A stretch of DNA of 64,000 bases from Sabellastarte sp. h YS-2021 (taxonomy: Eukaryota > Annelida > Polychaeta > Sabellida > Sabellidae), in NCBI GenBank assembly GCA_964017235.1, contig OZ024936.1, positions 29,534,040-29,598,039 on the forward strand, given 5' to 3'. The translations under genes and the position numbers were made by a program. The number at the start of each line of letters is the position of its first letter. Position 1 is the first letter of the stretch. Below, in pieces: positions 1 through 64,000 of the stretch. The notes beneath the pieces are model-generated. The model was given only the letters and a program-made list of their open reading frames with translations. It was not told the DNA's origin and ran no database searches.

Positions 1-408
1 ATGAGCCACCATGACTCAGTGTTTGGCCCTATTTTATTTGTTAAAAGCAAAATGTATACTTGGGTTGTGGATTCATCAAAGTTTTGTGACACACACCTTC
101 AGGGCATCAGTGGCCTTGACGTTATCACGCTTGGCAGGTTATTAATTTTCATCATCCACCACACAGTGAATTTGACCGAAATAATAGGACATACAGACCT
201 GATAAGATTTTTGTATCGCTTACAGTGGATAATAAGAGGTACAAGTGCATTAACTAATGCTAATTTTTCGTAAATATTTTATTAATTACTTAAGGTACAA
301 AATATATCATTAGAAAGGTATTTTTACAGAGCTTCAACTCATTTTGATGGCATTTAAAACCACTATATAAGTCACTCTAGTAGTCCACAATATTATAGAA
401 ACACATGA
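1..408. other. No supported feature
   Basis: A 90-codon frame is open from base 1, but it resembles nothing I know and has no coding-like context. Nor do I see anything at 630-1097 or 2080-2612. Confidence 0.5.
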
Positions 409-630
409 GGGGCCATGCTGGTGAAGTGGTAACACACATGCCTCCCACCTCTGAGGTAGGTGGTTCAAACCCTGGATCTTGTGTGGGAAAATTGGCAGTT
501 GCTTACCGATGGTTGGCAGTTTGCAGTACAGAACCTTGACCAACTGTATGTACTGATTATCCCTGCCCACAGGTTTGACCTGTACAGTGTTGAAAGCGAC
601 ATTAAACCTCAAATAAATAAAAACACAGTA
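409..630 (+). repeat. tRNA-derived SINE, family 1
   Basis: Begins GGGGCCATGCTGGTGAAGTG (A-box region), has GGTGGTTCAAACCCTGG (B box), then the body with GGTTGGCAGTTTGCAGTACA and the tail GTACAGTGTTGAAAGCGACA plus (ATAA)n. It defines the plus orientation of the main SINE family in this window. Confidence 0.85.
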
Positions 631-1097
631 GCACATTGCAAAATTCAACCTGCTTGATCCTTCGTCTTTGACGAAGTTTTTAATAATAATAATTTTAATA
701 ATAATAGAGAAATCTCAAGTTTAAAGTCTTTATATTCAATATAACCTGTTACTTTGGATACACTTCGAAGCTAATTTGTTCCATTCTTTTGGTAAATATG
801 GACTAACTTGATTTATTATTGATTCAAAATGGTGGATAATAAAATAAAACAACCCTCTTGGTACACTTTTTAAAATTTATATCACTCGAGAAGAAAAGCA
901 CAGTCTTCATCCTTTCGATCTGGATTGTATTTATTTGTCTTCTCTTGTAGTGGTTTTTCTGCTTTTTTTAAAACCTCCATGGTCATCGGTTTAAATCTGG
1001 CTCCTCACATCATTTGGAGGAAACTGATGGCTTGTCCAAATATGACACTAAGGATTGAAATAAACGTGATATATCCAAACTGAGGCAAGTTTACTTA

Positions 1098-1817
1098 TGT
1101 GGGTGTTCCACCACACGACTAAGGCTCCCGATTAAGGGTTTTTGAGGGTCGGTTTCAAAAATATGCTTAGTCCCAGGCTTCCTGTAAGGGTCGGTTGTGG
1201 TCGGTTGAGGCCGTGTGAGAAATCAAACATGTTTGATATTTCTCCCGACCCCAACCGATTATTTTTTCCCGCCATAAACAAAATGTCCAGTCCCAGGCTT
1301 CCTCAGGCCTCCTCAGATCAAATTTACACAGTCCTATGTTGTCCCAGGCCGCCTGCGACCCTTAGTCGCCGACCCTTAGTCCCAGACCCTCTATACCTTA
1401 GTCCCAGGCTTCCTGCGACCCTTAGTCCCATTGCAAAGCAAAAATCGGCTATCTCGGTCTGGGGACGCCTGGGGACGCCTCAGGACACCTTGTGGGGTCG
1501 GGACTTAATCCTGGGTTAGTCGGGGCTTAGTCCCAGGAGGCCTGAGGCGTCCTGGGACCCAGTCGGTTTGTCTACGACAGGATCGTGGTTCAAACCGACC
1601 AGAAAAATGGCTTAGTCTGTTCTTAGTCCCAGACCAGTTAGGGACTGTCTGGGGCCTCCTGGGGCGTCCTGAGGCCGATCTGTAGTTAATCCCAGACCTT
1701 CATACCGATTCTGTCTTCCACCCCATTGGTCAATTTTTTTTCCATTTTTTCCAAGACTACCCACGATTAAGGGTCACCGACAGGATCGGGGCTTAATCCT
1801 TTGGTGGAACAAGGGCA
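1098..1817. mobile_element. Non-autonomous Harbinger-type element (MITE), 720 bp
   Basis: The left end TGTGGGTGTTCCACC matches the right end of the 29445-34060 transposon in reverse complement. The right end GGTGGAACAAGGGCA corresponds to that transposon's left end. The interior is almost wholly the subterminal AGTCCCAGGCTTCCT / GGGACGCCT repeats seen at both ends of the large element. The flanks are TTA (1095-1097) and TAA (1818-1820), not identical as a simple duplication would require. It lacks coding potential; a 125-codon frame at 1142-1519 is only repeat. Confidence 0.82.
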
Positions 1818-1844
1818 TAAAAGTGATTTCATTCACCAGATTAG

Positions 1845-2075
1845 TGGGAGGTCAGTGGTGCACGCTCACCTCCCACCTCTGAGGTTGGTGGTTTGAAACC
1901 TGGAACCGACCGTATGTTGGAAAGTTGGTAGTTGCGTACAAATGCCAAGCAGTTTGCAGTGCAGAATCTTGAACAACTAGTATGTACTGGTTTCCTGTAC
2001 CTTTAAATCTACCCATCTCGATATAACTTACAATGTGTTGGAAGGGCCGTTCAACCCAAACAATAACAAAATCAC
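1845..2075 (+). repeat. tRNA-derived SINE, family 1, diverged
   Basis: CACCTCCCACCTCTGAGGTT, then GGTGGTTTGAAACCTGG (B box) and GGAAAGTTGGTAGTTGCGTA in the order seen at 409-630; the 3' end is degraded. It lies 28 bp right of the 1098-1817 element. Confidence 0.75.
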
Positions 2076-2612
2076 CAGTTATCTGTGCATATAATATGGC
2101 ATATTTTGAAAGCAACCTGCTTTCACACATTTCACACTGGTTTCCACATAAACAGGAAACAACCTATTGAATGTCTTGAACCTGTCCATTATTTACCCTT
2201 GTCCCCGGTAGGGGAAGGAGCAAGGTATTAAAATATGGTCTGTTAGTTTGCCTCTCTGCGCATGTAACTCAAAAACTATGTGTAAGGTGTCAGCCATATT
2301 TACTGGATCTGGATTGCAAATCCAGATTAGATTTTGTGATTTGGCATAAATTCCCGCATGCATAACTCAAAAACTATTCATCAGATTGAGGTTATGTTTT
2401 CACATAACATGGGATGTACCAATGACTTGGGCATCCTAAAAGCTGAAGCTGATCGAATATCTTCATCCAAACTGAGAACGAAAATCCAAAATTGTTTTAA
2501 ACACATTTCAGCCATACCCATGGGCAAGGGTTTGTGCATGATCACGCACTGTTTGTTTAGCATAATTTTAGTTTATAACATCACAATTAAGACAAAACTC
2601 AACATGGGTCTT

Positions 2613-2900
2613 CATAGCTGTGGCCTAGTGGGTAACACACTCGCCTAGAAACACAGAGGACCTGGGTTGGAACTCAGATACAGGCAGATACATAGTGGCT
2701 TGGGTGACCACTTAAAATGGCGGTCCTCTGTCGTCGGGTCCTATCCCTATTGGCAGGCTAAAGAACCTCAAAGATGTTGAGTTAAGGGAATATCAGTAAC
2801 TTAAGAGTTGGGCTGTACTTTTGCAGTCGGATAGGTCATATAGCGCTATGGGTCCTGTAGTACATGGAGATATTGTGCTGAGTATATGAGGTACATGAGT
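2613..2900 (+). repeat. tRNA-derived SINE, second family, copy 1
   Basis: GTGGCCTAGTGGGTAACACA (A box) and ACCTGGGTTGGAACTCAG (B box), then a body containing GGCTTGGGTGACCACTTAAA and a tail ATAAATACAATACAAT. A related, more diverged copy begins at about 3000. The open frame crossing its start is not a gene. Confidence 0.7.
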
Positions 2901-2999
2901 ATAAATACAATACAATAGGTACTTTGAACATCGTGCAAATGCAGATTATGAGCAAATTGTACATATCAACGGCAATATGACATGATTTGATGGTTTGTC

Positions 3000-3225
3000 A
3001 TTGTGGCCCTAGTGAGTAACACACCCGACTTGGAACATAAGGATACTAGGCAGATGCGTAGTAGCCTTGATGATCGCTTAAAATGGCTGGAAAGGTGGGA
3101 AAGCCAGGTACTGCTGGTCTGGGTGACCACGTCTGGTGTTGTAGGAACAAGTGCTCAGGTGCAAGGAAGGTCCACAATAGATCTGGGAGTCCCTGTGAAA
3201 GAAATAACAGTGCGTTACATCATTT
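3000..3225 (+). repeat. SINE-like repeat related to the 2613-2900 copy
   Basis: TGTGGCCCTAGTGAGTAACA, then GACTTGGAACATAAGGATAC and GATGATCGCTTAAAATGGC align with the copy at 2613. The overlapping frames at 3003-3433 show no recognisable protein and are attributed to the repeat. Confidence 0.55.
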
Positions 3226-3469
3226 TTCTGTAACTATGGGTCTTATCACAAACACAAGTCTCTCAACAGTGTTTCACAAGAAACACAAGAAAAAGAAGCT
3301 TGCTATCATAGAGTGTTGTACAACTTTGTTCAATCTCACTGAGACAGGAACGGTCCGGGCTCTTAAGCATGGATATATCCCATTAAACCTTGCAATCAGT
3401 TTAACATTATTACCTTTACTAAGGACACTATAGCAGTCACCTGACCCTGAGGTAACAAAGAAGGTCCAA

Positions 3470-3560
3470 GGTTGCCTAGAGGCTAATCACTCATCTAATC
3501 ACAGGCTCCCACCTCTATGTGGGTTTGACCCCCACAAGTGTCAATGCATAGAGAAGGTCC
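3470..3560 (+). repeat. tRNA-like SINE head fragment, third type
   Basis: GGTTGCCTAGAGGCTAATCA and GTGGGTTTGACCCCCACAAG give A- and B-box-like blocks. The B-box part, GTGGGTTCGATTTCCACAAG in cleaner form, recurs at 8376-8397, and the whole head occurs reversed at 40925-41072. Confidence 0.55.
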
Positions 3561-4347
3561 CAGTATGACCCTGGCTTGTATTGAACTAATAAGGAAACTG
3601 ATGAAACACCATCCAGACAGGAGAATAGAAAAGTGAAACATAGGTTTTTAAATAAACAGAAAATTTTGTACTGTTACTGACGTCACACAAAAGGGTTTAT
3701 GTACCTTTTGCTAGTACTACACTTCTAGATTTAAATATTTAGTGTGTTTTGTTTTTAATATATATTAATCTATGTTGAATTTACAATGCATACAGAACTG
3801 GTTTGATTGATTAATTGATTGATTGACAAAGAACACGTGAGTTATCCCTAGGGTAGACACGGAGCAATTATTGATAACTTGTCAACTGGAAATTTATTAA
3901 GTTATAACATGATAGCTTTGTATTTCTTTGTTAATAGCTGGTTTAACTTTGTGTGGATATTAGAGTTCAACTTGAGATTGGAACTAGCCAAACTGAGGCC
4001 CTTAAGTTGAATGAGCGTGAATGATTTGCGAGATTTCAAGCTGGACTCTAACACGAAGTGGTCTCCTGAGAACAATATGGCATCATTTCGAACACTTCCC
4101 TTTTCAGGGTAAAGAGATGGTTTTATGTCTTAGGATTTATGACAGAATGAATAATTCATCAAATTTCCCTTTTATTGGCCTAAGCAAGTACCCTCACTTG
4201 CCCTTAACTCTCCTGAACGAGTGGACTATGGTTAGACTAGTTTACGTGACAAGTCTACAAATATATTTCTATATAGGAACTAAACCAACACGTACTTTCA
4301 AACAACATCAGGCAAAAATACTAGTATTTGGATGTGCTAATTTATAA

Positions 4348-4500
4348 ATAGTTTGGATTTAGACAGTCAAAAATGTATTATGCTTGCTGTTGGGAGTGCT
4401 TTATAATCATTATTATAATAAATATTTTGGATTTAGACAGTCAAAAATGTTATTATGCTTGGTGTTAGAAGTGTTTTATAATCATTATTATAATTATAAC
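4348..4500. repeat. Tandem duplication, about 75 bp
   Basis: TTTGGATTTAGACAGTCAAA starts two copies, each ending in TTTATAATCATTATTATAAT. The copies differ by a few substitutions. Confidence 0.8.
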
Positions 4501-4529
4501 ACTTTAGATTAAATATAACAAACATCAGT

Positions 4530-4690
4530 CATATCACTACGGGCAATTTTGAAGGCAGAGGAAACCAGTACATACTAGTTAGTGACGATTCTGCACTGTA
4601 AACTGCTAGGCATCAGTAAGCAACCACCAACTTTCCCAGGGTTTGAGCCTCAGACCTGAGGTGGGAGGCAAGTGTGTTACTGTGCCAATG
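4530..4690 (-). repeat. tRNA-derived SINE, family 1
   Basis: Reverse orientation: GGCAGAGGAAACCAGTACAT, CTGCACTGTAAACTGC and CAGACCTGAGGTGGGAGGCA match the complement of the 409-630 repeat. Both ends are eroded. Confidence 0.78.
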
Positions 4691-4699
4691 ACCGACATA

Positions 4700-7542
4700 G
4701 TGTAAATATCAATAAATTGTTCAGTTTTGAGTGGTTGTTTAACGTCACTTTTACCATACAAAGTCAAGTGAGGACAGGTCCTCTACACATCCCATAAATG
4801 GTATTGGATAGTTTGACTCAAACCCATGGCCACCAGTTTAAAAGGCTGGTAAAAACCTATGATGAATAGAAAAAGGAATAATGAAATGCTAACAGAAATT
4901 TGATAGTGTATGTTAAAAGCCCTTTGAAGTCTGTTTCCCCTTCAAAGTATTCTCTTTATATCATGCAGTTCTCCTGTTGGTCCCAGATGTGTGCTTAACC
5001 TTTTCCATCACAAAGATCCTCCCGTAACCTTTTGATCCGGTTCTCAGGGGATAGTGTGTTTAAATCCAGGGTAAATCAATTAACTACTGATCCAAAAGCC
5101 TTCACAACATACCATCAACGTTGTCATGTGTTTTTACAGCATGGCTTTGTTTCAGCCACATGAACCATTTCATAAACACACTGTGATGGGTACAAATATT
5201 TTGACAACAATATATTTCGTGGGGAAAAAATGAAAATAGTTCAAGCCACACATATAAACCTGCTTTCATGCACTTCCAGATATATGGCTATTGTTTTAGA
5301 ATGTTTCTGGTTGGACAAAATACACACCCAAATGCAAAAAAAAGTGGAATATGTGAATGAATGCATATTTTTTTCTAAATAAATGATTTATCTCATCCAC
5401 AAGAAAATAAGCTGTGTTGAAAAGGATGGAAAACCTCAAACTTAGATTTACAATTTGTTCTTGTGTACAAAAGGACATCAAACATTATAACTTGAACACC
5501 ATTGTATGAATATTGTCATCCTTCCCCAACGTTCACCCCAGTGATAAGAGAACAATTATAAAAGGCTTTGACAAGTGGTATTGCAGACATGATTACCTCT
5601 TTAAAGCATCTTTCATATTGTATACGGTTAGTCAGTATTTGACAAGGCAACATATGAGGTAAATGTCATGAATCAGAGAAGATTTAGAGAAGATTATTCC
5701 TGGGAATTTAAGACTCAATTCAAATTGGATCATTTTTATTAAAATACTACCAATTCTTTCGGTTTTAAAACTTCAATTATGAGGGTTTAATAAGGTTTAG
5801 TAAGGCTTGTAAAATATTTTTTAACTGACATACTATTCTATTATTCTGTATTTATACCCTGCATTTAAGCAGACACTTAAGGCGCAACAACATAAGCAGT
5901 ATTCAAAAATTCATCTGTCCATGGGCCTAGCATTGGTTGTTATCACAGAGATTTCTCTCTGGGAGATTTGTGTTCAAGTATAATTTTCAGCTGTGGTTAT
6001 CTAACATATTTCATGATTAAGTACATTTCTTCATTGCAAATTTTTCTACAATTATCTTAGACATATGTTGTGTCCGACATCTGACCATTTTGCGAAATAA
6101 GATTGCCAGACAGATCTTTCCCTCACTTAGTCTGGAAGTAGACTTACAGTTAAGACATTTGTCTTAAACTTAAACTAAGTCTGTAGCTCTAGACTGAGCG
6201 AATTTCCCAAAGCAATACTCTCTCCACTTCAAAATTTGCAGTAGCTGTAAATAAAGTATAAATTTACAGAACACCTCCCTCAGGTAGTCTTTGCAAGCTT
6301 TTGTGTGGTTACAAGGTTTTTTTCTAGATTTAAATCTCTAACTTAGCAAAAACTTGGCTAAGTCTAGGACCCTTTGCATGCAATGTGAGACTACAGTAGA
6401 ATTTCTGAGAACTGCTAGAATATTAGTAACATATAATCTCACACCTCGGTCTTATTTATTTGAAGGGTGATAATAAACACGTAGTTAGCTTTGATTCAAG
6501 TCAGATTTCATTCTGGACAAGTGTCAGATCAGATTACCTAACACTTGATAAAACATGATTCTAATGATTAATTTCCCTCTAGACTGCCAGTAATGTAAAA
6601 TGCATGGTTCGACCATATAGCTAATAAGTTACAAATACAAGTAAACTGTTATTTGAAAAGTTTATATCTTCAGAAAATGTTTAATCTGGTATTCTAGTCA
6701 AATGAAAGCCACATAGGAAATCATTCACAAAAAGATAAATCTTTATACATGACAGAATAGGACAAATACATGAGTTTTCTGTGTTTTCGTTTCCCACTTT
6801 CAAAAAAAAAGAATAACTAAGCAAATTTTCAAAAGTTAGTGTTATAATTAATATACAAAATACCTAAACACTGCCATTAATATCTAAAAGCAATTTTTGA
6901 CAATGATGCTGTTCAATAAAAACATGAACCAAATCCTAATTCAAATAATTTTGACAATTTTACATCTTAAATCTGGTTCTAAAAGTAAAAGGCCAAGGAA
7001 TATTAAAATATTCACAAAAGCATTTATATTTGCATATGACAGAATTGAAACAAAAATCAATAACTTTTTATGTTATTGGGTGTCACTTTCAAAATAAACT
7101 CAATCGGCACACATAATGGAATCTTAGAAGGTTCAAATTACTTATTTTTTATTGTAACAGATGTGTAGAAACAAACAGGAATGCAAAAAAAAAATTAGAT
7201 GTCTAGTTAAAATGTATTTCTTGTGAAAAAATGCATTTCTTGAATTTCTTGAAAAACCTCCAACATTGTATATTGAATAAGGGTGAAAAGATTGTATTGT
7301 CAAATTAAAAAAAATCTTACTGTCATTGAATACTTAGAGGCCTGTTCCATTTCTGTGAGCGGTATATGATTGTAAATAATAAAATGCACAGTCCAGGGAT
7401 GTAGTTTATGATGGGTTTACAATGGATTTAAGATATATAAGATCTCATCCAGATAGCTTTACAATTAAGACATAGATTGCCACAAATTTTCCCTGAAAAA
7501 AAATTATGATTGGTTTACAATAGGTTTAGGAGCCTTAAGATA
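4700..7542. other. Non-coding sequence, nothing recognised
   Basis: AT-rich, with many short stop-bounded frames. The missing amino-terminal-domain exons of the iGluR gene were looked for here by eye and not found. The same holds for 8010-8944, apart from a tRNA-like fragment at 8340-8420. Confidence 0.5.
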
Positions 7543-8010
7543 GGGGCCACAGTGGCACAGTAAAACACTCGCCTCCCACCTCTGAGGTCAGTTTATTTAT
7601 TTATTTATTTGGGGTTTTACGTCGCTTTCAACACTGTACAGGTCATATCACGACGGGTAGTTGGAAGGGCAGAGGAAACCAGTACATACAGTTCGCTAGG
7701 GTTCTGTACTGTAAACTGCCGACCAACAGCAAGCAACTACCAGCTTTCCCACTTAAGGCCATTATGGGGATCAAACCCCGGCCTCAGAGGTGGGAGGCGA
7801 GAGTGTTACCACTCTGCCACCATGGCCCCACCTCTGAGGTCAGCGGTTTAAGCCTGGGGCCTTATGTCGGAAAGTTGGTAGTTGCTTACCGATGGTTGGC
7901 AGTTTACAGTACGGAACTTTGATCAACTGTATGTACTGGTTTTCTCTTCCAACAAAACTATCCATGATGATATGACCTGTCCTGTGTTGAAATCAACATA
8001 TAACCCCAAA
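7543..8010 (+). repeat. tRNA-derived SINE, family 1, split by a second SINE
   Basis: The head GGGGCCACAGTGGCACAGTA runs to 7591; the body and tail resume at 7844 (CGGTTTAAGCCTGGGGCC .. CCTGTGTTGAAATCAACATA). A minus-strand copy (7592-7829) lies between and the target sequence CCACCTCTGAGGTCAG is duplicated around it. Confidence 0.88.
7592..7829 (-). repeat. tRNA-derived SINE, family 1, inserted in another SINE
   Basis: A full-length copy, from (TTTA)n GGGGTTTTACGTCGCTTTCA to GGCCCC. Target-site duplication CCACCTCTGAGGTCAG lies at 7576-7591 and 7828-7843. The insertion hit the conserved tRNA-like region of the older SINE. Confidence 0.9.
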
Positions 8011-8944
8011 TAAACGAGCCATAAGAAAAACTCAAGATTGCTATAAGATGAAACAGATAGACAATGAAACCTATCAGGAAGTACCATATTTCTGTACAGG
8101 ATCTCTGTAAGATGGCTGTAAGATCATTCAGATGTAAAAGATTCAGTTAATGATTCCTAAAAAGTTACAATCAGGAACAGGTTTACGATATGTCACAGAA
8201 ATGGAACAGCCCCATTAGGAGTTTATCAATAAATCCTGCTATCAAATTTGTACCCCCTGGATACTGATTTTATTATGGTCAATTAACATAGGTACCTATT
8301 TTTTGCACGGAACTCAAGATCCTGAGGGCTCAGTTCTCAGGAAGTTTGGCATCTAAAAACTTGTGGTCATCTCTGTGTGGGTTCGATTTCCACAAGTGGC
8401 AATCTGTCTCTGTGGCCTTGTAGAGAGGGTATTAGTCTCCATGCCATAAGATCTAGGGTTCAGTCATTGGACATGTCATGGAGATTATACTCTTGGAGTA
8501 GGTGCTTTTACAAATGTGTCTCTCTTCACCCAGAAACATAAATGGGTAATGAAATTAATTGTGAAAGTAAACCTCTGATTGACTGGTATCGTTCAGAGGA
8601 GTAGAAATAATCTTAATAACTTTATGTCACAGAACCCAGAAATAACCTACAACAAAGCCATATCAACCACACCAAAAGAAGGACTTTACCTTTTACTTTT
8701 GTAATTACAAGTAATATTACATGATTTCATGTAGATGAGTAATAAGAATAACAGAAGGATGGATTGTCTCAAATAGATCTAAATAAAGTTTAGGATAAAC
8801 ACTCATCATTGTATCTCTTTTTTATTATTCATGGCTTCAGTTTTTCCCTCCCCTCTTTTGCTATTGCTATAGTTAGTGATCTCTATTAAGAAACTATTAC
8901 TTAGTTACACAATACTTATCAAGTCATCTATGTAATTTATACAG

Positions 8945-9003
8945 GATATGGCGCCCGCATTGGCCGTGATGATGCTTCCCCTATGTCAGTCATCACGATT
9001 GAG
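8945..9003 (+). CDS. iGluR-like gene, exon a (linker into ligand-binding domain)
   Basis: A 59-bp internal exon lies between ...ATACAG and GTAAGA. It begins with two bases that complete a codon from an unseen upstream exon and ends on a codon boundary. Read in that frame it gives YGARIGRDDASPMSVITIE, the stretch of AMPA and kainate receptors between the amino-terminal domain and lobe S1, where the family has a VTTI-like strand just before the ExPYV motif. It joins in frame to the next exon (16665), giving ITIE-EHPYVI. Upstream exons encoding a signal peptide or amino-terminal domain were not recognised in the first 8.9 kb. The assignment rests mainly on phase and on continuity with the next exon, because the exon is short. 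Confidence 0.75.
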
Positions 9004-12000
9004 GTAAGAAAAGACGACATTATTTCATAGATATAATATAACCATAGCAAGCATTTAATGTTGTTGACTGAACTGGCCACATATCTTTAAGTTATGTTCA
9101 GTAAAGATGAGAGGGTGGGTATACACTGCAGTGCTATGTGTCAAAATTAATTTTCTAAAATACTATAAATTTGCACATCCATTCAGTACTCTTTGTTGGT
9201 GAAAATTCACTCTTAGAGATAGACAAAATTTTATATTTTTGGCAAATATGTTATACTTCTGCAGAAATCTAAGATTACTGCAAAAGTATTAGTAACACTA
9301 TTTTTCCCATTTTATGTAATACAGCTTTAAAACTGAATCAAAAGCCATATATCCAGGAAGACACTATTTTGTATTTTATTCAGAAATCAAAGCTAGCCGC
9401 CAAAATTGATATGATTGAATAAAGGTTGAATATTCACTCAAGACGACTCTATCTCACCTCTTAAATATGAGATAAATACAAAGTTTTACAAGAACCAAGA
9501 TTCACATTGTTTGACATGGTATTGTTCATTTCATCATTGGCAGTTCCAGTTGTTGAATAAAGTGTTGAAAACTAGCTTGTCAGAACTAAGCGCTGTAAAC
9601 CAGTGAGTATCAGTTGCCATTATGATCACTGTAGGGCCATGGCAAAATCCCAACACAAATTTCAGATACAGCATGCGAATATCCCATTAACTGTTGAATT
9701 ACTACTGCATCTTCTACCTTATCTAGAAATTCAGCTATCCACCTCAGTAAATTTGACATGATGTCATTAGCTGGGCTGGGTGAGAGGCGAAGGAATAAAT
9801 GCCAAACTTGCATTGTGTCTGCAAGGCTTCTAATATATTGTATATATATGGTTGATTATTAATAGGTGTCATATCTGAAAGTTTTGTAGAATCATCATTT
9901 AGGATATATAGTTTATTCTGTGCCTGTTTGCTTTCTTGCAATTGTGGACATAGCATATTACAAGTTTTTCCCATCAGCCTGCCCTGAAATATCATTGAAA
10001 GTGACTCAAGTTCAACTGTTTTTCAGAATCCCAATAAAATTATTACAAAAATACCAGCCAAAACAATTTTAAAGTTCTAAAGATCTTAAAATCTGAAATT
10101 ATTATCTACATTTATATTACTGAATGGGGGAAATTCCCTCGCCTTACAATATATTACTTTCAATAAAACAAATAAACTCTGTATCTCTCAAGTTTAGTTT
10201 TGGCTATAGATATAAATCAAAACATAGTGTTTCTTGTTGAAATCACTGAGCAGCTGAGATTTTTTAAAAACTGGCGTGAGGGCAAAAATAAATGTTACTG
10301 CACATAGTAAGTGATTACACACATGATGTAATTCTAGAATGTTATTCTGAAGAGATCTTATCCCCCACGTGACAAAACATTGATTTTAATAAAGTAAATG
10401 AAATCTATTCCACCTTTAATGTAAAATGCGATGATTAAAAAGTCCATTTTGATATTTTTTGTTTTCTTATTTAAAATACAAATAGCTATTCTTTTTTATT
10501 TTATTTTTTAAATGTTTTTGCAACATCACCAAACAAGACGGTTGACTAACTGAAGATAATAAACTCTAGAGTTTATATGCATAATGTTATTCTTTTATTG
10601 TCACTGCTAAAGCAATACATTTCACAGCAAATTCCTCGCATGAAAAAGTATTTATGTAAATAAGACAGATAGATCTATTAAATTCCCTGTCAGACATAAA
10701 AAGCCCAGGGGATGTTCCATGCTTCCTAATAGTCTGTTCCCTCATCTTCGAATGGCTTCATATTTTTGCAAAAGTCTCCAGTTTGAAATGGACAGACCAA
10801 ACAGGACAGGAAATTGGCTGTATAAGTTCACACTCTTGTAATTTGAAGAAATGACACCACAATGGATAGAACAGTTTGTTATACTGCTACCTGTATATGG
10901 CTTATATATATATTTCATAATTATATAGTACTTCAATAGAAAACCTTAAAATATGCACACAAAAAAGAAGACATTCAAATCAGCCAGCCCATACATGGAG
11001 TTATTAGGTTGTCCGATCAATATATTTGGATATTACTTAAAACTGATAAATAAATAGATTCAAAACACAGAGGAAATATCTTCACATAGAGAGATACACC
11101 GGACTCAATGCATAAAAACAATACTTTCTTATTTCTTAAGTTCTTAATAGATACTTACTACATTAATATGTTGGTTTGCCCAAAGGTATTCTACCCCATT
11201 TTATTTTTTATTCAATTTAAATTTAAACATGAATCACTGTGTAGTGAAATGGCAAACATTAAAAGTTACTAACACATGAAATTGATGATCTAATATGATA
11301 TGTTTAACATATCTAACTAATGTAAAAATAATGAAAAATAAGGCCAAAAGTGATCTCTTGAAGCAAGAACCTCGGAGAGAGAGCTCATGGTTAAAAACAT
11401 ACACGAAAAACAAGCTGGATAAGCAATGTTTTAAAAGTACTGGATAACCCCATATAAACTCACAGAAACATTGCAAATTTTGTTAATCCAAGAAAATTAA
11501 TATTTTAGCGAAGTATCACCTTTTTTCTATAAATTTAAAGCAATTCGTTAAAATTAATTAAATCTGAAATTCAGTTTAAGTTTTCATTAGGAAATATTAT
11601 TTTATGACCATGTATTTGTCTGTTTATTAGCTGGAATACACACATACAGCTAGTTTTTACTTACATCATGGAAAACAGAAATCATAACATAGGTCTTGGT
11701 TCAACTTAGATCCCATTAAATTTTGAGAGTGATCTAGATCACCGTCTGGATACAAAACAAGATCATCCACATTTTCCTATTTACTAATTACTACATATCT
11801 TGGCAAAGGTGTGCATTCTCCAGATGTTCTTGTTTTGTATTGTATCACATATAGGCTCATATCGTTGTTGTGTGCAAAGGCCTTTAGTCAAAAATCTGTT
11901 TGTTTTTGTTAGATTACATTAATAAAAAACGAAAATAATCACACCCACTGAAACAAGAATGTGTTATATATTCATATGTAGCTAAAAGAGAGGGGCAATG

Positions 12001-15000
12001 TGGGCGAGAGGCATTTGCATTATTCATAAGGCTGGTACCTTTGTGAGTAACATAGGAGTGAAAAAATACAACTTGGGCTGACATGTGTCAAATTATTCTG
12101 CAGAGGTGTCAGCTTATCAGTAAGATGTTATTCTTAGCATGGGGTGTAATTTGAGAACAATCTTACTGATGTATAAAAATATTTAAAATTTTATCATGAG
12201 TAATTTACTCCTTACTAAAAACTAGATATTACTCCTTGAGTGCAAACCACCGCCAAGACAGCAAAGTATCCATAAATTTTATGTAAATATTGCATTTTTA
12301 TTATTTTTAGAATAATCAAAATCATAAATCCGAAATCATTTGAAAATGAGACTGTTGAAAATTTTGGATTTTTCTTATCAATGATTCAGACAGTTCCCAC
12401 AATTTAATGACTTCTTCCTTTTTAGAAAGATATGTGTAGTAGTTTTGGAGTAATTGTAAACACTGGAAAACTGTACAAATAGTTGTCTCCATTTTCTGTT
12501 AGCTGAGAATTGGAATTTTACCCCTTGAGACTGAACTAGGTAGATATGTCAGAACCAAGGTCACAGAGAATATTTTTACCAACTTTGTAAACAGGACATA
12601 GAGGATGAAATTCATTTTGTTTGTGTTTGTCCTGAATTAGACTGCGTTAGTCTGAAATATTCAAATGTAATTAACAGGTTAGAATCGCCATCTCTTATTC
12701 ATAAATTTATTGAAATAATGTCTAATGGTAACTTGAATTGGACTGTAAATTTTGTATTTGATTTATGGCAAGAGAGGAGACACAAACTTTAAATGTAACG
12801 CATATATCATGCATCTATACATTTCAGTAATATAAAACAGAAAGATGCTATGCTCATATCTACATATAGTTTTATATATTTTCTATTTCCCTCACTGTTT
12901 ATTGTATATTTAGAGTAACATATAAGCCCATGTAGGGCTGGGTATTTATTGTACTTTGGTATTTATTGAAGTGTATCATTTAGTTGTAAAAGATACATGT
13001 CACTATAATAAATTAACTATACTATACTACAAATAGACATATAAACAAATGAATGCACAAAAATATAACATTACTGCCCTAGGGTAACAAACATAGCATG
13101 GGAGGTCATGGGGCAATGATGTCTTTCTTAACTGGGGATGTGTGATTGGTATTGAAATTTATTATTGGCATTTGGGTACCTATGTATTTGCATAAGAAAG
13201 ACAGTAACTCAGTTGGCATTTTAATATTATTAATATTATTATTATTATTATTATAAGGCCTACTGTTCTTTATGCAGTGTGGCAATATGAGCAAAATCGT
13301 TACTTCTGTGCCCCCTCATATGCATTTGTTTGTTCGTCTGTTGGCTCGTAGGTCAGGGTTTTACTTTGCAAACAAAAAAAGGTTAACCAAAGGTTCAATC
13401 TTTAAAAGGTGTTCCCTATTTGCATTGAGACTACAGAGTACTCAGGGGGATTGTTGACAGTATCTGCTACGTAAGTCAAAACATAAAAACACCTTTGCGA
13501 CATAGTGGTTTTATTTCTATAAGGTAGGGTCTATACCTGGATCAGTTCTCTTTGGAGATAATCCTCAGCTGCACTGGAACTCAGGCCTGTTTTTAGGATT
13601 TTTTGCTGATACATGGATCCTCCCTTGATAAGGGTTTGTACTCATTTAGACCATATTACTTGGCTTTCTACTTTGAGTTACGCTGTAATGCTATAACCTC
13701 TTTGCCAATATGAGCTATAGCTATCAGAAGAAAGGTGTATCAGATTCCCTGAAATTATGTAACAGATAAAATCAATGGCGTACAGATGCTTACAAGAATG
13801 GCACATTGGACAGGAATGCCCCACAATTTAATGATTAAATAATAAGTAAGCGAGAACACACAAACCCCCAACCAATGTGTATTGCTGGAAAAAAATCCAC
13901 AAAAAAGAATTCTCAATTTTTGATCCAGATCAGGATTCCAGAGCAACTATGAGGAGAACTGGACCATGGTTAGACCCCACCATGTAAAAAATATGACAGA
14001 GATCCAATGTATAGTTTTCAGCTTTGTGCACAGAAAGACAGACAAACAGATTCAGTTACATTTCGCCCACCTATATCCTATTCAGGGGGAGAGGGTAAAA
14101 TAGAGGGATTTGGAGTTGTGTATTTCTTATAATGAGGTGATAATTCTGATGAAAATGAGCTGGTTATGATTAAACAAGCTAGTGAGGCAGGAAAGGCATC
14201 TTAACTTTTCTCCATAGCTTATCTGCATTGGTTTCTTTCCTGCTGTGTCCATGGTGGGTAACCCCTTCCATGTCTCCTGATATCTCATGTTTGGACTAAG
14301 GGTAACGGACATGTTGCACCTTAGAATCTGCAGTTTGCAGAGATGAATCACTATAAGAGTTACATAAGAGTTAAATTAGAACCACATTTAATCGTTCCTC
14401 TATGGTATAAATTCAGGGAGGGATTTAAAACCTGTTTATTTGTCACTATTTTTCCTTTGCCCTTTGATTTTTCTTAATGTTCAATGCATTAATGGATTTA
14501 CCATCCACTTGCGATCAATGTTTTAAACCATTTCAAAATTATCATTATATCTAGTAGCTTAGAATCCTCTAATGTAACGATTATGCACTGCAAAAGTATT
14601 ATTAAATCAGATGAAAAACTACCCCTAAAGGTTAAAGCTTAATTGGCATGATCTGGTTATTGTAAGTACATATTATTTCACATAACAGAAATAAATGAGG
14701 ATTTTTGAGTTCATGTTTTTGTGCTAATTTATCAAGTCAAGCCAGTAACTAAAAGGAAAAAAAAACTTTTCTGTTTGACTTTTGTGTCTTGACCATTAAG
14801 GTAATCATTGGCCATCTCTTCTAGATGTCAATTAGTGTCCAGTAGCATTTCACGAACAAGTGACAAGCTCATCAAATATTAATCTCTCCCCCATCAGTTG
14901 TCCATCGCAGATGGAACCAAGGAAGGAAAAGGAGGGAGGAATATAAGCAGTAAATCATGTTCTATCCCAAGGTCATTTAGAAAAAAAAATAACACACAGC

Positions 15001-15720
15001 AGCTGTCCCTGTAATAAATATATTATAAGTACTTCATAACAGAACAATTATCCAAGTGATGTATAACATTGATGTTTCTGATTTGAATGTTATATTCTTT
15101 TGTCCTGACTCATGGAAAAATCTAAAATATAAGTTACAAGTGTTATTTACATTTATTATTACCAATTGGTTGAATTAATAAGCAAAATTAACCAATATTT
15201 GCCTTAAACTTAACTAAACGTGAGCAATAAAACAGATGCATAGTTGGGTGGGTGGGTCGGTGAATATAAAAACTTCAATTTTTACGTTTAGATATCACAG
15301 TCTTTTCTTCATGGATATTAATGCAAAATATAACAAAATAAATAAAAATATAAACTAAAAGAAGGGTTGTTACAGATGCATTTCTTAAGATTCTTATGAT
15401 ATTTACATAGCATAGTTGTAGGTTACTTAGTTTCAGTAATATTTACAAAAATATGACACTTGCTGACAGGAAGTTGGCAAAAATGTATCCAAAGAAAGGA
15501 TCACTGGGGGGGGGGGGGGGGGATAAACAGTATTACTGCCTAGTCTTTTTTTTTGCAAATAGTGTAAACGTGTATCGAATTACCGTAAATATTCCCTCCA
15601 AAAATGTGAAATACATCGTTATAAAAAGGTATTTTTACAATTTTGTTGACTTAAAATCGACGCCTTTTACAGACCTTTTAAAGTACTTTTTAAGTAAATG
15701 TGAAATTATCTAATTTACTA
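9004..15720. other. iGluR intron 1, mostly featureless
   Basis: AT-rich intron. Visible: the (ATT)n tract, a possible dispersed repeat at 13890-14090 (TTTTTGATCCAGATCAGGAT; AGAAAGACAGACAAACAG), and a G-run at 15507-15522. No gene seen. Confidence 0.6.
13219..13256. repeat. (ATT)n microsatellite
   Basis: A run of ATT units in the long stretch between exons a and b. Confidence 0.9.
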
Positions 15721-15734
15721 TTATTAAAATAAGA

Positions 15735-15966
15735 TTTGTTTATTTGGGTTTTTACGTCGCTTTCAACATTGTACAGGTCATAACACGACGGGTAGTTGGA
15801 AGGGCAGAGGAAACCAGTACATACAGTTCGTTAGGGTTCTGTACTGTAAACTGCCGACCAACGGCAAGCAAGTACCAGCTTTCCCACTTGAGGCCGTGCC
15901 GGGAATCGAATCCCGGCCTCAGAGGTGGGAGGCGAGAGTGTTACCACTCTACCACCGTGGCCCCTC
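15735..15966 (-). repeat. tRNA-derived SINE, family 1, full length with TSD
   Basis: Runs from TTTGTTTATTTGGGTTTTTA to CCGTGGCCCC and a 14-bp duplication TTATTAAAATAAGA at 15721-15734 and 15967-15980. The well-kept B box (complement of GGGAATCGAATCCC) and the clean duplication indicate a young insertion. Confidence 0.92.
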
Positions 15967-16139
15967 TTATTAAAATAAGAGTGGTGGATAATTAAAATAA
16001 AACATACTTCATTGGACCTTAAATAAATATATCATATTTTTTTATGTGCCATTTGGAAAGTTTATCAATTACACTAACTATCCAAAGTAAGATATTTCAG
16101 AGCTTAAAAGTAACCAAGAGAACATGGAGTAAATGGGAA

Positions 16140-16360
16140 AATCTGTATTATTATTATTATTCATATGGTGATCTAGAGACTATCAAAGTTTAATGGGATC
16201 TAAGCTGGACCAAAACCCATCTTCTGATTTTTTTTCAGGAACCTTCAATCAGTATTATTTGTGTCATTCCGCTAACAAACAAACAAAGAGACAAACGGAC
16301 AAACAGACAAACGATCTTGAAAATAATACCTTCTTGACAGAGGTGAAAAAAAATGAGTGT
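16140..16360 (+). repeat. Dispersed repeat ending in (ACAAACA)n and GACAGAGGTG
   Basis: TTAATGGGATCTAAGCTGGA, GCTAACAAACAAACAAAGAG and CCTTCTTGACAGAGGTG. A second copy lies at 53110-53335 (TTAATGGGATCTAAGTTAGA, GCTAACAAACAAAGAG, ACCACCTTGGCGGAGATAAT). The open frames across both copies are repeat-derived. Confidence 0.7.
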
Positions 16361-16664
16361 CTATATGCCAGTAGGTGGAGGCATAGCATACCTCAGGTTA
16401 TGGATAGATCTCATGAAAGGTTGCAGACTCTGGTAAGCATATCCCCCTAAGGTAGATATTTATGTCACACTATATAGTGATGGGCTGGTCTTGGGGACCC
16501 TGTTCGGTGTTCAGGGAATCAAGGGATTACTCTTGATAAGTCCCAATATTTCATAAATAAACAACAGCCAATTTGTAAAAATGCTCCTGTCTTACAGGTA
16601 TGATGGTGCTCCTAGTTCCATATTAATCACACCTATTTGTATATTTATTTATTTTTTAATCTAG

Positions 16665-16862
16665 GAACATCCTTATGTGATTATCAAGGACTCGGGGGAG
16701 GCTGGCAATGATAAATTCACTGGCTTCATTCCAGAACTGCTGTTGCAAATTGGTGATAAGATCCAAATGGGTTACAATCTGCGTCTTGTACATGACGAGA
16801 AGTATGGCGAGAAGGACAACAACAACAACTGGAATGGCATGGTGGGACAGCTGCAGCAAAAA
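16665..16862 (+). CDS. iGluR-like gene, exon b (ligand-binding lobe S1, first half)
   Basis: A 66-codon exon, phase 0 at both ends, with a TAATCTAG acceptor and a GTAAGA donor. The product starts EHPYVIIKDSGEAGND and continues with FTGFIPELL and a lysine/aspartate-rich KYGEKDNNNNWNGMVGQL segment. This is the canonical order of AMPA/kainate S1: ExPYV, then GNDxFxGxxxDLL, then KYGxxxxxxxWNGMVxxL. A prokaryotic amino-acid-binding protein would lack the WNGMV signature. The asparagine run before the tryptophan is longer than in most relatives. It ends QQK and joins without phase change to the exon at 51997 across about 35 kb. Confidence 0.93.
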
Positions 16863-18944
16863 GTAAGAAAGTGAAAGTAAATTTAAAGTGAAAGTGAAAC
16901 TAAATAGAAAAAGAGAGTAATTCAAATTGATACCGTTGGAAAATTAATTGAAATGCATTTGAAAACTTGTTGGAGGGCTGCTGAGAAAGGTTAGTGCAAC
17001 TAAATGCAAAAAAAAGAAAGAAAGAGAAAAGGACTATTTTCTTAGCATTAATTTAAGCCAAAGAAACAACCAAAACATAGAAAGAACATAGAAAGAAAAA
17101 CATAAAACCCTTGTAACTTTAAAAGATTTGTTCAATAAATCAAAGTCAATACTACCTTTTACTAATCTCAAAAAGGCAGCTACACTTGAAACAGTAGGGA
17201 GCTGCAGAGATAAAGTGAAAAGTAAGCTGTGGAAAATAAAAATAAAAACAAAACTGTTGCATTGTTGATTGATGCCTGACCAAATTAAGATGAGTCGGGA
17301 AATAGTAATTGTCACATTACTGCGGAGGTAGAAGTGGAAGTAAACAGTGGAAAATTAGTGGTAGAATTGAAATTGGTGGATCGAAGACTAGGAAGCAATC
17401 GTACAGCACAGACCTCCACCAGGGAATGTTTCTAAAAAATTGGATTTCTATAAAAAGAATATGATTCAGATCTTTAACAAAGTGTAATCACTTCTTCTCT
17501 TGACCAGGGGGTATCTACACAAAAAATCATAAAGATGAACTAATTACTTTTGAAGTAATGTCAATCAGAAAGCCATGGCCACTAAAAATGCAAAACAAAT
17601 GGGACTTCCCGGATCTACTTGTGTCCAGAATATGATGCTTATCTTTCTGAAAACAGAATCACTTTTTTCCTTGGTCAATCCCCACCCACATAAGAAAGTT
17701 CAGAAAGGTATGTTCATTCAAAGCTATCGCAAAAATAGAGGGAGAGGCAAAACAAAACCTTCCGGAGCAGATAATTAAGGTTTTTCCAACAAAGCAATGA
17801 TTTGCAATATGTTGTCTTTGGATGAGAAATGGCCTACAGCATAAAAACATGACTGCTATAAAATCATGAATTCATTTCTCTTTAACGAGGCATTAAATGA
17901 GTCTTTCCTGGCAGACATGAGTTGAAAGTGATTGGTTTAGTAATGATTTTTATTTTCAATGTGATGCACACAAAAAGTGATTCATAAATATTGACAACAG
18001 GTCACAATAAACAAGAAGATGTTGTGACGTCTGAAATCATCCACTAAACGGGTGATATGTACATGTTATGTTGTGTGTTTTGAAGATAGTTGAAGAAGTT
18101 ATTCGTTTGACAGAATAACAGTAAAATAACAGTACTGCACTTAAAAGGGGAATTTTAGGGAAACTCTTTCAAATCTCTTTTTTCGAAAAAAAAAAACAAC
18201 AAAAAACAATTGGGGGCTGCAGCTATGATAACATTTTTCTAGAAGGAACATCAAGGGCCATATTCCCTAACGTTCTTGGCCAATCTCAGGTATATGTGAA
18301 TATATCTGTAGACAAACCTTATCCTAAAAGTTTACTAATACCTTTGGTGAAACAGCCCAAGAGTTATCAATATATGTTTATAAATTGGCTTTCTCCATTA
18401 TAATACACAGGCGATTTTTGTATTATTCGTCTATATTTTTAAGGGAATATGCTTGCCTATTGTGTGAACTACTGGAATATAAAAGGGCCTGTTTTTGTAG
18501 CAATAAGGATGACATTTTATACGGGAAGGCAAAGACGTACAGGAAATAACATATGTCTGAATTCTTCTGTCCGTCAAATCTGGGGCCTTTTCTTTGTAAG
18601 TGATCTTTGGTCTGTTACATAGAAACTAAGGAATTACAAAAATTAATTTATGTGAGTACTGCATATTAACACACTTATATTGTAAGAATTATTACTGTGG
18701 ATAGAGGAATAAATTTGGGGATACATTATTTAGGTTTGTTTTACATTACCAATGTTACCTACTTCAAAGTTTGTCGCTTGTGACATGTTAAGGGCCAGAA
18801 GAATTGGTAAAATTGGTAGCACATTTCCAGTGCCATTTTCCAGTGCAGTATCTTGACCAACTAGTACATGCTGCTATCATCAATCCCCTTAACTTTGGAT
18901 TCTGATATAATATTAAACTCAAATCGATCAACCTATCTTGTTCA
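16863..18944. other. Start of iGluR intron 2
   Basis: A purine-rich stretch (AAGTGAAAGTGAAAC words) follows the donor to about 17340. A repeat at 17390-17560 (CACAGACCTCCACCAGGGAA; GGGGGTATCTACACAAAAAA) has a relative near 57180-57290. A decayed SINE piece lies at 18795-18900. Confidence 0.5.
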
Positions 18945-19103
18945 GGTTAATAGACTTATTTAGGCTTTTCATTTTAGGTTAATAGACTTGTTTAGGCTTT
19001 TCATTTTAGGTTAATAGACTTGTTTAGGCTTTTCATTTTAGGTTAATAGACTTGTTTAGGCTTTTCATTTTAGGTTAATAGACTTGTTTAGGCTTTTCAT
19101 TTT
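18945..19103. repeat. 32-bp minisatellite, five copies
   Basis: GGTTAATAGACTTGTTTAGG followed by CTTTTCATTTTA, repeated five times with one G/A difference in the first copy and a changed last base block. Confidence 0.93.
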
Positions 19104-19679
19104 GGCTTACCTGTTTATGTAACAATACACTTAGGCAGATAACAGCTTGCAATAGTTGATGGCTTTAATAGCCAATGTGGAAATGAATGTAATGAGTGTA
19201 GATGTATTTAATTCTATTCTTTTTTCTATTTCAATATTTGTTTAGACATGAAAGGAATAAATAAAATCAAGATGGTGACATTACCTTATTTCGTGATGAA
19301 ATTTCTGTTTTTTCCCCCCAGTTTTTGAACATGTTATTATACTCCTTTGTAAAGTAAGACTGATGTATTGTCAATAAAACATGTGACAAAATATACAAGA
19401 AATCTAGAAATGCTTATCAAAACGAAATTTATTGTCTTTTTTAAATCTATCAAAATCTGACATATTTGCCCTTGCAGTTTGCACAATAAATATGTCAATT
19501 TAATTTTCAGAGTTTGGAATGCTTAATGATAGATGCTGACTATTGAGCATCTTCAAAACGAATTCATTATTTACTTGCCTTTTTGGTGTGTTTTAGGGAG
19601 TTCTGCTGTTTGATATTTGGGCGTGGCTGCGGTACAGTAAAACCATTCCCTAGAAAATATAAGCTACAGTATGGATTGC

Positions 19680-20120
19680 CACACTCCAGAACTTTGTCTT
19701 GAGTGCGGTTTCAGTAACAATTGTTTTCATTGGTTAATGGAAATAATCACGTTTGCAGACAAAAAAAATAGACTGGTTGTCTATATCTCCCATGTGTAAA
19801 ATATGGCAGGAAATACCCATCTTACCCTAATATTTTCTTAAGTCTGTGTGTGCAAGTACTAGCATTTGATATTCTATTTGTAAAATATTGCTAGAAAACA
19901 TCAACTAATTGAGGTAAGAGTGTCTCGAGTGAGGTTTCAGTAACAAATTATTTCATTGGTTACGTAATTAAATTAATCACGTTTGCAGACGAAAAGTAGA
20001 CTGGTTGCCTAGATCCTCTGTAAAATATGGCTAGAAACCCCATCGTGACCTCATATTTCCTTAGGTCTCTGTGTGCAAGAACTAGCATTTGATATTCTAT
20101 TTGTCAAATATTGTTAGAAA
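19680..20120. repeat. Tandem duplication, about 240 bp
   Basis: Two diverged copies share GAGTGCGGTTTCAGTAACAA / GAGTGAGGTTTCAGTAACAA, AATCACGTTTGCAGAC, CTGTGTGTGCAAGTACTAGC and CATTTGATATTCTATTTGT. Confidence 0.8.
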
Positions 20121-20187
20121 ACTATCATTAGAAGGTGTGGTAAGAGTAAAATATTGCTAGACTTCTGTTTGTAATGTAATGGGATAT

Positions 20188-20285
20188 TTAGCCGCACTCG
20201 AGTCAGTTTGCTGGAATACGGCAAATAAACGCTACCGTACTGTAGAATTTCTTCTCGAGTGCGGTGTTTTACCGTACTCCAGCAA
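20188..20285. repeat. Imperfect palindrome
   Basis: CCGCACTCGAG (about 20192) pairs with CTCGAGTGCGG (about 20254), and TGCTGGAATACGG with CCGTACTCCAGCA. It could form a foldback. Partial copies of the same words occur at 19615-19720. Confidence 0.65.
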
Positions 20286-20301
20286 CTTCGTTGATATTTA
20301 T

Positions 20302-20557
20302 CATCTCTGAAGTAATGTACTGACTCGCTTGCAATAGGGAGATGGACAGTGCAATTAAAACAAGTCAAAGATTTTTGGATGCTGTAATCTCTGAAGTAAT
20401 GTACTGACTCACTTGTAATAGGGAGATGGACAGTGCAATTAAAACAAGTCAAAGATTTTTGGATGCTGTAATCTCTGAAGTAATGTACTGACTCGCTTGT
20501 AATAGGGAGATGGACAGTGCAATTAAAACAAGTCAAAGATTTTTGGATGCTGTAATC
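20302..20557. repeat. 84-bp tandem repeat, three copies
   Basis: ATCTCTGAAGTAATGTACTG begins each unit, which ends AAAGATTTTTGGATGCTGTA. As 84 is a multiple of 3, the minus strand stays open through all copies (repeated LTCFNCTVHLPI peptide), which mimics a gene. Confidence 0.92.
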
Positions 20558-20959
20558 AATACCTTTTATCCTCTGTCCTTTTACACTCTTGTCTGTGCCA
20601 GAATTATTAAGAGTACAAATTGTTTGAAGGAGATTAAATGCTTCAAAAGTTTTTATTAGATTGGGCAGTAGGTTAAACCCATGGCTTCTGTTCAGTAGGA
20701 CACAAATTTTGTAATTTTTTCCTTTTCATTTGAGAGCACAGTAATTTTCTGTGGACTGATTTGACTTAGGTATTTTTCCCTGCGGGTATTGACTTGACTA
20801 GGGTATTTTATCCTGTGGGCCAATATGATGAGTAATTTTTTTCCTGGGGATGGCGACTTGACTAAGGTATTATATATTGGGCACTGATTTGACAGGGGCC
20901 AATTTCTCCATAATTCTTTGCTATGTGTATGTTCCACTGTCACAAGTTATTTTTAGGCC

Positions 20960-23860
20960 CCGCTGATCTTAAACTCAGGCTGTTCATGTCTGATCATGTT
21001 GAAATGGGGCAGCATGATTGACATAATACATAATTTGTGAACACCCAAAAAAGAATCCCATTGCCTGATTTTGTGTGTCATCAATACATTTGTAATTGTT
21101 ATAGCCCGAAATAGCAGAACCAAAGTCAAGTATTGGAGCTACCCCTGAACTGTACAAATTTTCATAAGTTTTAAAAGTGCAATCTTTTAACTTTTTAAAT
21201 TTGGAAATTATACTACCTAAAGCCCTACTTCCAGATTCTGCTAATACTTGTCAACACTTTTAAAATGTTAAATGTTCATCAAACACTACCCCCAGATATT
21301 TGTATAATGAAACAATTTCAGTGTTATTTCCACTGAAATTAAATACAAAGTCTGTCAATCTATATTGCTTTGGTCGAAAATGCATAATTCTAGATTTGCT
21401 TTCATTAATTTTGATTTTCCACTTATTACAACATTGAACTAGCTTATCAAGCAGCAACTGTAAGTCTTTTTCGCATTCAATGAGCAATACAATATCTTCT
21501 GCGAAGAGTTTACCAAGTTCTTTTAATTCATGTGCAAGATCGTTTATAAATAGTCAAACAATGTAGGAGATAAGTTGTCACCTTGGTGAACCCCAGTTGT
21601 GGTCAGAATAAAGTCAGTGTAAATAGAGTTACTTAGCCTGATGCATTACCATGTTTCACTGTAGAGAGATTTTATTGCTTTGTATATCTTTCCTTTTATA
21701 TTTTATATAAATATCAAATTTCGGTAAATTTTGTCAAAGGCTTTTTCCATATCCACAAAAGCACAAAATGCAGATTTTTTCTCCAAAAGACAATTCTGGA
21801 TAACACTGGATAAACAAAAAAATATGGTCATTGCAAGACCTATCCCTTCTAAACCCGTTCTGCTCATCCACCAATACCGAAATAAAATCACAGTATTTCA
21901 TGATTCTTTTATTAATAATGGAACTGTATATTTTGTATACATTGGATAAGAGGCTAATACCACAATAATTTAGTGGTACACAAGGATCCTTTAGTGAACT
22001 TTTTGGAATTGTAGAGATGATGGCTTTGAACCATATTGTAGGTATTAAAGAGTATTTAAAACAAAGTGAAATTAATTGACATAGAATAAAAATAATATCT
22101 TTCTGCTTTAAACATTCATTTGGAATAGAATCTAAACCGGGGCTTTTATTAGCCTTGACAGACTTAATTACACTTTCAACCTCTTCAAAAGTTATATCAG
22201 CGTTAATATAGTCATGTTCCACATCCCAAGATTGATTGATAATCTGATCATATTCATTCACAATATTGATACAATTTCTGTAGAAGTCACAATTTTCCCC
22301 AATTTGACCATTGTATAATGATTCACAATGTCCACTTATTTTTAATAGTATTTAAATCTGAATCATATATTTCATTTGTCTTTACCCTTAGGGATATTTG
22401 CTTTCGTTGTTTTGGTCCAAGATATTTTAGTTTGTCCCAAAAGGCCTTGGGATTGTTATCACTTCATCGAATGCAAGAATTTGATCTATTTCCTTTCTTT
22501 CTGCCTCAATAATTTGTCCAATTTATTTTCAGAAGCTTTGTAATTAATTCTTAATTTCTTTTTCATTTGACCAGATGGACCTTTATAACGAGTAAATAAC
22601 TTTTTGTGTTCCCTCAAAGACTTCCATAAACATGTTAGTTCGTTATCCCAATAGGGTTTTTGTAGTTTTAGCCCCTCGCTTACTTTTTTGTCTGTGACTA
22701 CACTGTATTTTAAGTAACAATCCATTTCCTGGAATACCAGATTACAGAATTCATTGTATGCTGAATCAATGTTGGATTGATTAACGCATAAGTTATTAAG
22801 TCTATGTAAAATGAGCGAAATCTCTTCTGTCCATTTTACATTATTCATAAATTTATGTGGAACTAGATTAAATTTATACATTTTACTATTAGTGTTCCCC
22901 TTTAAAAATGACTATATGCAGAGTATTCTTTATTACTTGAAGTACTATTAAACAATACTCTTTCAGTACTGGCATAAAAGAATTTACATTTCAATAGCAT
23001 CAAAGAATGATCAAGAATCTTACAAGAACTTAGTATGGTATGAATTCCAAATTTTTCTAAAAGATAACTGGACGGCATTACTTCAAAATCCTTGCAAAAT
23101 TGCAAACTGTCAAGAGAGGAAAGAAAATAATCAACAACTGATCTACCCTTTGTTGTGATGTAAGTGAAATTGTTTTTGTTTGGAGTAATATGACCATTTA
23201 TAATAGAAAACTATCAAAGATTTACTGTCTCATCCAAATTAAAACGAGGAGCAATTTCTAAATCTATTTCTGGTATAATATCCTGACTACAGCCAGTTCA
23301 AGCATTTAGATCACCACATACGATGATACTGTTAGCATACAAGTATGTATACAATTCACTTGTAAGGTGTGAAAAAATTGGTCTGAATCACTAACCCAGA
23401 CAGAATTTTCTGGGGGGAGATAGCAACATAATAAATGTAAAGTCTGTAAATTTGCGACAAAATTTTACACTAAGTAAAGTACACTAGCAACACAATAAAT
23501 GTAAAGTCTGTAAATTTGTATGAAGTATCCCTTCAAATGACATGTCCAACACAGAAAATTTAAAGTCTTGCAAAATACCATTTTTTACCAACAGGCCTAC
23601 ACCTCCAGAACACTTTCTTGCCTTAGTATGTTTAGAAGATCTATTGTGTTAAAAAAATGGAATCCATCCACTTCAATAGTATTTATACTTGACAAATGGG
23701 TTTCACAGAGACAGCATATATCTGGATCACAGCTTTTCTAAGATCACAATTTGAGTCTGTCCAACCATTAATATTCCATGAACTAATTGATATACAAGAA
23801 TTTTGGATAACCTATTAGCGATTGTAACTATTCAAATAGATAACCCTAGTTCAGTTAACA
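20960..23860 (-). mobile_element. Degenerate non-LTR retrotransposon (endonuclease plus reverse transcriptase)
   Basis: On the minus strand, broken frames carry in order: an APE-type endonuclease start (SSWNINGWT, about 23780), ETHLSS (about 23690), VCGDLNA.TG (about 23310), then a linker region (22881-22486), then reverse transcriptase. The RT part shows ANKSPGLDSIPNE, then IPKSSLKDP..PLNYCGISLL, VDEQNGFRRDRSC (22261-21840), motif A FVDMEKAFDKI (about 21740), FAEDIVLL in place of the usual YADD box (about 21510), and YKYLGVVFDEHLTF (about 21265). The thumb continues as ISKFKKLKDCTFKTYENLYS toward 20990. Multiple stops and frameshifts make it inactive. I cannot assign the clade with confidence; it is clearly different from the CR1 copy at 24.6-28.1 kb. 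Confidence 0.85.
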
Positions 23861-24639
23861 CTAGTATTATTTGTAAATTGTAGAAAAAAGTCAGAGGGTG
23901 AGTACTTTGTGTGTTTTATAAAGGATGGCACTTCCGGCAGGATAATGAACTGACAAGATAACACTACTAGTCCATTATGCTGGAAGTTCCGGTTTTTATT
24001 ACACCCATAAAATATGAAGCTGAGGATTTTATTTCTATTATTAAGACCGGTTGCATTTAGGGATACATTACAATGCAATGAAATATTATTCCTTAGATAC
24101 TTACAAATATTTTGGCTGTACATTCTTCCTCCTGATAATGTACAGCAAAAACATCTGCATGCTGATCACTTCCGGTCTTTATAATACCAAATTACTTTGG
24201 ATTAATAACTAACTGGCCAATCATATATCTTCTAAAATTTCTATCTGGTATTAGTTACCAAGATTACTCATTTTTATTCTATTATTAAGCAAGTCTTTGA
24301 AGTAATATTTGTCAATTTCTTGAAAGCATCTACCATGTTTAATTCTTGAGCATGGCACATGTAAAGAGGTGGTTCCATATGCCCAGTTTTGCCCAGCATT
24401 CTTGCCCATGTCAAAATCACTACCAAAATTTTGGCAATCTTATATCTGGGGAAGCAAAACCAGGAAGCTCATCAACTGTCAAAATATATATAAAAACATT
24501 TGATATTTTCTGAAGACTCTGCCATTTCACTTCCCAAATCCCCTAACCAACATATTCAGTCCGACTTATTTCAATGATGTTACGCCCAATTATAAAAGTG
24601 GAAAGGCACTCCAGTCACATCTTATTACCAATAAACTTA

Positions 24640-27600
24640 GTCAAACAATATCATAGTTATATCTAATCATATTGAATACAGGTCGAGGACCTTCGAGCAA
24701 TATGTGACAAAATTACTTCTTGTGTGTAATGGCCACTTGCTTGATGTCGAGGGACTTTCATTTTTATTGACAACAGATCAAGATAGCCTTGGATCAGACC
24801 TAATTCTAATTTGACTTTTATAGCACTTAATCTCCACTGAGTAGTGGACTCTATGGCGCAACAAGACAATAGCAATATGCCAATTCAAAGTTCTGGGATA
24901 GAAGTAGGTCGGCACCACGGAGAAGCCATAAGAGAAAATGAGCTAAGGAGGATAAGCCTTTGCATAGAGATAGGTTTTGAGCTTCTTTCTAAAAGAGGCA
25001 ATAGTGGGTGATGCACGAATGTCTTCAGGAAGCGAATTCCAAACAGTGGTAGCATCAAATGCGAAACTGAAACCAAACTGCTTAGTGGACTTGTGAATTT
25101 TAGGTTAAAATTTTGATACATTAAGGAAATTAGCAACACCCTGACTACGTCTAGTATTATAAGTATTGTGGTATGTGGATAGATATGGAGCAAAATATTT
25201 AGGTAAGCCAGTATGAGTAAACTTGTACACCAGGGTAGCCAGTTTGAACTCTGAGCGAAACTGAACAGGGAGCCAATGGAGTTTCCTGAGTACCGGAGTT
25301 ATACGAGTATATTTACTCGAATTTGTAACAATTTTGACTGCACTATTTTGGATAGACTGTAATCTGTGAAGATTGAATTTGGAGAGATTCCTGAAAAGTG
25401 AGTTACAGAGTTACAACCGACTACTAACAAAAGCATTGGCAACCGACACAGCTGCATCATGAGTCAAGAACTGCCTAATATTTCTAAAATCCCTCAGTTG
25501 AATAAAGCAGCTTTTACAAAGTTTCTGGACATGTTTAGAGAAAGAGAAATCAGAGTCAAACCACACACCCAGGTTCCTGACTGACTTGGTGGGGTGAAGG
25601 GGGTTACTCAAGATGTCATTTGGAAAACATGCATTTAACCTTTCTCTCTGTTTCTTGGAGCCCAAAAGTATAAACTCAGTTTTATCTGGATTAAGTTTAA
25701 GTTTGCTAGCCGACATCCATTCCTTAACATCGTAAAGGCATCTGTTCAACTTATCAAAAGCAGCTGAGGCATTCATGTGTGACAGATGGACATAATGTAG
25801 TGAATCGTCAGCATAAAATGAAATTTTATGCCTTTGTGTTTACCAATCAGAGTACTAAGGGGAGATGTGTAAAGAGAGAATAGCAGAGGGCCCAGAACAG
25901 AACCCTGAGGTACACCGAACAGCAAATTTTGTAAATCAAACAAAGTAGAACCAATCTTAACAGATTGAAAGCGTTCCGTCAAATAGGAAGAGAACCATTT
26001 GAGAGCGAAGCCACCAGCACTGAACCAATCCAGAAGACAGCTGAGGAGAGTGGAATGATCAATAGTATCAAAGGCAGCGAGATCCAGAAGTACCAAGGCA
26101 GTAACTTCACCCCGAGATAGTGACAAATGAATATCATTTTTGATGGAAAACAGAGCCATTTCCTTTGAGTGACCTGACTTATATGCTGACTGGTATGAGT
26201 TATCCAAGCCATGTCGATGAATATGGTCAACCAGCTGTTTAGCAACTACGCATTCCACCAGTTTGGAAATGAAGCTAAGTCCAGATACTGGGCGGTAGTT
26301 CTTCAAATCCTCAACAGGAAGCAAGGCCTTCTTTATAAGTGGAGTGACTGCAGCTTTTTTGAACCCATCTGGAACCAGGCCCTCCCGGAGCGAACAATTA
26401 ACCAATTTAGTTATAGATGGTAGAAGGATGTCAATAATTCCTTAATAAGGAATGTGGGCAATGGGTGCAACAAGCATGATTTGGTGGGTGATTTGCTGAT
26501 TATTTTACCAATTTCATCTTGAGTGACTTGAGTAAAGACTGTTAATTTAGGAGGGTCAAAGGGGGGATGTACCATGTTACAGGACTCAGATGAGGAGAAA
26601 CTCTCACAGATTTTCATGATTTTATTTGAGAAAAATGTAGCAAAACGATCAGACTTTGAGGATTCACAAGTGGGCAAAGTAGTGCTGTGGGATCTGTGTA
26701 GGACTTTGTGTGTAACTCCCGCCATAGTTTCTTGGAATCATGGCTGTTGTCGGAGATAAGTTTCCTGTAATAGACAGTCTTGTCCCTGTTGGCAAGATGA
26801 TTACACCAGGCGATTTGACACCGAAGATGAATCCTGTTGTATTGACTTTATCTTTTTGCCAAGCACGTTCAAATTGACGTCTGAGTGACTTTGCAAGGTG
26901 ATAGCACTCTGACAGCCAGTCAGCATGCTGTTTTGTCTTCAAGCTGGACACAAGAGGTGCATGCCTATCAAGGATACGACTCAAATCATGTACGTACTGG
27001 TCATAGAGCAGTGAGACAGAATTTGCTGGACATTTCACAAAAGACATATCTTTAATGTCAGACCTAAAGTTGGACATATTTATACAATGGTACCTCCTAT
27101 AGGAATTACTTGTCTGGCAGTTAGCATGAGAGGAAGGAAAGTCAATAGCACATTTAATGACTGCATGGTCAGATATGAATTCACAGATGTCAACATGTAC
27201 GCACATATCTTGATCACTGGGGGAAAGAATGAGATCAAGGATATGACCGTGCAAATGAGTGGTATTGTTAACTGACTGTGTTAGATTACATGATTCTAAC
27301 AGGGATTCCAATTTTTAACTATCAGTACAAGGTACATCAATGTGTATATTGAAATCACCACAGATGAAGTAATTGCAATCCACAGAAGACAGAAAACAAA
27401 CATAAATTCATCTAAAAAGATGGAAGAACACGGCCCAGGAGGACGATAGATAGAAGCTAGGAGCAAAGTTTGGCCCAAAACTGAAATTGATATGACAATA
27501 TTTTTAAAGGAACTATAATTTTGGGTATCCACCTTGTGATATTTGTATGATTCACGAATGAAGAAGCCAACACCACCACCAATACCTGTTGAACGTGGCC

Positions 27601-28060
27601 TGTTGTATCAATGAGAACCCATCAGGGGTGAGGGAACGAAGGAAATTATCAGAATCAGTGGTACAAATGTGTGTTTTTGTGAGACAGTGAAAAATCAAAG
27701 CCGTGAGATCCAATTGTATCAGAGAGGAGAGGGCCCTTATTTCGGATTGACCTCGCATTCACTGAGCCAAGCATAACCAGTCCAGGATTCATGGCAACAT
27801 CCCCACACATAAGAAGCAATAGCATAAGCCCACTCTGTTTTACAGTAGGAGGAAAAGCATGGCAGGAGCAGCTATAAGAGTAATTTTTAGCAATCCTCAA
27901 CATGGATGGAATAAGGAATCCACTTCCAGTGAAATTTTGGGAGACACTCCTGAGATGAGTGGCAGCCATCAACATGGTACAGAAAAGAAAAATGTGCATG
28001 GCAATCATCTTGGTTGGGTTGGTTGAATGACAATGCCCTAGGATCAAAATCACCTGTCTG
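24640..28060 (-). mobile_element. CR1-type LINE, nearly full coding length but frameshifted
   Basis: Read from 28053 downward: a hydrophobic leader with the 2A-like GDVAMNPGL (27778-27810), LGSVNARSIRNK (endonuclease start), TKTHI..DSDNFLRSLTPDGF (about 27650), LLASIYRPPGP (about 27470), DLILSP and ISDHAVI (about 27200), then RT with [17 protein letters not shown] (about 26290), [34 protein letters not shown] (about 25890), an intact YADD in another frame at about 25812, and KSVRNLGVWFDSDFSF (about 25560). It ends near 24944 with KPISMQRL-like remnants of the usual LKTYL.AKA end. The 3' tail has GAGATTAAGTGCTATAAAAG, shared with three other CR1 fragments in the window. Confidence 0.88.
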
Positions 28061-29261
28061 TGGCCTTACCTTTATGGCCTTAAGGACTAACCCTTGAAAC
28101 TTCGCCCCGTGGGTGACTCACGGGCACCCTAGCAACCCACACTAAAGCCAACCTTATGAACTCAAAACCAACCACAACCCAAAGAGTATTTTTATACTGA
28201 AATACAAGAGAAACTGACAACAGATTCTGCAATGCAATAATAAACCATCTATGAGAGTAATGAACCAATTTTAAAATTACACACAATTAGCAAAAATATA
28301 CAATGGGCAAGATAAGATTGAAAACAGTTACCGGTAATTCCCAGCTAGGTGGGTGATAATACCCGAAATATTGTAAAATCACAATAAGAGTTATAGGGGA
28401 TAACAAATCAAATTTACGTCAGGTAGATAATAAAATAAACCTAAAATACTGGATAATAAAATGTACTGTATATTCCCGTAAGATGTTATTTTTACAACAG
28501 ATTTTGAAAAGACGTGTCCTCTGTGGTGCGTACTAAATGATACTGCATCACATCCCAGTGCCAATTTGTCCCATCATGTTGAACTCTTACTGAAATTGTG
28601 TAGGTCTACATTCTGTAGACCACATATTTGGTCAGGAATGGTTGCGATAAGTTCCCAGGTAAATTGGGTAGATCATAGGTGCAGATTGTCACAATGCATT
28701 TGCGTTACCCCCCTTCTTGGTACTTTTCCATGATGACCTACCCTGATTTTTAAGACTGTGGCCGATGTCTCAACCATCCTTTGAATAAGGATCCCTTTAT
28801 GCTCCATACATGAATGTCTTTGACGCCCCACTTTAAAAATAAATTTTACATTTGTCAAATATATTTCATTTTTTTGTACATTGTATCAAATATATTTCAT
28901 CAATAACGCAAGGTGATGACTTCAGTGGCAAGAATTATAAAGTTTACGCAATTTAACTTTAGAAAAAGTTTTTAAATTCAATAACCAAAAAACATTGTAT
29001 ATTAAATAAAGTGAAAACGTCAAGAGATTATTGAAAGCCATTCGATACATAGCTTTTTATAGTCTAGAATTACACCACACACTGCGTATTGAATTGAAGA
29101 AGTACAAATTTCTTATGTAATTATTGTATTCTCGCATTCAATTGTTCTTTCCACTGTCAACAACATGTGCTTTTCTAATGTCAACACAAGATCAATGACC
29201 CCTATCTTTTGTCATAATTGACTAAGTACGTCAATTGTTTTTGAATCTGATCCATTTTTAG
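28060..29261. other. Sequence upstream of the CR1 LINE, nothing recognised
   Basis: May include the CR1 5' untranslated region near 28060-28300, but I cannot delimit it. A short direct repeat (TCAAATATATTTCAT) occurs at about 28855 and 28888. Confidence 0.4.
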
Positions 29262-29441
29262 GGCCAAGGTGGTACAGTGGTGACACATTGGTCTCTCACC
29301 TCTGAGATCAGAGTTTGAATCCTGCCCCACCTCAAGTGACACAGCTGGTAGTTGCTTGCCATTTATTGGCAGTTTATAGTACTTTGACCAACTGCATGTA
29401 CTGGCTTCCTCTGCCCTTCTAACTACCCATCACAATATTAC
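29262..29441 (+). repeat. tRNA-derived SINE, family 1, 3' end missing at the Harbinger border
   Basis: GGGCCAAGGTGGTACAGTGG, then ATCAGAGTTTGAATCCTGCC and GGCTTCCTCTGCCCTTCTAA; it stops at the Harbinger TAA. The missing tail was not recognised at 34064 on the other side. Confidence 0.8.
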
Positions 29442-30039
29442 TAATGCCCCTGTTCCAAAGGACTAAGCCCCGATCCTGTCTGCGACCCTTAATCGTGGAC
29501 AGTGAAGAAAATGGTAAAATGGGCGGGAATACTGAATCGGTATCAAAGCCTGGGATTAAGTTCAGATCGGCCTCAGGAAGCCTGAGGAGGTCCCACACAG
29601 TCCCTGACTGTTCTGCGACTAAGAACCGATTAAGCCATGTTTCTGGTCGGTTTGAACCACGATCTTGTTGTAGACATACCGACTGGGTCTCAGGACGCCT
29701 CAGGCCTCCTGGGACTAAGCCCCAACTAACCCGCGATTAAGTCCCGGCTTCCTCAGGTATCCTGAGGCCTCCTCAGTGTTCCTCAGACCATGATGGCCGA
29801 TTCTTGTTTTGCAAGAAAACTGCATTCTCTAGGTATATATATAAATTCCGGGATGTAATTATCATTACTTGTGCAGGAACACAGCAGGATGCCACCTTTC
29901 AATGGAAGACAGCTTCAGCAACAAATTAGGGTTTTTTAGTTTTTATTCAGTTACATATACTGATGTATTTGCTATTTCTACGTCGAGCACAACAACCACC
30001 ACCAGCAGCACCTCCACCACTACCACCACCAGCCAGAGA

Positions 30040-31100
30040 CCTAGAAGAAGGCACAACATGTGGGTCAGGCCATGGCTAATACAGAGAGAGGGGAGGGGGG
30101 GCTACCACAACATTATGGCTGAACTGTATGCCATAGACATTCTAGGATTCACCACTTTCATGAGGATGACCCCAGAATTCTTTGAAATTATAAAGACCAG
30201 ACTGGAACCACATCTAGCCAGGTAGACCACCAACTACAGAGCTCCAATCAGTGTTGGGGAAAAGTTAGCCCTCACCATCAGATATCTGGCCACTGGAGAG
30301 TCATACACATCATTATCCTGTCAGTTCAGGGTTGGCAGATCCACTATTTCCAAGTTTCTACCAGAGGTTTGCAGGGCCATCCAGGACGAGTTCACCAGAG
30401 AGTACCTCAGATGTCCTACTACTCCAGATGAGTGGAAAGAACTGGAAACAGAATTCAGGATCAGGTGGAATGTTCCACATGCCCTGGGAGCCCTTGATGG
30501 CAAGCATGTGGCCCTGAAGAAACCCAAGAACTCTGGAGCCCTGTACCACAACTATAAGGGATTCTTTTCAGTAGTACTGTTGGTCTTGATTGATGGACAG
30601 TACAAGTTCAGGTGGGTGGATGTGGGTACAGCTGGATCTTGCTCAGATGCCCAGATATTTAATACCTGTCACCTGAAGAGGAAGATTGATGATGGCAGCA
30701 TAGGCTTCCCTGACCCAGATGAAAACCCTATGGCAGAAGGATGTTAACCAGAGAGGAAAGGATTGCCAACTACAGAATATCAAGGGGCAGGAGAGTTGTT
30801 GAAAATGCTTTTGGCATCCTGGTTTCAAGATTTAGAGTCATGATGACCAGTATTGAACTACCCCTAGAAACAGTCAGGGATGTGGTCTTGGCCTGTGTGG
30901 TTCTGCACAACATACTGAGAAGCCAGTATCAAGTTCAACATGGTGGTCAACAGCCTGGTGATGATGATGATGTGCCTGGTGATGGTTGGTTGATTGGTGG
31001 TGCTGCTGATTGTGGTCATGACAGAAACCCTGCCAGAGAAGCCAAAAGACTGAGGGATTGCCTCAAGGACTACTTCAATAATGAGGGAGCAGTGGCCTAG
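30040..31100 (+). pseudogene. PIF/Harbinger DDE transposase (nuclease), broken
   Basis: Family landmarks are in order on the plus strand: WVRPWL near 30060, the helix-turn-helix-like VGEKLALTIRYLATGESY and GRSTISKFL around 30250-30360, GALDGKHV (first catalytic Asp, about 30490), NYKGFFSVVLLVLIDGQYKF, GSCSDAQIF, and then VENAFGILVSRFR (catalytic Glu, about 30800) with VVLACVVLHNIL. There is an in-frame TAG at 30223-30225. At about 30735-30745 the frame changes and the segment carrying the second catalytic Asp (family motif GDxAFPL) is missing. The frame from 30741 restores the C-terminus, ending EGAVA at 31100. The true N-terminal start is unclear; an upstream frame open from 29869 carries a Thr-rich tract. 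This copy cannot make an active enzyme. Confidence 0.88.
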
Positions 31101-31232
31101 CAAGATGACAGAATATAACTGCTACTGCAGTAACCAGTCCTTTTCAGGACTAATAACCAGTCCTTTTCAGGACTACCAAATATTCCAAAAACGATTGTTC
31201 AGCTGTGCTTCTTCCAAATAACCCAACCATTA

Positions 31233-31660
31233 TCAAACATAAGTCACCCAACCAACAAACAGACAAACCCAATGCCCAACATAATTCCCACAAATAACAG
31301 ACAAACAGACAAACCAATGTCTAAAATAATTCCCAAAAAATAACAGACAAACAGACAAACCCAATGCCAAACATAAGTCACCCAACCAAGAAACTGACAA
31401 ACCCAATGCCAAACCTAACTTGCTACATGGAATAAATATTGCATATATTTTGAAAGCTACACCCAACCAACAAACAGACAAACCCAATGCCCAACATAAT
31501 TCCCACAAATAACAGACAAACAGACAAACCCAATGCCAAACATAATTCCCACAAATAACAGAGAAACCCAATGCCAAACATAAGTCACCCAGCCAAGAAA
31601 CAGACAAACCCAATGCCAAACATAACTTGCTAAATGGAATAAATATTGCATATATTTTGA
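31233..31660. repeat. Minisatellite inside the Harbinger element
   Basis: Irregular tandem copies built from the phrases AACCCAATGCCAAACATAA, GTCACCCAACCAAGAAAC and CCCACAAATAACAGACAAAC, each about 20 bp. A unit ending GGAATAAATATTGCATATAT occurs twice (about 31430 and 31640). Long apparent open frames on the minus strand here (repeated WHWVCLF- and GWVTYVWHW-like peptides) are products of the repeat and not genes. Confidence 0.8.
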
Positions 31661-31829
31661 AAACTACACCCTAATTTCACTTACATTTGGTTTTTATTCT
31701 GGAAAAATAACTGAAACTGAAATTTTTTCCTTCATTGCAATTCTCAAAATAAAATTTTTTATTCCACTTCAAGAAAATTAAGAAAATATAACCACCCAAA
31801 TGGTTCTGTTTACAGTATGGTTTATCTGT

Positions 31830-31975
31830 CTGTTGGTTGTGGGGAGTTATGTTTGCAAATTCATTTGTCAGTTCGTTGGTTGGTGGCTATGTTTGCTATT
31901 GGGATTGTCAGTTTGTTGGTTGGGGGGTTATGTTTGGTATTGGGTTTGTCTGTTTGTTGGTTGGTGGCTATGTGA
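31830..31975. repeat. Inverted copies of the same minisatellite
   Basis: TTTGTTGGTTGGTGGCTATG and GTATTGGGTTTGTCTGTTTG repeat here. They are the reverse complement of the units at 31233-31660. The two blocks could form a large imperfect stem about the AT-rich spacer at 31660-31830. Confidence 0.65.
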
Positions 31976-32224
31976 TAACATAATATCTTTTAACTCTAGG
32001 GATGGTGTCAGTGTTGGACTTTTTTATTACAGATTTAAAGCAATCCCATGGATTTTAAACTACAAATGGGCAGATTATTGGCCATATTGGGAGTTTATTT
32101 ATCTATTTTTTTCTATGTGGCCTTCTGTTGTTATGTGTACTGTGAGCACTGATGGAGGGTTTCCAAAGCCAATGGGACTGGGTGTGTAGTAGATGTAACT
32201 ACTGGAACTGCTGCCTGCTGCAGC

Positions 32225-33300
32225 CTAGGTGGAACTAGACACCTGTTGAGTAGTTGTTGGCAGTATCCCGACCCTTTGTGACTCTTTGGTAATAGTGGCT
32301 AATCTCTTGGGTAGAACTTGACGTCTATCAGTGTTCTTTACTTCTTCAATGTCTCTAAAACACCTGCCCTTGAGGTCCTCAAACTCCTCTTGGGTCATCT
32401 TTTCATCCTCTGATGCCACGTAGTTAAAGAAGGGCTGCCTGTCTGACTTCTGCTGCAGGAAACCTGAGATCAGTGTCCTCATCTGGTCAAAGTGCTCTAG
32501 TATCTTTGAATCTGAAGAAACTGGTGTAGATGTAATAATTGTTCGACTTGTACTCTCCCTCAGGACACTGGACTCAAGATGTTCTGTATCAGTAATAGAG
32601 CCACGAGATTCTTCATGCCTGCTGTTGTTGGGACTGGCCTCGAACCCAGACCTTCTATTGGCCCCCTTGCGTCTGATGTGGTTCTTAAGGAAACCCATCT
32701 GCTGGTAGACCCAGGACTGTCTATTGGTCATCTCCCTTGGGGCTTGGCCAGACTGTAGCTTGGAGAGCTTTCCATAACGAGTTCTCTGTGACTCAAACCA
32801 CCTTCTGACATCAAAAGGCTGGAGCTTCAGTTCTGCAGAGAGCCTCCTTCCTCTGTCTGTCGTGGAAAGGTCCATGTTCCTTGTCGTACAGCTGGAGCTG
32901 GAGCTTCAGTTCTGCAGAGAGCCCCCTTCCTCTGTCTGTCGTGGAAACGTCCATGCTCCTTGTCGTACAGCTCTGGGTGCTCCTTCACAAACTCAACAAT
33001 GGCAATTTCTTGGCTGTCAGTGAATGTAGCACAAACCCTGGCTCTCTTGGCTGCTGAGTGGCACTCTGATTCTTCCTCACACCTCTCATCTTCTTTGCAA
33101 GCTTCCTCAGTAACTTCTAAACCTTCCTCTCTCTCCTCTATCCTCTCTTCCCTCTCTTCTCTTCTTCCCTCCTATGTCCTGTTCTCTGTCCTTTCCTCTG
33201 TCCTCTCCTCCAACTCTCCACCTTCCTTCTCCCTCTCCTCTTGCCTCTCCTCCATCTTCTTCTTTCCTCCCTTTCCTCCTGTCTCTTTCCTCATAACTCC
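32225..33300 (-). pseudogene. Harbinger second protein (MADF/Myb-like DNA-binding), broken by internal duplication
   Basis: Read from 33300 downward, the frame gives a Glu/Arg-rich acidic region, then a MADF-like domain (FTDSQEIAIVEFVKEHPELY, near 33030-32960), then LKLQPFDVRRWFESQRTRYG near 32830, and an extended C-terminus ending QQVSSST at 32225. In this superfamily a Myb/SANT or MADF-type protein partners with the nuclease for DNA binding and nuclear import. A 79-bp tandem duplication at 32821-32978 interrupts the domain and shifts frame, and the acidic region contains at least one stop. Downstream of the duplication, 216 codons remain open. Confidence 0.75.
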
Positions 33301-34109
33301 AGTGAATATCATAAAAAAAGTTTAAAAAAAAACTGAAATGTGTCTCCTAACTGTTAAATTTGCCTTAACTCAAGTAAAATGTGAAATGTAAAAAACTGAA
33401 AACTCCTAAGCAGTAAGTGACATACGTCTCTCAGTAGCCAACCAGTCTAAACACAGAAAGTGTGTACGCGGTCACTTATATAGTCCCAGATCTCCTCATT
33501 GGCTCTTTTTGGTTTCAGACAGCTTAATAGTCGTTGCTTAATTGGTACTTAGTCCCAGGCCTCCTGGGGCATCCTCAGACTGTCGCAGACTAAATTTCAG
33601 TGGTCCCAGGTGGCCTGAGGAGGTCGGTTTGGATCGGCTTCTCTTAGTCGGGGCTTAGTCCCAGACCCAGATTTCTTAGTCCCAGGACACCTGAGACGGT
33701 CTGAGGCTTCCCGGGACTAATGAAACCGATTCCTTTTCACACGCATGAAACTTCAAAGATATGTTATGAGTCGGGGACTGACAAACAGGCCTCCTGGGAC
33801 TAAGCTACGGACGCCTGGGACTAAGGGTCGCAGGAAGCCTCAGACAACATAGGACTGTGTAAATTTGGGTCTGAGGAGGCCTGAGGAAGCCTGGGACTGG
33901 ACATTTTGTTGACGGTGGGAAATAAGAATCGGTTTGGATCATGAGAAATATCAAACATATTTACCGATCCATACCGAACGCCTGGGACTAAGCAAATATT
34001 TGAAACCGACTACAAAAAACCCTTAATCGGGAAGCTTAGTCATGTGGCGGAACACCCACATAAGACAAAAAACCTACTAGGTACTTATTCCAGACACAGT
34101 ATGTATATT

Positions 34110-34490
34110 ACTCGTAGAAGTCAAGCAAATGATATGGTGCTAGATTTCCCACACTTTGAATCATCAGTAAAAAGCCTATTATTAAGCCTCTCGGTCTCAG
34201 CTTTGCATATGATGCTGCAATGATTTAAAATAATCTGTCTGACAAGGTTTGTTCAGCCACTTCCATCTCTTACTTCAAAAAGAAGTTGAAAACTTATCTC
34301 TTTGCGAAAGCTTACAACTCTTAGTTTTTTGGTTTCCCGTTTTGTGTATTCATGGCGCTGACCCCGCTACATCTCTGGCCAATTGACTGTGGACCTCTGC
34401 TTTTCTGTATGATGCACCCTAGAGTCTGTCTTTAAGATAGAGATTAAGTGCTATAAAAGTACATAGATGCCATAAATAAATAAATACATT
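34110..34490 (+). mobile_element. CR1-type LINE, 3' fragment
   Basis: Translation in one frame gives SFAYDAAMI..NNLSDKVCSA followed by TSISYFKKKLKTYLFAKAYNS and a stop near 34325, the standard CR1 C-terminus. The tail AGATAGAGATTAAGTGCTAT then AAAAGTAC and an ATAAATAAATA microsatellite end it. It lies 50 bp right of the Harbinger element. Confidence 0.78.
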
Positions 34491-35439
34491 TAGGTGAATA
34501 TTTAGTATTATTTTACTTACTATTCTGAGAATATGGTGGATAACTACAATAAAACAAACTCATTCGCAATTCTTGCCCTGTATGCTTGAACTGCGCACAC
34601 TTATCTTCTCTCCAATGAAATGATCTAAAAACATGCAGACTGCATGCGAAAAATAAACCTGTGAAAGTTGAGTTTGCATTTTGCAATTACTTTGTTCTAG
34701 GAGGACCAATGATTTTGAGAATAAATAAAAATAGTTTACTGGACAAGTTTAAGGGTCCAGTTTAAAACATTGTAAAGTTCCTGATTTATTTTCATCGTAT
34801 ATTTATGAATTATTGCGAAACCATTCACAAAACATTCTTAATGGTGTCACAGCTGACTATCATGCAGCAACTATAATTTTAACTTTACTCAAGGCTTGTG
34901 GACTCAACTTGGACTCATTACTGAGATTTAATAATTCATATTTATAATTTAAGCTACAGCATTTAAAAGTGCCCATACACTAAATTAATTATTAAACTGT
35001 AATAGATTTGATCTTTCTAAATAAAGACTTAAATAATATTGATATTAGCCAAGTGCCATCTTAAGTTCAAGGAAATAATTTATTTTGAGCTTCAAAAGAC
35101 GTTGACGGATCTTTAGTCGAAAAAGTACAATAATTGATTTTCAATTGCAGATGAAGTATAACTAGTCATCATTCTTTGTCAACAGTAATGCTTCCAATAC
35201 AAAAAGAAAAGGTAGCCTATGCTCATAAATATCAAATAACAGATAGAAAAATTTCATAGTTTTTAAAACATATTTTCTCGAGCCACATAATGCATGTTAG
35301 ATGAATTCATTCCCACACGGTTATTTTTGTCAAGGATCACATCACCTTACTATGGAGAATATATTAGAACATTGCAGAACACACACTATTTGCTAAGTCG
35401 TACATATGAAAAGATATTAATAGCATGAGAGGATCATTA
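34491..35439. other. Non-coding intron sequence
   Basis: No gene or repeat recognised. The same holds for 24130-24640, 35830-36440 and 39845-40310. Confidence 0.5.
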
Positions 35440-35830
35440 ACTCATGTGCAGGACTTAATTATCTTGTGATCGCAAAGTGATCATATTCACACAATAAGTA
35501 AAGATAATTAAAGTGTGCACAAGATAATCTTATACTAGATAAGTAAGTATGCACAAGATCCTCTCATGCACACAGTATAATTAATTCATGCACACAAGAT
35601 AATCTCATGTACAAACTATAATTAATTCATGCACACAAGATAATCTCATGTACAAACTATAATTAATTCATGCACACAAGATCCTCTCATTTACACAGTA
35701 TACTTAATTCATGCCCACAAGATCATCCCATATACACAAGATAAAAATTCATGCCCACAAGATCTTGTCGTGTACACAGCATCATGCACACAAGATCCTG
35801 TCATGTACACATGTACACTGTCTGTCATGT
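35440..35830. repeat. Minisatellite, about 41 bp units
   Basis: AATTCATGCACACAAGATAA then TCTCATGTACAAACTAT is tandemly repeated, two units perfect (around 35585-35665), with degenerate copies on both sides (ACAAGATCCTCTCATG variants). Confidence 0.85.
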
Positions 35831-36449
35831 CTCTTCCGCCTTACCCTACCTAGGTTCATTGTGTTAAACCAACAGTATCTGTGGTGCTGAATCCCTCCAT
35901 TTTACGTCTCTGGACTATTAATTATTGGATTTCTCGTATTTTGGCCGATACAGATTAGAGCATATATTAAATGCTATTAAATGCTATTAAAGTGAAATTA
36001 TGATTAGAATGTACATGCTGAAGTAGTCCTATTTTAATCACGTGCTGATAGTTTTTATTGATGCAGAAAGTTAAAAATAGCATCAGAGATGCCCGCACCC
36101 CACAGCCTAGGGAAATAGTTTTCAACACCATGAAATATAGAAGTAGTGAAACAGTACAAAGATCTAGACACTTTCAGAGAAGTGTCAGTTGAAAAAGCAT
36201 CAAAAATGTTTCAGTAGAGAAAATGACATCTAAAAGAAAGAAAATGTATGTAAAGATAAAGTATTAAATCAAGAAATTTAATAGCAAGATGACAGCACTA
36301 ATCAATAAACTAAAAATTACAAAGCTGTAAATTTTATTAATTGGAGTATAGCTTTTGATCGAAATAGCATAATTATACAAAAGTACATAAACTAATCAGT
36401 TGCAGCAATATATATATCTTTGTCGTAAGAGAAACATGTCTCAAATCTT

Positions 36450-37660
36450 TTAGGTGAACACACTTTGGCAGAGCCAAAGTTAAAGGTCACACCATGATGC
36501 ACATCTACACCCCCTAACCAATGTCCCTACCAAGGGTCAACCTTCTACACCTTACCGAATCCGATAAATAGCCCAAACAAGATTTTCAAACTCATTGTCA
36601 CGACGACCAGGTCATAGATCAAATCATGACTAGAGTTTCTGAGATATAGCCCGGAAAAGATTTTACAGGTGAAGGTCACTACAGCAAGGTCAAAGTTCAA
36701 ATTAAGGTTACACCATGATGTTGCACACCTACAATCCCCAACCAATGTCCCTACCAAATATAAACTTCCTACACCTTACAGTTTCCGAGATATAGCCCAG
36801 AAGGGATTTTATAGGTCAAGGTCACTACAGCAAGGTCAAATGTCAAATTAAGGTCACATTATGGCGTTGCATAGCTACAACCCCTAACCAATGTCCCTAC
36901 CAAGTATCAACTTCCTACACCTTATGGTTTCCAAGACATAACCTGGATAAGATTTTATAGGTCAAGATCACTACAGCAAGGTCAAAGGTCAAATCAAGGT
37001 CACACTATGACGTTGCACACCTACCACCACTAATTAATGGCCCTGCCAAGTATTAACTTCCTACACCTTATGGTTTCCGAGATATAGCCCGGACAAGATT
37101 TTAAAGGTTAAGGTCACTACAGCAAGGTCAAAGGTCAAATCAAGGTCACACTATGACGTTGCACACCTACAAATCCTAACTAATGTCCCTACCAAGTATC
37201 AACTTCCTACACCTTATGGTTGCCAAGATATAGCCCGGACAAGATTTTATAGTTCAAGGTCACTACGGAAAGGTCAAAGATCAAATCAAGGTCAGACCAT
37301 GACGTTGCACACATACAACCCCTAACCAATGTCCCTGCCAAGTATCAACTTTCTATACCTTACAATTGGCGAGATATATCCCGGACAAGATTTTCAAATT
37401 CAAGGTCACTGCGGCAAGATCAAAGGTCAAATCAGGGTCAGACCATTGCACACCTACACCCCCTAACCAATGCCCCTACCAAGTATAAACTTCCTACACC
37501 TTACGGCGTCTGAGATACAGCCCAAACAAAATTTTCCCTGCTGCCCACCCGCCCGCCCGCCCGCCCGCCCGTCCGCCCATCCAGACACCATGGGTGAAAA
37601 CAATGTCCCAATAGCCCTTAAGGGCTGTGAGGGTGAAAATACATTGGGTTGTCACATTAC
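36450..37660. repeat. 146-bp tandem array with AGGTCA clusters and (GCCC)n end
   Basis: Phrase starts (CCTAACCAATGTCCCTACC) recur near 36514, 36738, 36884, 37030, 37176, 37322 and 37462, so the period is 146 bp with a longer first and a shorter last step. Each unit has ACTTCCTACACCTTA, GAGATATAGCCCGGACAAGA and CAAGGTCACTACAGCAAGGT. The array ends in a (GCCC)n tract at 37543-37575, followed by ATAGCCCTTAAGGGCTGTGA. Short open frames in it are artefacts of the repeat. Confidence 0.88.
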
Positions 37661-37666
37661 AACTTA

Positions 37667-38880
37667 AAAGGGTAACAAGGCTCAGTCCTTGGTCATCTGT
37701 TGTTCTCCTTATACACCACTCCTTTGAGTAAGGTTATTGGAATGCACCCTGTCATCAAATTCCACTTTTATGCAGACAACCCCAGTTGTTTATTCATATG
37801 TCTCAGAAAAATGCAGCCCTGGCTTTTGACAAACTGAATTCATGCATTCTAAATGTTAAAGAATGGATATTGTCAAGTATGCTCAAATAAAACCCTGACA
37901 AAACAGAATTTATCATCTTTGTATCTCATGCTCAACTCCAGAAATTAGATCCTTACCACCTAGATATGATATTTGGTATTTTCATGCATCCTGCAGTTGT
38001 TGTAAAGAACCTTGGTGTCTGGTTTGATGCTTATTTCTCCTTTGCTGGTCATATCCGCAATATTTGTAAGACATGCTTCATTCAAATGCATGAGCTTTGG
38101 CAGGTTAGACAGTATTTGACTGATGAGGCTGCTATCCTGGCAGCTAATGCCTTGGTGAATAGTTGCCTTGATTACTGCAACTCTCTCTTTAGGGGTCTAT
38201 CCAGTCTCAACACCCACAAACTGCAGTGTATTCAAAACATACTTGCTGGGATTGTCACAAACTGTAACAAATACACAGGCTAATACTCCTAATTGCTAAA
38301 CAACTCTATTGGCTCCCAGTTGAATTTTGCTGTATCTTTAATTTTTTTTATTTGGGGTTTTACGTCGCTTTCGAGACTGTACAGGTCATATCACGATGTT
38401 GGGAGGGCAGAGGAACCAGTACATACAGTTGGTCAAAGTTCTGTACCGTAAACTGCCGACCAACGGCAAGCAACTACAAGCTTTTCCACTTGAGGTAGGG
38501 CCAGGAACCGAACTCTGGTACCACTCTGCCACTATGGCCCCTTACTCACTGTGGAAGATATAGTACAAGATACAACAGATAGGAGGTTCCTCAATTTTCT
38601 CCATTTGTACATAAATAAAAGACACTTTGGCCACAGTTTTGCTTTTGATGCTCCCATGGTTTGGAATGATTTACATGATGAGGTCCATTCTGCCCCAACT
38701 CTCGCCTGTTTCAGAAAAAGGTTAAAATTATATCTCTTCAAAGAGCCATTCCCAACTTAGCATACAGATCTCCGTCAACAGTTATGGAATGGTGGTTTTT
38801 TAAATTTGATTTTGATGTTGCACCTTAGAGTCTGCGTGGCAGAGATTAAGTGGCATAAAGTACAGAATAAAATGTGGTAT
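37667..38880 (+). mobile_element. 5'-truncated CR1-type LINE, split by a SINE
   Basis: The fragment starts inside RT at QGSVLGHLLFSLYTTPL (about 37675), then FYADNPS (YADD changed to YADN, about 37770), ALAFDKLN, VKEWI, NPDKTEF, then an open frame 37966-38283 with VKNLGVWFDAYFSFAGHIRN and ALVNSCLDYCNSLFRGLSSL. A minus-strand SINE at 38338-38541 interrupts it; the C-terminus resumes at 38551-38760 (FGHSFAFDAPMVWNDLHDEV .. CFRKRLKLYLFKEPF). It ends in GCAGAGATTAAGTGGCATAA, the CR1 3' signature. It abuts the 146-bp tandem array on its left. Confidence 0.87.
38338..38541 (-). repeat. tRNA-derived SINE, family 1, inserted in CR1
   Basis: TTATTTGGGGTTTTACGTCG at the left and CACTATGGCCCC at the right. 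It separates the two coding parts of the CR1 fragment at 37667-38880. Confidence 0.88.
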
Positions 38881-39099
38881 TCACTTTAAGATGTTCTTAA
38901 AATTGATCCATTCATCTGGAAAAGTGACAGTCCTATGTTGTTATATGGGGTCCATTTTGGTTATATGAAATCTAGTGATTATAAAGACTGAAAATGCACG
39001 TCAAAACACTAAAGCAACCAATGCACTATTTCTGGATTTCAGAAGTAGTCTGAACGTCGTAATAAGGACTAAAAGTTTTCCAAGAAATTTGTTTTGCCT

Positions 39100-39844
39100 C
39101 CCAGTAAACATTAGAAACGTTTTAAAATGGTTTTAATGTTTACAAAACGTTTTTAAAAACGATTTAAACTGTATAGTATGGTTTTCTAAACATTTCCAAG
39201 TAAACGTTTATACTGTAATGTTTAAAAAACGTTTTATAAACGTTTTTATTAAAAATGTTTATTAAACATTTATAAAATAACTCAAGAAGCTAGGTTTGTA
39301 TAAAACATTTATAAAATAGCTAAAGAAATGAAGGTTATGCTGGAAATGTTTTCCAAACATTCATCATGAAATGTTTTATAAACATTACACATAAAATGTG
39401 AAAAACATTGTAGATCAAATGTTTTAAAAACATTCTATCAAAAACGTTTTTTAAACCCATATTTTCAGAATGCTTATTAAACCTTAACCTCCATGTTCAA
39501 ACAAAGATGGCGCTGAGCAATAATGGGGGATTTTAGGGGACTTCGCTAAAAGTAAGAATTGAATGAGGGCACAATTTTTAAGCCACTATATCACAATTTT
39601 AGACATAAAAATAATGTTTTCATTAGTGAGCAACCTTAATAAGATATTGAATATGACATCTGACCCCATTATTATTCAGACATTAATATGTTCATTTGTA
39701 ACATTTTTCTAACATTTATCATTAAACGGTATCCACAAACATTTAAAAAACATTCTATTATAAATGGCTTTTGTACCCATCATTTTTTAACCTTTGCCAA
39801 ACGTTTCCTTTCAAATGTTTTCAAACCCAAAAATGTTTACTGGG
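39100..39844 (+). mobile_element. Palindrome-rich TIR element, copy 1
   Basis: Ends CCCAGTAAACATT and AATGTTTACTGGG are perfect inverted repeats. Both arms are filled with AAACGTTT- and TAAACATT-like palindromic words. A unique core lies at about 39480-39700 (GTTCAAACAAAGATGGCGCT; GACATCTGACCCCATTATTA). There is no coding capacity. A second copy, inverted, lies at 47983-48691. Confidence 0.85.
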
Positions 39845-40310
39845 CTATTTATATTCAGTGCAATATATTTGTGTACTACAGTACTATATGACTATATGAG
39901 CACTATATGACCCATCCCAATTGCACAAGTACAGCTCAAGCTCTCCAGTGACTGACATTCCCCTCACTGAAAGACAATCAAAGGATAATCCCAAAAGGCA
40001 GAGTCAGTCCTGAGGGGTAAAGTCCTTAAACACGAATGAGTATTTATCAACATCCTTGGGGTTCTTTACCCGTTCACTAAAGATAGAACTAAACGATAGA
40101 GGCCTCCCAGGTGTACTGAAGTAGGTATACCCCCCTCCTACTTAGGGAGAACACGTGCTGTGGTGGGTACTAAAAAGGGTTATTTCACATGTTTGTGGGA
40201 AGGACATATTTTTAAATGCAAGCTCTAACGAAGCTCACGCTTCTAGAGATAACTTTTTTTCGTTTTTTTTTTATCTCCAGACTTTCATGAATTTTGGCGT
40301 AGAGTGATGA

Positions 40311-40390
40311 GTACCAGTCTCTTCACTGAAGTTAAGCAGCAATGGGCTACCTTAGTACTTGGATTGGTGCCTGCCTCAGGTGCACTACTC
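40311..40390 (+). pseudogene. 5S rRNA-like relic (possible SINE3 head)
   Basis: CACTGAAGTTAAGCAGCAAT, then GGGCTACCTTAGTACTTGG and ATTGGTGCCTGCCTCAGG follow the 3' two-thirds of animal 5S rRNA, including the internal promoter parts AAGTTAAGCA (box A) and TTAGTACTTGGAT (box C region). The 5' third is not recognisable. No array is present, so it is either a stray 5S pseudogene or the head of a 5S-derived SINE; the body was not identified. Confidence 0.65.
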
Positions 40391-40924
40391 GTGTCTCTGA
40401 TGGCTTTGCGGCTCATGCTAGTAGACCCAAACCCCTTTCGGCATTGTAATCATTTACTTTATAGCTCAGTGGTAAATTCCATAAAAGATACAAAATAAAA
40501 ACAGTAAATTTTCTAATAAAGATATTTAATACACAAGGTGTAAAGAACATGAAACAGATGACATGTGGTATTGTTTTTTAAACTATTATGGTCAATGCAC
40601 AAATTTTTGACACCCCTATTCATTTCACTAATCTTTCTATGGCTTCTTCTTTAGTTGTAAATTCAGTTTAAACCACCATTTACATAAAAATTTACCATAA
40701 AGAGCTATATCTAATAGAACATTGACACTGTCCCAGGCAGTCGTATCAACACGTATTGGAATTTTGGTTCACGATCTTGTCCTTATTGTAAAAACGAACC
40801 TCATATTTTTTGGCAGTGCATATTTTAAAAAAAATGAGCTGCTCTGTAAATTAATACCCCCTCCTGTCCGATTCACCCTTCTATCATGTATATTTTTAAA
40901 AAATCCGCTACATACTCAAAATCA

Positions 40925-41072
40925 AAGTTGGGGTTTTACGCCCCATTCAACAGCCATTGTCATATTGGGACAGGCCATCACCATTGCCACTTGTGGGAGT
41001 CGAACCCATACAGAGGTGACAGTCTGTGATTAGATGCCAGACTTGCCAACCACTAGGCCACTGAGGACCTCA
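40925..41072 (-). repeat. tRNA-derived SINE, third type
   Basis: On the minus strand: CTCAGTGGCCTAGTGGTTGG (A box) and GTATGGGTTCGACTCCCACA (B box); on the plus strand the other end is GGGGTTTTACGCCCCATTCA. Related copies lie at 49475-49640, 3470-3560 and 8340-8420. Confidence 0.8.
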
Positions 41073-42349
41073 CGCCACGTACCGAAAACCCTGTCCATGT
41101 AGTGTCAAATGCATCCTACCTAAATATAAATCCTGACATATTTTACACTTACTGCAACGAGCGGATGCTACTAAAACACAAAACATGTCAAACTTGGGGC
41201 TTGTGACTCATTCAATAGCCAGGGGCACATTACAAAAGGTCCTTGGCACACCAAACCAATAACAAGCCATCAGGGTTGACTATGTTGTACTTGTATGCCA
41301 CTCGGCAGGCCAGCATGAAACAGTGTTAACTAGGAATTACCACTTTGCCACTTAGGATTACAAACATGTTTGGCAAATATATACTAAGTGAGCATAAATA
41401 GTCAATGAATCATACATTTTTGAACAGTTAAGTACTGGAACTTTTTTAAAAAATCATTCACCATTTGACATTTCTTACATACTAATAAACACTTCAAAAT
41501 TCCATTATATTTTTTTTTCCTCATTGAAAAGTAATATGTATTGGAACATTTGAGAATATTCATAGAATTAAAGTAGCTGTCATTTAATGTCCGTTTTCAT
41601 AACTCCATCAAGTACTTAAAATGACATGAGGTGAAATTACATAGTCATATAACTTTTATGAGCAACATGTTTTATTGGCTGATATTGGAAAAAAGTCTGA
41701 CACAAAGAACATGGAAAAATTGAATTATTTAAGTAAGGAATGTAGAGCAAATATTGATGTGACTTACAAGGATAGATCTTACATTTATTCGTGTTTACAC
41801 TTTTGTGAAAATAATGAGCAGATACAAACACCCTGAACAAATAAATTACCAATTTTTTTAAAAATTTATATTGAATCACTTTCACCAAATAAATTTCCAA
41901 AAGACCTTTCCATTATTAATACTAGATTATAATGTTTAAAAATGCTGTCTCTTTTATCCATTTTAAATCCTTAAAAATTCCAACCATGGTCAGTATCATG
42001 TTATTTTTAATTAATATTTAAATTTGGTGGAAGGTACAGATGGCCAGACTTGTAGCACAATCCAGTTCTTATTTAATCCATTTTTTTCATAGAAATGTGT
42101 GCAACATACATGTGTCAAACAATAATAATGTTGTCACCATCAAAATGCCATTATTGTTATGTCATCTATTGAACCTTATATGTTGATAAAACAAACCAAA
42201 CCATAGACACAAGCTTGGTACCTGTAGGATGCAAACTATGTATTTAAAATTTCTTCCAAATATTATTCAAAGATTATTCAATTAAAATCAACATATTCAT
42301 TGCAAACGTATTATTATTATTTACCATATAAATTAGTTTAAGGGGGAGG
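41073..42349. other. Non-coding intron sequence downstream of the SR gene
   Basis: No supported gene; an 87-codon minus frame at 41637-41900 has no recognisable motif. No clear minus-strand AATAAA was found close to the SR stop codon. Confidence 0.5.
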
Positions 42350-42600
42350 GGAGGCAGTGGGGCAGAGGTTTAGTGGATAACACTAACCTCCCACCTCTAA
42401 GGCACTGTATGAGATTTCCAACCCAATGGGAACCCAATGAAATGGAACAGTTGGTAGTGGCTTGCTAGAGTCCAATAGATTTCAATACACAATCATGATA
42501 AACTAGTATGCACCGATTTCCTCCATCCCTTCAACTATACATTGAAATATGACCAATGTACTGAAAATGATATGAAAACCTACATCAATCAGTCTATATT
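42350..42600 (+). repeat. tRNA-derived SINE, family 1, diverged
   Basis: GGTTTAGTGGATAACACTAA, CCTCCCACCTCTAAGGCACT, and AACAGTTGGTAGTGGCTTGC in family order. It lies downstream of the SR gene's stop. Confidence 0.65.
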
Positions 42601-42854
42601 CTAAATTTTTCAATAAAGCAGGCTGAATCAGTCTTAACATTATCTTTCGTGCAAACAGCCTAAACATACTGAAAACTAGTAAATACTCTTTTCAAGATTA
42701 TTCTGGTCAATATTTGTCTTTGTTTTGACACAAGAGTCAAATATATCAACTTCTTGCATGCTATCGGTATACAATATCACATAACGTCACATAAATAATG
42801 CTTAAATAACATTCAATTTCCCATGAAATAAAGTTTACAATGAGATACAATATA

Positions 42855-43706
42855 TTAGGTCTTTTTCTTCTCCTGTGATTCTTTGCTGGGAGAATGTCGC
42901 TCTGAGGACAAAGATCGACTCCACGATCTTTTGGATCTCCTGTCACCATATGACCTCTTCGAAGAAGACGATGGACTTCTTGAATAATGACGGCTGTTGC
43001 TTCTATGATCTCTGTGATGATCCCATGACTCTGAACGTGAGCGAGATTTAGAGCGTGTGTATGAACGGGTTCTTGATCTACTATACCTTCTACAATATCT
43101 GCAAATCTTAGCTCGATTCCTTCGGCTGCAGCCACAATCACTGTCATAGTCTATACTCCTTGTTCTGGATCGATGCCTTCGGCTATGACAACTGGAGTGA
43201 GAAGATCGGCTAGAATACCTTCGAGACCCCCGGTGATGATGACCACCAGAATAGGGTGAGCATCTGCAATCATGGTGTTTACAATAGTAACATGCTTCTC
43301 TGGATCTTGAACTACTACTGCGTGAGGATTTTGATCTCCTACTGGATTTGTAAGATCTATCCGCAAAGTCGTTTTGGCCAGTAAATTTAGTATCTCCCTT
43401 TAATGTGTAACATGTCTCGCCTTTGGTATTGGTGGTGTTAGGCAGGAGTGGTCTTGGCTGAGTTCTCTTCTTGCCAGATGAATGTTCTACCTTAACTAAT
43501 GAGCCGCCAATTTTCTTCCCTTGCATGGCTATCACCGCATCCTTGGCATCTCTTGGATCCTTAAATTCTACAAAGGCAAACCCAGGAGGATTTCTAGCCA
43601 CCCAGATGCTGCTGATTTGCCCGAAATAGCTGAAAGCCTCTTCTAAATCTGCTTCAACAACTTCTCGTGGTAAGTCACCAATGTAAATCTTAGTTTCTAC
43701 AGGCAT
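42855..43706 (-). CDS. SR-type splicing factor (RRM plus Arg/Ser domain), intronless, nested in iGluR intron
   Basis: A 283-residue open frame. The start is the ATG at 43706, in good context (GACACCATGCC), with an in-frame TGA at about 43730 showing the N-terminus is complete. Residues about 5-80 form an RNA-recognition motif with RNP2 (IYIGDL) and RNP1 (GFAFVEF); the ARNPPGFAFVEFKDPRDAKD stretch is the hallmark of the SRSF3/SRSF7 group. The rest is an SR/RS domain with many Ser-Arg dipeptides, ending KESQEKKKT. Such proteins bind exonic enhancers in nuclear pre-mRNA splicing. SRSF7 has one CCHC knuckle; this protein instead has Cys/His-rich patches (CYYCKHHDCRC and CGCSRRNRAKICRYC) within the RS region. 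It has no introns and lies antisense in a 35 kb iGluR intron, so it may be an old retrocopy. No poly(A) remnant was recognised. The open frame suggests selection, but expression is unproven. Confidence 0.85.
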   Translation of the reverse strand: MPVETKIYIGDLPREVVEADLEEAFSYFGQISSIWVARNPPGFAFVEFKDPRDAKDAVIAMQGKKIGGSLVKVEHSSGKKRTQPRPLLPNTTNTKGETCYTLKGDTKFTGQNDFADRSYKSSRRSKSSRSSSSRSREACYYCKHHDCRCSPYSGGHHHRGSRRYSSRSSHSSCHSRRHRSRTRSIDYDSDCGCSRRNRAKICRYCRRYSRSRTRSYTRSKSRSRSESWDHHRDHRSNSRHYSRSPSSSSKRSYGDRRSKRSWSRSLSSERHSPSKESQEKKKT

Positions 43707-45199
43707 GGTGTCCTTTGAATCTTTCACTCAAACAATGTAAACAGACAGTTATCTATGAGGCCGTTTTACACTGAGTGCAAAACTACTATTGAGGATGACA
43801 TTGAAAAATTTATCCAACCAGCACAATATTCTAGTCCCAATATATTATTGTGCACTTCAAATATCTTCCACGCAATCTGTTAATCCCTTCTTTTTTTAGT
43901 TAGTTTATAAAGCTTTATTATTAAAAGTCTGACATTCCAGTAAATTCACAGAATAGGCTCCCTCACTGGCAATATCAATGTTTTCATACACACACAATTC
44001 TAGCAGCCAAACTTCCATCAATCCACAGAAGCATCTAGCATGACCTTTCACGCAAGTTAGTTTAGTTTAATCATAGTTGCTTCCTTGTTAAACTTGTTTA
44101 TTTAGAAATGATCTCTGAACTGCCTTATTACACAAACTGTCTACATTGCAGAAGGCTGTCCCTATTTCAGACACAGTAAATCTTTTGTGCCCAGCCTCCC
44201 TACACGTTTTACATTGGGTTTTGCTGACATGTGTCTATGCCACAGCTGAATCCTTCAAATCAAATAAAGTATGTATCAAGTTTGGGTGTTTGTATGAGCT
44301 TGTGGCTTCCACATGCTCCAATCAATGGCAAACACACTGAAATCAATAAAATCGGACAGTTCATGTAATTATTCAAGTCATTGCATATCTTCGTCATCTG
44401 TGGTTCAGTAAATAAATTTAAGATCAAGCTTAGACTCCAAATCACTTGATTCTAAGGCACTCCTATAATATAAACCTGTGCTTTTATTAGTTTCATTCTG
44501 GTAAAAAACACTATTTAAATAGCATATATGTCATGTATGTTTTACTTTGTACAGTTCAACTATAAATATTAATTAACATTTTGTTATAGCTCACAACCTT
44601 AAACACAATATAACACCCCAGAAAATCAGGTCTTACCTATTTGTAAGGTGTACATAAACTGTTTCAACTGAAATCACTGACACAGAAAATCAATACTTGG
44701 TTATTGTTGAACTCACAGATGTGTACACTTTTGATATTGATTTTCTTTTAAAAGAAAAATTGAATTGAAAGACGTAGAAACTGGATGGTGAGATTTATGA
44801 AACTAACTCAAAGACTACATTATTTTGTATTATATGTTGTTTGTACCTTCTACATTGGAAGCCAGTATGTAAATGCATTCAAATAATCCAAATCACTTGT
44901 TACTGAAGTATAAAATTCTTGAAAACTGTAAAAGTGGAAATTTTAGACACAACATATACATGGTCCATTGTCCTTTCCTGTAATTAAAGTTGGAATTCCT
45001 AAAAGAATAACAGGGGAAATGATGTTGTTTGTGACATCCAAAAAAGAAAAAAAAATACAGTGTGTCTTCAATAGGAACATGACAAGTCTTCTGGAAAAAA
45101 TCCACATAAAATCAATATAGAAACAAATGTTTCTAAAGAAACTAATGACTAACTCAGGGTTATGAAGCTGCTACACTTTTGTGAGTTCTTGCAAGACTA
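43707..45199. other. Region upstream of the SR gene
   Basis: Presumably holds the promoter and any 5' untranslated exon of the minus-strand SR gene. I see no convincing TATA box or splice pair. Confidence 0.35.
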
Positions 45200-46364
45200 G
45201 GGGCCGGTTTCACGAAGCCTCCTTAAGATAAAGGTCACCATAAATTCAAGGATTTCCTTGAATTTCTCCCTCCTTTAAAAATTCTCAGTCTCACAAAGCC
45301 TCCTTCCTCAAAGAAAGGAGACCTTGAAAACTCCCTTAAATTTCAAGGAAGCTAAGGACCTACCTTAAATTTAAGGAAGCATAGACGTAGGAACTGGGGG
45401 GTGGGTGGGCAGAAGGGGCTGTTGCCCCCCAACCATAAAGTTGGGGGGGGGGATATCTTTTCGCCCCCCCCCGCCAACTTTTTGCAATAGAACTAAATTC
45501 CAGTTTTGAAGTTTATGTAAATTTTGACAGGTAACTCAATAATATGTGGTCAAATTACACTTTTACCTTGTTCACTGCTCACATGCACCAAAGATCATTT
45601 TCAGTTAACCTGTCATTGGATTTGTAAAATTCGGTGAACTGTTTCACTTATGCAGACCAAAATCATACATTTTGTAATGTTCTACATTTAATTTACCGTG
45701 TTGCTAATTAGTTAGAACTTGTGACGTGTAATTTCAAATTCACACTGATCGATGGTTTAGCAAAGCAATTTGTCAGCTGATAAGATTTTTCCCAGAAAAC
45801 TCTTCTTTCTTTACTGTGTGTTTATTGGACCTAGCCAGTCCAATGATCATACACCCCCCTCAATTTGGGGATTAACCTTGCTAAAAATAGATCTTAAAGG
45901 AAAAGGTCACAGGTTCTAGAAACCTGTTGTCAAGATATTAGAAATACCTTTCAAATGCAGAGGTGACTATATGTATTTCTATACCCGGACAAGGTCGGGG
46001 AAACTTAGGATTGATGTCCATTAATCCAAATACGACCATTTGAATTTGTATTTTACCTACATGCAAGACATTCTGTAAAATTAACCAAAATAGTTGGTGT
46101 CAAGTCGAGTCGGTGCAATCTAGTTCCTCGCCCCCCCAACCAAAAATTGCTTCCTACACCCCTGGAAAGGGTCCTTCAAGGAATGTTAAATAACTTTAAA
46201 TGAACATTCCTTCCTTCCTTTAGTTTCAAGGAAGACCTTTGATAAGGGGAGTTAAAGGAGGCTTTGTGAAACTGGATTTTCAGGTGGCCTTCCCAAAGGA
46301 ATAAAAATAACCTTCCCTTACTAAATGAGGTCTTTTCCAAACCAGGCTTTTTGAAACCGGCCCC
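45200..46364. mobile_element. Foldback element with GGGGCCGGTTTCA ends, containing a nested insert
   Basis: The left end GGGGCCGGTTTCACGAAGCC is mirrored by the right end TTTTTGAAACCGGCCCC. Each arm carries CTCCTTTAA / TTAAAGGAGG and CTTGAAATT / TTTCAAGGAAG words. A second element appears nested at about 45384-46165, from ACGTAGGAACTGGGG to CTTCCTACACCCCTG, with G- and C-runs just inside. Confidence 0.72.
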
Positions 46365-46599
46365 GGCCTCACGAACCATACTATCCTATACATGCTGGAA
46401 GGGTCACAGGGATATGTGGGCTGGCTCTTTCTTCATTATGTACTCCCCAAATATGAGGTCTCTTTCAGGAATCATAAGGACCATGTTGTCAAACAGAAGT
46501 CAAATACATACAGATACAACCATAATGGAGAGGTGGATCTAAGAATTATGGGGGATCCTTGTTGGCTTTTGACACAGTGGCAATACGTCCATTACCTTG

Positions 46600-47010
46600 C
46601 ACATCCTACAGAAGTTTTAAAATTTCCATGTCTGAATTGGGTACAGTGGGCATGCACAGATGAATGCGAGCATAAGCCAATTAATTTCTTGCTGCGGTAA
46701 CCGAAGGTGTAGTCCACAGTGTATATAAGGTTGTGACTTAGTTGTCTTTTGATGTAACACAGCGGGAGACATAAGGCAAGGGGAGGTAAATGGATGTTTC
46801 GTCACTGTGTCACAAGGTCACATATAAACTTCTGACAGTAGTTGAAGGATATCAGTGTTTCACCAAATGCCTATAACCACAAATTATACCACCTGTAATG
46901 TGAATGCTACATCAAATCTCAGAAGATATGAGGTATTCTGGGAGGCGGTTCTGCCGCCTTGGAAAACCTGTAACCGCGGGATGTACCGCCTGTATAGTGT
47001 GAATGGGGGA
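46600..47010. repeat. Dispersed repeat, also at 58700-59855
   Basis: CATCCTACAGAAGTTTTAAA, CCGAAGGTGTAGTCCACAGT, GTATATAAGGTTGTGACTTA, AATCTCAGAAGATATGAGGT and TAGTGTGAATGGGGG recur in the same order at 58700-59855, where the repeat is split by the 59064-59778 element. Function unknown; a TATATAA word follows the conserved block. Confidence 0.72.
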
Positions 47011-47164
47011 AAAATAAGCTCTCATTTTATAAAAGAGTGGAGAAGACAAGAATGACCAGTCATGAGTACTTGGAACAGAAATACTCATGCGAAATTTTAA
47101 AAACATTTTATATTTGGCACAATTATCTACGATCATCGTAATTATTATACAGACCTTTAAGACT

Positions 47165-47395
47165 GAATTTATTTACTTGGGTTTAATGACACTTTCAACA
47201 CATTGTATAAGTTCATCATGACAAATAACTTTAAGGGCAGAAGAAACCAGTGCATACTAGTTGGTCAAGATTCTGCACTGTAAACTGATGGACACTGGTC
47301 TGTTAGTACCAACTTCCCCATATAGGGTCCAGGTTTTGAACCGTAGACCTCAGAAGTGGGAGGCGAGTGTTTTATCCATGACACCATTGACTAAA
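47165..47395 (-). repeat. tRNA-derived SINE, family 1, diverged
   Basis: TTTACTTGGGTTTAATGACA, GGGCAGAAGAAACCAGTGCA and CAGAAGTGGGAGGCGAGTGT in reverse family order. Confidence 0.78.
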
Positions 47396-47982
47396 AAACA
47401 TTAAAAGTATGACCAATAAGATTAGAGTCAGGACCACATTATATGGGTTGTCAGGAGGGAAGCTCAATTCAATAGAATAGTATTTTATGTAAAAGCTTTA
47501 TTTGTATCTTGAGCAATTTTTGTTGTTGTTTTGTTTATTTTCCAACCTAGTGATCAATATGAAGGTTAACATTTGAAATTTGTACTCTGTTTTCTAATGG
47601 AGTAACTTTCTAAAACATGATTTGTGGAGGTTCTTATTTTTACTTTGTTTAAGATGACTTAAAGTACTTTAAGCGATAAAAGCTGATGACAAAATCATCT
47701 GAAGTTTATTAAAGAGAACAGGTGTTTAAGTCAATCAGGTAAAATTGGGGACGAAAAGAGACAAGAAAAATATTTTACTCAATCAATTGAATTCCACTTT
47801 TACCAATAATTGCATTTTTTCAATGATATTATGCTGATTCATTGACTTACATGCCCTCTTTTTAACTTAAAACTATACAGTATCATCTACATAATTCTAG
47901 TAACAATAATTTAACTTAATACTTTACTTTTAGTGCTGTTTGATGTTCAGAAAATAATTCTAAATATTAGTTTATATTACCA

Positions 47983-48691
47983 CTCAGTAAACATTTTTGG
48001 GTTTTTCAAACGTTGGAAAGAAAATGTTTTGTAAAGTTTAAAAATGATGGGTACGAAAACCATTTATAATAGAATGTTTTTTAAATGTTTTATGTACACC
48101 GTTTATTAAACGTTCAATGATAAATGTTAGAAAAACGCTACAAATGAACATAATAATGTCTGAATAATAATGGGGTCAGAGGTCAAATTCAATATCTTTT
48201 TAAGGTTGCTGACTAATAAAAATAATATTTTTATGTCTAAAATGGTAAACTAGTAGCTTATCTTACCGCCATCTTTGATTGGACATGTTTGAAGGTGAAG
48301 GTTTTATAATCATTCTGAAAATATGGGTTTAAAAAACGGTTTTAAAAAAAAAACATTTGACCAAACAATGTTGTTTAAACATTTTATGTGTACTGATTTT
48401 CAAACATTTCATGATGAATGTTTGAAAAACATTTCCAGCATAAGCTTAATTTCTTCAGTTATTTTATAAATGTTTAAAAAACATTTCCAATCAAACCTAG
48501 TTTCTTGATTTATTTTATAAACATTTAATAAACATTTTCAGTAAAAATTTTTGAAAAAGAATGTTTATTTAACACTGCAGTGTAAAAGTTTACTTGGAAA
48601 CGTTTAGAAAACCATAACCTAGGGTTTAAATGGGTTTTAAAACGTTTTGTAAACGTTTAAACCATTTAAAACGTTTCTAATGTTTACTGGG
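47983..48691 (-). mobile_element. Palindrome-rich TIR element, copy 2 (inverted)
   Basis: Ends CTCAGTAAACATT and AATGTTTACTGGG; the core shows the complement of copy 1 (ATAATGGGGTCAGAGGTCAA; ACCGCCATCTTTGATTGGAC). The repeated AAACGTTT words are as in copy 1. Confidence 0.85.
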
Positions 48692-48807
48692 AATTTTAAT
48701 ACGTTCAAAAATGTACACTATATATGACATCTTAAAGATGGAAGATACAGCTTTTTTGACATGTTCCATAAAGCTGACAATTAAAGGTAATCTTCATCGT
48801 CCCCCGA

Positions 48808-48826
48808 GGGGGGGGGGGGGGGGGCA
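48808..48826. repeat. Poly-G tract
   Basis: An uninterrupted G run of about 18 after CCCCCGAG. Similar runs occur at 15507-15522 (about 16) and 49545-49559. The flanks here (AAAGGTAATCTTCATCG, then CACTCAATAAAAT) recur at about 49770-49820 without the run. Such runs are difficult to sequence, so their length is uncertain. Confidence 0.85.
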
Positions 48827-48938
48827 CTCAATAAAATGATGTGTGACATCTGTTGAAATTGTAATTTGTGTTTGGGAATTGTTAAAGCGGAAAGTATCCA
48901 AATGACAAGATGATTCTCTTTAACACAGTGTATTAAAC

Positions 48939-49259
48939 ATGTGTTGTATTTCAGTGCACACCTTTTCGATTGGAAATATTAATAGGGTGTTCACTAAGTT
49001 GCAAGATCTCAATCCTAGTGTTTTCGATGAACTGGGGGTGTATCCACCCCATTCACCCTCGGTACTAGAGTTAAGTAGCAGTCTTTTTCAAGTCCCAGTC
49101 CCCAAGGCCAATATTCCCCAAAGGGAGCTGTGGCAGATGAAGAAAAGACAACTGCTTACATTTGGTACAAACAGCTGTATTCTTGCGCAGATATTGGTGT
49201 CCTGGGTGTCTGATGGACTGAAGTTGGACAGAGCACATGAATATATCCTTCCAGTGTGA
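48939..49259 (+). other. Unidentified open frame, 106 codons
   Basis: An open frame preceded by TTGTATTTCAG, a possible acceptor, with a mixed, protein-like composition (for example KLQDLNPSVFDELGVYPPHS). I recognise no family, and no plausible partner exon nearby. It could be an exon of an antisense-nested or unrelated gene, a decayed pseudogene, or chance. Confidence 0.2.
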
Positions 49260-49474
49260 TTTCTGAAGTTGAAAGAAAAATAAGAGGGATGATTTCATTT
49301 TTATCCAAGCCCTGTTGTTTGACTTATATACCCGGGAAATGAAAAATGGGGAATATATAATAATCTCGCCCCTTACTCTGGATAATTAGCAACATGAATA
49401 CATTAAAAGTGCCAATCTTTTGTAAAAAGAAAACTATATCTATAACCCTGTAGTGTGCTAATCTGTGAAAAGTC

Positions 49475-49640
49475 AAAGTTGGGATTTTAGGTCACGTTTA
49501 ACAGCCAGGGTCATACTGGGACAAGTCCCTTGCACTGTCACTTGGGGGGGGGGGGGGGACGTTGACAGCCACACAGAGCTGACAGCCTGTGATTTTAAAT
49601 GCTAAACCTGTTAACCGTGAGGCCGCCAGAGGACCTTCAT
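49475..49640 (-). repeat. tRNA-derived SINE, third type, with a poly-G tract
   Basis: AAAGTTGGGATTTTAGGTCA, AACAGCCAGGGTCATACTGG, and TTAACCGTGAGGCCGCCAGA align with 40925-41072. The B-box region contains a run of about 14 G. Confidence 0.7.
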
Positions 49641-50061
49641 ACTAATCTATTATATGTATATAAGTTTAAATAACAACCTTAGTACATACCAACACCTGCA
49701 ATCTTTATGAAATCTCAAAGATGAAAACAGTAGTCCACTTGTGGCAACATATTCTCTATATCTGGAAATTAAAGGTAATCTCCAACCACCCCTGAGGTGG
49801 GGAGGTCAATAAAATTGTATATGCCTAAGGAGAAATGTATACTGACAAAGGTGGTCTGAGGTACACAGAAAAGTAAAGGAATTCTGACACTTGTAGCTGA
49901 CTAAAGCTCAACCCCTAAGTTCAAGTTGACACTATAGAAGAACTAGACTTATATAAGTTTATTAAATAAAACCAGGATACACATAACCACTAATATTGTG
50001 CACAGTCCTTGTACAGTTTTGTAAAAAACAGTTGCTAGTTTCATCGTAAAAGTGTCCATGT

Positions 50062-50334
50062 AAGTGTACGTACACATGTATGCGGCTCACGATGGCCGAT
50101 TTGCGACCGCGACTTTTTTCCGACCTTCTCAATATTTTGTAAACATACACCTAAATTCACTTGTCATCCAATTTTTTCACTCCCAGACCGAAAAAAATCG
50201 CTGTCGCAAATCTGACGTCTGATGTCATAAATCGGACTCAGGCATATGTGAACATAAATAAGAAGGCTTGGAAAATTCCCTGTTGCACATCATACGTCTG
50301 ATATCGTAAGCCGCATACATGTGTACGTACACTT
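50062..50334. mobile_element. 273-bp TIR element with 12-bp duplication
   Basis: Ends AAGTGTACGTACACATGTAT and ATACATGTGTACGTACACTT are inverted repeats that continue to GCGGCTCACGAT / ATCGTAAGCCGC. AAGTGTCCATGT flanks both sides (50050-50061, 50335-50346). No coding capacity. Confidence 0.8.
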
Positions 50335-50346
50335 AAGTGTCCATGT

Positions 50347-51996
50347 GGGCTTCGTATGTGGCAGAGTAAACCGATTTTACAATGACAAAGAAGTGGGCTA
50401 ATAACTGAGAAAATGCATAAGTGTGTGAACACATGTTTCATGAGTACATGGCAGAACACAAACAATAGGAAATTTAAATTATCTTCCCGAATGACACATA
50501 GATTCTACAGAAAAAAATATCGCATGAATGAAGGAGACAATATTATACCAGTGCGAAGCACGAGTAGTATGTTGTCAAACTTCACAAGTGAAACGTAATC
50601 TTCAAGACCGGTAGATTTATATATTTTACAATCTGAAAATAATTTTAGAACCCTCCACTTTACATCAAAATTAAAACTTAAATACGTGTTTTTGCTCTTG
50701 AGAAACAAATTTTACTTCATTTGTTTGTGGTATATTTCATGACCTGTTGGGGCACTCAGTTGTTTCCCCCACTTAAAAATACAGAATTTTATCATTGTAT
50801 TTTATTATGTATGTCTTATACACGTTCGTGAGAGTCAGCGTGTGTGGACATGGGTTTCGGGGTGAAATGACGACTGGGAGTCAGCCAACCTTCGCAACTA
50901 GGGATTCTAACGAGGTTTAGTTATCAGACTTAAAGGAAAGTTAAGGTTAACGTAAGTTCATGCACAAGAAAGAAGTAGCCCTAAAGTTAAGATCACACAG
51001 ATTAAAGATACTTAAACTAAGGTAAACCAATCTCATCTGAGGCTTTACTACGTAAAACCCGATGTTTTGGCATAAGGTGACCATAAACTGTGAACATTTT
51101 CAGAATTTAAGACTGCTATTTGAATTGAAAATTCCGTCAAATTCAGCATTATTTTGAGTGTGTTCTTTATGCATGTTAACGTACTATTCCCTGATAATAG
51201 CCTCGTTTAAGGCTCTTTGTGATAAAGAAAGGCTTCTAGTGTGCATATTATTTTTCTGGTTTGTATAATACCCTGCAACATGTACAGGTGTTTACACAAG
51301 CATACTACAGATACATGCTTGTGTCTTATAAGCCAATATCTCCTAAAATGTACTGATCAGCCAGTGAAGCTGCTGTAAAAATGCCCCCTAATGTCAAACA
51401 ATATGCACACATAAATAAATAAAATAGCTGCTTTTGACACCAAGGTATAAAGGAAGCTGAAAAATCATAGTATATAGGTTTTAAAATAAAAAATATTGGT
51501 GACGGATTTCACTGGAGTGAGGAACTGGCTGAGCAGTAAAGGTGTTTATGAATAGAAAATGCCTTTCCAAAGATTTTTTTGGTGCATATTTGAGCATTAG
51601 GTACTGAAATCCATAAGACAATTTAAGAGATTTGTGGTGTGTAGTTGAGATTACTCCAAACATAATGAACAGATCTCTGTGAAATCTTTTATGGGCATAT
51701 GGCCTGACCAAAGGAAGACTTCATTACATTTCAGGAAATATCTGAATCATATTCTATATACACTACTCTAATGGTGGAGGTCTGCACTCTATGAGTGTTT
51801 TCTGATTTTAAATTTTATCACTTCAAAAGACATCCCCTTTGTTATGTTCCTTTTACCCATAGTAAAATTGAAAAAATATATATGTAACTTGAGTAGGGGT
51901 TTTTCACATTTCCCATAAACATAAATAAAACTGATAATCAGCACACCTCAAGGTTAGTTTTTACAATTTATTTTTCTCATTTGTTTTATTTTTCAG
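50347..51996. other. End of iGluR intron 2
   Basis: No gene recognised. The last 40 bases before exon c form a good pyrimidine-rich acceptor tract. Confidence 0.55.
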
Positions 51997-52137
51997 AAAG
52001 CTGATTTGGCTGCTGCACCAATCACAATATCTGAGGATCGTAAGTCTGTGATTGACTTCACCGAACCCTTCATGGATGTTGGGCTAAGCGTGCTGTACAA
52101 GAAGCCGGGAGATGGCCAGGAAAGGGCATTTGAGTTT
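51997..52137 (+). CDS. iGluR-like gene, exon c (ligand-binding lobe S1, second half)
   Basis: The acceptor is TTTTTCAG. The product begins KADLAAAPITISEDRKSVID and continues FTEPFMDVGLSVLYKKPGDGQERAFEF. This is the conserved end of S1, normally RADLAVAPLTIT..R..VIDFSKPFM..GI..L. The residues that contact the agonist alpha-carboxyl and amino groups are present: Pro at 52018-52020, Thr at 52024-52026 and Arg at 52039-52041. The donor is the least certain border: GTACAA at 52138 is the best family-consistent choice and leaves the exon in phase 0. In typical receptors the next residues enter membrane helix M1; here no such exon follows. Confidence 0.9.
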
Positions 52138-52593
52138 GTACAATTATGTTGCTTTAATATAGTGATTTACATACCAATGGATGTATTTGACCAAAATGCT
52201 TGCCCAAGGCCAAGGAATATTTATTTTACTAATCCGGGCTACCGATTACTTTCAGTAATTAGCATTATAAAGACCGGAAGTGTGCAGACAACCAATAATC
52301 CTACAGTGAGCATGTTTTCATTGTGTATTATCTAAAGCAATAATATACAGATAAACAGTAGTGTGGCCAAAAAAAGTTCACAATAAATAAATATATCTGT
52401 ACTTACAACCAATCTTTACAATAGAAAAAAAAATTGTAATTTATGTGCATTTTAAAGGACAGATGAGCATAATAGACTTGCACTACCATGATTGTTGATC
52501 ATTCCACTGGAAATGCCATCCTTTTTAACCTAGACAAAATATTCACTCTCTGTCTTTATTTCTACATCAAGAATTAATTTTTTTTTATTTATT

Positions 52594-52780
52594 GGCTGTT
52601 AAACGGGAAATCAAACCTCAACTTTGACCTTAAACCTTTGTATGTCATATCATGCAGTGTAATTGGGGGATGGAAGGAAACAATACATCCTAGTTGGGCA
52701 AGATTCTGCACTCAAAACCATGGGTCACTGGCAAGTAACTATCAACTTAGCCATTTCAGTTTGAGCCATGAATAGAACAC
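52594..52780 (-). repeat. tRNA-derived SINE, family 1, strongly diverged
   Basis: Contains ATGTCATATCATGCAGTG, GATGGAAGGAAACAATACAT and CAAGATTCTGCACTCAAAAC, a weathered reverse copy. It lies in the iGluR interval that lacks the pore exon. Confidence 0.6.
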
Positions 52781-53109
52781 TGTCCAACTGATTGTTAATA
52801 AGGAACTTCTATGAATGTTTTTTAAATAATAAAATTATTTATATCCATTTCATTTAAAGTTTATGTTAGTATTATAACGCTTAAAATGGGACTAGCAACA
52901 CTCAGTATTGATCACAAACTAAAAATAATACTTGATTTGACAATTTATTTCTAAGCAAAAAAAACAAGAAAAAAGCTTATTTCATGAGTGGAAAAATTAT
53001 AAATGCACATTTTCTTTTTTAAGACCATTTTATCTAAATTGTCATCTGAGAACATTATATATTACTAGAGTATCAGTATGCATACCACTCTCAACGTACA
53101 TAATAATAA

Positions 53110-53335
53110 GTAAATGAGAAAATCTGTATTTTTTTGGGATCCAGATGGTAATCCAGATGACTCTCATTATTTAATGGGATCTAAGTTAGAACAAGACCCT
53201 TTTATTATTTTTTTTTCAGGGAGATCCAAGCATTACTATTTGCTAACAAACAAAGAGAAAACCGACAAACAGACTAAAAGCCTAAACGGTCATGACGATA
53301 ATACCACCTTGGCGGAGATAATAAAACAGGGATAT
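53110..53335 (+). repeat. Second copy of the 16140-16360 repeat
   Basis: Same word order as at 16140-16360; also TGGGATCCAGATGGTAATCC just upstream. It lies inside the interval lacking the iGluR pore exon. Confidence 0.7.
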
Positions 53336-53811
53336 AATATCAAATATGTGCACCATATCAGTCCAGAAAAAACACCCATGATATTACGTTTTATCATACT
53401 GCTATTTATGAACCATTCACATTACAGGTGGCATTGCCACCAGTTATAGGAATCCACAAACCCTGAAAATAGTGAAGGCTTAAAATTTTATATATTCTAA
53501 AACTTCCCTGTGCATTAACAGGTGAAGCAGGAAGACCAGAGTTTCTTAAATTTACAGACAGAAGTGTATAAGTAATTACAGGAATGAAGCATATAAGAAA
53601 ATGCCATTAAACATAGACAATACCGGTTGTAGTGTGACTGGGGTATAAGTGTAACTTCCAATGCTAATTATTCAAGATGGCGGTTGATACTGGAGCCTTT
53701 TTCTACAGAGACAAGTGGTATAGAACCAGACTAGTAGTTCCATTGAGGAGGACCTTATTAACCATTACACAACTGTATGCCCTTTCTAACAGTGTGAAGT
53801 TTTCCTTTTAG

Positions 53812-53988
53812 CACTTTAGAAGAGCTTGTTGAGATCCCTGACATGAAGTATGGACTTGTGAAAGGCGGCATGACAGAGAACACCTTCAAAGAGTCCACAA
53901 ATGTCACCATTCAAAACCTCTGGCAGAAAATACAAAACCCCAATCAGGGAGAAGGGAGGCTGCCAAACAATGGAGAAGGAGCCACTAA
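53812..53988 (+). CDS. iGluR-like gene, exon d (ligand-binding lobe S2, first half)
   Basis: The acceptor is TTCCTTTTAG and the donor GTAAGT. The frame gives TLEELVEIPDMKYGLVKGGM, then T, ENTFKESTNVTIQNLWQKIQ, and NPNQGEGRLPNNGEGATK with the last codon completed by the next exon. It matches the start of S2 after M3: (D)DLxxQTxIxYGxVxxGST, FFxxS, YxxMW, and EGxxR/K. The usual Gly-Ser-Thr agonist-binding triad reads Gly-Met-Thr. The exon begins with one base of a split codon, so it needs two bases from the preceding exon. Exon c ends in phase 0, so the two cannot be joined directly in frame. Confidence 0.92.
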
Positions 53989-54659
53989 GTAAGTGAAACT
54001 GCAGGGAGGGCAGGGGTACATTAAAAACAATGCATCATGAGAACTTATTCTGTGTATAGTTTTCTTACTATAAAACAAGTCAGCTGATATCAAATAAGTC
54101 AGGTTATACAAAACAAGACATTGATACAAAATAAGTTGTAATACGAACCTTTGCATATTGGTCTTTTACGTAAAAAAAGTTATCAAAAGTAGAACAATAT
54201 CTACAATGAAGATGTTAAAGCACAGTCACTTGTGTGCAGTATAAATCTATTGACAAAGTTCAATACAATTCCATGCTTGTAATTATCAAATTCTAGTCAC
54301 AGACTTTGATGTTGTTTTCCCAAACATTCACCTGCGGCCATTAAATAATGGACCAATCACCACACACTGAAGAACCGTCCTTCATAATTTTGTCGAAAAG
54401 GCACTGACAATGAGAAGACAGGGAAGCATGTGAAACAACCACAGATGGCAAGATACAAGGTCTACTTCACAGTCATAAGGACAAGGTCGTGAAGCCAAAA
54501 ATAATATACAATATATATGAAAATAAAAAAATTTGTTACAACCGCACAGAATGGTGTGAAAAGGCCTTTCAGAAAAAAATACAAATTACAAGTAGAAGAT
54601 GGAGAAGGGGAAACCCTGCATAAATGTTGGGTGATTGTACCTTCCTGCTGTGGTGTAAA

Positions 54660-55625
54660 ATTAAATACATACACCTTTTATTATCTCCCGCCTGTGGCCG
54701 AAGGCCGTGGTCGGGAGATTATAAAACACCTTCCATACGTGTGTGCGTCTGTGCTTCCGTCCGTCTGTCTGTCCATCTGTCTGTTGCTCATGCTTTTACA
54801 TAAACCTTAATATATCATTCAGTTATAAAAAAATATCTTCACCAATTTCGCAGGGAAAGTTTATGGCTATAAAAACCTGTCGGTGCAAAATTTTGGCCTC
54901 ATTTTGAAAAACAAAATGGCCGCCATAGCTAATTGTTTGAAAATCATAAAGGTGCTCTAAATCTTGAAATATTCCAGCTAGCTTCATCAAATTTGCACAA
55001 AAGCTGTATGGCTAGAAACGCTAGCCTCATAGTAATTTTGGCCTAGTGGCCGCCATATCATATGTTTAATGTCAAAGGGGGTTATAATATTAAAAAGACC
55101 TTATATCTCCCCTAATATTGCTCCTAGAGGTTCGGAATGTGAAAACAACTTGTAGGAAGTCATGGCCTGGAAATCTTTTCCAGGTGTTGAATTTGACTTT
55201 TGACCCCTTCTTCAAGTTTAAATGGGGTCATCACACTAAAACATCCTTATTTCTCCCTTATTATTGCTGCTATGGCTTCAGAATGTAAATACACAGCATG
55301 AAAAGTCCTGGCTGCAAATATTTGCCTGAGAAAAATTTTGGCTGTATTTTGAAAAACAAAATGACCGCCTTAGACAATTATTTCAAAATCCTTAAGAAGC
55401 TCTAAAACTTGAAATATTGCTGCCAAATTTGCACAAAAGATATATGGCTAGGAAAAGTTAGCCTGAGAGTAACTTGGCCTAGTTTTGAAAATAAAATGGC
55501 CATCATATCACATGATTAATGTTAAATCAGACATCCTATTAAAAATGCCTTATATTTCCCTTATCATTGCTACTAGGGGTTCTAATGTGAACACAACTTA
55601 AAGGAAGTCATGGCCTTTAGTTGTT
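54660..55625. repeat. Dispersed repeat with terminal hairpin and 436-bp tandem duplication
   Basis: It starts with an ATCTCCCG ... CGGGAGAT hairpin (54679-54716, GGCC pairs inside), then a (GTCC/GTCT)n tract, then two diverged copies of a 436-bp unit (ATTTTGAAAAACAAAATGGC near 54897; ATTTTGAAAAACAAAATGAC near 55333) each ending GGAAGTCATGGCCT. The overall plan (tandem units plus a GTCC/GCCC tract) resembles the 36450-37660 array. Confidence 0.72.
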
Positions 55626-55756
55626 GTTAGTCTTTAATCCATGTCAAAGAACCTAAAACATATACATATCTTGATGTATAGAATAGTATGTACCTTATTG
55701 TGTTCACATTATGATGTACCCCTCTATTCGTGCTGTATTCTTACATTTTCCACCAG

Positions 55757-55893
55757 AGTGAGGGAATCTGATGGGAAGTATGTCTTCATCATGGAGAGCA
55801 CCACGGCAGACTTCTACAAGAACCAGAAACCCTGTGAACTGGATACCCTGCCCATTTTCAAGAAGAACCAGTATGCTTTTGGTTTGCAGAAAG
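55757..55893 (+). CDS. iGluR-like gene, exon e (S2, agonist-binding glutamate)
   Basis: The acceptor is TTTTCCACCAG and the donor GTAAGT. The first base completes the Lys codon begun in exon d; the last base opens a Gly codon completed at 62058. The product contains KYVFIMESTTADFY, the family MEST motif whose Glu (55794-55796) binds the agonist amino group, then KPCEL, whose Cys (55833-55835) normally forms the S2 disulfide. It ends KKNQYAFGLQKG, equivalent to the family KGYGVGTPxGS. Spacing and order are as expected for an intact S2. Confidence 0.93.
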
Positions 55894-56454
55894 GTAAGTG
55901 GGTGGATTATAGGATCTGTCACATTGCATTTGCATTAGGTATTCAATAAATTGTACAATGCCACTTGATGTAAACATCCTTTAAGACTCTGATTCTGCAA
56001 TAATGGCACAGTCCAGTAATATAAGCAGGTGAAACCTTAAACAGCATCCACCAGGAATAGTTATGGCTGAAAGAAGATAATGAAAAAGTTAAGCTTCAGG
56101 TTTGTTTCTGAAAGGTGGTTTATTCACAAATGTGGTGTCCTCATTTGTGATGTTAAATCACGGCTTGATATTCGCTTCTGTAGACTTGTACTCAAGGCCT
56201 GGGAAATACTGATTGCTTGTCTTTATATGATAATCACTACCTGAGCATCCTATTACAATGGGTAGTTTAAAATATGGGGAAAAGGTAATACAGTCAAGAA
56301 TCTGTTTCAACCATTCTCATTGTGTGAATATGCTAACAAAAGCATATGCCAAATTATAATAACACGTAGTACTATTATCATATGCCACCTTATATACACA
56401 AAGTTTTCTTCTCACTAAGGACACAATATAGAACTATCCTATATAAAGTTGGAA

Positions 56455-56790
56455 TTGATCTAGTCTTATCTGAATTGGACTCTTATAGTGCTTAATCTCC
56501 CCGTTATTAAACTGATTCTAGTGTGCATCGGCACAAAAACAGACAACCAAATTATGACGGCAGGGTCAAGTACCACAGAGAATGCCAGGCAGATATTGAA
56601 ACTAAAGTGAAACCAAGTATGCCTTGGTGTAGAGATAGGATTTAAGCTTCTTTCTGGAAAAGGCAATATAGGGGGACACATTTCATCAGGAAGAACATTT
56701 CAAACAATGGGAGCATCAGAAAGTAGAGCCGTTATCAAACTGATTGACAGATCTTTTAGTAAATGGATGAAACTTCGGTACAACAAAGAA
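56455..56790 (-). mobile_element. CR1-type LINE, 3' fragment
   Basis: On the minus strand, remnants of the CR1 C-terminus (PFPERSLNPISTPR, a shifted version of FRKKLKTYLYAKA) precede the 3' signature, seen on the plus strand as CTTATAGTGCTTAATCTCC at 56482-56500. The same order occurs at 24790-25000. Confidence 0.7.
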
Positions 56791-57392
56791 ATGACCAACA
56801 CTCTGACTCTCTTGGTCTATACACGCTATAAAAGATACAATTAGATTTGATACGAGATATTTTTATTTTGAAGAATTCTCCAAGTTTTATCAGATGGCTG
56901 GGTATCATTAGCATACACCAAAGACCTTCAGTAAAAACCACTAGAACTCCCTCCCATTTAACCATTTTGTTCAGTTTAAAGAGGGCTCATTTTAAACAAG
57001 TTATTTTGGATTTAGAGTATGCCTTCAACTGTTTATAAGATGATGGGTCAAATTCATGTAACATTATTGTTGTCTGTGCCTTTGCTTAAGTATGTTTAAT
57101 GGAATATCATAGATTGATAAGACAGGAGATACAAAAACTCTACACAAAGCATGGCATTCCAGATTAGAAACCATTTGCAGAGCACAGACCTCTGGGGGGA
57201 CCATTTCCAAAAACTCAGGATTTTTTTTTTGTATTCAGAATATGATCTGGACTTTTCGTAAAATGCCTTGCCCCACCTACATAAAAATTCCCGACTATCC
57301 ATCCATTGCTTTTAGAGTACAATTTCAGCCAGACAGCCAAAGTCACTGAAAATACATAGAAAATAGAACCTTTGAAAATTGGGAATTCTTTA

Positions 57393-57619
57393 CTTATTTG
57401 GGGTTTTACGTCGCTTTTAACACTGTACAGGTCATATCATGACGGGTAGTTGGAAGGGCAGAGAAAACCAGTACATACAGTTCATCAGGGTTCTGTACTG
57501 TAAACTGCCGACCAACGGCAAGCAACAACCAGCTTTCTCACTTGAGGCCGTGCCGGGAACCAAACCCTGGCCTCAGAGGTGGAGGCGAGAGTGTTACCAC
57601 TCTGCCACTGTGGCCCCTT
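57393..57619 (-). repeat. tRNA-derived SINE, family 1, full length with TSD
   Basis: A full copy from CTTATTTGGGGTTTTACGTC to GTGGCCCCTT, with a 15-bp duplication ATTGGGAATTCTTTA at 57378-57392 and 57620-57634. Confidence 0.92.
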
Positions 57620-57723
57620 ATTGGGAATTCTTTATATTCACTAGAATGATCTGAATATCTTTGAATTTAATCACTTCTTCTTATGACAAGGCTCTGTCAA
57701 TAAAAAAAAATCCAGAGAGATCA

Positions 57724-57942
57724 GGGGCCATATTCTACATCTATACTTAGATAAGGTGACCTTATATCTAAGTAGGGGATGGTTTTTCACGTAAGTTTTC
57801 TTGCACTTATCCACGACGCAAAAGTTAGGGATATTCAGTTTCATCAGTTTCTTACTTTTCATCAGTTTCTTACTTGAAATCTAAGAAACACATGAAATCT
57901 AAGTTAGAAATGATCTAACTTTTGTTGTAGAATACGGGCCCT
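57724..57942. mobile_element. Small foldback element
   Basis: GGGGCCATATTCTACATC at the left against GTTGTAGAATACGGGCCC at the right, with AGATAAGGTGACC and CTAACTTTTG words inside. The layout is as in the larger foldback elements. Confidence 0.6.
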
Positions 57943-58699
57943 TTTTAATCCTTTTCAGAGTAATCGTGAACACAGAACAACAAATCAATGAACACACTCA
58001 AAAACACAACCTGCTTGGTAAAGGTAAATACTAGAAACAATCAAGTGTGACGCTACAAAATACCTCCTACATGCCGAGAAAGTAATAAAAATATGCTTAT
58101 ATTGGCTAATAAAGCTATCACATGCACGTCAGTTACTCGACTTGAATCTCTGTGATGCCCAACTTTATATTTGTTTTTTTCACTTTATTGTGTCTTGCAG
58201 ATATTGAATAGTTTTCGATTTTCAACATTAAAAACAACTAATAAAACTCACATTTAAAGCTTTTTAAACAGCTGATTACCTCTGGACACACAAATATTGA
58301 TTTGAGTAACAGGTGTTCAATAGCTGACAACAAATATACTATTGGTGACACAGCTTTTGCAACATTTATTGCGCAAATGCACAGTGAGTACAAGGACTAC
58401 ATCTATATATGGTAGTGTGTTTTTTTTGCAAAAAACAAAACAAAAAAAAAACACAAAGAAAACAATGAGTAGAGTACTTACGGTTTACATCTCCATATTT
58501 GTCAGGGAAACTTATATGATATCCAGTTGATGGGTCATGAGGAACCTGAATCTGCAAATGCAATGGAAATGTATTTGATTTGCTTATCACAATATCCAAT
58601 ACCCCTTTCACACTGCAGGCCATATAACCCGAAGTAGTTGTAAGTGTTTGACTAAATGTCCCTGTCCTTCAACTACCATCCGATGCCCATATGCGAACT

Positions 58700-59855
58700 T
58701 GTGATACAGTGGCCTGCCCTCCCATTCCTTGAGCATCCTGTAGAAGTTTTAAATGTTTAGAATTTCTGCCTCTGAATTTGGAACCGTGATCATGCGCAAA
58801 TGAACTTTTATATGGTAACTGAAGGTGTGGTCCACAGTTTATATAAGGATGTGACTCGGTCTTGTTTCAGTGTAATACTTTAGTCTGACGGTGACAGAAG
58901 GTGAATGAAGGTAGACAGAGGTTGTCTTTTGGTGACACAAGTTTATATACTACTCTCGTCCTACTGCAATCCTGCTATTTACGGTTGCACACAGTGTCCA
59001 GTCAGTCACCCTGTGTATCATACCTTATGGATACACCAAATCTCGTAAGATATTAGAGCTCCTGGGGCTGGTTTCATGAAAAGTCTCAGTTTGAGACCAG
59101 TTTTGGGCCGAGTCTGGGTCTCAAATCTGAGACTTTTGTCTTGGCTGAGTTTTTGGCTCAAATTGATTTCACAAAAGGTGACTCAGCTGAGACTGGTCTC
59201 AATCATAGTCTCAAGTTTTAAATTTCATTTAAGACACTTCCTTGGTTTGTTTTTTATGCAAGTGCATTTATTTCATCATCATTATCGATTTAAATTGCAT
59301 TAACACTGATAACACATGAAAAAAATTGATATAATATTACTGGTAACAAGCCAATTCTTTGAGACTCAACTGAGACTGAGTCAAGCTTTGAGTCCCCTCT
59401 TGAGACTAGTCGCTTGACAACGGTCAAAAAAGCATGTCAATTCCATTGACTTTTCTTATTATGAATATTGAATATTTAGTTGTAATTAGTAAGCAAAATA
59501 AAAATATAATATTTCAAGATTCAACAAATTCATTTTCATGAAAATTATATTGCTTTATACACAAGTATTGGATGACAAACTTTGGACTCAAAATTTGAGA
59601 CACCTCCTTGGTGGGCTCAAAATTGAGCCCATGACTGAGCCAAATCTCAAGTTGAGCCTGTTTGTGAAATGCTTTGAGTCTGAGTCCACAGACTCAGCAA
59701 AATATTTACAATATTTGAGCCCAAAGTCTCAGATTTGAGTCTGAGACCAGACTTAAGTCCTTTCATGAAACCGGCCCCTGGGAGGCAGTTCCACGGCTTA
59801 GGAAAACTTCTAACCTGGAGGTATACTGTCTGTAGTGTGAATGGGGTTTAAATGA
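58700..59855. repeat. Second copy of the 46600-47010 repeat, split
   Basis: The left part 58700-59063 and right part 59779-59855 together match 46600-47010 (CATCCTGTAGAAGTTTTAAA, CTGAAGGTGTGGTCCACAGT, GGGAGGCAGTTCCACGGC). Confidence 0.72.
59064..59778. mobile_element. Foldback element with GGGCTGGTTTCATGAAA ends and a 3-bp TSD
   Basis: GGGCTGGTTTCATGAAA at the left pairs with TTTCATGAAACCGGCCC at the right. The arms are made of GAGTCTCA / TGAGACT words. It splits the repeat shared with 46600-47010; comparison with that copy implies a CTG duplication at the insertion point. Confidence 0.78.
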
Positions 59856-60971
59856 TAAGTAGTTGTAACATGGTATGCAATGAAAATATCTGAAAACTGA
59901 GTATTCATTCTTTAAAATATTACACATCACATTTTATATAGCAATAGAAAATATTATATATCACCAGTCTTACACTAGAACCTAATATGCACAGAGGGAA
60001 AGTCTGATATCCCCTTAGATAAAATAATGAAAACATCAAGGAACTGTAGTGAATCGAATTCTAAAGTCACCTTACCAAAGAGATAACAGTATGGAGTACA
60101 TTCCTTTAAGTAAGGATCCTTCGTTTAAGGTTTACTTACATAGAGAAACCATAAAGATATTTTAGTGAATAGCGTTTTAATGTCATTTTACCAGGAGATT
60201 TTCACCTTTTTTACTAACGGAACCTTTAAAATAAAGGAGGGGTTAGTGAACACAGTCCCTAGGCCCTTATTCACTGAACCTCCTATATTTTTAGGAAATC
60301 CTTTGAAATTAAGGATTCCTTGGATTTGTTATGCCTTCATTATTTTGGTATTTAATAAACTCTCTTTAAGGAGCCGACTAATATTTTCTTATTAAAGGAG
60401 ACCTAAACAAATTAGAATGCCTTCTTGTTTTACGGAAATCAGAAACTTTGCTACTCATTAATCATCTTTTAGTGAGAAAACGTTACATAGCACCCAGAAC
60501 TCTTTAGGTTAGCATGTACCTACCTTTCCAATAAAGGAAACTGTTGGTGTATTTGAAATTTTTGCTAACATGTTAATATATGTGTTCTTCTTTACTTTGA
60601 ATATGAGAAAGATCACATTATGACAACAGACCATGTTTGTTGTTTTCCTATTACCTCCTAGTAGTACACTTGAAAGCTCTTAAAGCAATAATGAAGGATA
60701 TATTAGCCAAAAAACAGCAAATCTGTGATTTTATTGCCCTAACTTGGCCAATATAATGGGGAGCCCGGGGAAATGTCGCCAGTTTTTTTAAATCTCTGCA
60801 TATGGTTTACAATTACCTCCCAATACATTTTAATGCTCTAAATGCAACATATACAGAGGTAATAGGGTGGTTCTGATGAATTGGTATAAAAATTGGAATT
60901 CTGATTAGTATAAAAACACTCCTAAATCACTCAATTTCAGTCCAAGTGCTCCCAAAGTCTAATCAACTTGA
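59856..60971. other. Intron with short repeat words
   Basis: At 60060-60420, words such as CCTTTAAAATAAAGGAGG and AAGGATTCCTTGG suggest a decayed foldback element of the GGGGCCGGTTTCA type, but I cannot define its ends. No gene. Also nothing at 55894-56450. Confidence 0.4.
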
Positions 60972-61641
60972 GATATTGATGTTAGGCGCCAACTCGCGGC
61001 AGGGAACAACTCGAGATGTTCCTTGCGCCAACTCGAGGCAGTAAGTTGTGGCAAACATCTTGAGATGTGCACGCCATTTTGAGTTGTGGCTGCATCAAGT
61101 TAATCCCCTTATGTCCAGTACTGGTTAGTAATCACATGGATTGTGACTGGCTGATTATTGAAGCTATATGTGGCTTCTATCTTAAGTTGAGACTGCTCCA
61201 ACTTAATCCTCTAATATATTAGTATGTGTGTTAATAGCTTATACCAAATCACAATCATTTGACTCATTTCACGAAAACAATCTTACATCTGATAGCAATT
61301 AAGAGACAAGCAACTTAAAGAAGTCACCTATTAGACTTCATATTTATGTCAAACAAATCAACAAGAAATAAACCTGAGAAATCCCCGAATGCATTTAAGA
61401 AACATCAATCAGAATAGAAATTTCTGTTTCTTACCTTTGATTATCTACATAACATTTTTTCAGCAGAGATTAAGCTCTACAAAATTATGATTAGATTGAA
61501 TTATAGGTTGAAGTTGGCGCAGCACCCACACAAGATGTGGCAATACATCTCGAGATGTTTGCCACAAGTCATCCTCGCGAGTTGGCGCAAGGAACAAATC
61601 GAGTTGTTCCCTGCCGCGAGTTGGTGCCGAACATTGACATC
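60972..61641. mobile_element. Long-TIR element built of ACTCG palindromes
   Basis: An approximately 100-bp left arm (GCGCCAACTCGCGGCAGGGA .. AACTCGAGATGTTCC .. GGCAAACATCTTGAGATGT) is mirrored at 61510-61641. Within each arm, smaller inverted words (GTTGGCGC / GCGCCAAC, CATCTCGAGATG) add further foldback. The interior (61080-61500) has no recognisable gene. Confidence 0.8.
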
Positions 61642-62057
61642 ATTAACATGAATATAAAATAATACCCCACTGCAGTCTGTGGTTTTTGCTGAGCGGTGGT
61701 GACGAGCACCAAACTAGTGTCCAACAAAATATTTTTTGACCATGACACCTTGATGATGGACTAATATAAGGTGGTGGAAAAATTTTCCCAGGCCTAAGGT
61801 ATTATATGCCAAAAATGGTTTGAATACAGTCAGAGAGTGCCCATTTATAATGGGGATGTTCAAGAGATTCCATAGTCCGGTGATGGATGTGGTTATGAAA
61901 CCTGGTTCAAGAACAAATAAACGGCTTTCCAGGGGACTCTTGATTACTATTCATAGCTAGCCCTTGATAACATGATATATTTTCTTTATAATGGTATCTT
62001 CTAAATAGGGTGTACAACCTCCAGTTGTGGTTCTTAACAAAATCATCATAATTACAG

Positions 62058-62245
62058 GTTCGCAGTACAAAACAGGAATCAACAAAGCCATCAAGGAGCT
62101 GAAAGAAAGTGGAAAGATTCAGGAGCTCAGAGACAGGTTTTGGACGGGAGAGTGTGTACCACGTGACAAGGGGAACTCCGTGCACACCTCTATGACGTCA
62201 GCAAGTCTTGTGTTCCTTGGGTTTCTCCTCTATATGATGTCATAA
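62058..62245 (+). CDS. iGluR-like gene, terminal exon f (end of S2 and C-terminal hydrophobic tail)
   Basis: The acceptor is TAATTACAG. The product starts (G)SQYKTGINKAIKELKESGKI, followed by QELRDRFWTGEC, matching the end of S2 (SxYRDxINxAILxLxExGxLxxLxxKWW..G.C) including the second disulfide Cys at 62153-62155. Normal receptors continue with a linker, the ~20-residue helix M4 and a cytoplasmic tail. Here VPRDKGNSVHTSMTSA is followed only by SLVFLGFLLYMMS and a TAA stop at 62243-62245. A short hydrophobic stretch ending at the C-terminus, preceded by small residues (GNS, TSMTSAS), is the layout of a GPI-attachment signal. No consensus AATAAA was seen in the next ~700 bp. An unrecognised later splice to an M4 exon outside the window cannot be excluded. 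Confidence 0.88.
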
Positions 62246-62942
62246 AGTTATCCTAGGAGAAAACTGGTTAATGTAAGATCAGATGAAAATTCGTAGACTG
62301 ATTGTAATCATTGAAAAGTAATCTTATTGATGATTTCACACGCTTTCAGATACTTGTACCTTCAAATATCGCCCGTGAATTCCAATTGAGATTTCACACT
62401 TTAAATATTGACCTGAATACATTTTTCAAGGGGTACAGCACTATTGATAAAACTAGTGTTTTCCGTTGTGATTTAGACCATGCTGAAAATCGTAAAACTG
62501 AAATAAGAAAACTGCATATTCCTTGTGTGACCAACTAGGATCTTTGATTCAGAAACCAACCATAGTATAAGCAGTAATTTGATTGGCTAATATCATTGTA
62601 CTAAGTTAAAGTAGCAGTTTCACACACCTCTCCGAAATTGAAGTTGGTTGTCTTGTGTTTTTTGTTTGTTTGGATTTTTTGTGCCTGTGTGTGAAGTATA
62701 TTTACACCTTGTGATTGTGTGTCAATGCACATTCTGATAAAATGAAATTTGCGACAATTGCTGCTCCCTGACAAAACTTGGCACACCTTTCAATTTGGCA
62801 AAACATAGAATACTTATCAACAGCTGGTTGTCATTGGCGTAACACCCATGCATTTCAGGAGTGCCCCATACCTTTTGTATCAATGTTATGTAGAAATTAT
62901 ATAATCGCCCCTTCAAAAGCACTATTAATTGATCAGGGCCGG
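62246..62942. other. Presumed 3' untranslated region and flank of the iGluR-like gene
   Basis: Follows the TAA stop. It contains an unidentified 75-codon frame (62311-62538). No AATAAA is visible. The region 63525-64000 likewise shows nothing. Confidence 0.4.
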
Positions 62943-63524
62943 TATTCAAGAAGGGTCTTAGACTTAGCCAGGTCTTAGGCTTAAATGTGGTCTTAAAGTT
63001 GAGACTTTTGTCTCGGCTAAGTTTTGTCTTAAAACCATGTTCACAAAGGGTGACTTAGCTAAGTCCAAGATTATCAAATAACCACAGTGGTTTCCTGTGT
63101 CATATAACCTTTTTTTCTATTCAAACTATACTATTGGTGACATATATCCTTCATTTAATGCATTTTATCTAAGGAAAAGTGCTGTTTTGAAATGGAAAAC
63201 CTTGTTACCACATATAAATTTCCCAAAGACTGCTTTAGTAAGGTATTCTGTATAATTATACTTTATTTACAGCCATTTCAAATTTTGAAGTGGAGAAAAG
63301 TTTATGGCGGCCATATTTAAGTCCTCTTCACAAAATTTAAGCCCACTACCAACCAATCTTAAAGTTGAGTCCTTGGCTAAGCCTAAGACCAGTCTTAAAT
63401 TCTTTGTGAATACCACTAAGCCTAAGACAAAAGTTTTAGCAGTTTCTGGGCAGAAATTTGAGACAAAAGTCTCAACTTTAAGCCTAAGCCCTGGCTAAGA
63501 CCTTTCGTGAACACAGGCCCTGAT
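62943..63524. mobile_element. Foldback element with AGGGCC ends and TTAGCCTAAG words
   Basis: AGGGCCGGTATTCAAGAAGG at the left pairs with CCTTTCGTGAACACAGGCCCT at the right. The arms contain GTCTTAGACTTAGCCAGG and CCTGGCTAAGAC. An internal frame rich in Ser, Lys and Thr at 63304-63498 is repeat-derived. Confidence 0.7.
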
Positions 63525-64000
63525 TTCTTGTGGGTACAGTATAATTATAGCTTGTTCTTATGTCAATGCAGATTTTTGTTTTAACTTCAGTATTACAATG
63601 TTTACGTTTGTACATCTAAAATTTAAGTGGACTAGCCTTGCAAAAGTCTCAAATTTGCATGATATATTTTTCAAACATACACAGATATCCGATATTCATA
63701 AAACACTCATACAAGTTAAAAGCCAGTATATGTATGACTACATTATATAAACTGAAATTTCATTTTCTGAACTGAAAATATTTCCTAACTGCAAAGAAAC
63801 TTGAACCTTCAGCAAGGCTAAACTTTGACCTATTTGTGCCAAGTCATGAATGGGTCGGGGGTTGGGGGTGGCAGTACAGAAAACTAGAATGAACAAAGAT
63901 TTTGTACATTAAGTTGTGCTAAATTAAGCAGTATTAGTAATTTATTAACCCACCTATTGTATGTCCCAAGTATCCCTGTTATTCTGTATTATCTGAATGT

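Follow-up and report, generated by a model that had tools for sequence, protein, structure and literature searches.

Evidence for a family of pore-less ionotropic glutamate receptor ligand-binding-domain genes in the annelid Sabellastarte sp.

Introduction

The acetylcholine-binding proteins (AChBPs) of molluscs belong with the Cys-loop receptors. The AChBP of Biomphalaria haemolymph is described, in the excerpted text of PMC3423370, as a soluble homologue of the nicotinic receptor ligand-binding domain (LBD), in principle the LBD of a ligand-gated channel minus its pore. The annelid gene described here follows the same principle, but the families are unrelated and the likeness is an analogy only: its Pfam matches, and its PDB matches among those listed, are LBDs of ionotropic glutamate receptors (iGluRs).

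With the LBD of AMPA/kainate-type iGluRs the gene shares the sequence of an S1S2 clamshell, most of the ligand residues and a cysteine pair, and the best solved matches among those listed are GluA4, GluA2, GluA1, GluA3 and Drosophila CG3822. Unlike those receptors, the family in which we place it has neither M1-P-M2-M3 nor an M4 with a cytosolic tail; no amino-terminal domain was found in the parts scanned, and in one member (L017) a candidate signal peptide leads into S1. The engineered GluA S1S2 crystal constructs are similar in layout, a short linker connecting S1 to S2 within about 260 residues, whereas the annelid genes are natural, have linkers of their own and end in a C-terminal hydrophobic tail.

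Two further groups bear comparison. Chemosensory IRs resemble four of the paralogues (L012, L015, L016 and L017) in having diverged ligand residues, but are described with a pore and transmembrane segments in the excerpts of PMC2924276 and PMC4890853. Bacterial family-3 solute-binding proteins also have an uninterrupted clamshell, and SBP_bac_3 is the second Pfam match of the gene; unlike them, it has introns, matches Lig_chan-Glu_bd more strongly than SBP_bac_3, and finds iGluRs as its best solved matches among those listed.

Published surveys, as far as their excerpted texts go, tend to filter out pore-less iGluR genes. PMC6307864 kept a sequence only if at least four residues of SYTANLAAF were present, PMC4890853 used transmembrane motifs as its screen, and all 12 oyster iGluRs of PMC10642201 have Lig_chan; in these excerpts and that of PMC12837371, either a pore or transmembrane motif was demanded or Lig_chan was present in all genes. 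Among the matches listed from open-access PMC there was no report of GPI-anchored, soluble, decoy or pore-less iGluR proteins, which is no proof of novelty.

Results and Discussion

Five exons encode an iGluR ligand-binding domain

The window, by which we mean the whole stretch of 64,000 nucleotides analysed (C14:29534040-29598039), belongs to a genome assembly of 1.79 Gb in 647 contigs. It contains an iGluR LBD in five exons, b to f, amounting to 278 codons with all junctions in frame:

16665..16862, + strand: exon b, S1 start (EHPYVIIKDSG...WNGMVGQLQQK), 3' end in phase 0
51997..52133, + strand: exon c, S1 end (KADLAAAPITISEDR...VLYKKPGDGQERAF + GA), Pfam Lig_chan-Glu_bd 8.8e-10; proposed donor the GT at 52134, phase 2 and weak, from splice enumeration and the joined reading
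52134..53811, + strand: c/d intron, pore coding sequence not detected in Lig_chan profile scans
52247-52380: dispersed repeat in the c/d intron
53075-53326: dispersed repeat in the c/d intron
53812..53988, + strand: exon d, S2 start (TLEELVEIPDMKYGLVKGGMTENTF...GEGAT), 3' end in phase 2, no M3 remnant
55757..55893, + strand: exon e, S2 middle with the E705-equivalent Glu and a conserved Cys (FIMESTTADFYKNQKPCELD)
62058..62242, + strand: exon f, S2 end (GSQYKTGINKAIKELKESGKIQELRDRFWTGEC) and terminal hydrophobic tail SLVFLGFLLYMMS, GPI-signal-like
62243-62245, + strand: stop codon

Exons c to f had been recognised in a preliminary description of this DNA, and they are borne out by their reading frames, by the Pfam match of exon c and by a phmmer search with the joined exons; the positions also agree with the 1674 bp spacing given there between c, as the S1 end, and d, as the S2 start (about 1.67 kb). 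Exon b, 35 kb from exon c, was located by tblastn with the S1 exons of pore-less paralogues; it has AG and GT at its borders and a Pfam PF10613 match at C14:29550692-29550901. Against solved structures, the joined c-f exons returned 367 distinct sequences at E ≤ 0.001, the best being GluA4 (E 1.5e-30, far beyond chance), and their S1 and S2 parts align to the segments of solved iGluRs that flank the receptor pore. The joined b-f protein matches Lig_chan-Glu_bd (1.3e-32) and SBP_bac_3 (4.3e-16), and the same Pfam scan found no Lig_chan (PF00060) in it.

A further exon, a, which should carry the signal peptide and first strand, did not turn up in the 46 kb upstream when signal-peptide and strand patterns were used. 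No Pfam family, and thus no amino-terminal domain (ANF_receptor), was detected in the + frames of 1700-16701 or, apart from the match at exon c, in those of 38000-52000, in scans that can miss split exons.

The b/c intron holds a 146-bp tandem array (36635-37535, 6.2 copies) adjoined by an open frame at 37891-38280, which looks to us like a LINE reverse transcriptase. An open + frame of 111 codons at 48924-49256 has no Pfam match in the scanned frames.

The pore module is absent from the window gene

The preliminary description had found no M1/P/M2/M3 coding sequence between exons c and d, and profile searches agree. With stops read as X, the three + frames of 50500-64000 gave a Lig_chan-Glu_bd match at exon c and no Lig_chan match, which leads us to reject a pore exon within the c/d intron. 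A genome-wide search with Lig_chan to E=10, scoring the best candidates only, returned 58 matches, none of them in the window. On this sequence evidence the pore is truly absent from the window gene, and, with pore and M4 both lacking, its predicted product is an iGluR-derived LBD protein and not an iGluR channel.

The same picture would arise from an ordinary iGluR with a pore if the assembly lacked its pore exons, since assemblies can collapse or drop sequence and the c/d intron holds repeats. The exon structure of pore-bearing genes in this genome speaks to this. M3 and the S2 start share one exon in all seven genes read (L001, L002, L003, L005, L006, L007, L008), and M1 and the S1 end share one in seven of the eight judged (L001, L002, L003, L007, L018, L020, L023); in the intronless receptors L047 and L054 the whole receptor lies in one frame. 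The M1 half of this argument is not universal, because in the exception, an NMDA-like gene at C5:65.27 Mb, the M1 exon lies about 5 kb downstream of the S1 end, and coordinates suggest a separate M1 also at C18:84.48, C4:158.4 and C2:52.65 Mb. Exon d, however, begins with no M3, and the loss of just one exon during assembly would hardly explain the gap; the pore is missing at six other loci too (below). We therefore regard loss in assembly as very improbable, and the window gene is best taken as lacking a pore.

A stretch reading AFEF after S1 of the window gene aligns with the pre-M1 region of GluA4, so the loss of the pore at this gene could be more recent.

Exons c and d can be joined in frame

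The preliminary description held that a direct c-d splice must either be out of frame or cut the end of S1. This does not hold: a GT at 52134 (GA|GTTTGT), four bases upstream of the donor considered there, supplies the two bases that exon d needs, and splicing 52134 to 53812 gives ...YKKPGDGQERAF-D-TLEELVE..., in frame and with S1 whole. A direct splice at this site is thus possible. Chance readily yields a phase-2 GT in the 40 nt concerned (3473/5000 shuffles), and on a rough donor matrix the GT donors of exon c are all weak (52095, -6.0; 52134, -5.4; 52138, -6.4), compared with 3.9, 4.0 and 8.6 for the donors of b, d and e.

Other in-frame pairs were enumerated. The best by score, 52280/53820 (-0.2 + 4.3 = 4.1, against -5.1 for 52134/53812), would insert about 50 residues with AAA as the joining codon; the open frame after S1 is long (chance 0.6% by base composition, 4.0% empirically). 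Because 52280 lies within the dispersed repeat 52247-52380, we set this pair aside, and likewise any extension of exon c to the donors 52280 or 52306, both inside the repeat, while noting that exonised repeats exist. The pair 52148/53820 (total -2.7) was rejected as it creates a stop codon, and the remaining non-repeat in-frame pairs score below -5.1 (52095/53812, -5.7; 52162/53825, -7.5; 52183/53825, -8.9; 52138/53825, -13.3).

Copies of a dispersed repeat at 53109-53326, in the c/d intron, and at 16128-16351, just upstream of exon b, are 72% identical, and both carry an acceptor-like T-run followed by CAG.

The weak linker donors, together with the missing exon a, are the reason to retain a second alternative, namely that the window copy is a recent pseudogene of a real pore-less family, which has lost the c/d donor, and perhaps exon a, and yields no protein. 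The 35 kb between b and c and the few pyrimidines ahead of the AG of exon f, read by eye, also fit this alternative. Against it stand five open exons with frame-consistent junctions and AG/GT borders, an in-frame donor at 52134, and the preservation of all checked ligand and cysteine positions save S654. We consider decay of the window copy rather unlikely, if a good deal less so than loss in assembly, and continue with a functional pore-less gene as the preferred reading.

At least seven loci carry S1 and S2 without a pore

Used as a query against the same genome, the joined exons had 29 matches at E ≤ 1, including four window exons. At five loci (L011, L012, L015, L016, L017) the S1 end runs into S2 within one open frame of 249-286 codons, with 26-34% identity to the window query; an S1-start exon is present in the upstream flank of all five, L011 being readable from YEGFL. 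The introns between d and e and between e and f in the window gene split what is one exon in these five paralogues. Searches with L012 (20 matches at E ≤ 0.1) and L011 (21 matches at E ≤ 1) recovered these five and no additional locus with an uninterrupted frame.

A family search with S1 (53 matches, E ≤ 0.1) yielded a seventh locus, C14:45.208-45.214 Mb, where the S1 end is fused to the S2 start in one exon and more S2 exons follow downstream. Used as a query, it returned 10 matches at E ≤ 0.1, three of them its own exons; it matched the five pore-less frames at 3.1e-10 to 0.0011 and two pore-bearing genes at 3.0e-4 and 0.057. Two other candidates, C5:37.03-37.05 Mb and C18:84.48 Mb, were dropped on account of weak pore matches nearby.

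None of the 58 genome-wide Lig_chan matches, best candidates being scored, falls inside any of the seven loci, and the joined L017 protein matches Lig_chan-Glu_bd (7.1e-32) without Lig_chan. Over residues 1-185, L015 aligns as a single stretch to the engineered S1S2 constructs of GluA2/3/4, whereas its alignment to full receptors begins only at residue 40 (best 60 of 188 in both cases). Four of the seven loci are on contig C14 (three of the six other than the window gene; binomial 0.003, computed after the fact).

The best-supported reading of these sequences is that the window gene belongs to a dispersed family of pore-less iGluR LBD genes with at least seven loci in this genome. The preliminary description had offered three options for the missing pore: a pore-less protein, a recent pseudogene or a lost exon. 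The first is now the best supported, because six further loci join S1 to S2 without a pore and none of the seven has a Lig_chan match; the second stays as a rival, and the third has become unlikely.

Descent and selection

In a tree of 15 pore-less and pore-bearing rows, two diverged intronless receptors sit on the pore-less side, so that two changes have to be assumed for the pore-less rows; the seven other pore-bearing rows stand apart at 93/98. In a tree of 13 rows, from which the pore-bearing L007, L047 and L054 were dropped and to which L059 was added, the seven pore-less rows lie on one side of a branch, with weak support (71/80). Two groupings, chosen after the tree had been seen, were compared with it. 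A window gene that groups with the pore-bearing rows is compatible with the data (p-AU 0.294). One that is sister to the AMPA-like gene at C1:118.92 Mb is rejected (p-AU 0.021), which also counts against a normal receptor with its pore lost in assembly. A single loss of the pore in the family is favoured.

Across 15 gene pairs, pS is 0.67-0.87, near saturation, and pN is 0.27-0.52. This pattern is that of long-term purifying selection and is silent about recent decay.

Ligand-contact residues

For the ligand contacts we took P478, T480, R485, G653, S654, T655 and E705, in GluA2 numbering. By alignment the window copy keeps six of the seven equivalents (P478, T480, R485, G653, T655 and E705), and has Met at the position of S654. 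All six aligned rows share the cysteine pair and the equivalent of R485. G653 and T655 of the window copy fit the residue rule at 653/655 for glutamate binders given in the excerpt of PMC6307864.

The paralogues differ. The equivalents of T480, T655 and E705 are gone from L012, L015, L016 and L017, which suggests ligands of another kind. L011 keeps T480, R485 and T655, with Ser in place of G653 and Asp in place of E705. To judge by these residues, the ligands of the diverged paralogues are probably other amino acids, or else carboxylates.

Candidate signal peptides and GPI-like tails

Directly before S1 of L017 lies a candidate exon that reads as a signal peptide plus the first S1 strand, and L016 has a weaker candidate signal-peptide exon. 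C-terminal tails were counted in six genes (the window gene, L011, L012, L015, L016 and L017), with the C14:45.2 Mb locus outside the count. A C-terminal hydrophobic run is present in four of the six by the first criterion (null 88/1641) and in five by a looser criterion set afterwards (null 70/1172). The run in these five ends 0-7 residues before the stop; in the window gene it ends 1 residue before the stop, and there is no M4 with a cytosolic tail. L011 is the exception under the looser criterion, with a weak run (1.84) and 10 residues, including charges, after it.

The tails of five of the six genes look like GPI signals. The hydrophobic run is placed where M4 would begin, and in L011 it is followed by charged residues; the end may thus be something other than a GPI signal, leaving a single-pass protein with a truncated M4 or a fully secreted one. 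Runs that stop so short of the end of the protein, as in those five genes, are unlike the M4 and charged tail of the intronless receptors L047 and L054, and we rate this alternative as distinctly less probable than a GPI anchor, though the most serious of those raised here.

A proposed glutamate-binding protein without a channel

From the kept contact residues, the C-terminal runs and the candidate signal peptide of L017 we infer a secreted, GPI-tethered, non-conducting clamshell that binds amino acids. For the window gene, we hold with moderate confidence that it encodes a secreted and probably GPI-anchored natural S1S2 protein that binds extracellular glutamate and belongs to the pore-less LBD family. 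A signal peptide, for which one paralogue offers a candidate, would direct the pore-less protein to secretion, and a GPI anchor would hold it at the outer face of the membrane. There it would fold as a free clamshell, as the engineered S1S2 crystal constructs do, and would bind extracellular glutamate and gate no current. Its role might be that of a buffer or decoy, or of a ligand-sensing partner of another surface receptor, and in any of these it would resemble the unrelated AChBP in its way of working. With the ion channel absent, the family as a whole probably catches extracellular amino-acid signals rather than passing current.

The wider proposal is that animals evolved extracellular, GPI-tethered glutamate-binding proteins by dropping the iGluR channel, with one copy staying glutamate-type and others being retuned; we would put the chances of this at about even. 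If true, iGluRs would be a second ligand-gated channel family to have shed its pore, and these genes would supply natural soluble LBDs for studying how glutamate is buffered, how ligand preference is retuned and how binding works in the absence of gating.

Other iGluR genes in the genome

Eight pore-bearing matches at C5:12.25-12.39 Mb, C1:86.61-86.66 Mb and C11:28.44 Mb have open frames of 653-733 codons. These receptors are apparently intronless and partly clustered, and two of them (L047 and L054) were read. In a kainate-like gene at C1:133.93 Mb (L058), two similar S2 exons follow one another (L058 1489-1794, 2078-2503, 2754-2987), separated by an open frame made up of His-rich repeat units; we presume that the two similar exons are possibly alternative, in the manner of flip/flop.
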